Shown here piece by piece: positions 1-64,000 of a stretch of DNA of 64,000 nucleotides. The stretch's first letter is position 1. The number at the start of each line of letters is the position of its first letter. A program made the translations under genes and the position numbers. The DNA comes from Allacma fusca. Lineage: Eukaryota > Arthropoda > Collembola > Symphypleona > Sminthuridae. The stretch lies in contig OX359245.1 in assembly GCA_947179485.1 (NCBI GenBank), positions 33,901,067 through 33,965,066 of the forward strand, written 5' to 3'. Under the pieces are notes generated by a model, which ran no database searches, was not told the origin of the DNA, and saw only the letters and a list, made by a program, of their open reading frames with translations.

Positions 1-63
1 TGTATTTTCGAAAAGAATGTAATTCATGAATACAAGGCAAAATTTTTCTCTTTCCCATCCACA

Positions 64-1415
64 ATGAACATCCTAGCATTTTGCATTTACGCGTTTTACA
101 CGGGCTGGACCTATTTCAATATTTTTAACACTCTGGGCAGAAGTTTACATGGCGTTGTGTTGTACACATTAGGAATTCAAACGCAGACACTCTACATCCA
201 AGTGGTGGTCATGACGCTGTTCGCGCGATGGAAATCTAGACAGTTCTCAAAAGGCTGGATGCATTTAATGGCGACGCATCGACGTCTTATTGGAAGGAAC
301 GAAGTTTTGCCGCGCGTCTTACAACAACTACGAAGCTATGCTGTCGTCACGCTTGCTGTTATCATTGTGGGCACAGCGGGCTACATGGTGACGTTCACTT
401 GGTTTATTATCCTACCATGTTTGCGTGGCAAGGGTAACTTATCTTGCAAACTGTTCAACCATCCTTTAGGGCATAAAATATCGCATTTGTTTGTTGTCAT
501 TTACTACCAAATGTTCTGCGCTCTATTTTTGCATATCTGTCTGACCATAAAAGGGCTGCATGTCCATTTAGCTTCGAAACTCAAGTCCGTTCTTGAAGAT
601 GAGCCAATCAACTTATTATCTCACGGTTGTACTTCTGAGAGACGATGCAAACAAATCGAAGCCCTACGACTCACTCATGAAAGATTATGCAAAGCTACGG
701 AGTGCTTTGGCCGATTTTTCGGTGTCCCTGCAATGTTCATAATTTTTTCCGCCTTCGTTTCCATTACTTGTGGAATCTACACGGTGATAGTAGCTACATT
801 CAGGTACGAAGGGAAATTGCGCTTCTCGATATCGCAGTATGTCGTCTGGAGTTTCCATTCATACTTTGGATTCCTCACTTTAAGCGTTATTCTAGCGGCG
901 GGGCAACTGGTGAAATCCGCGGTAAATTTTGAGAATTCTTAAGGTTTAAACCAAAAAGTTGTAGAAGCCAACGATTTTGTATTTACAAAAGAAAACTTGC
1001 AACCGTTTCGTGTCTATCCATCCTATTGTGAATCATTATTGTAGGGTGCTGGAAAAAAATCTTTAAAAATCATTTTTTAAATTTAGGGAGCAAAAGCGCG
1101 CAAGACCATTTATGGAGCAAAATTATCAAACTTAACAGCGGATATCAAATTTGAGGTAAAAATTTTTATCTCTTTGAGTTGTTGCTCCCTGATTTGTATT
1201 AAAATTCAAACTTTGCTGAGATTATTGTAGTATATATTTTAAAATGTATGTTTTGTCCGCAGATAAGTATTTTCAACCAGAAGCTTATGCACGTTCCAAG
1301 CTTAACTGCATGGGGCATTGCTGAAATCGGTACCGGACTATTTGCACCAGCTGTGACCAACATCATCACTTACATTTTGGTCCTATTGCAGTTCAGTGTC
1401 GGAGAAAAAACTTAG
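64..1415 (+). CDS. Gustatory receptor-like seven-TM chemoreceptor (3 exons, possibly 5' partial)
   Basis: Exons 64..921, 1087..1155 and 1263..1415 join in phase 0 at GTAAAT and GTAAAA donors, giving about 359 aa. Seven hydrophobic segments are visible, six in exon 1. The last exon ends with the gustatory-receptor signature: a TM segment containing TYILVLLQF (the TYhhhhhQF motif) just before the stop. The short middle exon encodes a basic linker typical of the third intracellular loop. The family forms ligand-gated channels in sensory neuron membranes; the ligand cannot be inferred. The frame is open upstream of the ATG to the window edge, and the N-terminal cytosolic part is short, so a further upstream exon is possible. 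Confidence 0.75.
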
Positions 1416-1751
1416 CTTGTTCAACTAACGGAAAATATAGTTTGGCAGGAATAAAAAATAGGATTCAAGTAAGACTTTAAACAGTCAAACCAAAACAATG
1501 TTTCACACTGACTGCTTTACATGCTTTCGGATTTGGTTCTGGAAGATTTAACAATCATTCATGGAATTGTTTCCCCTAAAGTTAACAACGAAGCATTAAC
1601 CTTAAAAAATAAACATGTATTTCTTATTGTTAGGAACTCACGCCAGAAATAACAATCACAACAAACAATTACTTATTTTTAACGCGGCAGTAATACATGA
1701 AGCTAAATTTAGCTTTTAAAATACAGTAATCCTTCAATACTGAGAAAAGTG
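1416..1751. other. Intergenic, no gene seen
   Basis: AT-rich 3' flank of the chemoreceptor gene. An AATAAA-like motif lies near 1607. I see no coding exon before the MITE begins at 1752. Confidence 0.5.
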
Positions 1752-2594
1752 CAGTGCCTGTCATGGGAACGGGTCACACCCGGGTGTTTGGGTGCAGGAA
1801 CGGGAACGGGTATCATATGGGTGCAAAATGTTTTCACCCAAAAGTGTGGGTACAGGTTTGGGAACCAACCTTTCCAATTATAGTATGTGGGAACAGGAAC
1901 CCATATGGGAACGGGTGCAATACAGGCTGAATGGGATCTGTACCCAACAGGATCGGGAACGATATGCTGAAAAACCCGTTTCTGTTCATGCGTACCCGTG
2001 TACAGAGGAATCTTGCGAGCATAACGATAATTACATGATTGATTTGTTTTGGCGTGGTGTGACCGACTATTTTTGTGTCGCTGTTGTAGTTTAGAGGCAA
2101 AAGTTCTTTGTTTGAACAGATCATCCCACGTCGAATGATGAAATGTGACAATAAAAATTAATTATATGCGTATGTTGTGCTTAGCCGTTGTAAGGCGACT
2201 TAAAAATTACAAAATTAATTACTTAAGTAGAATGAAATATAACAAATAGAATGAGTGAAATTGTGTGTGGCCATTGTTAGCAAAAATTGAAACAATAAGT
2301 ATATATAATGTATAACTTTTATCCTTGAATATATGAACTTCCGTTTCGGGTACGGGAACGGGTTCCAGGGTTTTGGGTACGGGTTTGGGTGCACCCAAAA
2401 TTAATTTTTGGGAACAAGGAACGGGAACGGGTTTGGGTGCTATAATTTTAAAGTTTTGGAGTCTGGGTGCGGCACTTTTGTTCACAAGATTTCGGGTGCA
2501 ATTTGGGAATTGGGTTCTGCCTTGTACCCAAACCCGAACTGTGGGAACGGGAATGGGAACGGGGACAACTTTTCTGTTCCCATGACAGGCACTG
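1752..2594. mobile_element. 843-bp non-autonomous hAT-type MITE, copy 1
   Basis: The ends are inverted: CAGTGCCTGTCATGGGAAC at the left, and its reverse complement at the right. The element is flanked by a perfect 8-bp target-site duplication, GAAAAGTG (1744..1751 and 2595..2602), the length expected for hAT transposition. Both ends are packed with variants of GGGAACGGG / GGTTTGGGTGC. The short ORFs inside follow these repeats and are not convincing genes. A copy of the same length lies at 27377..28219 and differs at only a handful of positions, so both insertions are recent. Confidence 0.9.
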
Positions 2595-2735
2595 GAAAAG
2601 TGGATGATCTGACAAAGTACATAAAGTTTGTGTATACATAATCTGAACATATTTTATTTCACATGGGATCGCTTATAACAGTGATAGTAGGCACATAGTA
2701 CGCTATAGAAATGATAATATTAACTCTAAGCTTAA

Positions 2736-2818
2736 ATCGTCGCTGAAGAGGCAAAATGGTCTACGTGCGCATGCTTTTGCGTAGCGCACGTAGACCATTT
2801 TACCTCTTCAGGGACGAT
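2736..2818. repeat. Near-perfect palindromic MITE remnant (CGTCGCTGAAGAGG family)
   Basis: ATCGTCGCTGAAGAGGCAAAATGG runs into GTCTACGTGCGC, then a short loop, then the inverted complement ending TCAGGGACGAT. The whole 83 bp would fold into one hairpin. The same terminal word bounds a larger element at 14769..15127, so this is a minimal member of that foldback family. Confidence 0.75.
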
Positions 2819-3373
2819 ATGCATACAACATTCTATGAAAACGTGGAATTGCTCATCAGTGGATGAGCATGTATAAATAAGGTGATGTTCATTGTAAAAT
2901 GTCATGTAACCTATAAGTAATTGGCCTTGGGTTGTTTTGGCTTTATTAACAAATTTAATCGGATTCCGAAGTCAACAAAACACCTATCTATATTTACATA
3001 CATGACCTTTCTGCGCCACATGTAGCAGCCGTCAGGACTCAATGTTCATTTAGTACAAAATGTTTGCTAGTAAATTGCCCATAGCAAAATACAGATATAA
3101 ATTTAGTACTTGCATACATAAGTGCAGTACTTTGTACTGTGATGAAACTCCAAGAGTCTAATTTGACGCACTGATATTTTGACTTTCGGGAACTATCATA
3201 TCTCTTTTCTATCTGCGTCGAAGGTAAATTTCCAATGATTTGGTGACAGCCCCAATGATTATACTTATCACGGATTGCAACAGTGTCCAAGTAAAATATA
3301 CATTACATACGAATTCTACAGAGAATTATCCTCGTTGAAGTAATACGCCCAAGAATATACTCAAGGAACAAAA

Positions 3374-5831
3374 ATGGTGAGCTTTAAAAATTGTGAAACT
3401 ATTTTTCATAAGAAATTGACATTTGAGCATATATTTTGATGTAAATTTTCTTAAATATTTCCAGGGCTGGCTTTGCTGTAGCTCCAAAATTACAGTGGTT
3501 GAAAATAAACAAAGAAGTAGGAAAAGTCTACCAATAAGCATAAAATCCGCAAAACACTCCATACCAAATTTAAAGCAGCAGTTTTTAGCCCCAATACAAA
3601 AATTACCACCTTTCCAGAAAATTGAGCCATTCATTCCGGAAATCACTCCTCCGCGCATTGAGTTCAGCGTCCGTGACAGTGACCTCCCTCTGGTGGATTG
3701 CATCGAGATTCTCCAACTCCTTCATAAAATTGTAGAAAACAACAGGGAGGAAGGCACGCCCACAATCCTCGCCCAGGCTGACCGTCGTCTTGGGAATGTC
3801 TCAAAATCTGACACTGTCCGGAAGTACATTAAGCGCTACGGCCACAAGTACGACCACATACTTTGGCTCGATGCAGAAAATCGGACCGTGATGCAAAACT
3901 CTTTTTGCAATTTAACCGTGAAGCTAAACAACAATCTATTTGATGAAGAAGGGAAATCCTACAAACCTATCCAGACACTTGCGAAAGAAATTTTCCGGGT
4001 CTTGACCCAGCGCCACTGTCTAATCATTTTTGACGGCGTGGATGACAAGAACGTATTCGATTCGGAGGAAGGTATCATTGATTTACTCCCACAAAAATTC
4101 CATGGACAAGTAAAGCCATCCATTATTATCACATCTAGAAAATCCAAGTGGGACAACCCCGAGCTTCCTGTTGGTTTGGAGCTGGCGCCTCTAACGGAAG
4201 AGCGCTGCGTGGAATACTTGCTCACGTCTTTAAAGGTTGAGGACAATTCTGAAAATCGTTCCACTGCAGCCTTGATATCTCAAGGAACAGGGCGTCTCCC
4301 ACGTCTCCTGAAATTATCTGTTGCTATTATGGAGCAAGATGCGCGGCAGAACGAAGCGCTGAACAAGTCTCCGCTTCAAGACTTCCTGGAAGCATACATT
4401 ACCATAAAGCGAAGATTTTTACCATTGAGGATGAACAACGCTCGCGCCGACTCCCGTTATTACATCCTTATTCATTTGGCGATGTCAAAGGTACTGGAGC
4501 ATCCCGATGTGAAAGCGCGGGAAATCGCCCGGAAGTGCTGCCAACTAATTATGTACTTCCCGAATATTAAAATCCCGAAAAAGATTTTTACATTATTTTT
4601 CCCATTTGAAAATCAATCAGTCCTGAAGGAAGGGCTTCAATTGCTCAGTAATTATTGCGTGGTGACGGATTGCGTGGACCATTTAGAAATGCATCCATTG
4701 GTGCAGCAGGCATTTGTAGAAGTAGGGAGGGTGAATCACTGGGAGGGCGAGACTATTCGGAATGAGATCCAAATACTCACCAGTTACTTGTCGATTATGA
4801 CCTCAGAAGAGGAATGTTACAGAGAAATCCTTGCTTGTGCGATTCAGGTCGAGGAATATGTCAAGCACGACTATAACAATTCTTTTAATCTAGACTTTGC
4901 CAAATTTCTTTTAAGTAAAATCAAAGATATTTATTTCGAGAAAACGTATGAAATTTCCGAGCGGATTTTTAAATTTGAACTTGCCACACTAGGCGGTACT
5001 CACCGCGATACTTTAAACTCTCAAGAAGCCACGGCTGATGCGCTTTGTAGCTTGCGACGATACCCAGAAGCAGAGCAGGTGTACCATGAAGTTTACATAG
5101 CTAGGCAGGATATTGGCGGGAAGGCTTCAAAACAAGCCCTCATGACAGCATACAGCTTGGCGAACGTCTACTCAAAGCAAGGAAGAGTTAGAGATGCGCT
5201 GGAGCTGTACTCCGAGTCAGATCTCATAGCCGGGAAGAGAAAGTCAAATGTTATGCTAGATTTAATATCTAATTTACTCAAGCATTGTGAGATTGCTAAG
5301 TTACATTTGAAAGTAGGGGAGTTCAAGGAGGCGAACTCATTAGCTTCGGATGTTGTAGATCAGCGCTTGCGCATGGTAGGTTTAGATAATGAAGAAACCC
5401 TCAAGGCCAGGCATATCAAGGGGTGTGCTCTCAGCGGTCTGAAAAGGTGGGTGGATGCCGATAAGGAGTTGCGCATCGTGGTCAAGTTAGGAAGTGAAAT
5501 ACTTGGTAAAGCGCATCCAATGGTGTTGCTAGCTTCCAGGGACTTGGCGCGTGTGAAGATCCATTGGGGGAAGGTGCAAGATGCACATAAAATATATGTG
5601 GAACTTTTGGAGGTCCAACTTAAGAATTTTACATTAGATCATGAAACCACTATAGGGATCATGCGCGAGATGGCAGAGGTTCTTATGAGCATGCGCAGAT
5701 TCAATATGGCCCTGCTCATGTATATGCAAGCCCAAATCTTTGCTTCCTCTTTTTTGCCCGAGACTCATATTGAAAAAGAAAATTGTGAGGCAGACGTAGC
5801 TGCCGTGTTTGTAAAGATTTTACCAATTTAA
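3374..5831 (+). CDS. NB-ARC / TPR (NLR-like) protein with degenerate Walker A
   Basis: Proposed exons are 3374..3376 (the ATG alone, followed by GTGAGC) and 3465..5831 (after TTTCCAG), giving about 789 aa beginning MGWLCC. The NB-ARC part spans about residues 85-450. Walker B is clear (CLIIFDGVDD, about 186-195) and a TSR sensor follows near 224, with a GxLP-like motif (GTGRLPRLLKL). The Walker A position reads LGNVSKSD: the Lys-Ser survive but the glycine pattern is lost. The C-terminal third (about 500-770) is helical TPR of the kinesin-light-chain type. In this family NB-ARC is an oligomerising switch and TPRs sense ligand or partner. No N-terminal death-fold domain is visible. The N-terminal Gly/Cys run could be lipid-modified, though Trp at position 3 argues against myristoylation. 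An AATAAA lies near 5914. The single-ATG first exon is inferred; no other in-frame Met precedes the NB-ARC. Confidence 0.8.
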
Positions 5832-6615
5832 TTCTTCTACGTTTGGATACACTAAAAATTCATTTTAATTGTTTAGTATCTCCACCTGTATTGCTGTGTA
5901 AATTTTTTAAATCAATAAATCAGTTACGTAATGAGATGCCACCATGCCACTTCCAAAAACAATCATTCAATCAATTCATTTCCACGGTAAAATACGAACT
6001 ACTTGATTAAGTTTGCTTTTACGCATGGTACGAATTTTATAAGCACTGTTTTTCTGCTGTTTACACATCACAATAGTCCACTCACTAAAATGTAAAAGTA
6101 GTAAAGCTAAGACCTCCTTCTAAGAGCCTCCTTTTGCATTTATAAAAACTGCCTGCTTTTAGGATGCTCTTATAAATGGAGTACACTGTAAACCGGTAAT
6201 GTTTTTATAGGACTTCGGAACATAGAACAACTGCCTGAATCCTATTCAGTTCAGGCAAATTGGAGAAACAGTTTGGAGAGCAATTTCCTAGGAAACTCAT
6301 CTAGTACATTCATATATACTAGATATTTATAGGTATATATATATATAATTATATATATCGAATGATGCACAGACCTTTGAACTGTGTATCTAGCGTTGCC
6401 TTATCAATTAATATACAAATTAAAAAATCCTACTCAGTTAAACTATCTACATCTGGAAATGCACAAAGCAACCTCACCCTACAATGAGATTCATCGTCAC
6501 ATTTCCTACAAAATCTTTCGCACGTACTGTACTCTGTTCCAGTAACGTTGAGAACGAAAATAATTACCAAAACCATACAATTAGTGCTTTAAACGTAATT
6601 GTGAATTAGTAAAAC
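5832..6615. other. Intergenic between NLR-like gene and CARD-like gene 1
   Basis: AT-rich, with a pure TA tract near 6328-6360. No exon recognised. It should hold the 3' UTR of the NB-ARC gene and the promoter of the next gene. Confidence 0.5.
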
Positions 6616-7066
6616 ATGGATACACGACAAGTTCAACTAATTTCCCAAGTCCAAAATAAACTCCAGGAATTGCGGGACCAAGGCTGTGTTACCTGTGTTT
6701 TTGAACTATTTCGTCCTCGTCTTACGCAGTTTTACTCAAAGACAACGGAACCTGATCAAGTGGCAGTATGCCTTGTACAACTGGGTGTCTTGACATTGGG
6801 TCAGCAGGAACAAATAGTACGTGAAATGTTAAACAGTTTTGTTACAAAGTTTTGTAAATATCATGCGAATAATTCTGGATTAAAAGTCGTAAATATTTTG
6901 TTTACAGAGGAGTAAAGTTTTGAATACGGACAAAAATGAGATGATTTACAGCACCATTTTTAAAAAAGAATCCATCTCAGAAATTATTCAGGCTTTAGCT
7001 AGCACTGGGAACGGTCACATCTTGAAGTTAATTGAGGAAATTTCACAGCCCAATCCGTTACGATAG
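6616..7066 (+). CDS. Small CARD-like (death-fold) protein, paralogue 1
   Basis: Exons 6616..6816 (donor GTACGT) and 6908..7066 (acceptor TTTACAG) join in phase 0, giving 119 aa. The exon boundary falls at the same place as in the paralogues at 12879 and 16895, after a QxxxI/V motif. Shared blocks are LTQFY-x(2)-TT-x-PD in exon 1 and Y-x-I-x(3)-S-x(4)-L-x-ALxxSGNxHILKLIEE in exon 2. The helix pattern and the final 'GN-h-LKLI' helix resemble a CARD. Unlike its relatives it lacks the N-terminal Asn/Gly-rich motif; an upstream exon with it was not found. Likely an adaptor in death-fold signalling (inference). An uninterrupted reading of exon 1 past the donor gives an unrelated tail and is rejected. 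Confidence 0.6.
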
Positions 7067-9042
7067 ATTTCGGGTAATCACATATGGATGGAACAAATAA
7101 AGATTCATCAACTTGCTTTGTTTGACACTAAACTGATATTTTTTTGTTATTTGAATTCATTGTTAAAAACAGCAAAACACAATCGGAATTCGAAAATATG
7201 AAACTTTGGCAAGTGAGGACTGGATTGGAAATCGAATTCGGAAAATGAAGAGGCAAGAAGCCACTGAATCACTGAAATATATTATACGCATGCATCGGAC
7301 TATATGCATCGGAAAAATCCTCACATTGTTTTTGCATTGTAGTGTTGTGGAATATTTTGAAATAGCGTAGTGATTAATTTTTTAAGTACTTCGAACAATT
7401 AGACATGGGCATAGAACATTTGTTTAAACCATTGCACATACATACATTTTAATGCCAACCACTCCTTAAATACGCAACATACATGATGACAGGCATTTAA
7501 ATTCATTTGTACTCAGTATTTCAAATACAAAATGTTGAGAGTGAATCGCCGTTATTTTAATAATGAGTTGATGGGAAACTGATAACTAAATTCTTAAACT
7601 TTTAAATTCCTGTTCGTTTAGGAGCATTTCATGCCTGAACCTTGCTCCTTTATTCTTACATCCATGAACCTCGTCCTTTCGAACATTTTCCTGAATATAA
7701 AATATGTAGATATATAATTCAAATATACCGATTTAAAAATTAATGGCACTTTTATTTACATTGTTATAAAGTTTTCCGAGCTTAATTTCCTGGTCTTGTG
7801 GGAAAATCCATTGTGTAGAGTAAATGTTAATAACGGATAATACTACAGAATATTCGCGTTATAAGAGATTCCCTTGTATGCCTGGATGAATTCCTATTTA
7901 TTACAGCATTAAATTGTGTTCACGTAGTTACATAAATCCCTGTTACTCTTACAATTACAACCAATTTATGCTTCTTTTTGATGTGGGATAAACAAAAAGA
8001 GTGAATTTTATTTTCATTACACAACAATGAGAAATGTTCATCAGGGATTTTGTTGGAAGTTGAGTTGGAAGATAATCATGAGAGGGAGTAATGACATTTC
8101 AAAGTTAACGCAATTTAACGAGACCACGAACTCTGGGTTCCTTACAGAGTCGCAGAGACCCTGCAATCAGTCAAAGTTTTGAATGATTACCATTGGGAAA
8201 AACATTAAATTTGAAGACCCGACATTATGACTCGTAGCTTAGCTAATTGACAATTGGCTATAGCTATAATTGCCAGAGCCCATGATAAAATATAATACCA
8301 TGCTGAATTATTTTCATTAGAAGTGTACGAGGTTTTTATATAATTAATATAAACTGTTTATGGGTGTTGGTCTCAGTAAGTCATTTATATATGCACAGTG
8401 TATAGGCTACAGACAATAATCCAGAGCTTGGCTTGTCTGTGAGCATTTATTGTCTTTTAGATATTGCATGTGATTTAACTGCTCATTTTTAGATAAACAC
8501 CTAGAAGCGTACAATCGTCGATATTTCTCGTTTATCAGACATTCGGGCTTTTCAAGAGACTTCTCGGGAAAAGATAAAAATGTTCCAGTGCTATTTTCAT
8601 AGTAATTTGATACTACATTTAAGCAAATCTCAGCTTATTTTACCTTTATAACATAAGTGCATTAATTTTCAGAATTTTTTATGTCACTTTTTTTAACTAC
8701 CTTTGAACGCATGCCTAATGTAGGAACGAGTGCATATGTACCTCGAATCTTACAATGATATGAATTTTATGAAACGGATAAAAACTTTTATTGGACCATC
8801 TCTCAAATAAACTACGCATTAGAAGACTCATTGATATGATACTACACTTCGGATTATTAAAGTAATGGATCTGACATAAACGCTGTTATTTAAATAGTTA
8901 CGATGATTATTTACAATTAACCACTCAATAAAATCACCTCAATCAACATTCGTCTATGAGTACGATTAGAACCACAACTTTTGCTTCCACACATTAATTT
9001 ACTATTTGATTTTGAGGCAACATAAAATTCTTATTTAAAAAC
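7067..9042. repeat. Intergenic; 7.75-9.0 kb is the left copy of a degenerate segmental duplication
   Basis: No exon found in 7067-7750. From about 7755 (GTTATAAAGTTTTCCGAGC...) to the next ATG the sequence matches 11240..12878 in order but with many changes. Shared landmarks are ATTCTCGTTATA-like text, TTCTCGGGAAAAGATAAAA, and the block just before the ATG (CTCAATAAA...AACATG). It shows that the genes at 9043 and 12879 arose by tandem duplication together with their upstream DNA. Confidence 0.6.
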
Positions 9043-9258
9043 ATGTCGAATAATAATACTATTGCTGGCATTATTAACAGTGGGACATTCAATGTTCGGA
9101 ACTTAAATTCTACTGTTGTCACTGGAAGCCACAATAATCTTAGTCCACAAGGGCAAAATCAAGCCGGAGACTCAAATACAAATCTGGCCAACAACCCAAT
9201 TAACTCCACAAATCCACAAGTACCAACAAACGTACCACAGCATAACAACACAGGCTAA
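9043..9258 (+). CDS. Short Asn/Gln-rich protein with RHIM/HET-s-like motif, no CARD (paralogue 2)
   Basis: A 71-aa ORF starting at an ATG in the same context (AAAAACATGTC) as the paralogue at 12879. Residues about 9-31 (NSGTFNVRNL...STVVTGSHNN) match residues about 5-28 of that protein. The rest is a disordered, Asn/Gln/Pro-rich tail. The CARD-coding part is absent: the frame ends before it and I see no second exon in the next 500 bp. It may be a motif-only decoy or regulator, or a truncated duplicate. The intact start and upstream homology favour a once functional gene; expression is unknown. Confidence 0.5.
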   Translation: MSNNNTIAGIINSGTFNVRNLNSTVVTGSHNNLSPQGQNQAGDSNTNLANNPINSTNPQVPTNVPQHNNTG

Positions 9259-12200
9259 TTTCACAAGTAAACCAATTTAAAAAAATTAAACCCAATTCTA
9301 TAACAGTAGTAGATTTTGTGTTCACTCATGAATTAAAATCAAACATTTATTAACAGGTTTTGCTTCACGACAATCTCTGTGTATACCTGTCATTTGAGTT
9401 AATGGTTAACAACGGCAAGGACAAGAATTGACATTGCTCAACGACAGAGGCAAACAACCGCTGAATCAGTAAAATTAAATGGATACTGGATGGGAAAATC
9501 CTTAAAATATCCTTATATTCCTTTCGAATTGTATCTGCTTGCAAAATCTGTTAAAACAAATACATATAAGCACTATTCGATAAAGATTTTATTCTCAAAA
9601 CAAAAGTTTCGTCACATAAGAAATCATTTTATGAATAAATAACACTTTTTAATGCTGGGTCAGGCCGAAACTTCTTCAAAATTTTCTCTGATCATAAGAC
9701 ATAATTACTTTAGTTGTAATTATTTTGTACTTCAAATTAAAATTCATAGGGTTATAATGAATTCACCAGCTCAATAAATAATATTCTATACAATGATTCT
9801 TCGAGCACTCCAGGAAATAAAATATTGGTACTCACCCGAATATAATATTTATACAAAAATTGTCCAAGCACGTGCACAAAACCAATATCAACAATACCTT
9901 CAGCACAGTTTACTCCAAGTTTGGTTTGTATTGAAATTAAAATTAATATTTATTCAAATCAGCAAATCATGACATGCACAATAATTCGTATACGATGAAA
10001 GTAGTGCTCTTACCCATTCATAAATATAAAATAATGTAAAATGTTAAGAGCAAAGGGATCTACAGTCAGAAACAAACTGCTTCACAATTACACACACTAC
10101 AAATATATTAAAGGCTTCATGCAGAATATGTATGTTGAATAAAATACAAGGCAGAAATGTTAACGTGGTTAAATATTTTGCATGAACTTTCATTCAACGC
10201 ATTCATATGTGACAATACCGTTAATCCAAACTACTAAACAAAAAATTCCAGCACGTTTTGACACCATTTCAATAATCTTACAAGAAATGCACGCTCCAAA
10301 TGAAGGAGGGCTGGTTTTGGAGGAAGGCTGAAGGAAGGGTGAGTTAATTTCAAAATTGAAGGAAGGTAAATAATTTTACAGGATTCATTCATTGGTAGGA
10401 AGTAGGAAGGATTTTTTTAAAATTTATCTTTGAAGGTGTGAGGGACGGATGTTTCAATTGGACATCTCTAGTAATAATATACATATGCATACATACATAA
10501 ATAGAATTACATTAACATTTATTAATCTATCCGAGCTTTTTTTTCCCTTCCAACGACTTCAGATACAGTAGTGTCATCTGTAATGTGCACTTTGTGTTGC
10601 TTACATCAGTTCTATCTGTTTTTCCTAGAGGCAATAATTTATCGGTTGACTCAGTTAATTGTCATGGGTCGAAGAACAGGCAGATAAAAATAATTTATCT
10701 AAACAGTTCAATGACAAATCTGTGGATTTGTCTTTAGTGTAACTTTCAAGGGTTGGGAGATTAGTTTCGACTAGAAAGTAGGAATTTTATCCATGTCTTT
10801 GGATTACGTGGAAAATAAATTGACAAGCTTAATTAATTTGCAAGATTTTGATATCTTACAGGCTGTCATCTTCAAGACCAAATACAGCAAGACTTAGTTA
10901 CGCCAAAATATCTAATCCACTTAAACTGAATTGTTTACTTTCATTTTCAAATAATTCAGGTTTTTTTACAAAAACAAGATTTAAAAATAAAATCTTATTT
11001 TTGATATAAGATTACAAATATCATTTATAAAAAACATTATTTGTTAACGTTCATGAATAATTTGCCTTCTGTCTCTTGATTGATGAGGCCTTATTCCTTT
11101 ATTTTCCGTAATAATTGTTTGGGTTCTTTCATTACGGCTTATCAGCTCCATCCAAAAATACATTGAGTAAATTGTGATGGAGAGGGAAATTCTAATAGTG
11201 GCATTTTTCATGTAAAGGAGTAGTTGACCTTTTACCTTACCGTGTAATAAAGTTTTTCGAACTCACTTGTCTGGGCTTGTCAAAAAATTCTATAGTGGTA
11301 AAACAAATATCGATGCTAGATTACGTAAGATATGTACAGGATATTCTCGTTATACGGGATTCCCTTATACATATGCATATATACCTGGACGTATTTTTAT
11401 TTACTACTACAACTTTCACAAAATTACAGATTTATGACCACATTATGCTCCTCTTTGATTTGTGCTATTATAAAGGTGGTGAATTGTATTTACATTCATT
11501 TATGAGTAATGCCGAGAAATTTAAATCTATAATTTTAGGTACATATCTACCTATAAACCCTAAACTTTGTGATAAATAAAATCTAATCGGGAACACTTAA
11601 CACAACTAAACACTGCTTGACTTCCAGGATTTTGTAGAGTTGTGGGTAACAGAGCAAGATAAGCCTTATTTAAATTCAGTATGTACATACATATATGCAT
11701 ATGAGTGTGTATTTCCTGAATGGGGGCACACAAGACTTCAGTGTATTGATATTCCGCTTAGGTGACTTTTGAACAAAACTGCTTGTGTCAATGTCTCATC
11801 CCCCGAAATAGCATGATGAAATTATTCGTTGCATTAGATTAATTACCTGGACAAGAGACGAACAGCATAACCGCTCCTTTTTGTCTGCATAAATATTTTG
11901 TTACTTGTAATAAAAAATACTAGAATTCAAAGTCTTGACCTATTGTAATGTTTTTTTCAATGGTCTCAGTCGCTGACATCAAGCCATTATGTGTTCAAGC
12001 TATTTTACAATAATATAAATAAGCATATAAAAAGTGCATTTAGTTCTAGATGTAGGGTCCAAACGGGTAGCATAGGAATTAGCCTTTTGATTTTTTTAGA
12101 TCCCCCTAGATCCCAGATAAAGATACATTTCTTGATAAATCTATAGGCAATGAGAACTTTAAGCTTGTCAATCAGGTCAAGTGCCAATTGTATACGGTGA

Positions 12201-12878
12201 CGTGTCTTTTCAAACAGATTTCTCGGGAAAAGATAAAACGTTACAATATTTTTATAATAATTTGATACAGCAAGCAAATGTCAACCCACTTTAGTTTTAT
12301 CATAGCCGTTTAAATTCAGCAATGCTTTTCATGCGCTTTAGTTTACTTCGTTTTTTTGAACACCTGAGTAATCAGAAGTCAATTCTAACAAGCCATCCTA
12401 AAATGATCTACATTTGGACTAATGGTCAAACTCATAAATTGCTCCAGAAAATAAATAGGTAAATAATTGCCTTATTGCATCAGAAATTAACATCGATCTC
12501 AAATCATATTGTTAATTATTGAAAAAATGAAATGCCGTTTGCCCAGTTCTGGGAATATTGGATTTTATTGCAAGTATAATTCAATCAGGAAATGAACATT
12601 TATGGAAGCTTTGTGTCTTGCAACTAAAAAAAATACTCGTTGAGCAAATGCTGCGCAATAAGAGATATGATATTTTATTTAAATATGCATAGGCAGGTAT
12701 ACGACCTGAAACAAAAGCTGTTATCTAAGCAGTTCCGATGGACAATCTATTTGCATTTTATATCTCAATAAATCCTCAGTCGGGATTTGTCAATGAGAAC
12801 AATTAGTATCGGAATTTTAGCTCTCACACTATATTACCATTTAATTGTGAAACAACATATAATTATCCGTTGAAAAAC
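9259..12878. other. Intergenic; right copy of the duplicated upstream segment, purine-rich repeats
   Basis: No exon recognised. About 10290-10440 holds a degenerate GAAGGAAGG purine tract. From about 11235 to 12878 it is the right-hand partner of the duplication described at 7755..9042. The ORFs at 11277 and 12005 (minus) lie within that duplicated non-coding DNA and are not conserved in frame between copies. Confidence 0.5.
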
Positions 12879-13505
12879 ATGTCCGTTAATGGTATTAATA
12901 ACACCGGGACATTCACTGTCCACAATTTGACTTCGACAGTTATCACTGGAAACCACAACAATCAAAGTCCACAAGAGCCGAATCAACCTGGAGCCTCAAG
13001 GACCAACCCGAATGAAAAGAAAACGCTGAGGGAAAAACTGGAGGCTAAACTGAGAAATTTGGAGTTGGATGGTGCAATCAATCCTCACGAGGAGTTTTGT
13101 CGTACAAAAATGACAATATTTTACTCGGAGACAACCAACCCTGACAATCTCGCAGATAAATTGTATGAAGTTAAAACGCTCAGTAAACAAGACGTGGAGA
13201 AAGTGGTAAATTTTTAAATGAAACAAAAGCATAGTTAATTTTACAAATCACTCCTAAAGGAGAATTTAAATGTAATAATAGTTTAGTTAGATATATTTAT
13301 ACTAATAAATTGAACTCTAATCAGGAATATTTTAATAGTAAATTTTTGGTTCCTTCAGAAATCTAAGGTCTGGAATTATGAGAAAAATGCTGCCTTGTAT
13401 GATATTGTGGTTTCCAAGAGAGCTCTTTTTGAGCTTCTTGAAGCTCTCAAAACTTCTGGAAATGAAAACATTCTCAAGTTGATTGAAGAATTGGTAGAAA
13501 GCTGA
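12879..13505 (+). CDS. RHIM/HET-s-like motif + CARD-like protein, paralogue 3
   Basis: Exons 12879..13205 (donor GTGGTAAAT) and 13359..13505 (acceptor CCTTCAG) join in phase 0, giving 157 aa. The N-terminus carries INNTGTFTVHNL and STVITGNHNN. The hydrophobic-x-hydrophobic-G-x-x-N core resembles the RHIM core ([IV]-Q-[VIL]-G-x-x-N) and fungal prion-type repeats. A Pro/Gln/Asn linker follows, then a CARD-like helical region (about 50-157) ending in ALKTSGNENILKLIEEL. The combination suggests an adaptor that can nucleate a filament and recruit by a death-fold domain (inference). The start is the ATG at 12879, not an upstream TTG. Confidence 0.65.
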
Positions 13506-14594
13506 AAAATTCCAAATTCCCAAAGTCAATGTATGCTCGTGTAAAACATTTTAATTGTGTTTCTAGTATTTTAGAACAGAAATAGCGATTCTGTTTTATA
13601 AAAATATTATTTTTGTGATTGGACTCATTTTAAATTGATAATTATCGAACCATATATGTTACACAAACTTATAAACAGCTTAATAAAGTCCGTTCCTGAA
13701 ACCCTTTCAGGTGTGATTTATTGGGAATTGATATAACTAAACAGAATTGAGATTTTTCTTATTTGTGCAATTGTTACCTAGATCCGAGTGAAACTAATAT
13801 TTTCAAACACTGAAATTTATCATAATTTGCATTAAAAAAACTAATATTTTTCAAACACTGAAATTTATCATGATTTGCATACCATTTAAATTACCTTACT
13901 CATTCAAAAACTTATTTTAATACTTGAACGGCTGTAGTAAAGGTGCCAATGGGATTATGTGAAATCTATTATTTCCTTATATAAAATGCCTTTATACAAT
14001 GCATCATGAGCTATTTCTTTTGGAAGTATCCTGAAAATAGTGTTGTATTCTTACAATGGAATACTGGCAGAAAACTAATCACAGCATTCTTGATAACAGC
14101 AGTTGTCAGGAACAGAGCTCTGTTACTTTGTTCCAATATTTGTGCATTTAATAATAATACACCTCATATTTTCGGATTTCTTGAGGCCGTAATAATTATA
14201 CTAGACCAGCAAGAATTTTGTGACTCAATTATTATGTTTTTTCTGTAGATCCCTTTTCCTCTTCAGCGACATTATATATAGCTATACTTCCATAATTTTC
14301 GTGGTCGTAATCCATAATAACATTCCAAAATAAAAAGTTGTAATGACTTATTATATTGAGAATTTCTTCCCGGTTGTAAATCCAACTTTGATGTAATAAA
14401 ATTAACACAGTTTTTAAATAAATCAGCTTGACTAACTACACGATTTCTTCAACTCTTTGAAAAGCCTTTACTTAACTCCCACACTCCTGAGAAAGTATAA
14501 TTACATTAATCAAAGGAAGGCCCTCCAGAAAAACCGTAAATATTTTCCAGCACAGTTTATTTCAGACTTCAGTTTTGATCCTGCCACACAGTTT
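13506..14594. other. Intergenic with a short tandem repeat
   Basis: A direct duplication of about 45 bp (ACTAATATTTTCAAACACTG...) lies at 13793..13880. A fragment of the CTCTTCAGCGAC word occurs near 14257. No exon found before the FABP start. Confidence 0.5.
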
Positions 14595-16182
14595 ATGGCA
14601 AATATCCCGACTGGAAAATACAAACTCGTCCACTGGGAAAACATAGACGAATACATGGAGAAAATTGGTTCTGAACTCTTTGCAACTCTTATCCCTAAAA
14701 TGTAATACAGTATATTTTTTTACGTGTCAGAAGATTTTATAAGGACAAAAGCTTAAAAGTTGTTACATATCGTCGCTGAAGAGGCAAAATGGACTAAGTG
14801 CAATTTCGACTAGAAGCAAAATGGTCTACATGCCTTTTTCCTTAAAGGCAAAACGGAATAGTTGCAAGCTTTCCTGAAAGCAAAATGAACTACATGCAGT
14901 TTTCACTAAAAGCAAAATGGTCTATATGCGTGTATATTTAATGGCAATTCTGCTTTAAAGCGAAATTGTATGTAGACCATTTTGCTTTTAGACGAAATTG
15001 CACTTAGTCCATTTTGCTTTTAAAACTTGATGCATCTATTCCATTTTGCATTTAGTAAAACTGCATGTAGACCATTTTGATTTTAATCGAAAATGCATGT
15101 ATTCCATTTTGCCTCTTCAGCGACGATATGGTCTGTGATGAGTCTAAATGTCCTACATGAGCTATGCTTTTGTACAGCATCTAGATCATTTTTCCTCTTC
15201 AGCCACGATATGCTTTCCCTTAATTTTGTTCTTCCTTCCAGCACTGAAATATTTTACTGAAACATACTTTGGCCCCCTCTACTGAAAATCCGATTGTGAA
15301 TGTAGAATAATACTTAAATTTTAGGAATGGGGTTTTTCTCCCGCAACACTGTTCTACTGTCCTTACATTTTGTCACTGCTGAGTTCAGTTATAATGAAGT
15401 GAGTGACAGTGTGGAAGTAAGAGCGTCCATTGGTCCCATATCATACAGCTTTGTTTTTCAATTTGGTGTTCCCTTCAATCAAAGGGTCCTGGATGGACGC
15501 ATTTGCAGAGTACAATTTCTAAAACAATTTACATTTCAGGGTGGCGTCAGACCCATAGTAAGAAACGTTTGTCCGTACGTCCACACAATATCTCAAAAGC
15601 TACTGGACGGATTGTATTGAAATGTTTTTTTGAACATTAATTGTGACAAAATTAAGAAGGATTTTGGATTTGTAGGGCCAGAGATCGGCAAGATAAATTT
15701 TGAGAAATAAATTCTTCAAAATTTAAAAATAACTGATGGTTATTTAAGAAAAACTGTTTGACCCATTTCAATGAAAATTTTCGCAGCCATTACTCTTGTC
15801 AACAACAAAAGTGATTTCCTATTTGCTTGAAATGGGACCTCTGGTTGTTGAGGTAAAAAGTCTTGAAATGTGGAAATTAATCAACGGCAATTACACACAT
15901 AAGCCTGGCACAGATCTTACTGTGATGACCATTATAGCTGACGCCACCCTACGTTTAGCTCATAATATCTCATAGCGAGGATTTTTTACCCAAATTATTT
16001 TTCTATTCGTTACTTTTCTACAGTCAGTTATAACTAAGTCCGAAAATGGCGACTGGATCGAAGAGCAAACGCACAAGAATTATTTTGCTACAATTATAAT
16101 GGAATTCAAGGGTAACGATCACACCGTTACTTACAAGATTGGGGATGTGACGGGAGTACATTTGTGGAAGAAAATTTCATAA
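14595..16182 (+). CDS. Fatty-acid-binding protein (FABP/CRABP family), 3 exons
   Basis: Exons 14595..14667, 15325..15509 and 16024..16182 join (phases 1 and 0) to give 138 aa, the usual FABP length. Exon 1 encodes MANIPTGKYKLVHWENIDEYMEKIG, the family's G-K-Y/W-x-L...N-h-D-E-Y-M start. Exon 2 supplies the GFFSR strand and the FGVPFNQ...DGR block. Exon 3 ends in the typical strands with W and the VTGVHLW tail. FABPs are cytosolic beta-barrels that carry fatty acids or retinoid-like ligands. The first donor (G|GTTCTG) is weak; it was chosen because it gives the conserved GMGFFSR join and keeps frame. Intron 1 contains a foldback MITE (14769..15127). AATAAA lies near 16392. Confidence 0.72.
14769..15127. 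mobile_element. Foldback MITE with internal direct and inverted arrays
   Basis: The termini ATCGTCGCTGAAGAGGCAAAATG and its inverse (..CATTTTGCCTCTTCAGCGACGAT) bound about 360 bp. The left half has about four spaced copies of 'gcaaaatgg-ctaNatgc' in one direction; the right half has about four in the other, so the element is a stack of nested hairpins. It sits in FABP intron 1. A broken extra end lies at about 15189..15212. Confidence 0.75.
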
Positions 16183-16894
16183 TGGGAAAGTCCCTCCTTC
16201 ATATAATCTGTACATTTCAGAAAGCCCGGAAAATATTCTCAATTTTTTTGCATTGTTTAATTTTTTGAATTAGTAGAGATGGAAGTACTCCGCATGAAGT
16301 CGGGTGTGAGAGGCATAATGAATTAAAAAATTGATGCTAAATTTTAAGGAAAAATTTTGAATCAGGTTTAAAAATCTTAAAATTCCCAAACCAATAAATT
16401 GTTAAAAATTTTAATGCTTGTGTTATTTCAAAATATTTGATCAACTATAGTTGGCAGTCCCAGTCGTACCAAAATGCAACTCCCTTAATACATCACTTCA
16501 TGGTTAGAGAAAGGGAATTTACAAGAAGTGACTTTTATCAGAATGCTTTTTCCCATAGCAGATGAGTGTGTGTGTTTCACTCTAAAAGAGCGAAATGTGT
16601 CCGGTTATATGGGTGAGTGCAATTACGGAGTTGTTGCAATGTATATTTACATGCAAAAAAAAATGAGTTCATGCCTAAATATAAATATTAGCACACAGAT
16701 GCACACTAATCACCAAAATGAAGCCCTACAGATAAATAATTCTTATCTACGTGAATTTAGCACGTATTTATACGTACTCCTTTATTTTGGCGCAATCCTT
16801 CACAGTGTACTGAAATCCCATTTGGTTTGTACGTCGTAGCTGGAGGTGTTGAGCTCAGTCAAAATTCCTGAATTTTCTGAAAGTTTTTAATACA
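16183..16894. other. Intergenic, no gene seen
   Basis: 3' flank of the FABP gene and presumed promoter of the next CARD-like gene. The 103-aa ORF at 16528 has no recognisable domain and no splice or paralogue support. Confidence 0.45.
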
Positions 16895-17491
16895 ATGGGC
16901 GAAAGAATACAGAACACAGCGATTCACGTTGGAGGTAACATCAATGGCCAATTTATTTCCCCAATTCAGTTTGAAGGCAATGGCAATAATTTCACTTTTA
17001 ATTCCATCCCGAGTGGAAGCGCAGATACTCCTGGGAACCCAATCCCACCTGAAATTTTGGAGTTGCAGAATAAAGTCAAGCGAAAAACTAAGGAACTCAG
17101 GGACCTCGGGGAGGATTTTCCCCAACGAGAACTGTTACGTCGGAAACTAACTCAGTTCTACGAAGGCACAACCAATCCGGATGGGCTGGCGGACCATCTC
17201 TATCAAACCAATGTACTCAATAATTACCAGAGGCAAAAAATAGTACGTATAAGAATTTATTATTTTTGGTTACAATTATTATTATTATTAATTTTTAAGA
17301 ATAAGAAATTTAAACCCGAAATTATAATCATTTTTGTGAATTTTCAGAAAAATGAGAAAATGGACTACGATAAAAATGATATTTTGTATGACATCGTGAC
17401 ATCAAAGGAGGCTATTGTGGAGCTTCTGCCTGCGCTGAAAAAATCCGGAAATGATCATATCCTAAAGCTGATTGATACGCTGGCGAGTTAA
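16895..17491 (+). CDS. Asn/Gly-rich motif + CARD-like protein, paralogue 4
   Basis: Exons 16895..17242 (donor GTACGT, identical to that of paralogue 1) and 17348..17491 (acceptor TTTTCAG) join in phase 0, giving 163 aa. The 105-bp intron is in frame, so an unspliced reading also stays open, but its translation is a hydrophobic run unlike the paralogues. The N-terminus reads IHVGGNINGQF...FEGNGNNFTF, a diverged version of the N/G motif. The C-terminal CARD-like part contains LTQFYEGTTNPDGLADHLY and ALKKSGNDHILKLIDTL. Best preserved of the three CARD-like copies. Confidence 0.65.
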   Translation: MGERIQNTAIHVGGNINGQFISPIQFEGNGNNFTFNSIPSGSADTPGNPIPPEILELQNKVKRKTKELRDLGEDFPQRELLRRKLTQFYEGTTNPDGLADHLYQTNVLNNYQRQKIVRIRIYYFWLQLLLLLIFKNKKFKPEIIIIFVNFQKNEKMDYDKNDILYDIVTSKEAIVELLPALKKSGNDHILKLIDTLAS

Positions 17492-19185
17492 TTTGAAATA
17501 TTTTTGGATTCCACAATTTTTCATTGTAAAAATTGTCCTTCCTGCATCTTACGACTTTTTATATACTCAAGTTCCTATTATGAGAAAATACTTGAGAATT
17601 ACATAATTTCAGCTGTCTTTGTTAATGTTATAAGAGGCTCTTATGTATGTATGTATGTAACAGTATTTTTAGCAAATTATTATGGTTGTTCTGAGGGTGC
17701 GCAGGTCAGGCTGAGGAGTTGTAATTTTTGTTGCTGTCTAGAAAATACTTGTAAATTTATGTAGCTATCATAACAACCAATGAATATTTAATTGGATGAT
17801 TTATTTCAAATATTTGAATGAATTTAAGAGAATTTTTATAAATATACTGTATTTACCAGCCAATCCTGTCCTTGGAAGTTTTCCATAATTGTAAATTCAA
17901 ACCCATTGTAACTGCATACGTTAGAGTACATAAATGTTGGTGTCACAGGACTAATAATTATCCTTGGTCTCCATTCCCTCTGTAGTCTACGGCTATAGAG
18001 CTCAGCTTGGTTGTGCCAATTTTATTATGAGATCAAGGAATAACTCACAAATTAGTGTTACTCCAATTTAGCTTTAAAAACCTATTGTACATCCTTTAGT
18101 TTGAGCACCTATCTATATTTAACTCCTGAAATCTTACACGCAGTTAGTACCTAAAGAAGTGATCATTTGTGAGATGCAGATAAATAGTATTTGATTGTAG
18201 TAATTGCAAAGGAGGTAATTCTGTGGTTATTTATTTTAATGCCAAACTATTATCTGGGAATTAAAGAAATTTTCAGCTGAGACACTATTAGGATTTCTCA
18301 AGGATTGCTTTTCTATTATAATAACTGAGCCTAAAATTAGATTACCTACTTAAATTGCAGAACTACGACATTTCATCCTGATTTTTTTAAATTCTTACAA
18401 TAACACGACACGTTAAACAAATATAATTGAAGCATATCCAGCATGTCTGTAAAAACATCCTAAAACTAGCCAATTATGACTTTTATGAGAAAAATAACAA
18501 CATTGACAACAAGGTCATTTGCTACAAACTAAATGTATTGTAATCGTGTCGGCGCGTGTTTTTGCATCTGCAGTACATCCAGGTGTGGGATGGTTAAATA
18601 CACGTGTTTACAAAATGTAGCAGGTGTGAATTTAATTTATGCATATGAATTGAAGTTATGCATCTTTTACGTAATCCCAAAAGTGAGGCCATATAATTTT
18701 GACCGCAGGCATGTGTTATGAAACAAATTAACACGAAATTGCACCATATAATTACTTTATTGTTTAAAAGTAATTACGCAACACGGAACACATGCTTTAG
18801 TACTGAAAATAATCTCCAAGATAGTTTTAAAATGTAAGATTGCTTGACACAGGTTTTATTTCAACGTCGAAAATCCTTCTAATATTTTCAACCTTTTGGC
18901 GGATTTTCAATTATTTAATGACCTTCCTTTTAAAATAGATTCATTTATTCAGTGAAGCGTGATTAAATACAAATTGGTAAAAAAATTACTTGTACACGTT
19001 AGCTCTCCTAAGGGGTGTCTCATTTAACTGTAGATAGATTTAGTACACATTTTGAATTATGCTTTGAAAAAGTTAAAAAATTATCGATTATCCTCCTCAA
19101 AGCTCCGCAGGGGCCCGTTGTGAAGACACAAAAGCCATTTATTTTTCAGGCCGGAGAACTTGGCAATTTCTCACTGTAGCTCAAA
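17492..19185. other. Intergenic, no gene seen
   Basis: AT-rich; a short (GTAT)n tract near 17643. None of the ORFs (17504, 18533) shows a domain or splice support. Confidence 0.5.
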
Positions 19186-20197
19186 ATGGGAATAGAACTA
19201 CCGCTGCTATGTTTTATCATCCTGGTATTTTCCATATATGCAGTTCCGATAGAAGACTCACAAGGTATTTTTATTTGCAACTTTAAAATTATATTACGCA
19301 ATCAATAGTGAAAGAAAATGTTTAAAAACGTTGGATTTGCGTGTACGCAGACTCCAGCAACATCTTCCTAAATGACATACGTGAGGTAGAGAGTGAGGAC
19401 AGATCAGCGATTTCAACTAAACGAAGACGATGGCCCAGAGGAATCATTCCTTATGTTATTTCGAGGCGATTCAGTGAGTCATTTAAAAAAAACGAAAGTA
19501 ATCGACATGTCTTGATCCTTATACAAACTTACAGTTGTCATTTTAATCAGCTAAAAAAGAACGGAAGACAATTTATAAAGCATTCAAAATGATCAACAGC
19601 ACCACATGCATAAAGTTCTACCCCAAAACAAAACGAAACGGAAGCTACGTTCACTTTGTGCGGGGTAAGAAGAACTCTGGTTGTTTCTCAAATGTTGGAA
19701 GGATTGGAAATGGGAGGCAAAATTTGAATGTGGAGCCTCACAGTTTTTGCATGAATCCAGGAGCAATTGCTCATGAGCTCCTACATGTTGTTGGACTTTA
19801 CCATGAAATGTCCCGACCCGATAGAGATGACTATATTAAAATTGTAAAAGAAAATTTACAGCGTAAGTAAATTCCACTGACATCCGCAACTGGGATGGCT
19901 TCTTCCAGATAGTAACCGAAAAATACATTTTAATGAAAGCCTTTTGCTTGATTTGATAATTTTTTCTTATTTATAGCCGGAGTTATTTCAAACTGGCATA
20001 AACATCGTTATTCCCTGACGTATGGTACCAAATATGACTATCTCAGCTTAATGCATTATGGTTCGCGAGCTGGATCCAAAAATGGGGAACCAACAATGTT
20101 GAATAGGAAAGGCAACGTGGTAAAAATGGGTCAGTTGAAAAAACTGAGAAAAGGCGATATTGCCATAGTTAAAGGAATTTACAGATGCAGAGGGTGA
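19186..20197 (+). CDS. Astacin-family zinc metalloprotease A (secreted, 4 exons)
   Basis: Exons 19186..19264, 19351..19473, 19551..19862 and 19977..20197 join (all phase 1) to give 244 aa. Residues 1 to about 19 form a signal peptide. A short prodomain contains FLNDI, matching the FxGD aspartate-switch motif with Gly replaced. A basic RRRW site precedes the mature start (IIPYVIS). The zinc motif HELLHVVGLYHEMSRPD (about 141) matches HExxHxxGxxHExxRxD, and the Met-turn is LMHYG. There are no CUB, EGF or ShK extensions. Likely a secreted endopeptidase, digestive or processing. The gene at 25800 is its paralogue with the same exon phases. AATAAA near 20272. Confidence 0.88.
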
Positions 20198-22832
20198 TTT
20201 CGTTTACACAGCGGTGTCAATCGTAATTTAAAAGAATATTCGAATGTATATTTTTATCTATTTAAACGTGAAATAAAAATCTATTCAAATTAGGGTTTTA
20301 GCACATACTTGTAAATAATTACTTTTTCGTTATGGTCACAAAGCCAACTAAGCCGTCGAATTAGATCTAGACACATGGTGTGTATACTATATATTGGCTC
20401 TAATCCGGCATTGGAAGTGTACACTATGCTTATGATACCATGCGACACACAATACATGTGAATGAATTAAATTAAATAATTACAGATTTAATCTTACATC
20501 GTCTTAATCTTACATTAATGGGTCACAGACGATGGGTCACGCAACAGAAAAACTCCAACATTCATTACGCATCGTTACCATGCCTCCAAAACACCTTTCC
20601 AATGGGTTTTCCCTTTTTTTAAGTTAGTTTTGTGTATTACACCATTCAATTCATCATTTAATGTTAACGCTACCATGAATATTACCTGTGGTATTTAATA
20701 AAGGTAAGAGTATATTCAAAAACTAGAATAAACTACTCCAATTTATTCACTACAAACCAGAATTTTACAGTGTTTACCAGATACAGTTTATCGTGAAGTA
20801 GATCTGCAACTATGGTTATAATATACATTTGAATTCTCCCTTTTGCTAGTGATAATGGTCCAATTACACATTTGTGGCTCATTTAATAATTATGTAGATC
20901 AGTAAATACCAAGATCAAAATTGTGGTAACTTTACAAAGATATAAATGGCTTTTTCACGGCTACATGCCCAATACTACAGGACGGGACTGACCTGCACCT
21001 CTAATATGACAGCGCAAAGATGGGCCTCTTGCCTATATCTAGGCCCTTTTATGAGCAAAATTTCTAGGAAGGAAGCAAAAAAACAAGAATCTAGGCTAGG
21101 ATATAGACAAGGTTCAATGGGATTATATGCAAATAAAATATTATAGGACGTTTGGGGAATACATATAGACACCTAGAAAATAAATAAATATAATATGAAG
21201 GGAGCAGGTATGCCGACATGCCGAGTAGGGGTATAGTCATGCAACTGATTCACTGAACAAAAAAACGTATATCTACATACAATTTTGAAGAGGAATTCAT
21301 AAGTTTGCATTGGGAAATCCCTACCTTTTATACTACAACAAATTAGCAATGGTTGCAAAAATGCGGAGAAGTAAAGCATGTTATTGCAGGATTGTTAAGA
21401 CATCTGGTCGACAATGATGTAACAAATTTTCAGCGTGGAACAGACCAACAGATCAATAAACCAACAGACCAACGTAGCAATAAATAAATATAGTATTATT
21501 AAGTACATGATATTTCGACATACACACAAGCCGGGTTTTCGGTTTTCTGTAGGGGCTTTAAGGGTGTACTTACAGTACATAGGGAAGCAGTAGTTCTGAA
21601 CTTCCTAATAGGGTTTAGTTGCATGATACTCCCAAAAAGATTATTATAAGAACATTTATAGGGATACATGTATAATTATAGGTAAGCATCTCCCTGTTTC
21701 CTATATTATAGGAAGGAACTTCGTGTTGCTTTAGCCTTTATAGGATTTAAGGAAGGCGTTTAGTTGAGTATTAAAACAAGGAAATATCCATATACCGGTA
21801 TATTAAATAATAAATATTATTAATATTGTATTTTACTGTGATTACCATTTCGCATTAATAAACTGTACATCATACTTTTATTCACAGAGTTCATTTTAGG
21901 TTTAAATTGTACCATACCGCAAAGTCATTTTCAACTTTACCAAATTCGTTACAAAACGTGGACACAAGCAGTCTAGATTTCAGAATGGTATTTGGCACGA
22001 AACCACCCCACAGTCAGGAAGAGTTGAAGGACTCCACCAGTTATGTAAAAACAACAGCCGTACAAGTATAAAATTTCCGGCCATATACCCAGGTCGGTCG
22101 GATTAAATTACTTGTAATCCACATAACAAGAAGGAAGCCCGCTTAGATATGGAGTGTTTGCTATTTATTTATGGCGGGGAATAAAAAATCGAAAGCCCAA
22201 ACTTAAATTTAATCCTGAATTTTTATAGTGCGAGAGGAATCCCAAGTGGTTTGCCTACATAAACATCTTGCTTTGTCCCTCTTTTCACATAGTGCTACCC
22301 AACGGTAAAGTTATCATTTCAATAAAATAAGAGTGAAAGCCCTAACACAGCCAAAGGTGGGCAAATGAAGCGCCTAAGCGTAAAGCCTGCCTATTTTCTT
22401 TCTAAAAATATCGCCATCCTATATAGGTTAATAGGTTGTTTCAACGAAAAGAAGAGCCTTGATACCAAGGGTCAAGTACTCTCACTGCCTGCCTATTAGC
22501 CTATATCTGTCCTAGTGTGCATTGCTTGCCTGCCTATATTTGCTGTATAGCTTCTGGCAGCGCTTTGCCAGCCCATATATAGGCGATATAATTGTGAGTT
22601 TTAGATAGTGCAAGCCATATGCAATATCACATGCAATTGGAAACCAATGTATGGGTTTGATTAATTCTTTTATAAACTACATAATCCAGTGGGAATAAAT
22701 ACGGGACCATTATGTATGTACTGTGGTATACATGTTCATACACTCTGGTAATTACTGGTTTCAAGTAATTCCCGCCTCATTCTCAGTCCGTCTCTGCAAA
22801 CGTTTTCCCAAAGATCTTGTAATCCTGTCCTT
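20198..22832. other. Intergenic with degenerate 'cctatatagg/gcctag' repeat text
   Basis: About 20980-21780 and 22370-22600 contain many copies of words such as CCTATAT, TAGGCC and CTAGGC, also found near 24000-24230, 32200-32600 and 32960-33200. These look like old copies of one dispersed repeat. The short ORFs here (20946, 20975, 21173, 21395) are by-products. Confidence 0.45.
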
Positions 22833-23986
22833 AAGGATGTGCTACAAATGACGTCATCAAAAAACCTGGTAAATTACGACTGGCTGACTGCATGATCATT
22901 CCTCGTCACAACGAAGGCTGACTGACTGTATACGACGTCATATGTGTATGTATACATGGGAATTGTTTAATGCCACAGGGTGCTTTATTATTCAAAACTG
23001 AGTTCGTTTGCGAAAAACATTATTAATTGGCAACAATTAATCGTCTTTGTTTACCTTGTTTTCACCATCGAGATTTTCTTATTAGCCATCGGTTATAACC
23101 GTAATAAAAGTAGAAGATTAACAATGAGGTCAAAGGTAATTTGAAGTGGGCCACTCATTCAGGCAATAATTTTAAAATAATGTAACAAAAACATTTTACA
23201 ATAGAAAACTAATTTCACCTGGAAATTTTTTAAAATCAATTTACTCTCAAATCACCCAAACAGTTTGCATGTCTCGTTATCGAATGATTTATTACCCACG
23301 GCTCCTCCCGTCAAAAATTGACCCATCCATTCGTGCGAAAATCGTATCGCAAGGTTTTTCCATTGCGAGAGCAAATGATAGAATGCATAGATCAATAGAT
23401 TTCTATGATGTATAAAAATGTGCGTTTATGTGTGACATACTTTTCCAAGGTTAGATGGATGACCCTACCAACTTTAGGATCGTATTTGATACTATCGGTC
23501 CGCAATAAGAACCATTACAGTTTTTCAGTTTGGTAAACGGTGACTGCGCCATCTGCCGATGATGCAGGTATTACCATGTGTTTATATGTGACCATTTTGA
23601 TTTCCTTCGGTAAAAAACTATTCAACCGACGTTATTTGTTTGAAGATCGGCTCAGCCGTATGATGTGAGGAAATTTAAACAGAACGTATATAACTTTTAG
23701 TTGAGAAGTACTAAGATGAGTCAGTTACTCTGTCCCTTATATTACTTACCGATATAACTCGGGGACTTTGTGAATTAGTTGCGGAACTAATGACTTTGGA
23801 TGCTGAGGTCGTTATTTAATCTTACGAACTCGCACGGGATTTTATATAAGAGTAACAAAGGGTCTGGGTTAAATAGGTGCAGAAAATGACGTCATGTTAT
23901 GAAGAAGGGACTGACTGAGTACATCTTGTTAAATCATGCACGGACAATAGTGACTAAATGCATGACGTCATTTGTGGCATATCCTT
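22833..23986. mobile_element. Candidate ~1.15-kb inverted-repeat (MITE-like) element
   Basis: The left end AAGGATGTGCTACAAATGACGTCAT and the right end (inverse AAGGATATGCCACAAATGACGTCAT) match at all but two positions. TGACGTCA also recurs internally (about 22942 and 23888). No transposase ORF. No clear target-site duplication could be assigned, so the exact ends are uncertain. Confidence 0.5.
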
Positions 23987-24280
23987 TACCAATTCGTGCT
24001 TTGAGAATATTCCGCTCGCCACTAATGCCTAGCCTTTACTTGAACGAACTTGTAGCCTGCCTGAATAGCCCAGTCCCTTGTTCGGAAATATCTGAATAAC
24101 CTAGATTGTCCCTAAGCCTATATTGTAGTGGTGATTGCCCAGCCTAGAACCTCGCCTAGATTTATATCCCAACTTGCAGCATCCTTGAGCCTTAGCTTAT
24201 TATAGGGCCTAGAATCTAGGCAGGCGCCCATGTTTGAACACAGCAGGTATCAAAAGTACCAGCAAGGATGGATCTACATT

Positions 24281-25033
24281 TCGTTGGCTAAATTACAATA
24301 AGTACCATTTTCAAAAAAGCTTAATTTTAAAAAGTACCATATTGACGTTTGCACTAATTCTCAAAGGTACCATTTTCATGCTTTACGCTTAGAGTACAAA
24401 TAACTTCTGAACTTCAAATAAAAATAGTATTTTATTTACAAATATTAAATTTTGTAATTATGACAATGATTTAGGAAAACAGCACATGAGACTGCTAACT
24501 ACTTGGATAGTGCATGAAGATACAAATGGAGCGTTTACCTAAAACACAACGTATTTCATGTAACAACTTGAAGTAATTCCATTCAGTGTATGGTTTTGGT
24601 AGTTTTTTTATTTGCAGTTATAAAAAAGTCAAATTAAATTTTAAGCCCATACGAACACTTAGAGCACTATATTATACACAAACGAACAAATATACACTAT
24701 TTCGAAACTCGTGGCACTTAACTTTTATAAAAAATAAAAATGATCCAGAAAAATACTTTTACAAAGCAGAAACTTACAATTAGTGGGGTAGATTAGAATA
24801 AAATTCTCTGCAATCACTTAGAAGGTACATTTTTAAATCCTGGAGATCGCGCCATTTTGGCTCATTGAGTTTGATTGCTTATACACAGTTTGCTAATGCA
24901 TGTACATGAGTATACGTACATTTGGCAAGTAAAAATGGTACTTTCTCACTGGGAAATTTTAACAAGGAAGCATATGGTACTTTTTCAAATTAAGCTCGCA
25001 GCAAAATGGTATCTTTCGTAATTTAGCCAACGA
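24281..25033. mobile_element. Candidate 753-bp MITE with ~60-bp terminal inverted repeats
   Basis: Left: TCGTTGGCTAAATTACaataagtaccattttc...aagcttaatttt...aagtaccatat. The right end is its inverse with a few changes, about 60 bp long. Further GTACCATTTT/AAAATGGTAC words recur inside. No coding capacity. Confidence 0.65.
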
Positions 25034-25799
25034 TATGTATGAGTTGATATACATTTAAGATTACGGGATAAGGCTAGGATGTGGAGAAACGTAAGATGTA
25101 AACGTCAGCCCCCGGTATGGTTCTTTACGTAATACAACATTACTAATACCGTATTTCTTTTTAATAAGATTATTAGATAAAATAAGTATACGTAGTACAT
25201 GCCCATAGTGTATCGTTAGGGAAAGAGTATTTGCTGTTCTGTGAATCAAAGCTTAGCCGTTTTTTGCTGCTCCAATAATTTACATGTGGCTAATGATGAT
25301 GCCTTTCAATTTATGTATATACATAAGAATAAATGCCTCAATCCTGCCCACTGACGTCCTCTTCAGCAACTCGCACCAACGTCAACTTCAGCTATACTTG
25401 AAACCTCACACTTTGATCGAGTTTAGGTTCAAGGTCGTATTTTTTATTCTTTGACTACACCCATACAAAACGAAATCCACCGCTGGGTATAAATTAGCTC
25501 TATAAATATTTTCAAAAATTTCATTTCGACACCCCAGTAATTGTTAATCAACCACAACGGGACTACTGTTAGAATTAATCACTAATTGAACTTGAATTAT
25601 TATTGTCGATCAGACGGATGACGTTAAAAACTAGTATGAATACCCAATTACTCATGTCAGCATTGACAATATTTTTACGAATTGGTCCTGCATCCGGGAG
25701 ATCTTTCAGTAATAAAATAGATTCAATAAATAATCTCCCTCACTTTTCGCCAGCACTTATTTCTGAAAACAACTACAAAAATTTAGTTTTTCGTTTAAA
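25034..25799. other. Intergenic, presumed promoter side of astacin B
   Basis: No exon recognised. The 75-aa ORF at 25603 overlaps the astacin start in another frame and is rejected. Confidence 0.45.
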
Positions 25800-26789
25800 A
25801 TGGCATCAAATATTGCACTGGTATTGCTAAGCATTTTTGCTTTATCAATTAACGCTGGGCCTATTGAAAGTCCTCAAGGTAGGCAATTATAATTTTCTCG
25901 AGCTGATACGTAATTATACGCCCAAATGTTTAATTTAAACTCAAAAAATATTAAAGCAATTATACACTAATATTTCAGATTCCAATATTTTCCTTAATGA
26001 CATGAGATTTGTGGATTCTGAGGACAGATCAGCAATTGAGAGTGAAAGGGCACGCTGGACAAACGGCATAGTCCCTTATTATATATCCACCTCTTTCAGT
26101 AAGTACTATGCTTTTAATAAACGTTTGTAATTTTAGAGGATTTAAAATAATATTAATTTTGGATTTAGCCTCTCAGGAAAGGGCCGTTCTGGAGAAAGGA
26201 TTACAAATGATCAGCAGTAGCACTTGTATAACTTTTCGCCCTGCAACAACAAGTGACCAGCAAAGTTATACCTACGTCTCGATCGTTCGAGGTAGCAAAA
26301 ACTCAGGATGCTATTCGTATGTTGGGAGGGTAAAACGTGGAAAGCAAGAGCTAAATATCGAGCCTGACAGTTACTGCATGCAGCCTGGACCCGTGGCCCA
26401 TGAAATGTTGCACGCTATTGGACTCCATCATGAAATGTCCCGTCCAGACAGGGATGATTATATTGTCATTTTAGAAGAAAATATGCAATGTAATGTAAAA
26501 AATTGTATTACCAATTGCTTCATAATTGTCTAACTTTTTCTTGACACTCACCTTTTTACTATTGAATTTAGCGGGAGTTATTTCAAACTGGAAAAAGGAG
26601 CCAAATTCTTTAACTTATGGGACCAAGTACGACTATATGAGCATAATGCATTATGGAAGCCGTGCAGGGTCGAAGAATGGTAAACCCGTCATGGTGAACA
26701 AAGAACGCAAGGAAGTTAGGATGGGGCAGTTGGAAAAACTCAGTGACAGTGATATTGTTAAAATTAAATCTATGTACAAATGCAATTAA
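25800..26789 (+). CDS. Astacin-family zinc metalloprotease B (secreted, 4 exons)
   Basis: Exons 25800..25878, 25979..26098, 26169..26489 and 26572..26789 join (all phase 1, as in astacin A) to give 245 aa. Signal peptide, FLNDM switch motif, mature start (GIVPYYIS), zinc motif HEMLHAIGLHHEMSRPD and Met-turn IMHYG are all present, so it should be active. It is closely related to astacin A throughout, including VISNW and SRAGSKNG blocks. The genes are tandem duplicates about 5.6 kb apart on the same strand. The donor of exon 3 (AAT|GTAATG) is non-ideal but preserves phase. Confidence 0.88.
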
Positions 26790-27376
26790 TGAACTCCAGT
26801 CAAGTATAATGTAACTTATTGTTAGTTAATATTATTCTATAATATTAAATATTGTTCTTTAAGACGATTGGAAGATTTTTATGGAACAACTGTTATTTTG
26901 GCCAATTGTTAGCCTGAAACATAACAAAGACAAAAAATATCATCTTTATCCAATCATTACAGTAAAACATAATTTCAAAATACATCAAAAATGGCTAGCA
27001 AATATATTTGGCTTAAAACTTTTATGGGGTTTAAAAAAATACTTGTACTTACAGGATTTGTTAGATTTCCTTTTTTCATTAACAAACCCTGGATCTGGTA
27101 ACATTCAAATAATTTGATAAGTTGATTTTGTACAGATATTATCTTAGGATTTCATCCTGAAAAATTAGTAAGCTTACGTCCAACTATTTGAGTTGAAATC
27201 ACGCAAATACGACAGTTACTTGTAGGATTTTTTACGAACTAGACAAACAAATCTGTTTGATGAGGTGATGAAATTTTCTCGAAGCCTGTTCAGGATTTTT
27301 TCCTGAACGTCAAATTGTTCTGCAAAAGTGCAATATCAGAAAATCCTCCTTAGCTTGAAAATCTGCCTATTCAAGG
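26790..27376. other. Intergenic between astacin B and MITE copy 2
   Basis: AT-rich 3' flank; no gene seen. Confidence 0.45.
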
Positions 27377-28219
27377 CAGTGCCTGTCATGGGAACGGGTC
27401 ACACCCGGGTGTTTGGGTGCAGGAACGGGAACGGGTATCATATGGGTGCAAAATGTTTTCACCCAAAAGTGTGGGTACAGGTTTGGGAACCAACCTTTCC
27501 AATTATAGTATGTGGGAACAGGAACCCATATGGGAACGGGTGCAATACAGGCTGAATGGGATCTGTACCCAACAGGATCGGGAATGGTATTTTCAAAAAC
27601 CCGTTTCTGTTCATGCGTACCCGTGTACAGAGGAATCTTGCGAGCATAACGATAATTACATGATTGATTTGTTTTGGCGTGGTGTGACCGACTATTTTTG
27701 TGTCGCTGTTGTAGTTTAGAGGCAAACGTTCTTTGTTTGAACAGATCATCCCACGTCGAATGATGAAATGTGACAATAAAAATTAATTATATGCGTATGT
27801 TGTGCTTAGCCGTTGTAAGGCGACTTAAAAATTACAAAATTAATTACTTAAGTAGAATGAAATATAACAAATAGAATGAGTGAAATTGTGTGTGGCCATT
27901 GTTAGCAAAAATTGAAACAATAAGTATATATAATGTATAACTTTTATCCTTGAATATATGAACTTCCGTTTCGGGTACGGGAACGGGTTCCAGGGTTTTG
28001 GGTACGGGTTTGGGTGCACCCAAAATTAATTTTTGGGAACAAGGAACGGGAACGGGTTTGGGTGCTATAATTTTAAAGTTTTGGAGTCTGGGTGCGGCAC
28101 TTTTGTTCACAAGATTTCGGGTGCAATTTGGGAATTGGGTTCTGCCTTGTACCCAAACCCGAACTGTGGGAACGGGAATGGGAACGGGGACAACTTTTCT
28201 GTTCCCATGACAGGCACTG
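27377..28219. mobile_element. 843-bp non-autonomous hAT-type MITE, copy 2
   Basis: Same length and inverted termini as 1752..2594, with a separate perfect 8-bp target-site duplication, ATTCAAGG (27369..27376 and 28220..28227). Differences from copy 1 cluster around 27584-27597, plus scattered single bases. The different TSDs show two independent insertions, not a duplicated region. Confidence 0.92.
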
Positions 28220-28227
28220 ATTCAAGG

Positions 28228-28807
28228 TATAGTTCAAAATATTAACGAAAAGTTAAAACTTGCCTCAATGGATCTATTCGCATAGAAAAAATAGTTTTGT
28301 TTGTATCATGCACACAGTGACCGTGTATTCAACACTTCACAAGCAACCTTGTAACATTGAACGTGTCCTATTTGAGTGCTGATCAAAAGCCCGGACCGCC
28401 TGAACGGTTTGCGATGACAATGAATTATTATTCATCCTTTACTGGGAAGTGTTTTTAATATTTATTATCTGATATTTGACACAATTACAAGTCCATCATG
28501 TCAACATTCAATCACTACTGATTTACACGAGCTAGACTTTTGAGGTCATTTAGCTAGAAATCGTATCCTGTTTGTACTGTTTGTACACTTAACTTTGGTA
28601 AGTATAAACAATGTGCGTAAATTCTCTTCTACAGATAATCAGCTCCGAAAATTACTTTCACAATGATTAAAAAAATGCAATTAAAAGATTTCATGACTTA
28701 GATAGTGAAACAATTCAAATCAATATTCATTAACGGGACACGGCCCTGTGTTTGAGGATATTTGAGTCTGGTTTTGAAGTTGAATTCAATTAATTTAAAC
28801 GAGAAAA
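28228..28807. other. 5' flank of CAP gene 1, duplicated upstream of CAP gene 2
   Basis: Parts of this stretch (about 28380-28500 and 28600-28807) are recognisable at 45380-45795 ahead of the second CAP gene, so the tandem duplication included the promoter region. Confidence 0.5.
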
Positions 28808-29578
28808 ATGAAGATCGTTATTTTGGCTATTTGCTGCCTAAAACTAATTTCCGCAGCACCTGACAATGGTACTATTAAAGTTCAAAATGTTTAACGTGCA
28901 TGTATTTAATTAAAGATTCAAGTTATAAGAGAATATTTGCGATGAATAATAATGTAGCTCTAAATTTTTATTTTTAGCTGATCTGGTGAGCAAACACATT
29001 CTGGATGGTGTGAGATTAACTCATCAAGTTGGTCCAATTGCATTCAGTGACACGGTAAAATTTCTTGCTCACAAACTAATATAAAAAACCACTTTTAATT
29101 ATATGCACTTACTATTTCAAATTTATTTAATCAGTATGTGTGTACTATTGTAATTTAATTACTTCAGCTCAAGACCATTGCATTGGCCTGCGCCAACTAC
29201 CACGCCCTTGCAGCAACGCCAGTTACTGATCCCGGCCTGGAAGCTCAGTGTCCACAAGCGAAAGCCGCTGGTGCCTACGAGTTGCTAGATAGCTACCTAA
29301 TTTCGGATCCATGGCAAAGCCCTTCCAATATGTATCGCAGTGCCTTATGGACTTGGTTTGAAGTAGAGTCTAGTAAAATTGATTACTCCGGGATCTATGA
29401 CGACAAATTTGAGCACGCTTGCCAAATGGTTTGGAAGAGCACAACCCAATTTGCATGTGGTATTAGCACAAGAACATCCCCAGCGCCTAACCCTGCCTTT
29501 TACATATCCTGCATTTTCAATCCACCTGGAAATGTAGCAGCGGATTTCAAGGCCAATTGTCTTCCTGACGATATATGA
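28808..29578 (+). CDS. Secreted CAP-superfamily (SCP/PR-1-like) protein 1, 3 exons
   Basis: Exons 28808..28868, 28978..29054 and 29168..29578 join (phases 1 and 0) to give 182 aa. Residues 1-16 are a signal peptide (MKIVILAICCLKLISAAP). The CAP core is recognised from YHAL...A, the CAP2-like HACQMVWKSTTQFACGIS, and the end motif YISCIFNPPGN. CAP proteins are extracellular alpha-beta-alpha sandwich proteins found in venom, saliva and defence secretions; no enzymatic role can be assigned. The N-terminal HN-x-R motif of typical CAPs is not obvious, so this is a divergent member. A frameshifted paralogue lies at 45796. Confidence 0.75.
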
Positions 29579-31734
29579 AATTATTGTAACGCTTATTTTT
29601 CAATACATTTCATGTATTAGAAACTCCATGGTTAGAATTGTAAACATTGAGGAAATGATAATTATTAATAAATTTTTTTTTTCATGCTAATTTTAATTCT
29701 TTTAAATACAGACCCTTCGTAAGGGCAACCATGGAAGTTATAAGGCAGTTTCATTTCCTGAAAATAAAATAAACACACACGATTAAAGCGCTGTAATGTT
29801 CACGTTGAAATAGTACTTGGTACAGGGCAGAGCTGCGCTCAAGTTCAAGTAGTACTTGACAAGTATCAAGTCAGGTCAAGTTCGGATCAAGTTCGGGATC
29901 ATGAGCGTTTCTACTTGGTTGAATCGGGTCAAGTTCAAGTATTTGCTGGATCCGAACTTGCAACTTCAAGTCGGTTCTGGTCCAAGTGCAAGCCCACAGA
30001 ATTGACTTGCACTAAGGATCAAGTTCAAGTTCGGGTCTGGGCATGGATTTTACTTGAACCCGAACATGGACTTTCAAGTACCGATTCAAGTATCTTAGTT
30101 CCAATGTTTGATTACTTTGTGCTTTCTTAGCCCTCGGTTGTTCGCACTTCTGCAACACATTCTAGAAACTAGTGATGCCAATGGTCTGGTCTGATTCAGT
30201 CGTTCAGACCAGACCAAAGACCATGCTCCGGACCAGAAATTAAAACTCGCCAGTACTTATCTCTTCTTTTTAGCATGACTATTTTATAATTTTCGTGCAT
30301 TCAATTTTTTACAGAAATTAAAATTAAAATTGTCAATGTTGGAAACAAATGTCTGCTAACTTTTTGTAGTGTTGCACGTAACCGAGGCACTGATAATACC
30401 ATACAATTACAATTCGTAGCCAATGGATTCAGGGGAGTTTTGCGAGGCCCCTGAGTCTAAATCGTCACTAAGGGGCGAAGCATCGATGCGAATTTTCGCA
30501 TCAATAATCCAAATGATTTCAACACCTACATCAGCTGTTACGAAAAACAAAACTAACAGAGCGACAAAAGATTGTTCGATCCGTCTGGATTTTTGTTTAG
30601 TAGCGAGTAAGCTCTTCCATTACTTTTAATAAATACAGTTTGGAACGGAATACACGAGATTTCACACACGAGAGTCTCCAAAATGTTTTACAACCCAAAC
30701 CCGCTAAAAACCCGATCTTTAAATGTTTTTAAAACCTAACATTTTAGTAAAAATTGAATCCGCTGTGAAACCTTTATTTACATATTCTTTTATATTTATA
30801 TACAGTATCCTTCCCACATCAAGGGTGGGCACATATCCTGTATTTATGCATAAATATACGCAGTATTTTATGTAGTTTTCTACTAAAACAATGTATGATA
30901 TATGTATGTATGCTGTGAATAATGTATGTACGAGTATGTATGTATAAAAGGCAGGGAGATTTAGGTATGTATGTACCGTGTATGTTCAGCGAGCTCCATC
31001 TGTATTTTCTTGGCACGGTCTGTGTCTATTGGTGTATTCGCATTTGTTATTTCCTGTTGCAATGCAAACGATTTCTAATCGTTTTGACTGAAACCTACGA
31101 CACTAGAAATTAATATTTTTAAACTTAACTATAATAAACTTTATATAGTTTTTATAAAGGTTCATAACGTTTAACATACACTTTTTTAGGCACGTGTACA
31201 TACATATATTTATTACTTAAATTTATTTATATGCTGCATATATGTATGGTTAAATTTCTGGAGAAATTTATGTATGCAAAATGTATGCTCTTTGTAAACT
31301 ATAAAATGTATGTATGATTTAGGATAGGAATTGTTTTTGCCCAGCTTTGCATCACATTCAATAAACGTGCGCTCACGGAGCAAAACTTCTTATTGGCTCT
31401 GAAAATTTTTGAAGATAAACTATCAAGCTTAAGGGATCGTTTCAAATGTTTAATGTGTACGTATTAAATACAGTAAACGATTATTTAGCTTTAGCATGAA
31501 TATATGTACATGAAAGAAATGCTTGAACTCTGCGCAAGGTCAAATATGCATGCCACATATCAAATGCCACAAATTCTATTCTAGTAGAAATATAGGGTCA
31601 TATTTAATTTCAGACCCGCCCGAAACCCGAACTGAAAAATAAATGCAGACCCAAGCCCGATCTTAACCCGGTTTCATTGTTTCAGTGCAGCCCGCACCCG
31701 GTCGGAGTTCGACGTAAGTTGGGTCGGAGCGAAA

Positions 31735-32090
31735 AACTGCACTCAGCCAGGGGTCGGGTTTTTGTGGGAAGACGGGAAGATTCTTTCCAGGGAAAAAGTC
31801 TCCCTGCAGTGATAATCTCAAAGGGAAGGGATTCTATTTTGCGAACAGGAATTTTCAAATTTGTTGACGCGTTTGAGGGATATTTGTCAGGTAAACAATT
31901 ATTTTTAGATTATTTGACATTTTTTGACAGGGATTTGACAATTTGAAGGGAAACTATTTGTTCCAACAGGGATTTTGAAAACCGTTGACCTTTGTTTGAG
32001 CAGGGATTTTCGTAATTTTTGAGGACCTCCCAGCAGGGAAATTCAGAAATAATCTTCAAAGGAGATTTAAAAAAATCCGACCCCTGCACT
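31735..32090. repeat. CAGGGATTTT-type dispersed repeat
   Basis: GTCGGGTTTTTGTGGGAAGACGGGAAGATTC...CCAGGG is followed by several spaced variants of 'cagggattttNaaattNgt'. A clear relative in the same orientation is at 56863..57055. Confidence 0.6.
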
Positions 32091-33210
32091 CAGCCTGAGT
32101 GCAGCTGAGCAATGAGCGTCAAGGAAAAAATGCTGAAATCAAACTTGCACTTACACAGCATGAGTGCGAGTCAACAACACTCTCCTAACCATGAACTAGT
32201 GAACTCCCCCCTAAGCCTGCCACAAGTCTCTGCCTAGTCTGTGCCCTGCTGGTTTCAAAGATCCCAGTGTAGTGTCGAATGAAGTCAATGGGTTATTATA
32301 TGACCCCGTTAAATGACAATCATGTCACAATATACAGACAAATACAAAAGGATAACATGGGCCCTTGTATAACCCCAGCCTATATCCTGCCTAGATTCAA
32401 AAATCATCAGCGGCCCCACCTCATAGCTTATAAGCAGAGCTTGTACAATTAAAGCATCCCCCATTTATGGCATCCAAGAGCGCTTAGCCTACCCAGAATG
32501 GTGTATAGGAAAGGCATTCAAGCGAACCCTTGCCTAGAAGGCAGCCCCTCAACTCAACCGTTCCTACACATAAGCCTATATTCGTACCCTTCATTCATAC
32601 ATATGCATGAGAAGGATAGTACTTTTTGTACGTACTTGTGCATGTGCTTACTACACGTTGAGTTGTAATGTCATTCATTCTGTATTTTTTAACGCAACCT
32701 TCAGCCTCCATTTCAAGTGAATAGTGAATCCGAAAGTAAACGAATCAAAATAAAAAGCAACGAATAAAAGTGAACCAAAAACGATAATTCTGAACTTCTG
32801 AAGACAAATAAGTTTCTCTTGAAAAATAAATATTTCCGAAGTCCTAAGTAGTAGTAAAGACGACAAACAATCATTGTTTCCAATTTGCTCCACTAAATTT
32901 AGAGTTTTAGTGCAGGTTTTGACAAACTAGTTTGTCCGAAAAAAAGTTTAAAGAATTGACTGTATGCGTGGGCCATATATGCTAGCCTACCTATATTCCG
33001 TCTAGGCAATATAGTTTCCGTTAGGCCTAGCCTACTCTAGGCCCATAATGTTCCAATATTTGGTAACTTCCCTATATCTTCCCTGTACGTCCATCACTTT
33101 GTGGAGCTCATCCTAGACGCTGGCCTATATTTTACCTCAATTGTAAGCCAGCCAAGCATTTGTGCCTAAATTCCATCCTAGATCTACGCTGGGGGCCCAT
33201 CTTTGTCAAA

Positions 33211-33930
33211 AGGTATGTTTAACTTCTAACTATACCAAAATGTGTGAAAAACTGGACTTAACCTGAGTGCGTCTGAGCAATGAGCGTCAACGCAAAAATG
33301 TTGAAATCAAACTTGCACTCACAATCCGCATGAGTGCGAGTCAACAACTCTCTCCTAACCATGAACTCGTGAATTCCCCCCTAAGCCTGCCACAAGTCTC
33401 TGCCTACCTGGTTTCAAAGTTCCCAGTGTAGTGTCGAATGAAGTCAATGGGCTATTATATGACCCCGTTAAATGACAGTCATGTCACAATTTACAATCAA
33501 ATACAAAAGGTATGTTTAACTTGTAACTATACCAAAATGTGTGAAAAACTGCATATAACCTGAGTGCGTCTGAGCAATGAGCGTCAACGCAAAAATGTTG
33601 AAATCAAACTTGCACTCACACAGCATGAGTGCGAGTCAAGAACTCTCTCCTAACCATGAATTCGTGAACTACCCCTAACCCTGCCACAAGTCTCTACCTA
33701 TCTGGTTTCAAAGTTCCCAGTGTAGTGTCGAATGAAGTCAATGGGTTATTATTACCCCGTTAAATGACAATCATGTCACAATTTACAGTCAAGTACAAAA
33801 GGTATGTTTAACTTGTAACTATACCAAAATGTGTGAAAAACTGCGCTTAACCTGAGTGCATCTGAGCAGTGAGCGTGTATGATGTTGAAATCAAACTTGC
33901 ACTCGCACTCAGAATGAGTGCGAGTCATGA
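33211..33930. repeat. ~295-bp tandem repeat (satellite), about 2.4 units
   Basis: Units start with AGGTATGTTTAACTT at 33211, 33508 and 33800 (periods 297 and 292), the last one truncated. Each contains CCTGAGTGCGTCTGAGCAATGAGCGTC and GAGTGCGAGTCAA. A related single unit is at about 32093..32350. Confidence 0.75.
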
Positions 33931-34441
33931 ACTCTGCTCGGAATTCTTGGCCATTTCCACAAGGGAATCTCCTTCTAATGTGCCATCCTTGATTCACGAA
34001 TTGGTACGATGAGGAGGATGATTCTCCACACATAAGTGCAACACAAATGAAAATGTTATCAAAGCATAACTCTGCCCCAGGCATGACTGACCTGTGGCTA
34101 CGTCGACTCTCCTCAGCTCCGGGATGGATTCATCCAAGACTCGTATCTTTAACTGATTACAGCGTGCTTCCAATAGCATAGGAATTTCTCCTTGAGATGT
34201 TCTTCACGTTTTGTAGTATGCGAGCATACGTGCAACTGTGTGTAAGTACATGCATCCCAAGTAAAGCAGTGTGCTTGTGCTGTTGACTTTATTGTGTGAT
34301 TAGGCCAGGATGTTAGGTAAACATTACGTTTATACAACACTATACGCAAATTCGTTATTTTCACTACATTAGCACACGAAAGTGTTAAGTGTTGTCGCGG
34401 GAGTTTTAGAATTCAAACCATATGGAATAGCTAAAACTGAG

Positions 34442-34448
34442 TATAAAA
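34442..34448 (+). promoter_or_regulatory. Possible TATA box for the chromodomain-C2H2 gene
   Basis: TATAAAA about 120 bp before the ATG at 34569, in an otherwise gene-free stretch. Based on motif and spacing only. Confidence 0.3.
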
Positions 34449-34568
34449 CATTTCTGTGCAAAAATCTTTTTACTATCTGATTTGGAAAGAACAGTATTTG
34501 GGAGGAAAGTAAATAAAACTATATACGATCCGAGCTATAAAACAAATATTAGTTAAGGGAAAATTACG

Positions 34569-35325
34569 ATGAATAATAACTCTGTGAAATGTGCTTATAC
34601 CAAAGTGGAGGAAAGAGCACCTGTTGACGAAAATTTCGTAACATTAGGTTACGATACTCAAATAAATGGAGGTAGTTATCTCATTGAAGCCATTCAAGGA
34701 ATTTGCTTAATTCAAGGACAAGTGCACTATAAAATTAAATGGTTAAATTGGGAAGACATTTATTCCACATGGGAACCCATTGGTCACTTAACGGACTGTT
34801 CGGAGACTTTGGAGTTATTCCACAATAAGTTAAAGGAAAAATTATCGGAGGGACCGGATAGAAAATTATTTCCTGTTTGGTGGAATTATGTCAGCGGCAT
34901 TGAAAAACGAGGTTCGAAACAACTGACAATTTTGTTATGTATGTAAGACTTGTTATCATTGCTGAATTATTCAATGATTTGTTTTCATTTCAGGATTTAG
35001 CTGCACAAAATGTTTGAAGATGTTATCTACAAGATTTTCATTACAACGGCACAGCAGGTTTGCACACATCCGCAAGAATTTGAAAATTAAATGCGTCCAG
35101 TGTAAAGAACATTTCAAGAACAAGCAAAGCCTGGAGACTCACATAAGGCAGGTATGCAATCAAGAAAGAATACAATGCAAGTTTTGTACTGCCCTCGTCC
35201 TGCCGAAGTTTATGCAAACTCATGTCAACGGTAAGCACTACGGAAGCCGTGTAAAATGTGACATTTGTGGAAACAGGCTATGGAAGAAGAATTTATCACA
35301 ACACATTAAGACGCAACACATGTAA
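34569..35325 (+). CDS. Chromodomain + C2H2 zinc-finger protein (cargo of giant hAT)
   Basis: Exon 1 (34569 to about 34943) encodes a chromodomain at about residues 36-92: YLIEAIQG...VHYKIKWLNW...STWEP, the Y-x-V/I-E-x-I...Y-x-h-K-W...T-W-E-P pattern. Exon 2 (from about 34995 or 35007 to 35325) encodes four zinc-finger-like units: CTKC...H-x4-H, CVQC...H-x4-C, CKFC...H-x4-H and CDIC...H-x4-H. A GTAAGA donor (34944) and a TTTCAG or ATTTAG acceptor link them; the ATTTAG choice keeps frame. Chromodomains bind methylated histones and fingers bind DNA, so a role in targeting or silencing of the element is possible (inference). Confidence 0.6.
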
Positions 35326-35791
35326 GTAATATACTTTTCAATTCACTAGCAGATTTTTGCATAGCTAGCAATCAACAATTTTAAAGCAAAGTATTTATAT
35401 TAATAATACATGATTTTACTTTGACTCGTTCACATATATGGTCACATAACCTTTAATCACAAATTCAACGCAAATAATGTACAATAGTGTTGTGATAATG
35501 TGACACCAATGGATGAATAATAAATTGAAGCGTTCTTTAGTTGAGAGCTTAAAAATAATTTTTTTAGACTAAAACCTTTACACCTCTCTATAATTTACGC
35601 GGAAATTACAACCAGCGCTGAGATAAACAATATGTTTAATTTACAACTTTAGCGTGCCTTAAATATTTTGCATATTATTGAATGTGGGAATTCATCGGTT
35701 AAATCTGTGTTACAAAACATGCCACTTTGACCGTGGCAATATTTTCCTTAACAATACAGACTAAATTGGTTTTACAATTAAATGCCTTTCA
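35326..35791. other. Convergent 3' flanks inside giant element
   Basis: The chromodomain-finger gene (plus) and the SNTX-like gene (minus) converge here. AT-rich, no exon. Confidence 0.45.
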
Positions 35792-37607
35792 TTATTCACT
35801 TAAATCAATGTACTGTTGCAGTAACTTTTCAACGGGATTTTTTTCTGCCCTTTGTTTCTTGTTTCTACCAAAAGATTCGTGATCTAATAACGCATTTATA
35901 TCATTGAATACCTTGAAGTCATGTAAAATCCTCATTTTTGTATTAACTACGTTTATTGTCTCATTATAGTACGTATCAATTTTATTGCTTAGAATATTTA
36001 GTATCTTCATTGTTTTTGCATCTTGAATGTACATATACAGAATTGCTTGCTGTATCATTTCAAAATCCTGGCTGCTCATTATTATGTTGAGAGTATTATT
36101 AGCTAATGTCAAAACTCCGTGGCTGTACTTTAGTATCTGATTAGGTTCAAAAGTTTTACAAAATGAAAATTCGAAAAAGCAATCCGCAATATAGCAGGTG
36201 CAATTCATACATGTACCAGAACAAATATTTGCAAATGTTGGTAATTTGACGATGAATTCATCATTGTCTTGTATTGTAGTATTTCCCATCAAATAGAATA
36301 CTTGTACTTGATTTCGGCTACTTTCGAACAAAGTTAATAAATTCAATTTGGCTGGTAGGCATCGTAAGTTGGCCTTATCTACACTTGAATAAAATCTGAT
36401 TTTTTTCAGCCAATCATAATAATCAGAACTAAGCCTTCCCAACGCTACTGTAGGATTTTGTTTGCTTGATCTAAACAACTTTATTTTTTTGACAAGCTTA
36501 GCTTGATCCCGTTTACCGAATCTTACATAAATAATAAATTTTTTCAGTTTTGACTTAAACGTATTGGCGAATGACATTGCTTCAACAGACGTTTTTCGTA
36601 TATCCGACATTACAGCTTCCGGTATACACTCTTTATATGCTTCCATCTGTTTGTTAAAACTGTTTAAATTAGCGACGCCTTCTTCGATTTCTCTAATTAC
36701 CATTTCAATTAAATTTACATTTTGTCCTGAAAGTTCATGTATCTTTGTCTTGTTATTTAAATTGTCAATTGTTGCATTCCAACACTCCGTTAAACTCCGT
36801 AAATCGTCCGCAATTAAAGCGATTTCATTTCCTTGCGTATCCTCATTTAGTGTAAGCGCTGCAATTGAATTTTTAATGAACTGCTCAAGCTGTTCGAGGT
36901 TTTGGGGGGGGAGTCGGACAATTTATTAAATTGCAATAAGTTAATATTTTGGACTTGCTCAGATACTTCTTTGATACTGCTGTTTTGCTTGTACTAGAAC
37001 TCAAGTCTATTCTTGCTAGAAAGCTGTCCAGCTCTGCCTCAACGTCTAATTCAAGATTTGCGTTTGTTTCCTCCTCACTTTCGTGGATTTCCAAAATGAT
37101 CTCTAAATACAAGCCATACAATTTACCTTTGACAATGTGGGTAGCTTGCACATGGTCCGAGTACAAAAGTGGAAATTGCAAATACTTAATCCATTTTGGG
37201 TCACACAAATCGGTTTTTTCTTCTCGAGTATACTGAATAATTTCAACAAATGCAAAAACTGAACTGGATGATTGTCGCTCGATTTTTGTATAACTTCCTT
37301 GTCCATGAAATCCTCCTTCAAAAATGTTCAGCAGCAAGTCCAGTTTGGATTCTCCATCGATCTCCAATTTGTCGACGTATTCTGAGTATGACTTTGTGAC
37401 TGATCTCTTCAATGTTGATCCCCCACGAGGATTATTTGTGATGTAAGAATTTGAATGATCCATGTCGACAAGCATGTATGGACGGAGTGCCTGAACCCGT
37501 TGGTCATAAAATTGATGTAATGCTCCTGATCTCCCACGGCTGGGTATATAAATCTCTCCATGAATAAGAACAGTTTCCAAAATTATCCAAGAAATTGTCA
37601 CAAACAC
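35792..37607 (-). pseudogene. Stonustoxin-like (SNTX/MACPF superfamily) gene, frameshifted, cargo of giant hAT
   Basis: Two overlapping minus-strand frames (36885..37607 and about 36900 down to 35792) form one gene interrupted at an eight-C run (about 36905-36912 on the plus strand). The N-terminal part has a hydrophobic signal-like stretch and the conserved GRSGALHQFYDQR start of this family. The MACPF/CDC-type domain follows (S-Y-x-E-Y near the start, HIVKGKLYG), then a helical FAT-like region. SNTX-like proteins are perforin relatives; fish-venom members are pore-formers, while roles of invertebrate homologues are mostly unknown. The first 'M' is a GTG just after a TTGTAG acceptor, so at least one 5' exon is missing. 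The break may be a real mutation, a frameshift site or a homopolymer sequencing error. Annotated as broken. Confidence 0.6.
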
Positions 37608-37621
37608 TACAAGAAAAACGG

Positions 37622-38350
37622 ATTCAATAAGCTTTCTCAGTTTTTTGTTTACCTAATAAACTTGATATACAAACAGTACCTGTATGTGTTGTTAACCGTC
37701 CCTTGATGTGTAGAAGTGATTTCGACCAAAATAACTCAATAAAAGTCTCCAATTTGGAACAACACGGCTCGTATTCTCTGTTCAAAATGATTCACTTCAA
37801 GCGGATTCACATTCTGTTACAAGGTGAAAGGAGGTCAAGTTGATTGATATATTATAGCAGATGTGCCTAGCAACTATATTACATTAAACTGCGCAGTAAA
37901 TGGTATTCGTCATATATATAAATACACTATTTTCAAGCAAACTTCAGCATGTGAAAGTCTCGCTGTATAGACACTTCAATTCTTTGGGAGTGTGTTCTAC
38001 AAACTTTGCAAACATATTTTCTTTGACTTGTATCCAAATCTGTCCAACATTTTTTACAAATATCTTAATATTAGAAACTTCCATAAAGCGATATTCTCAT
38101 TACTGTTTAAGTTTTAGTTTCCGAATGTGGATAATCATTTGCTACATTTCGGATAATCTTTCTGGAAAGCTTATTACCTATCCAACAATAATTAACCATC
38201 AAAAGGCGGTTGTGTGTGTAAGTATTTTTCATGTAAAGTATAGGCAGGCGCTTGTGCAAATGTCTTTCTGTGGTTTAATGCTTTAACGCTTTGCAAGTAA
38301 TGGAATAATTAAAAAGAAAAAGTATTTGACAGTAAATTGCATTTAGAACC
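37622..38350. other. Divergent intergenic region inside giant element
   Basis: Lies between the SNTX-like gene (minus) and the exons at 38351 (plus). It should hold the missing 5' exon of the former and promoters for both. I could not fix that exon. The 128-aa ORF at 37900 is unsupported. Confidence 0.4.
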
Positions 38351-38578
38351 ATGGATTTCAAGTTGGTGATCATCGGAGTTTTGCTTTACACAACGTATAC
38401 ACTGAAAGTAACAGAGCAGGTATGCACATATTTCAATAACTATATTCCATTTAAATTTTTCTTTTACCAATTGCAAATCAAATAAATTCAATCAAATCTT
38501 GTTGATCAACAGAAAAATCATATAGAGTATGGGACGCATAATGTTAGGCACTCCAAGGAATCAAAAAGATTTGAAAGG
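38351..38578 (+). CDS. Two 5' exons encoding a signal peptide and basic segment (incomplete gene)
   Basis: Exon 38351..38419 encodes MDFKLVIIGVLLYTTYTLKV, a clear signal peptide, and ends at CAG|GTATGC. Exon 38513..38578 (acceptor CAACAG, donor AGG|GTAAGT) adds 22 mostly charged residues. Both junctions are phase 0. The next good acceptor is TTTATAG at 39112, directly before the transposase ATG and in phase. A secreted leader on a transposase is unexpected, so these may belong to a separate small gene whose later exons I did not find. Confidence 0.4.
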
Positions 38579-39112
38579 GTAAGTTTTACTTATTTACTTT
38601 CGAAAGGTTAAAAAGAAAATTGGGACAAGTGCAGTTGTACAGTAATTGAAATGTTAAGTTTTATGATTTTACTACTTAATACGACAAAACTTTAAACATC
38701 TACTCAAATATGAGTGAGCAAATAAATTATTACAATTAATTTATTACAAATGATTTTACAACAACCGGATTAGTGTCACTGGTTAATAATATGATAGTAA
38801 TGATATGTGATGACAGCATACTTTGTTTTCACAATATTATATTTTGTACTTTTGTATATAAGTACTAATACAAGTATTGCTATACGGTTTGATTGTTATT
38901 GTACGTTGACAAAATCTCTTAAAACGACTTTTACTACTTGAATCGGGAGTTTTGAGACGAGATTATTTCAAAATTCCACACTTTTTGCTGTTTCGATTCT
39001 TTTGTAAAACTTTTGTAAAATACTAAACTGGAAAATGGACCATTCTAACTTATGAAAACCAAATACATATTTTGCCGATGTCTTATTTATTTGTGTTGCA
39101 TTCGGTTTATAG

Positions 39113-42100
39113 ATGGTGTCCGGCATTCCACACAAAAAACGCAAGATTGAACCAACAATCGATGTTCTAATTTCCGAAGTAAATTTTGACAGCCCAATAT
39201 CAATTCAAAAGAAGTTTGTGGAGCTCGAAATTTTGAGGAAGAAAACATTTGGTCGTCCAAAAACAAATGTGTTGGAAGGTTTTTTTTTGCTTTTAATAAC
39301 ATCAAATCCTTTACAGATCGTTACTTCTGTCAATCTGGGTGACCGAAAAACATCTTTAGATCCATTTACAAATTTGGTTGTTGTTGGCACGTCGACAATA
39401 GAAAATGTTGATTACGATCTCAAATCGGAGAGAACCCACAATATTTACAAAGCTAGAAGTGATGCGTTTCCTTGTGCCGACATTGGCCCGGTGGGTGTAG
39501 TAGTAGTTTTTCAACCTAATAAAAATGAGAACCAAGATTTACTGTTGTTTAAATCTCCGCAAGGACAGTATCTTGCTACCACTTTAGAAAACGACATTCA
39601 GAAACGTACATTAATTAAATCTTTGGCAAAGGATATGGTAGTGATTGGTAGAAAGGCTCCTTTCAATCACTGTGAATTTTTTGACTCAATTTTTCCAGTG
39701 CAGACACAGCCTTATAATCAATACATTTTAAGAGATTGGGAAACACCAAGCAGTAACCATGATTATTCGTTAAACAGATGTACCGATGATAAATCTCCTT
39801 TTCAAATGTCAGTTTTCAAAACTGGAATCCCAACTCCGGGCAAAGTAAACGATTGTTCGGGATCACACTTTGTACTGGAGCGCGAAATTGCTTCTACGTC
39901 GGTGGATTCCCACTCGTTAGCTTCTGAAACTCAAGTTAATGGTTGCTATGCTAATTTCCCCAATGTCCCTACATCACGATATCAGAAAGTATCAGACGAA
40001 AGCTTTCATGCAATTCTTCAAAAATATTTGTCCTCACCATTTAACTTGTGCATAAGATCAGAAAATCCTGTAAGTGTTTCTGGTCCCGTAGGCACAACAG
40101 GTGAGCCAAGTACTAACCCACATAAAATTACACACGAATTTAATGATGGTTGGCAGACACAGTGCACACGATACTTGCCTTGGCAAGGAATTGTTTTAGG
40201 CTATAGCCAAATAAGAAACTGGATCGATGTGCTAGCTAAACCCACAGAATGCAGATTTTCATGTGCTGCATGCAAAAGATTTTTTGCTGATGGATTTCGA
40301 ATAGATTTTAAGCATAAATCTGACATACAAACTGACAAAGGATATTTTTCTACTAATCCCAGCAAAAACCAGGAACACATAATTTCGCATAATAGTAATG
40401 ATATACACAGTAGAGCACTTGTATATTACAAAAGTCTTCAGGACGCTTCAAGTAAAGAGGAGGCATTACATGTGATTAGAAAACAGGAATTACTGGATAT
40501 TGAAATTTTCCGACCAACAATATTAGTAATGCAATTTGTTTACACGGAAATAATGGCCGATGTTAGCTTCAATAAACATCCTTTATTTATGAAAGCGTTA
40601 TTAAAATTAGGAGTAAATGTCGGAAATGTTCAGCACTCGAGCCGCGCAAGCAAAGAAATGATGTCAGTTTTCTCTCGTGGGTTTCACAGTCGGCTCCTAA
40701 ATTTTGTAGTAACTGAACGCCCGTATTTTACCCTGATTCTAGACGCATCAACGTTTAGAAACATTCCTTATTTGGTTGTGCTTTTACAAACAGTCGAAAA
40801 AAACAATCCTAGAGTTTTTTTTTACTGTCTTTTACCTCTCGACGGTGAAAAGGGCGCTGTAATGCTTAATAATCTCAAAGATCGCATTTTAGAAGATGAT
40901 AAAATCAAACCGGGTTTTGAAACGTATTTTCGAGAAAGAATTATTGCTCAGAGTAGTGATAGTGCTAGTGCCATGGTAGGTACACAGAACTCCTTTTACA
41001 CTCATTTAAGGGATTATATTGGTAAAAATGTAGCTATAATAAAATGTGCGGCACATAAAATTCAACTGGCAATAAAGCATGCAATGAAAATAAACACCGG
41101 ACAAAAAGCAGATGGTAGCGAAAATAAATATTTTTTAACGTTTGGAGCAGTCAATAATGAGTTATACACATTTTACTACAGCAGAGGTTCCAAAAGGTTT
41201 ATTCACTTGTTTGAACTTGCAGAAGAAATGGGTTTAACGCCCATTCGGTTGAAATACTTTTTTGATATTCGGTGGGCTGCAAGCCATAAAGCTGCCATGT
41301 TGGCTATGCATACGGATTTCCATTTAATAAAGGCAGATTTAGATCAAATTTCAGCTGACAAAGAATTTGATGACAGTTCACGTAGGAAAGCAAAATTTTG
41401 CACGAAAAAATCGCAGATAAAGCTTTTTTTCCTTCGCTTTGCGAAATGCTAGATATTCTCGCAATATTTTCAACTATGTCACTTAGCTTCCAGGTACAGG
41501 ATGGGCTCATGCTTTCTAAAGCTGAGGTAGTTAGACAAGGTATAAAAGATATTGCGAAACTCAAAGTATCTATTGGAAAGTATTTACAAAATTATTTAAA
41601 CGAATGCGAATGCCCCAATATATGCTCAAAGGGAGGGTGTTCCCTAGCTCAGCATGATAATTGTGAGAACCTAATGTGGAGAAATTCTATTACTTCGTCT
41701 AAGGTTGCAAATTCTATAAACCTAAGCGAGTATAGAAGCAGCCTTTACGACGCACTTGATTCAGAGTTGAAGCGTTATTTTCCTCTTCAACTGTTAGAAT
41801 CTTTCAATTTATTTTCCCCAAAATATTTTAAACCCCAATGCCATGCAGATTGTTCTGAATTGTCAAGATGTTACAATTTCAATGGTAACTTTGAACTGAC
41901 CGACCCCTTATCTATGTTTGATAATATTTGTTCATTTTATCACTTTAGCAATCCAGACTGCTCATTGATAAAATCTGAATGGTCTCTGTTGTTAAGTAAT
42001 GTGGTGACAAATAATTTTTTAATGGAATATGCTTTTGAAGACCCTTCTAAGTTTTGGCCGTTAGCATTATCGCAGGCGGATTTAAATTGGTCACCTTTCT

Positions 42101-42402
42101 CAACAAAGATAATAAAGTATATGCTCAGCACTGGATTTTCGAGTTCAAGTGCAGAATTTAGTTTCAGCATAATAAAATCTATTCAAGAGAAAGAACGAGC
42201 AAGTCTGCACTCGGATACTCTTGAAATGATTTCACGAGTAAAAATAAATGGGCCCAAGGACTTCACAAAGATTGATATAATAGGGTATACTAAAGAGTTT
42301 TTGAAAAATCACTTTAAAGTCGATGAAGAAGCTAATGTTGGTGGTAGACCTCCGAATCCAGAAAAATTTAAAAACCTTTTTGAGAAAAGTGATATTTTCT
42401 AG
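39113..42402 (+). pseudogene. hAT-family transposase of the giant element (one frameshift)
   Basis: Frame 1 (39113..41452) passes into frame 2 (to 42402) at about 41391-41400, within AAAATTTT, where one base is gained or lost. The combined reading would be close to 1,090 aa. Features are a basic KKRK near the N-terminus and a Cys-containing zinc-finger-like segment (FSCAACKRFF, BED/TTF-type region). The RNase H-like core follows, with LILDAS (first acidic residue), SSDSASAMVG, and KCAAHKIQLAIKHA. The C-terminal hAT dimerisation segment is SSSAEFSFSIIKSIQEKERASL. This matches the ZNF862-like branch of hAT transposases. Apart from the single frameshift it looks intact. ATG at 39113 directly follows TTTATAG, so a 5'-UTR intron is likely. 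Confidence 0.75.
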
Positions 42403-43068
42403 ATATGTGTAAATTTTGAAGCATGCTTACTTTCCGATGTTTATCACGGGTGTAGTGTTCGTAAGTAAATGACCAATGTATTTCACCATACTAGCATAAA
42501 CGTAAAGGGTTCGTTTGTACTTAACATTTTATTTCGTTGTACGTATGGAATTAATAATTACGCAAATTCACTATGATAACATACATGTGTGTACTATATT
42601 CTAATTTAATTGTGCAATAAACTAGAAATATAAAGGTTTTAGTTAGTTTCTCAAATGGAATTTTGCCATACTCAGGTTAACATAATTCTGTCGTCGCGGA
42701 GAAATTTCTGAATCACGAATACTTTGCCTGCCAGTTAATTTAAGTTAAATTGGTTTGGGAGATACATTTTTGTGATACATTCATCGATAATCTACTCAGC
42801 TTCGCCCCTAAAGTAGTAAATGTAATAACAAATTAAAAGCATTATTTTGTAAAGTAATAAATAATGCCATCGTATCAGGTACTTGTATCTATAATTATAT
42901 CATTGTTGCTATGGTAGTCGTAGTTTCCATACTGTTTGCAGCAAAACAAAATTTAAATTCATTGTTGTAAATAAATCAAGTCCATTAGATTCAGTATCAC
43001 ACTTCGTCTCTTCATTACGTACATTCACTACCGCGGCTTGTTGTTGTGTTTTCTACAATTATCTAAAA
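42403..43068. other. 3' flank of transposase, no gene seen
   Basis: AT-rich; AATAAA near 42618. GCTTCGCCCCTAAAG at 42796 echoes the TIR-internal word at 43555. Confidence 0.4.
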
Positions 43069-43438
43069 ATGGTTTCAAACACTGTTGAGTTGTATATCTT
43101 ATACATAAATGGGAGTCTTAATACCACCAAAACAATTTTCAATGATTTGGTTAGCATCACCAATAATACGGACTTTGATCAGGATGAAAGCCAATGGCCT
43201 ACATGGGGGTAACAAACAAATATTATTTGTAATTTATTTTGTTTTTCATTATTTCATTAACATTTGTATTACTTTTTTCAGAGCCGGTGCATTGGCGGGG
43301 ATACTTGCCCTTCTGGTGCTTGTTATCTGGTGTGCATTGGAGTGCTGGCGGTGGCGGCTTAAGCGTGAGCTGAAAACAGAAGCACCATTGCCTAATGATT
43401 CTGTGCAGTTGAGTAGAGTTGAAGTTCTCAGCCTCTAA
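43069..43438 (+). CDS. Small single-pass membrane protein (cargo of giant hAT)
   Basis: Exons 43069..43208 (donor GG|GTAACA) and 43282..43438 (acceptor TTTTTTCAG) join in phase 2, giving 98 aa. The first exon has N-glycosylation sequons (NTT, NNT). The second encodes a TM helix (AGALAGILALLVLVIWCALE), then a basic stop-transfer WRWRLKRELK and a short tail. The layout resembles the C-terminal end of a type I membrane or envelope glycoprotein, but no upstream ectodomain exons were recognised. Not assigned to a family. Confidence 0.45.
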
Positions 43439-44795
43439 TCATTCCAAACACTTTACTTTCTAATCCATTTTTGCTAATAAATAAATTCGGTTTTTAAATA
43501 TTGTCATTTTGTGTATGCTATTGTTTTTTAGATTTATAAAAATATTACCTATCAACGCTTCGCCCCTTAGTGACTTCGAACGTAATGCTGGACTAAATGT
43601 TTGAGGTATTTTTTGTATAGAATGCCATTGTGTATAGGAAACAAACAATTTATAGCAGCCATAAAGCATACTAGGTAATCCACAATATTCAGTTGAAAGG
43701 TATCTTTCGCAAGGAGCATATTCTTTAATTCCATTAAATCGGTGCCTCGGTTACGTTAAACATAATGAACTGTGTAAGAATGCAGCCGACATTTGTTTCT
43801 AACATTGACAATTTTAATTTTAATTTCTGTAAAACATTGAATGCACGAAAATTATAAAATAGTCATGCTAAAAAGAAGAGATAAGTACTGGCGAGTTTTA
43901 ATTTCTGCTCCGGACCATGGTCCAGAATGACATTGAGAGCAATTAAATAATTGCATATTTTCCCGTCAAATTCTTTTATCCCCAGAAATGTCAGTTGTAA
44001 TTTGTTCCATGGGATTTCGTTAATTCATAAATTTTTAATTTGTGTAAGTTTGAGACCATGACCCTGTGATCAGGTCTGGTCTGGTCCTGAAGCTGGACCA
44101 ATTGTATCTGGTCTGGTCCAGGTGTTGAATCAGACCGGACCAGACCATACAAATCTGGGACCAGACCAATAACGGACCATTATAAATGGTTCAGACCAGA
44201 CCAATAACGCACCATTATAAATGGTCCGGACCAGACCATTGGCATCCCTACTAGCAACCATGCCTGCAGAGATATGCACAGAAGCTGGAGCTCACTTTCA
44301 TATGGAGTGACTGTTGTGTATTCTGCAAATTGTCGTGCTTAAAACTATTCTTCTAATTTTTCATCATTTTTGAAAAACAGTTAAAGTAAATTGTCCGGTG
44401 AGACTGTAACACTAGGAAAAAACCATGAGTGAACCCGCACCTGAATTCAATAGAGACAATGGAAATTGAAAATCTTAGCTCCACCCGTTGGAATGGTTTT
44501 GCGACTTTGTACTACAAAGTTGCAAGATTCAAGTAATTACTTGAAATCCAAGTTCGGTTTCAAGTCAATTCCAAGTTCGGTTCTCAAGATTTATGGACCC
44601 GACATTCAAGTATCAGATCAAGTTCGGGTTTAGGAAATATTACTTGCAAGCTATGACTTGGTATGGCAAGTAATTACTGGGACCCGAAACGCCAAGTTCG
44701 GGTACTGACAAATATCTACTTGAAAGTTCAAGTGCAGGTCAAGTTCAAGTTCGGATCCTCAAAATATTGAACCCGAACGCAGCTCTGGTACAGGG

Positions 44796-45795
44796 TGAGC
44801 ATATGAAATAGATTGATTGTATTAAACCTGTTTGTGGATAAAATTCCAGCAAATCAGTTTATTTATTACCTTAAAAATTTCCTATTATATTAGTAGCATT
44901 ACAAAAGCCTGTGAATATGTTCTGTGACCTAAAGAGTTGTAAGTTTTAATTTTACCTTGACCTATATATAGCTAAGATTACAGCCAGAATTAAATACAAA
45001 AACTGTTTTGATAATGCATCAGCAACGTGTTTGCAGTACGGAATCATTTATGTCTAGAAATTAAAATTGCTATTAATCCGTTAGTAAATTAACATTTCGT
45101 CCAAATTACTACGAGCGAAAAATAAATTTAAAAAACACGCCGGTCAAACTTTCCGGAAAAGTACCTGAAAAAGTGCAAAATTTGGCTTGTTAATTGTCCG
45201 GGTTTAAAAATATTGAAGTCAATTAAAATATGATTCTGACTAATGAGCTACATGCTGTATGTTTGATGTAATTATACATAAAATTATTTCGGTCCTGTCA
45301 CGTATGTAATTATACGTAAATATGTGCAATAACTGTACTGCAAGCTGTGTAGGAAATTGAGCAAGGTATAGTCTCACTTGAGTACTAATCAAAATACCGG
45401 ACAGTTTATGATGGATTTGAATCTTTTGGTCAAATACTGTCTTTTTATTTTCTCATATGTTTGACACAGTTATGACGTAATAATATTATTTTTCACGTTC
45501 AAGCTTAAAAGCCCATCATGTCCGGATCAATGTGGATTACAACTTAAAATGTTTCTTCACGCCGACATTTTAATCCCCATTTGATCCAAACATGACAACT
45601 TTACAAGATCAGTTGCCTAAAAAATGATACACTTTTTGTGCAACACGCTCATGTCATAATATTGCCTATGAATTCCCTTTTAATCAGCACTGATAATAAA
45701 AATTAACAAAGATTAGCAAATGAAACAAAGTCCTACATTTGAGGATATTATTTCAGTCTGGATTTAAAGTTTAATTTTATTTATTTATTCCGCAA
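44796..45795. other. 5' flank of CAP gene 2
   Basis: Diverged copy of the CAP gene 1 upstream region in its right half; no exon seen. Confidence 0.45.
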
Positions 45796-46563
45796 ATGAA
45801 GATCATTATTTTAGTTATTTGCTGCCTAAAAATAATTTCCGCAGCACCTGAGAATGGTATTACCAAAGTTTAAATTTTTATAATACAAGTAGTCATTTAC
45901 GGATTCAAATTATAAGAGAATATTTGTAATGAATAATAATATAGCGCATAATTTTTATTTTCAGCGGATCTGGTGAGCAAGCACATTCTTGATGGTATGA
46001 GATTAACTCATCAAGTAGACCCGATTGAATTCAGCGACAAGGTATAATTTATTTCCAAAAAATTATGGGATAAATAGTAAGTAGTTATTCGATTAAAACT
46101 TTTTACTGTTACAGTAGCTTACTAATTAAAACCTACTCCAAAAAAACTTTCAGCTCAATAACATTTCTGTGTTCCGCGCCAACTACCATGCCTTTGCAGC
46201 AACGCCAATTACTGATCCTGGCCTGGAAGTTCAGTGTCCTGGAGCGAAACCGCTGGTGCCTACGAGTTGCTAGATAGCTACCTAATTTCGGATCCATCAT
46301 TAAGTACTTCCAACCTGTATCGCATGGCGTTATGGACTTGGTTCGAAGTAGAATCTGGCAAAATTGATTACTCCGGGATCTATGACGATAAATTTGAGCA
46401 CGCTTGCCAAATGGTTTGGAAGAGTACAACTGAATTCGCATGTGGCATTAGCACAAGAACTTCCCATGGGCCAAACCCTGCCTTTTACATATCCTGCATT
46501 TTCAATCCACCTGGAAATGTAGCGGCGGATTTCAAGACCAATTGTCTTCCTGACGATGTTTGA
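45796..46563 (+). pseudogene. CAP-superfamily gene 2, single-base frameshift
   Basis: Exons 45796..45856, 45965..46041 and 46154..46563 correspond one to one with CAP gene 1, with the same phases. In exon 3, GCGAAAGCCGCTGG of gene 1 reads GCGAAACCGCTGG here (about 46250). This one-base loss brings an in-frame TAG soon after in the original frame. Downstream, the other frame stays fully open and highly similar (HACQMVWKSTTEFACGIS, YISCIFNPPGN). The otherwise undamaged sequence implies a young mutation or a sequencing error. Confidence 0.75.
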
Positions 46564-47456
46564 AAAAATTGTAACCCTTATAAGTACTACATTCGAATGA
46601 AATAAATTTTATTAAATTATACTCGGGGTCATCTTTAAATTAGAACCAAATTTACCCGTTACTTTTGATTCTGTTATACTATTTATTATCTATTACTTTA
46701 TTTTCCATGCTAACTTGAATGTTATCCTTTGAAATGTCATCCTTTCAAAGGGCTACACATTTAAGCATCCCTTGAGAATTCAGTTCAAATATTTTCAACC
46801 TGAATGACAATAACCATCAACAGACTGCGTGTACCATTAGTTAAATAGCGTTAAATGATATTTGTTCCATCATTTGACAGGACTATATTCCGATCTTGAG
46901 TGACACCTGTCAGTGCCTGTATGATCTTGCTTAAATTTTTATTCAGCTGCTTGAGAACCACAATTGCACGGATAAATCAATTATAGTTTATTTTCCTCAC
47001 ATTTGTCAAAATTTAAGAATAATTACATGTTAAGTAGACGGCACACATGCAGGATAGACTGTGTTGTGTCAAATGCTAAAATATATTCAAACAAAATAAA
47101 TCAATAAAATTATGCAAGCACCAACTGTTTTTGTTTCATCTTCGTACCTTCTGCAGAGCCAGGATGACGTTTGCAACGAAAGGAAATTGGATTGATCCAT
47201 TTACTATTTACCTTTGCCAGTAAATTTCAGGTTGCACGTGAAATATAATAATTTGATCCGAATTAGGCAAGCCCTGTAAATCATGGATCATCACTTGCAT
47301 TTAGCGTCGAATATTGCAAGATTGGCTTTAAAACGATAGATTTGCAAAATAATCGGCCAGTTATTTGTTGGATGTTTGCAAGCAGCAATTAAAATTAATT
47401 TAAGTTCAAAAGAATAAAATACGAAACTTGACTCTTCCATTTAATTCCATGTAAAG
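46564..47456. other. Intergenic, no gene seen
   Basis: 3' flank of the CAP pseudogene and 5' flank of trehalase; AT-rich without recognisable exons. Confidence 0.45.
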
Positions 47457-49867
47457 ATGAGGTGCAAACTATTTATTACTGCAATTCTTATTGTGGTTGT
47501 TCATGGAAACGATGAGAGATTGCCTTGCGACAGGTAATTTATTCTTTGATCATTTTTGGAACTTTGTGGTTTTTCAAGGTACATATATTTTATGCATGAA
47601 AGTGTTTCTTATTGCCCCATAGTGACATCTACTGTTATGGCGACCTCCTACACACTGTGCAGGAAGCGAAAATTTTTGATGATGACACAGATTCGAAAAC
47701 CTTTGTAGACATGCCCTTAAAATATGAGCCCGACATAGTGAAGGAAAATTTTAGAACCCTGGTGAGCAATTACGGGCGAAACCCTCCAAGAGATCAGATT
47801 CGTAAGTTTGTTGATAACAATTTCCGTCCGGCAGGCTCGGACTTTGAAGAATGGATTCCGGAGGATTGGAAATCCTGCCCATTATTTCTGAACAAAATCC
47901 GCGATCCAAATTTACAAAAATTTGCCAAAGAATTGAATTCGTTTTGGAGACGCTTGGGCCGTCGGATTATCTCTGATGTCCAAACCAGACCGGAAATGTA
48001 CTCAATGATTTACGTCAATAATCCAGTTATAGTGCCAGGGGGTCGGTTTAGAGAATTTTACTATTGGGATCAGTACTGGATCCTCAAAGGGCTCTTGCAT
48101 TGTGAAATGACCTCATCAGTGAGAGGGATGCTGGAGAATTTTATTCAAATGGTTCAAGAATTTGGGTACATTCCAAACGGCGGCCGGATTTACTACGCAA
48201 GATCCCAACCTCCCCTACTCATCCCAATGGTTAATGATTATCTTGATCATACCAAAAATTTTACGTTTCTTGAAAAAAATATAGCTTCGCTAGATAAGGA
48301 ATTTGAGTTTTGGAGGAGGAACCGAAACTACACCCTGGACCTCAACGGGGAAACGCATACAGTAATTAGGTATAACGTGGAACGGGATCTTCCTCGGCCA
48401 GAGTCTTATGTGTGAGTTTATTTTTAAGATTTTTAATTTTTAGGATTTCGAATACAAATGTATAAACCAGGTATATAGTAGTGTAGCTCTAACATTAAGG
48501 ACAATTTTATATTCCCATATAATTTTTAGTGAAGACTACGAGCTTGTTTCAAAAATTCAAAGTCCGAATGAGAGAACTGAGCTCTATGAAAATTTGAAAA
48601 CTGCTGCTGAGTCAGGCATTGATTTCTCCTACAGGTGGTTTCTCCCAAAAGATGCCTCAGGTATAACGTTATGGATGAATTATAATGTAAGTGCTTTTAT
48701 CTAGGCGCTTGCTACAGGTACAGGTTAAGATAATTCTTACTATTGAATTTCTCACTTATAAGTGCAGCAGCGTTTTTACATACACCATTGATTATTAAAT
48801 TACCCCACTATAAATTTTCCTCATTATAGAAAAAAATTTATTACTCAAATTGTGATCCTTTTAGCTGTGTTTTTAGGTAAAATATTCTTATTTTTTAATT
48901 TAATTTCCAGAGGTAGGGACATTAAAAGATACCAAAGCCCGGAACGTAATTCCTATTGATCTGAACGTTCTTTTTCTTAGGAACGCCAAAATCATGCAAA
49001 AGTTTCATGCTCAGGTAAAATTTTCATATCATTGCAAATTATTGAAAAACTCCAAGCAAAATATTACGAGACTTAAATATGTTACATCAGTCTTAATCCT
49101 GAATAATTGTCAAAATGCTTATGAAAGATATTATCCAAAATCTTGAACGTAATGTAATAAAAAATTGCTGATACAAATTTAAATTTGAAGCTTGGAAACA
49201 CGCAAAAGGCAAAGTCATATCGGGATATTGCAAGAACTTGGGAGGTCACGATAAATGCAGTTTTCTGGAATGAGACAATGGGTTCATGGTTTGATTACAT
49301 AACGATAGAGGGCCGTCGGGGTCACAAGACCGAGTTCTTCCCAGGTAATATCCTCCCACTCATTTTGGGGATTCCTTCCATGACCAGCAAAACAGCGAAA
49401 GTATTGGCTTACCTTGAAAGTGAGAAAGTACTGTCCTTTGATGGTGGGATCCCTTCATCCTTAAAGCGAACTCAACAACAATGGGACTTCCCCAATGCCT
49501 GGGCTCCTCACAACCACTGGTTCATCGAGTCTTTGGAAGCAACGGGTGACCCTGATGCCAGAAGGATTGCGGCCGAGACAGCTCAGAAATGGATTTCAAA
49601 TAATTTTCTGACCTACAGGACTCACAACAATACAATGTTTGAAAAGGTATAAATTTAAAACTGCAAGGACTTTAGACAATGAGTAAACACATTATTTGAG
49701 ATTCGTCCCTTTTATTTTAGTATGACGCAGCTCAACCAGGGACTTATGGTGGGGGCGGGGAGTACGCGATCGTCGTGGGATTTGGTTGGTCAAACGGAGT
49801 TGTCCTTGACTTGCTTGATAAATATGGTTCTACTTTAACTGCACCTCCTATTTCAACTTCTGCCTAA
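47457..49867 (+). CDS. Trehalase (GH37), 6 exons
   Basis: Hydrolyses trehalose to two glucoses. Exons 47457..47533, 47623..48411, 48530..48660, 48911..49014, 49191..49646 and 49721..49867 join in frame to give 567 aa, the usual length. A signal peptide lies at about 1-17. Signature 1 is [15 protein letters not shown] (about 162). The catalytic acid region is ESGIDFS (Asp about 320; usual Trp replaced by Ile). Signature 2 is [11 protein letters not shown] (about 464), and the catalytic-base region GGGGEY has Glu about 533. The C-terminus ends shortly after GFGWSNGV with no TM anchor or GPI signal, so it is probably the soluble secreted form. AATAAA overlaps the stop codon (49866). Confidence 0.93.
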
Positions 49868-50906
49868 TAAAATTTTATTAGACATGCGCACTATCCCTTT
49901 GAAGGCAATATGTGTCGTACGTACTTCAAACAATTTGAAATTATTTAAAATATGCTTATCATTTAGGATCATTTTGTACAGTAGTGTAGTATTTGTATAT
50001 TTTGCTCTTGATGCAATTATGCTCACACCCAATGGCTGTTGAATTATTTATGTAAAGGGATGTATTTGAGAAAACTGAAATGTGAGATAAGAATCCATTA
50101 ATAAAATTAAATGTCGTTATTCTTCATATGTTTAGCCACCCTCGTCAAGTTCTTTAGTACGTTTCTTTTATACGTTGTTCGGGATCAATTGTAGACTATT
50201 TTCTATACATGCAACGTTTCCCTTACCTGATGTAAAACACAATTTTACTTGTAGAAAGGTCCCGTAAACCACTGAATGTATTAACAAACTGTTGTATTTT
50301 TAATGGGAAAAAGTAATATCCAAGCTATTTCCAAAATTCTTTGGCAAAGAAAATTAAAATATGTTTGTTGGCATCTGGATTATTTTAGGCGGTAGATCAT
50401 TGCAATCTGAACAGGCGGATTACACAAATTTGTGACCCATTGTCGTTTGTAGTTATGTGTGGGTAGGTGATGAGAACTTCACACAAATATTTGGTAGAAT
50501 TGGTTTCATAAATTTAATTGAGTTCTAAAAATTGTTGGATGCGATATTAAGTTATTACAATTAAGATTTACTCATTTTTAAAAATGATTTTCAAAATTCA
50601 TTGGTAATTCTTCATTCATTTAAAAAGCATGTCATTATGAAAATTAAAAGGGGCTCTAATAAACAAACTACATAATATGTAGAGGCTGCTAAGGTACAGA
50701 ATACATACAGTGTGACTTGCTTATTAGAGCATCCCAACATGTCCGTTTTACTTTTCATAATGAAATGGTCATCAAGAAATCAATTATCGTTGTGGATTGT
50801 GGTATGAGCGATTCTTTTTACTATTTTGAGAAGGCGCTATTTTAGTTCTGTTAAAGCTATAGCGTGAACTGTAATAATTATTACTACAAATAGGAGCTCA
50901 AAGGAA
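49868..50906. other. Intergenic between trehalase and minus-strand gene
   Basis: Convergent 3' flanks; no gene seen. Confidence 0.45.
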
Positions 50907-52518
50907 TTACAGGTTATTAAATCTCCCGTAGTAAATTTTAAAAACACTCGATAAATAAAAATGATAGTAAATAAAATCAGGTCTTGTACATGTGACATTT
51001 TTGTACACAAAATGCAGCTCCATATTAAATTCAAGGTGTTCATTTGGGTCGGAGGAGGACGGTGGGTATATTCTTGCCCAATCATCGACCTTGGATTTAC
51101 TTATTGGAAAAATGTTGAATGACTCGTTTCCAGGTCCATTAAGCTCTAATGGAACGGCGTAACAGGGAACGTCTCCCCATTTTTTATCGAGGGATTTGTA
51201 AAATTCCATTTCTTTCACGTTTACAGTTTTTGGAGTCACTGCGAGACCAACTTGATCAATCCAATTGAGAATGTATTCAATCCTATTGTTAGGTCCTAAG
51301 CCGTAACGAATACTTTTTGAGCCTATCGTTCTGAAGACTAATTGATTGTCAATTGTGAAACCTCCAAACTGAACTAAGTCGGGGAAGTAGGAACTTGAAT
51401 TTGGATCTTTAACGACATGCCCTTTTAAGTCTTCTATGAATCTTCCATTGATAAATTCGTCTTCAAGGCAAGGCCCCATTGACTCAACTTGTTTCAACAT
51501 TTCTATAGTTTCGTGTGAATTGCCACTTCTTCCATAAATAGCCAATGACAGGCCTTTGCAATCTTCTTCTTCGAACAATCTTATGCAAGTGCCAAACGTT
51601 TCTGCCGATTCAACAGTTGCGACGTCATATATGGGATAACAGCCGTGATTTTCATGCTCATGTATTTTCTGTCCAGAGTGATAATCCATGGAATCCCCTG
51701 ATAATAGTTATTAAAATGTAATAATTTTATTCTACAGTTCAACTTACCTCGTATGTAATACCTATAATATTAATGCCAAGTTACCCAATCCGACATTTCA
51801 TACTATCAGTTATGTGGTTTCAAACAGGATATAATTATATAAATATAAAAATTTTAAAACTTCCACAATTATTTCTGCCTTAGTCCGTATTTTTGAAAAT
51901 GTTTTGAGGCGCTCGGTATATAGTTAAAATTCTCTAACAACCTATTGGCTAATGTCTGAAGAAATAACAGCTTCTGCAAGAACTTACCAGTCAAGTTTTT
52001 ACCCTCAAATAGCCGAACCATGGGGTTCCTAACCATTCCTGTGAAAAAATTCGAAAACATTTGTAGTATTTTAAAATTTGAGAGTTTTTACATGCGAGAC
52101 TCAAAACTTATTTTCCAATTGAAATACATAGTCTGAGTGATTCAAAAACGTGTTCGATTGAAGCAAATATTAGTTTCTTAGGACAAAAACCTTAAAATTT
52201 TGTTTTCGCTTTTAAGGGTTCCATAAAACAAAATATAGAACTTATCAATTACAATCTTAAATGTATAAACGTAGGTGCAATAAATGAATAAAAAAAATCT
52301 GTTTTGTCTACCTTGAATTAGAGTATTTAAAAGAAACGGTTGTGTAACGTTTTCCTTGAACACTTTGTCTCTCATGAGAGTTACTGATATATGTTTGCAG
52401 CTACTCCAATTGACAGCTGGACTGTATCGGTTGACGCTTTTAAGGGATGTATGGCTGGAGAAGGAAGTTTTGGACATTAATCTGTTCAGATTTTGAGTTA
52501 GGTTGATTGTGACAGTTC
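50907..52518 (-). CDS. Crystallin-like / non-specific endonuclease-like protein 1 (5' incomplete)
   Basis: Minus-strand exons 52518..52312, 52038..51988 and 51697..50907 share phase 1 borders (GAACTG..CAAG|GTAGAC; GAATGG..ACTG|GTAAGT; CAG|GGGATTCC). The second exon encodes VRLFEGKNLTG and the third starts with a similar CIRLFEEEDCKGLSLAIYG, resembling beta/gamma-crystallin-type repeats. The C-terminal part ends with PLELNGPGNESFNIFP, which resembles the DNA/RNA non-specific endonuclease fold (G-H-h-h...GG...N-h-F-P). The catalytic-type His is replaced (VPCYAVP instead of VLGHAIP in the paralogue), so this copy may be inactive as a nuclease. The signal-peptide exon was not found. Confidence 0.5.
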
Positions 52519-54182
52519 CTGAAAAATACCAGTAATTTTGGATGAACAATTAGCATGGATTTGGATAGAGTTAGTTTTTTGTCGATGGGAGTTGATTTTT
52601 TTAAACAAAACTTATGTAAATCTTTTATGTTCTGAAAGCAAAAAACGCTGTGGTCCACAGGGGCAGTTATTTGTTAGGAGTGAGGGGAGTGGGTGCTTGG
52701 GTTGAGTAACCAGGTTTACATACTTAACCAAAGAGCTCCCTGATTGTCAAGCTTTCATTAAAAAGTTCCTTGCTTAAGTACTTTTACTTATACATAAATT
52801 GCGATCGTCAAAATAACTGTAGATCACTTGAAGTAGTTCTTCATCTAAGATGTAAACGATCGTTCTATTGGTCTATCATAGACAATTGGATTAGTATGAG
52901 ATATTATCGGCTGCACTGTGTATTGTACAGTGTGATTGGCTTGACGCTATGCTGGGGAGTGTGAAAGCTTAGCCTAGACATCTTTCTTCGCCGTACGATT
53001 GGCTTGTGGAGCTGTTCGAAATTACCATGAAACTTCATTGGCTTTGAGTTATACAGCGGAGTTTAAAAGCCTTGGAAGAGGCGGAGCTTCGACAGAATCT
53101 ACAGCTACAGCTGGACAAATATAACGAGCACTGCACAGTCAGCAATTGCGGGCTTAGCGAGGCATCTATAAATAGGGAAGGCAGTAAATAGTTGTAAGGA
53201 ATAAGCTAGGTGTACAGTGCTATGGTCATTGATACATCTAAAACGCGCGAATATTTGATTCTTACCATCACTTACGCGGACACTATCATCAGTATCATCC
53301 ACTCTTTCAACTTAGAAGAGAGGACGAGCAGCGTAGCCACCGCCTGCGTCGGTGGAAGCAGGCTACGTTATGCATTGGGAGAGGACGCGACAATTCTAGC
53401 TGAAGCCAAAGCGTGCTGCGTGCCGTGTGCTCTCTCATTGCATTACATATACATAGCATGCTACATGCCATAAAAGCGCTTTATGGCAATGTGTACTCGC
53501 AACCTAAAAAGCGCGTTTAGAGAGAGCGAAGATTTAAAAATGCCTCACCTCTTCCATTGTCAACATCTTCGAATTATAGTATTCTGATAAGGGATAATTG
53601 TTAAAGAACTTTTCATTAATTTCTAATGAAATATTTAAACAACTAAAAGATATACATTCACAGAATGGCATCAAATGTTTAGGTGCAAAGTTAAAGCTTG
53701 CTTGATTGTAAGGAAAAACTGGTTATGAGTAGCACTGCAGACATCATAGACTGTGATGATTTGTCAATAAATAAAGTACTTCGTTTGAATTTGAACGTCT
53801 TTGAATAATTTCAATTTCGCAATCCTGCCCTTAGTTAGTGCTGAATCAAAAAACTTTGTATTTGCAGAATGAAATTAATTGAGAAATCCTAAATTACTAT
53901 AAATTGAAAGTAGATTTCATCGTCGCACTGATAGTTGCTTCAAAAGGAAGAGTGAATGGTTCGTGGGAACCAGCAGACGTCATAAGGACTTACCTACACG
54001 GAAGCAGGCCACTTAATAAATTAATTACACGGAGGTCCCTTATGGGCTTAATTAACTACATGCAGGCCACTTAAGGAATTAATGACAGGGAGGCCACTCA
54101 TGGAGTGAAAACAGGGAGGCCACATAAGAACTTAACTTGCGCCCTCCTTGCTTAAATCCAACCCGTCATTTACTTTTAAATA
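52519..54182. other. Intergenic with unusually GC-rich stretch and small repeats
   Basis: About 53000-53530 is richer in GC than its surroundings. It has a TATAAATA at 53167, an inverted repeat GCGTAGCCACCG...CGGTGG...GGCTACG around 53330-53370, and a GCCATAAAAGCGCTTTATGGC hairpin near 53467. About 53998-54130 holds four or five ~37-bp units built on 'aggaggccacttaNgNaNttaat'. The 87-aa ORF at 53210 has no recognisable domain. Confidence 0.45.
53998..54130. repeat. Short tandem repeat, ~37-bp degenerate units
   Basis: GGCCACTTAATAAATTAATTACACGGAGG, then GGCCACTTAAGGAATTAATGACAGGGAGG and further variants in the same orientation. Confidence 0.6.
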
Positions 54183-55048
54183 CTAATTTTTGTAGTGGTC
54201 AAATTGTCGGATACCTTTGTATTCGGATACCGGAATCGCTTGTCTGTAAGGTTTGTCACGCTTCATATTTGTATAGTGTTCGTTAATAATTCGGCCATAT
54301 TTTGTATTGAGACCATAGTCTCCTATCTTTATTGAGTAATAAAAGTACAGTGGTCTAGTTTTTTCCTCGTTCTCGTATTCAAACTGTAGACTAAACGCAA
54401 GGTTTTCTTCGTCGTCCCATTCAGTATGTAATAAAATGTCCTCCCAAGTATTCAAAGCGAGCTGATTTGCCGGGAAAATGTTAAATACTTCATTTGCTGG
54501 TCCGCCAATAGTGATTGGAATTGCATGCCCGAGAACGTCACCATCTTCTTTTTCTAAAGATATATCAAAATCCATTTCCTCGACACTAGCTGCTGGATCC
54601 AAAGGAGAATATCTTGGCCCAGCTACAATGATTTCCGTTCTATTTCTCGGCCCCAATAAATATGCAACCCTCAATCCTCCAAAGACATTAGAATGTCCCA
54701 ATTCAATATCAGGATTAAACATCGTAGAAAGATCTGGTTGAAAACTCCTCATCTCTGGGTTCTTAATTACAAAATCAGGCATTGATTCATTCAAAAAACT
54801 TCGCGAGAACTCATTTTCCAGACATGGACCAATTGACTGAAATTTGACGTGACGAGGAGCTTCTAGTCGGTGAGAATTTGAACAACCGGGGTAAATTGCC
54901 ATTGACCAACCTTTGCAATAATCCTTTTCAAACAAACGGACGCATTTTCCAAAAGTGAAAACGGAATTTACTCTTCTTTGTAATTTGATTAGATTAGTGC
55001 ACATTCCCAGACGTTCACTCCGTAGGAAGTGGTAGTCTTCAAATTCAC
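54183..55048 (-). CDS. Crystallin-like / non-specific endonuclease-like protein 2 (5' incomplete)
   Basis: Main exon 55048..54183 follows a TTTTCAG acceptor and encodes about 288 aa, starting GEFEDYHFLRSE in phase 1 as in paralogue 1. It has CVRLFEKDYCKGWSMAIYPG and SIGPCLENEF blocks shared with that gene. The C-terminal motif GDVLGHAIPITIGGPANEVFNIFPANQLALNTW fits the G-H...GG...N-h-F-P...N pattern of DNA/RNA non-specific endonucleases, with the His kept. A candidate upstream exon ending at 55182 (minus, donor GTAAAT) encodes a Pro-rich stretch. Function as a secreted nuclease is inference. The long acidic and aromatic tail after the motif is unlike typical nucleases. Confidence 0.5.
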
Positions 55049-55079
55049 CTGAAAAAATGGCCAAAATACTAGTTATCAA

Positions 55080-55901
55080 ATAATCTCAATGCTTCAATGC
55101 AATTGTAGCCCTGAGGGCAGTGAGCAGGGCAGCAAATGTGAGGGCAGTTTATGATCGATTTAATTATAATGAAATATTTACCCCAATGGTCCTGGAATTG
55201 GAATAGTCTCGCTCTGGGGTTGACCAAAACATCTATAAAAAATCATTTCTCAATTTAACATTTCTGTAATATATTTTTGTTCAGAGTGTTTACAATGTAC
55301 GGAACAACATTTGTTTCAGTGACGCAACTTTGGATTTAAGTTTAGTGAATATGTATGTATACTTGATCATTAAATACTTGGTCGAATGATCTAGTTTAGA
55401 ATAAAGTGTTGATTGACATCGTGCTTGGGAAACGCTTTCAGATTTAGCTCAATTTTGGAGTGACGTTTTGATTTCAGGGTTCATTTTCAGGATGCTAATA
55501 TAGGGTTCATGCTGCTAGTGTGCAAACCTGAATTATTTGCCGGTACGGGAAGCAGAATAGGAAGGTCAATTCTTACAGAGAAAAACAGATTTATGGTAAA
55601 CTAAAGGAGCATACTTTTTTCCAATATTTGTAAGGACATCTGCTCGCTCCCTCGCGTTCTCTAGTCCTGCCGCTCTAGAGCTGTCCTATGTTACTCGCTA
55701 CAGTGATTTTCCAATATAGAGGTTCCGGAAGGGATGACAAAATGTCTGCCCATGTATGGGGATGCCACTATATCTTACTAAAAGTGAATGTGATACTAGG
55801 GAAAATTTAAACATGCCAATATAAAGGGAATGCTATCTAACAGGAAACCATTCACTGTACCTTCTTTTACGAATAAGTCCAACCGGGCAGTAGGTACAGA
55901 C
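55080..55901. other. 5' region of the minus-strand gene, no further exon fixed
   Basis: May include a small exon at about 55182..55238 (minus) and the unfound leader exon. Confidence 0.35.
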
Positions 55902-56681
55902 TAGTGCTGTCCATGGGAACAGGAGACACCCAGGTTTTTGGGAACAGAAGCAGGAATGGGTGCGTACGGGAACTCGAATTTTGTTGCCAAAACACTTTGA
56001 GAACGTTTGGTTACATAAAAACCAATCCCGAAATATGGGAACAAAAGCGGGTTTGGGAACAGGAACAACACGTGTACCTGCCGGGTATTCACATGAAGTT
56101 TATAATATAAAAATATCTCACACACAAAATAAAATTTTAAAAGTACCTCGCAACATATCAAATAAGTCACTCTTTCGCACACTGTTATTTTACAAGCGAA
56201 CCACGTGCAAATATGGAATTCTCTGTAACTTATACCCAAAATTGTAGCTCAGAAAACTCCAGCGTGCCCTTTTCCGTATTAGTTCAGCAAAAGAATAATG
56301 AAGGTGCTACTTGTCATAGATAATTTCAGTTACTACTGTACTTGGCGTTGCGGTAATTAATCTAGTGACTGTTTCTGATTAATCATTTCAATTCGAGTAG
56401 CTAAGGGTATTGGAGATGGTGTGCTGTTATTTATTTGTAATAAAGTCGTTCTGATATTTGGTTTTTTAAAGCGATGCATAAATTGAGTTACCTTGGGCAC
56501 ACATGTGTAAGTTGTACTTTCATTTTAGTACTTTCGGGAACGGGAACAGGAACAGGTCCAGGAACTTCGAATTGGTACCCATTTTTATGGGAACGGGATA
56601 ATTGCTTTAGTTCCTGAAAAAATAGGTTTAGGTACAGGAACAGGTATGGGTGCCAATTTTCCGTTCCCATAGACAGCACAA
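55902..56681. mobile_element. 780-bp hAT-type MITE, GGGAAC-rich relative of the 843-bp family
   Basis: The ends TAGTGCTGTCCATGGGAAC and the inverse of the right end (TTGTGCTGTCTATGGGAAC) are inverted repeats. The flanks GTACAGAC (55894..55901) and GTACAGAT (56682..56689) match at 7 of 8, consistent with an older hAT duplication. Both ends hold GGGAACAGGAAC words. Related in design to the 843-bp MITEs but with a different terminal heptamer. Confidence 0.8.
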
Positions 56682-56862
56682 GTACAGATAGATTCGAGAG
56701 TTTTGTGCCAGCCATTCACATGATCTGAACTTGTTTGTGAATAAATTAACTCGAGCATGTAGACGTCTGTACCCACTGCTTATTGTTGGCATCCAGATTC
56801 CCTCCCGTAGTTCTCCTTTAACTACGGTCAACAAGAACGGTGTACTGGTGCACAGCAGCGGT

Positions 56863-57055
56863 CGGATTTTTGTAGGAAGACGAGAAGATTCTTCCCAGGG
56901 AAAAAATATTTCTGGCAGGGAAAATCTCAACTGGAAGGGACTTATTTTTAGGGACAGGGATTTTTGGCTTGATGGGCTGAATTTGGCAGGGATTTTCAAA
57001 TTTGTGGACGGGTTTCAGGGAAATTTGTTAAGTAAACAGGGATTTTTGGCTTGAT
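56863..57055. repeat. CAGGGATTTT-type dispersed repeat, second copy
   Basis: GTCGGATTTTTGTAGGAAGACGAGAAGATTCTTCCCAGGG and following CAGGGATTTT variants align with 31735..31950. Confidence 0.6.
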
Positions 57056-57063
57056 TGGCTGCA

Positions 57064-57152
57064 AGGCTTCCATCCGATCGGATGATCCTCGGATATCCGA
57101 AATTCGGATCGGATACGTACCCGTTATCCGGTCATTGGATTCGGAAACGACT
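57064..57152. repeat. ATCCGA/TCGGAT word array
   Basis: Repeated TCCGATCGGATGATCCTCGGATATCCGAAATTCGGATCGGATAC words. Similar in style to the subterminal word arrays of the hAT MITEs; the second end of any element was not found. Confidence 0.45.
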
Positions 57153-57311
57153 ATTGAAAGAAAGAGACTGAAAAGAAGTAGTACTTCCCCGATATCAGTT
57201 CTAAGACTGAAGATTTATTTTCAAATAAACATATATTTATACCAGTTACAGGAATGCCTTTTCTTACAACATAACAATGCCCAAATGTCATATTTCCAAT
57301 AATAATAACAA

Positions 57312-57593
57312 TGTAGGACACAACATGTTTTGACAGTCGATTCCTGAAAACATTAGAAAGGTTGAAACTGTATAATAACAGCTTCCGGATTTCACACTTA
57401 CTTGTGAAATCCCTTTTAACTCTTTACTTGAACTATGTGCTGTGTTGGCACTTGTGTACAAGTGCTGATGTCCGGTCGAGGCCGAACATCTTACAATAAC
57501 ACGCACTAACTATAAACAATGTATTAATATTACTTGCTAACATTACTACTATAGAAAGTGCATTGATATACATTTCAATCATGCCTTTCAACA
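57312..57593 (-). repeat. Candidate 3' LTR of the copia-env element
   Basis: On the minus strand a polypurine tract AAGGAGGG is followed directly by TGTTGAAAGG, and a TG...CA segment of 282 bp ends GTCCTACA. It lies about 80 bp downstream of the env stop. The matching LTR lies outside the window, so neither identity nor the target duplication can be checked here. Confidence 0.5.
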
Positions 57594-57671
57594 CCCTCCT
57601 TAATGTGAGCTGAAATAAAATAATTGTTTAAACCCAGAATTAAATAAGTACACATAATTATAAAGTAATTC

Positions 57672-59429
57672 TTAGCCTATGGAGATTTCTTCCACGTGGA
57701 GAAATCTTTTCGCTGCCGATGGGACTTCTTCAATCTTGTCCTCTTCACCCATGTCTTCCATCTGGAACATCTCAGCTTCCGGTGGCGATTCTGTCTTCGC
57801 AACCTTGGGATATCTTCGCTTGGCCCGTTTGATTTTTCTTGGCTTCAGCACTTTCTTGCATTTCTTCCAGCCTATAAAAGCGCCAATTAGTCCGATGAAA
57901 ACCATTATCAAGCTCAGGATTATCCAGGAACCAGCACCATACATCTCGTCTCCAGTCTGCCGTGTCCAGTGATTCTTGTCCAACGCCTCCAAGATAGGGA
58001 ACGTCTCGTTCAAATCATCCCACTTGACTACTGGGGAAAGATGCCACTCGATCTTCTCGTGGAGCAAAGGGTCTTCTTTCTCATTATAAACTAAATTCAA
58101 AATATCTCCTCGATAAGTTTGATTGTCTATAGAGAATGTGGCAGTTAGGGGCAGAGTAAATACTTTGTTTGGGCATTTAACTCTGTTCTTGTCCCCTCCT
58201 CGAACATACTCCCGTCCAGGGCAGTATATGTAGAATTTGTTATTATGGACCTTAATTTGTACAAATTCTTTCTCGTCTCCAGGCTTGCTCGGTATGCAGC
58301 GGAGGGGCTTATAAAATTTGCCCTCGTCCTTGGCCGTATCCAAGTCCATACATTCAGTTGAGCGGGAAGCGAATAACTGAGAAGAGGATTCCCTCCTCAT
58401 GTCTACAGCTCGGTGACAATCCTCGTCAGGTGAGAGGAGAGCATTCAATGGTCCTATGTACTCTAACCAGCATGTTTGTCCCTTATCCTTAAGCATGAGG
58501 TAGAATGGATCGGCTTATAATACCGTCATGTTGCTCATTACAGGGACGGCGAACATCAGTTCCAGTTTGGAATCTTCTCGATCCAACGAACATCTACGGA
58601 ATTCTGCATATTCGATGGGGCAATTAAGTCCACAGGGGAGGGTGACGTTCATGAAGTCGAAAAAGTTGTTGTTCATCTTCTTCTTATTCCAGAGCCTTCG
58701 GGTCTCTTGCACTACCCCCCGTCCTACTAACAGCCTTGATGTTATGTAGGAAACCAAATAATTTATCTCAATGACTTTTTCTTGAAATAAATGGACGTCG
58801 TTAATTAAGTTGTTAATGGTCTGTGCCATTTTATCCACTTCGAACTTTAATTTCTGCAAATTAGCACTGTTTATCTGCACCTTTGCCTCCAGATCGTCCA
58901 GGGTTCTCTCAATTTCCAATTGAGTTATTTCCATTTTGTCAATTTTGTGTAATGCATACAGTCCTATGCCGATTCCTGCACTTGCAGAGCATACCAAAAT
59001 AATTAAAAATATAATGGTAAATGGTTCTCTCTTCACCCTCCTTAACCGGGTATCCTTGGGGGGACAAGCCAGTCGCAATTCATCTAAGAACAGTTTTTCA
59101 TACTGTTTCTCACATTGCTTGGTGATTCGCTCCGTTGCCATGGTGGTAAGGCCATCCGTTGGGAGGAACTTGCAGGGTGATATGAGACCAATTCTCATCA
59201 CAACCGAGTTGTAGCCTTCAATTGCGGGAGTAGGGCTTCTTCTCCATACTACAGCATTTCCCTCCTGGAACTTTTGACAGAACACGAGAGGAAAAAATAA
59301 TATGAAGAGTATTACATTCCATAAGGTTGACAGTGCACAAATTCTTGTCGCTGTGCTGGCGCTGGGTGTAGGCTGACTTGGTTCCTTCACTGGCTCCGTA
59401 ATTTTCCGAGTGAGAGAGAGGAGTTCCAT
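57672..59429 (-). pseudogene. Envelope-like glycoprotein gene of the copia element (one internal stop)
   Basis: A Met at 59429 lies just after the RNase H region and in the same frame. A hydrophobic leader follows (NVILFILFFPLVFC). A short surface part ends at a furin-type site RLRRVKR (about 59030-59050), followed at once by a hydrophobic Gly/Ala-rich segment (SAGIGIGLYAL) resembling a fusion peptide. A heptad-rich coiled coil covers about 58770-58930, with a CGLNC motif after it. The part after the stop (58515) has N-glycosylation sites and a TM helix (WIILSLIMVFIGLIGAFIGW), then a basic tail. The order resembles class I fusion proteins and baculovirus F / errantivirus env. The internal stop makes this copy defective unless read through. 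Confidence 0.7.
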
Positions 59430-62400
59430 TTTCGGCTCGAATTGACTCCGTCCCAGTGGCTTAGTTAATATATCAGCCACTAACCTTCCTGTAGCCATGT
59501 AGTGGATTTCCACTTGTCCTGTTTCCACTAATCCTCGGATGTAGTGGTGACGCACGTCGATGTGCTTGGTCCGGTCATGAAATTCGGGATTTGCTGCTAA
59601 CTTCATACTGCTCTGGTTGTCAGTATAAATTGGAAATGGCAGGGTAGCATTAAAAATCTCCATGTCCGAGAGTAGATTTCGGAGCCATTCTCACATCTTG
59701 CTAGCTTCGCTGAGTGCCACATATTCAGCCTCTGTTGAGGAGTGTGCGATTAGGGTTTGTCTCTGACTTTTCCAGTGCAGAGGTGAGTCATTCAGAGTGT
59801 AGATAATGCCGGAGGTAGACTTCCGAGTCTTTTTGTCTCCCGCAAAATCTGAATCACTATAGCCTTTCAGACTCGTATGGTCCATCTTAGTGTAACAGAG
59901 TCCCAGTTTCTTCGTAGTGACTAGGTATCTCAACACCTTTTTGGCCGCTTCCCAATGTCGCTTTTCATAGCACTGAAAGTAGCGGGATAGTTTTCCCACA
60001 GCAAAGGAAATATCCGGTCGGGTACATCTTGAAATAAACAGTAGAGCGCCTACTAATTCTTGATAGGGAAGAGATGGGTCATGATCACGAGAAAACATCT
60101 CCACTTCCAAGTCGACATTTGCTGACATAGGTATACTTGAAGTGTCACAGTTCTCCATTCTGAACCGTTTGGCCACTTCCATAACATATGACTCTTGATG
60201 TAGCATGACTTAAGTGTCTGTGATTTTGATTTCCATTCCCAGGAATTTTCTGACATCTTCTGTTGACGTCATCTTGTAGGTTGCTTTCAGTTCTTTCAAA
60301 ATTAGGTCCATGGCGGTCTTGCTGGTGCCGGCCAAGAGTCCATCGTCCACATAAAGAGCGAGTAGCATTTTGGTTGCTCCGCTGTGATAGGTGAAGAGGC
60401 ATGAGTCGTATGAGGATTTTTCAAATCCAAGAGAGAGGAGTTTTGCTTTGATTAGTTTGTGCCAGGTCCTGGGGCTTTGTTTGAGTCCGTATAAACCTTT
60501 CTCAAGTTTACACACATATCCCCCCGAAACCTCGTAACCCTCTGGCTGTTCCATATAAACCTCCTCGTCCAGAGGAGCGTTTAAGAAGGCCGTACTTACG
60601 TCAAATTGTATAACCTGTAAGCTTTCTTGGGCAATAGCAAAGAATACTGCTCTCACTGTCTCATAACGTACAACTGGTGCAAAGGTTTCATGAAAGTCAA
60701 TGTCTTTCCTTTGACCATATCCTTTGACAACTAAGCGTGCTTTCCTCCGAATGCCGCCTTCAGGGAGTTTCTTTTCCACAAAAATCCATCTGTTTCTTAG
60801 CGGTTTGGCATTGTGGGGCTTTTTGACAAGTCTCCAAGTTCCGTTTTCAATTAAACTGCAGTGTTCTGAGTCCATTGCCTCTTGCCATTCGAACTTAAAC
60901 CTGTTGTACCTGACATCTTTAAAGGATTTCGGCACTTTATAGTTCGCTAGGATTTCTGAGCCTTTTGGAGGGAGCTGGCCTACAGCATAGACTGTGTCTA
61001 CTCCTACAAAGTATCCTGCTTGAAACTTGGGTCCTAACTTTCCTGCGGTTGTGCGTGTAGTGCGTCTGAGTATCGGTGGTGGTTGAGTTCTGCCACTTCC
61101 CCCCGGAGTCGGTGGAGGTGAATTTCCTTGAGGGATTATTTCCGTATCCCTGGAGGCATCCGCTAGTGCTTCTTCATGTGACTGGTTTACTTCATCGTTC
61201 CATGAGACATGAGGAATGCTTTGAGTGGAATTCATTGTAGCTGAGCGGAACTCTTCATCTGACTCTGTGTCTGTAGTCAGACTTCCACTTCCAGCGTCAA
61301 TAACGAGTGCATCACTGTCAGAGTCAGCTGGTTGTACTTGAGCCGGAGCTGGAGGCTGAGTACTACTCCCTGGGATGGGAGATTCCGGACGGGTTGGTAC
61401 CTCCGGAGCTAAAGTTTCTAAGAGTGAAGGGCTCCTCGCCCTTATTGACTCTTTATACTTTTTGGTGATTCCTGCCGGATGCATTGTAGTCCTTTTCATG
61501 GGTGTGGACGTATGTCTCGGAGGAGAGAAGACGGGTTGTGGGCTGGGTGGTGCTGGGATTTGGGCCGGCATCTGAGGAGTGTGTAGTGGATTTGGCAGAA
61601 ATTTAACAATTCTGATATCTTCAAGTTCGTCGTCTGAAGAAATGGTCTCCACTTCTTGAACCTCGCTTGCTGGGAGTTTGTCAAGAAAAATTTTTCCCAA
61701 ATTCTGTCTTGCTCCTGCATTTGGTGTCATTGCTTCCTCATAAAATTCTGCGGTGCGGTGGTAAAAATAATCATTTTCCACTGTGTCCCAAAATTTGTAT
61801 TGTTTTGATTCTGGTACATTAGCAATGTACAGACCTTTCCGACCTTGTTTTGCCCATTTAGGTGCATCCTTTTGTTTCCCACTTATGGCCGGGCATCCAA
61901 ATATTCTCAGATGAGACATGTTTGGTTTCTTGCCTTTCACCATTTGATATGGTGATTTCTTTGGGTTTGTTGAACTTAATACTCTGTTGAGTATGTATAC
62001 TGCCATTGATACAGCATCTTGCCAGTGATTTTCTCCAAGTCCAGCCTCGACTAGCATTGCTCTAGCCATTTTGGTGATGGTCTGAACATCTCTCTCGATC
62101 TTTCCATTAGATTGGGGAGAGTAGGCTGGGGTGAACATATGGTCAATTCCTTTGTCCGAGCAGAAGTTGGCCCATTGTGAGTTCTTGAATTCCGTCCCAT
62201 TATCCGACTTAAACTTTTTAACTGGTCTATTCGTTTGGGTGGAGATGTAGTTCACTGCATCTTTGAGGTTGTTGACAGTCCTGTCAGCTGTTTTGTCCGT
62301 CTGGAAATATCCCAGCCTATAGTTTGAGGCATGATCCTTCACTAGTAGGTAGTATCTGCATTTCTGATTGGAGACGGCAGCAGCATGAACAAGGTCGGCA

Positions 62401-63998
62401 TGTAACAGTTCCCCCGTTACATACTCCTTGTCGTGTGTCTGAGTTTTAAATGAATCATTATTCATTTTTGTTATGGCACAAATTTCACATTTGTATGCGG
62501 GCTCTATTCGGTCGTCATCCTTGATATAAGCCGCTTTCTGGTCAAATGTTTTTCTGAGGAAATCAAAGTTTAGATGTCCCATCCTCTCGTGCCATCGTTG
62601 ACTTATAGGCCGGAATAATCCTAATACTGCGAGAGCCTTTGGAAATACATAGGGTCTGCGGAAGTCCATAATGTGGATTTTGTCCTGTACTTCAGTTGCA
62701 CTTAAGGTTTCTTCACCAGTCGTTTTGTTGATAAACACTGAGCGATTTCCATCCATTACGTATCTGTATCCCGTCTTGTTGTATGTTCCCACTGAAAATA
62801 GATTTATCCCTCCGGGGTAGTAAATCACGTTTTCCAGTATAACTGGCTCCCAGTTTTTACGGATTTTGGCTTCTACCACGACAGTTCCCCTTCCCGGGCA
62901 ATCTACGTGTTTATCGCCTACCGCCATGAGTTTCCAAGGTTGTTCAAATTCATCGTATTCTGAAAACCAATCCCGTTGGCCGCACAAATGTACCGAGGCC
63001 CCTGTGTCGCAGACCCATTGGAATGCGGAGCGCCTGATCTGTCCTGTTGCGGGCTTGAAGTGTGATGAGCTGAGGGCTATTGTCTTCCCAGGAGTGTAAA
63101 TTGGCCTAAGCATACAGGCTCGAATTTCTTGAGGTTTTTGTGGAGTTTTGGATTTCTCATCCTTTTTCTCCTCCTGCTTTTGCTCCTTTGGGGGTTGCTC
63201 CTTTCGCTCTTTTTTCTCGGAGCGGCATTCGGCCTTCCAATGACCTTTCTTGCCACAGTTGTGACAAGTGCCGGGCTTTTTCTTAGCCTTTCCATTCTGG
63301 GCATTGTTCCCATTGGCTTTAGGATTCCCTCCTTGAGCCTTAGGGTGCCCTGCAAACATAGCTCGTTCCGAAGGTTCGTCTGTTGGTTTGTATGTGATGA
63401 ATGATCTGAGCTGTGACTGGAAGGTAGCTAGTGTCCTTTCCACATATGGCTTTCCTCTCCACACTGTAACAAAACTCTCATAGTATGAGCTTCGCATTGC
63501 ATGTATGGTTTGTGTGATCGCGTCATCATCATCCAAAGGACTTTTGCCTGGGGGTAATTGAGCGTTGATCAGTCCTTGCAGGTCAAGAATCTTGTCCAAA
63601 AGTTCCAGTCCATTGGTATTTGGGGTGAGTTTGATATCTCGGTACTGATCCTTGAGGTCATCCAATGAACTTTCATTAGATACCCCATATGCTGATTTTA
63701 ACTTGTTCCACATTTCACGTGAGGAGGTGCATGACCGTGTGAGGACGGTGGCCTTTGAGTCCAGGGCAGTTAACATAATGCCTATGGCTGACTTGTCGGC
63801 GCGTATCCATGCTTTCTTATCTTCCTCTGATCCAGTTGAGGGAAAAGGTAAATTTCCATAAACGATGTCATCCAAATCACTTCCACAAAACACTGAGTCC
63901 AGGCCTTGTTGCCAATCCAAGTAATTGTGGGCGCCCGCCAGTTTGGGGTATTTTGATGCATCCAGTTTGTAAGTACGGTGTACTATCTGCGTTGACAT
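59430..63998 (-). pseudogene. Copia-type Gag-Pol polyprotein (two in-frame stops)
   Basis: The first 1262 residues from the ATG at 63998 are uninterrupted. Gag comes first; the CCHC knuckle CHNCGKKGHWKAEC is at 245-258. The aspartic protease DTG is at 331-333. Integrase has its HHCC finger (H470, H475, C504, C507) and DDE residues near D535, D599 and E635. RT has FDVSTAFLNAPL and YVDD at 1216-1219. A TAA at 60210 cuts the RT-RNase H linker, and the RNase H part (GYSDSDFAG, STEAEYVALSEA) is cut by a TGA at 59691 before TDNQSSMKLA and RTKHIDVRHHYIR. Undamaged catalytic residues point to a young insertion. The 5' LTR and primer-binding site lie outside the window. Confidence 0.88.
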
Positions 63999-64000
63999 GA

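Follow-up and report, generated by a model that had tools for sequence, protein, structure and literature searches.

A stretch of some 14 kb in the genome of the springtail Allacma fusca has inverted ends and contains a hAT transposase together with other genes. Is it a single transposon that carries these genes, and if so where does it begin and end? We analysed a window of 64 kb, i.e. the whole stretch of DNA around this locus. The reading that we favour, with a probability of about 0.65, is that three hAT-type insertions are nested in one another (L1 > L2 > L3, from the outside inwards) and that the innermost, L3, is a large hAT-type transposon with other genes as passengers.

Three nested insertions

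The window was scanned for 8-bp target-site duplications (TSDs) adjoining inverted ends. The outermost insertion, L1 (29828-44787, no strand assigned), has CAGAGCTGCG as its terminal inverted repeat and is flanked by the exact TSD GTACAGGG at 29820-29827 and 44788-44795; its net size is 871 bp once its contents are subtracted. This pair lies outside the element proposed by the first-pass annotation and is absent from its account. The middle insertion, L2 (30170-44250, also without strand), is that proposed element. Its inverted ends (30170-30191/44229-44250) are identical at 21 of 22 positions and the flanking octamers, CTAGAAAC at 30162-30169 and CTAGCAAC at 44251-44258, match at seven of eight, as had been reported in both cases; without its contents it measures 399 bp. 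The word GGTCTGGTC, rightly described as clustered at both ends, sits in L2: all nine exact occurrences in the window fall within 30183-44237, and 15 are counted when up to one mismatch is accepted (shuffle mean 5.55, shuffle maximum 12).

Surrounded by L1 and L2, each with its own 8-bp duplication, lies L3 (30234-43907, no strand assigned), a large hAT-type element of 13,674 bp that was delimited by the same scan and by repeat alignment, and that encloses the transposase and the other genes. Its terminal inverted repeats are 120 bp long (left, 30234-30353, forward strand; right, 43788-43907, reverse strand) and match each other at 118 of 120 positions. They are contained in a long inner inverted block already seen in the first pass (30219-30357/43784-43922; 139 nt, 96% identity). 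Directly adjoining these repeats, and thus 13.7 kb apart, the octamer CTCCGGAC is found exact on both sides (30226-30233 and 43908-43915, both read on the forward strand). Because the inner block consists of the L3 terminal repeats beside their own exact TSD, the interior belongs to L3, and the outer pair therefore bounds a 399-bp element invaded by a 13,674-bp element. The first claim, of a ~14-kb hAT-type transposon enclosing non-transposase genes, is thus supported, but this element is located at 30234-43907 and not at 30170-44250. The annotation had held that ends from two separate insertions would speak against its proposal; this is what we found for the coordinates 30170-44250, though not for the idea of a ~14-kb element.

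Pairs with an exact TSD numbered four in the real 27-47 kb region versus none in 24 shuffles. When the scan was extended to all 64 kb with no end sequence required, five exact pairs were found; all start with CAG, though none was demanded. The octamer CTCCGGAC is nearly palindromic, and an inverted repeat could partly mimic a duplication.

Two other candidates were discarded. The idea of a composite formed by two flanking copies was rejected as self-BLAST found no additional terminal-repeat copy inside. The motif GGGGCGAAGC was considered as a subterminal mark of L3: it occurs three times in the window, always in L3, a count also attained by 8 of 100 shuffles. Patterns describing the element ends gave 0 matches in viral contigs and 0 in prokaryote genome contigs.

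The transposase of L3

Two overlapping frames on the forward strand, 39113-41452 and 41386-42402, make up a transposase of about 1,100 aa (39113-42402) whose frame is broken once, in the overlap. They are colinear with a relative of 1143 aa, P0004; the two alignments, of 789 and 349 columns, both give 34%. P0004 passes the Pfam hAT family PF05699 (26.3 bits for a cutoff of 21.4); the second frame of the window (ORF2) taken alone stays below this cutoff, with 12.7 bits. Through homology to P0004, i.e. by sequence comparison, L3 has a hAT transposase with a C-terminal dimerisation domain, in agreement with the internal hAT transposase of the first-pass annotation.

Residues 470-779 of the first frame (ORF1), used as a protein query, retrieved three relatives. 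The full-length ORF1 search, in which query words came from the first 500 residues only, retrieved none at E 0.001, and related-locus searches with the transposase gave no match. The structure model of ORF1 is too poor for use (mean pLDDT 39.0). An N-terminal lamin-tail-like domain suspected by eye was abandoned, being without Pfam support.

Other genes between the L3 ends

The Pfam scan covered 10 ORFs of the window, not every frame. It identified a chromodomain (ORF 34557-34946, E-value 1.6e-9) and C2H2 zinc fingers (ORF 34978-35325, E-value 7.3e-9), both on the forward strand and between the L3 ends, as had been proposed. With the splice read by eye, these ORFs are probably exons of one gene (34557-35325).

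On the reverse strand, ORFs and protein searches delineate a putative secreted-protein gene (35792-37652) composed of the frames 36885-37652 then 35792-36922, the frame being broken where the two meet. Three relatives with 84-89% identity are present in Allacma fusca and support an arthropod host; the gene models of two are short, with 195 and 198 aa. They fit a dispersed and partly decayed family, a fit that is not a proof; a related-locus search with this protein gave no match. The SNTX-like label initially given to it is weak: stonustoxin appeared with an E-value of 0.33 in one PDB search and was unlisted in three others, and no SNTX family was found in the protein by Pfam. The structure model of this protein, P0001, has a mean pLDDT of 39.2.

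The small membrane/secreted ORFs mentioned in the first pass have possible counterparts. Reading by eye suggests two small exons on the forward strand (38351-38578), a signal-peptide-like one at 38351-38419 and a second at 38513-38578. The ORF 43109-43438, on the same strand, has a possible membrane-spanning stretch and may be interrupted by an intron before 43281; none of its Pfam matches exceeded the family cutoff. PDB profile searches gave no credible match and the signal of a codon-usage scan was too weak for use. L3 is known from one copy, in which the transposase and the putative secreted-protein gene are both frame-broken.

Origin of the arrangement

In the scenario that we favour, L1, of about 870 bp, would have landed near two CAP-like gene copies; L2, of about 400 bp, would then have landed in L1, and the 13.7-kb L3 in the repeats of L2, duplicating CTCCGGAC. 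A transposase of the L3 type, a hAT enzyme of about 1,100 aa, would bind both ends and excise everything between them, and the excised element, pasted elsewhere, would give rise to an 8-bp duplication at its new site. We infer here that the L3 ends answer to the transposase of L3 itself. Travelling as passengers, probably after capture from the host, would be both the chromodomain/zinc-finger gene and the gene for the putative secreted protein, perhaps also the small membrane/secreted exons. That these genes and the L3 ends moved together is what this one copy suggests.

Alternatively, L3 may have been a hAT of ordinary size, a few kb long, when it inserted, and may have swelled later as the other genes and repeats were added by insertion or duplication, the transposase alone having ever been mobilised. 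One subsequent insertion is indeed proven: L4, a 339-bp hAT-type MITE (31748-32086, no strand assigned), detected by the TSD and inverted-end scan with the exact TSD CACTCAGC. Moreover, self-comparison revealed in the same part of L3 a tandem repeat of 2.5 copies of a 292-bp unit (33207-33935, no strand assigned), to which a piece at 32084-32351 is related. However, L4 apart, the scan shows no exact-TSD pair inside L3 and therefore no boundary that such an entry would have left around the genes; it would overlook insertions that made no 8-bp duplication or whose ends have decayed. Later swelling thus appears unlikely to us.

It is less probable still, indeed improbable, that the transposase belongs to a separate smaller element inside L3, which would then be a non-autonomous carrier of host genes. 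A candidate pair at 38727-42828 does enclose the transposase, with a duplication matching at seven of eight positions and one end mismatch in 12, but it is rich in AT and no more than chance would give (shuffles average 0.875 such pairs and reach up to 3), and its ends, unlike those of the exact pairs, are without the initial CAG.

A single element at 30170-44250, with long interrupted terminal repeats including the inner block, can claim the terminal match and the octamers at exactly these ends but is very improbable: the octamer next to the inner block is repeated in direct orientation (the two positions where the 139-nt inverted match fails there are those that make CTCCGGAC identical on one strand), near-perfect inverted identity (118 of 120) begins at the very next base, and the stretches outside it differ in length (64 versus 335 bp) and make-up.

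Within our preferred reading of L3 as a gene-carrying transposon, a bolder proposal can be made, which we offer tentatively: L3 might be one copy of a family of giant hATs in springtails that carries and spreads a set of genes, namely those for a chromodomain/zinc-finger factor, a putative secreted protein and a small membrane protein. Such a family would be the hAT-based counterpart in animals of the gene-carrying transposons of fungi, and its chromodomain protein might even have a part in directing insertion.

Comparison with known elements

With CTCCGGAC exact on both sides, L3 has the 8-bp TSD of the hAT superfamily. Its 120-bp terminal repeats are far above the 5-27 bp usual for hATs (PMC12506042); such shortness is customary in the superfamily rather than strictly required. 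According to PMC6710886, which reports fungal hATs with captured genes, hAT elements generally measure about 5 kb, and the survey that it quotes has a maximum of 7,144 bp. If the passenger reading is true, this 13.7-kb element of an arthropod would show that animals, too, have cut-and-paste transposons able to carry blocks of genes.

The Histone-H3-carrying hATs of Dothideomycete fungi, as presented in PMC6710886, resemble L3 in their 8-bp duplications, a length above the usual (9.5-9.9 kb) and captured gene sequence besides the transposase. They differ in that their terminal repeats measure 20 bp, their captured genes are of a single kind and their copies number in the hundreds, whereas L3, in a springtail, has 13.7 kb, 120-bp repeats, several genes and one copy seen.

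Starship (PMC12506042) and Teratorn (PMC10175614) are, like L3, large eukaryotic transposons with passenger genes, but the former is described with a tyrosine-recombinase captain and the latter as a fusion of piggyBac and herpesvirus. The 10 ORFs scanned with Pfam contained no Starship captain (DUF3435), no Maverick/Polinton DNA polymerase B and integrase, and no Teratorn piggyBac and herpesvirus genes. Turmoil-1 of C. elegans is another animal DNA transposon that acquired protein-coding sequence; according to PMC2572040 its captured sequences lie within its terminal repeats, whereas those of L3 lie between the ends.

ToxhAT/ToxTA of wheat-pathogenic fungi, as reported in PMC12506042, resembles L3 in its size of about 14 kb, in the length of its terminal repeats (74 bp), in having passenger genes and in being nested within another, larger mobile element. 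In contrast to L3, with its 8-bp TSD and hAT transposase, it has TA as TSD, and the authors now regard it as a non-autonomous Tc1/Mariner element.

Three nested insertions

Between 27 and 47 kb we searched for 8-bp flanking duplications (at most 1 mismatch) adjoining 12-bp inverted ends that could differ at up to 2 positions. With up to 2 end mismatches 30 pairs were obtained, many of them expected by chance; with at most 1, there were 9 pairs, whereas 24 dinucleotide shuffles yielded 0.875 on average and never more than 3. Exact duplications flank 4 of these 9 (27377-28219, 29828-44787, 30234-43907 and 31748-32086), and no such pair occurred in the 24 shuffles at the same end threshold. A second scan, over all 64 kb, required an exact duplication, 11-bp ends differing at no more than 1 position, and a spacing of 150 to 17,000 bp. 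It returned the same four pairs plus 1752-2594, and all five start with CAG, the end sequence having been left unconstrained.

Three hAT-type insertions are nested in this region. The outermost, L1 (29828-44787, exact target-site duplication GTACAGGG), holds L2 (30170-44250, duplication CTAGAAAC/CTAGCAAC), one of the 9 low-mismatch pairs, which in turn holds L3 (30234-43907, exact duplication CTCCGGAC). Once their contents are subtracted, 871 bp remain of L1 and 399 bp of L2, the sizes of non-autonomous elements. The interior is common to all layers and is therefore part of L3 or of later insertions in L3. The single 14-kb element proposed in the first-pass annotation, with the L2 ends and the L3 terminal repeats as its parts, is thus not retained: these ends belong to different nested insertions.

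Among the other low-mismatch pairs, 30228-43913 is a shifted reading of the near-palindromic surroundings of L3, and 38727-42828, 30731-38662 and 28575-37678 are at chance level. L1 is flanked on both sides by CAP-like ORFs in direct duplication (28751-29596 and 45738-46581; 81.7% identity over 860 columns by self-BLAST), both under the Pfam CAP cutoff (17.8 and 19.4 vs 21.1 bits).

L3 as a proposed mobile unit

L3 is 13,674 bp long. From the first base past the duplication its terminal repeats are identical at 118 of 120 positions, with more matching patches as far as 30487 and 43551; self-BLAST found no extra copy of the terminal repeat inside L3. Because the target octamer comes close to a palindrome, an inverted repeat could partly imitate a duplication. 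A duplication is nevertheless favoured because the two positions failing the inverted match are exactly those giving the direct repeat.

In hAT elements the transposase acts on the ends, and cut-and-paste movement is accompanied by an 8-bp duplication. The 8-bp duplication of L3 fits this class, in which its 120-bp terminal repeats are unusual. What is observed is three nested sets of ends with duplications, the innermost holding a hAT transposase and other genes. The genes could have got into L3 after its insertion. Since an exact duplication adjoins matching ends 13.7 kb apart, a single insertion is the simplest reading, and L3 would then have moved whole, its genes included. L4, a 339-bp MITE with an exact duplication (31748-32086), lies within L3 and therefore arrived after it. 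By self-BLAST, L4 is partly similar to 56853-57038 (80.7% over 114 columns and 86.5% over 52).

Genes within L3

The transposase occupies two overlapping frames, ORF1 (39113-41452) and ORF2 (41386-42402), that match in succession its relative P0004 (1143 aa): residues 14-761 of ORF1 at 34% over 789 columns, residues 1-338 of ORF2 at 34% over 349. ORF2 alone is under the Pfam hAT dimerisation cutoff (12.7 vs 21.4 bits), which P0004 and another relative, P0006, pass (26.3 and 27.7 bits); the Pfam search gave no family for a third, P0005. An N-terminal region of about 380 residues ahead of the hAT core, with no Pfam family, is common to the transposase and P0004. The frame has a single break, within the ORF1/ORF2 overlap, so this copy is probably non-autonomous now, provided the assembly is right. 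The predicted structure was unusable (mean pLDDT 39.0).

On the + strand one ORF encodes a chromodomain (E 1.6e-9) and the ORF adjacent to it encodes C2H2 fingers (E 7.3e-9); judged by eye, the two would form a single gene. A putative secreted protein is encoded by two - strand ORFs, with the frame interrupted at their junction. Its relative P0001 spans this junction, matching the first piece, and the second up to about residue 130, before diverging. The first piece had 3 matches at E ≤1 among 437 candidates, all of them unnamed proteins from the springtail Allacma fusca (Collembola), with 84-89% identity. Its likeness to stonustoxin comes from one PDB match (E 0.33); stonustoxin was missing among the matches listed in the other PDB searches and Pfam detected no SNTX family, and we therefore do not file the protein as SNTX. 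Reading by eye points to possible small exons at 38351-38578 and 43109-43438, with hydrophobic stretches; the latter has no Pfam family above cutoff.

Both frame breaks of L3 (36885-36922 and 41386-41452) sit in stretches with single-base runs. They may reflect either real decay or an assembly error; a QV of 58.7 is reported for the A. fusca assembly (PMC10427803).

Comparison with known elements

hATs are typically about 5 kb, with a range of 110 to 7,144 bp, and fungal hATs that captured histone H3 reach 9.5-9.9 kb (PMC6710886). ToxhAT is 14 kb long with 74-bp repeats, and was reclassified once its duplication turned out to be TA (PMC12506042); that of L3 is 8 bp. No gene-carrying animal hAT appeared among the matches listed in a search of titles and abstract openings, a weak absence as most subscription papers lie outside that search. 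The term hAT is absent from the main texts of PMC6431247 and PMC13317346.

Other features of the window

GC content is about 37% (mean of 32 blocks), and 36-37.5% is reported for A. fusca chromosomes (PMC10427803). The window probably derives from A. fusca or a near relative. At 57672-60209 (-) the ORFs, which have no significant Pfam family, read by eye as a copia-type polyprotein end running into an envelope-like protein with a coiled coil and membrane-spanning ends. By eye, the ORFs at 50907-51707 (-) and 54183-55085 (-) resemble each other; neither has a Pfam family at E ≤0.1. Two ORFs are possible innate-immunity genes: 3420-5831 (+), which has TPR repeats (5.3e-15) as well as an NB-ARC-like stretch slightly under cutoff, and 16853-17491 (+), with a weak CARD match (8.1e-4) under cutoff. 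Finally, 1752-2594 and 27377-28219 are two copies of an 843-bp hAT-type MITE (99.2% identity over 848 columns by self-BLAST) with perfect CAGTGCCTGTCATG ends and exact duplications that differ (GAAAAGTG and ATTCAAGG); this is a recently active family.
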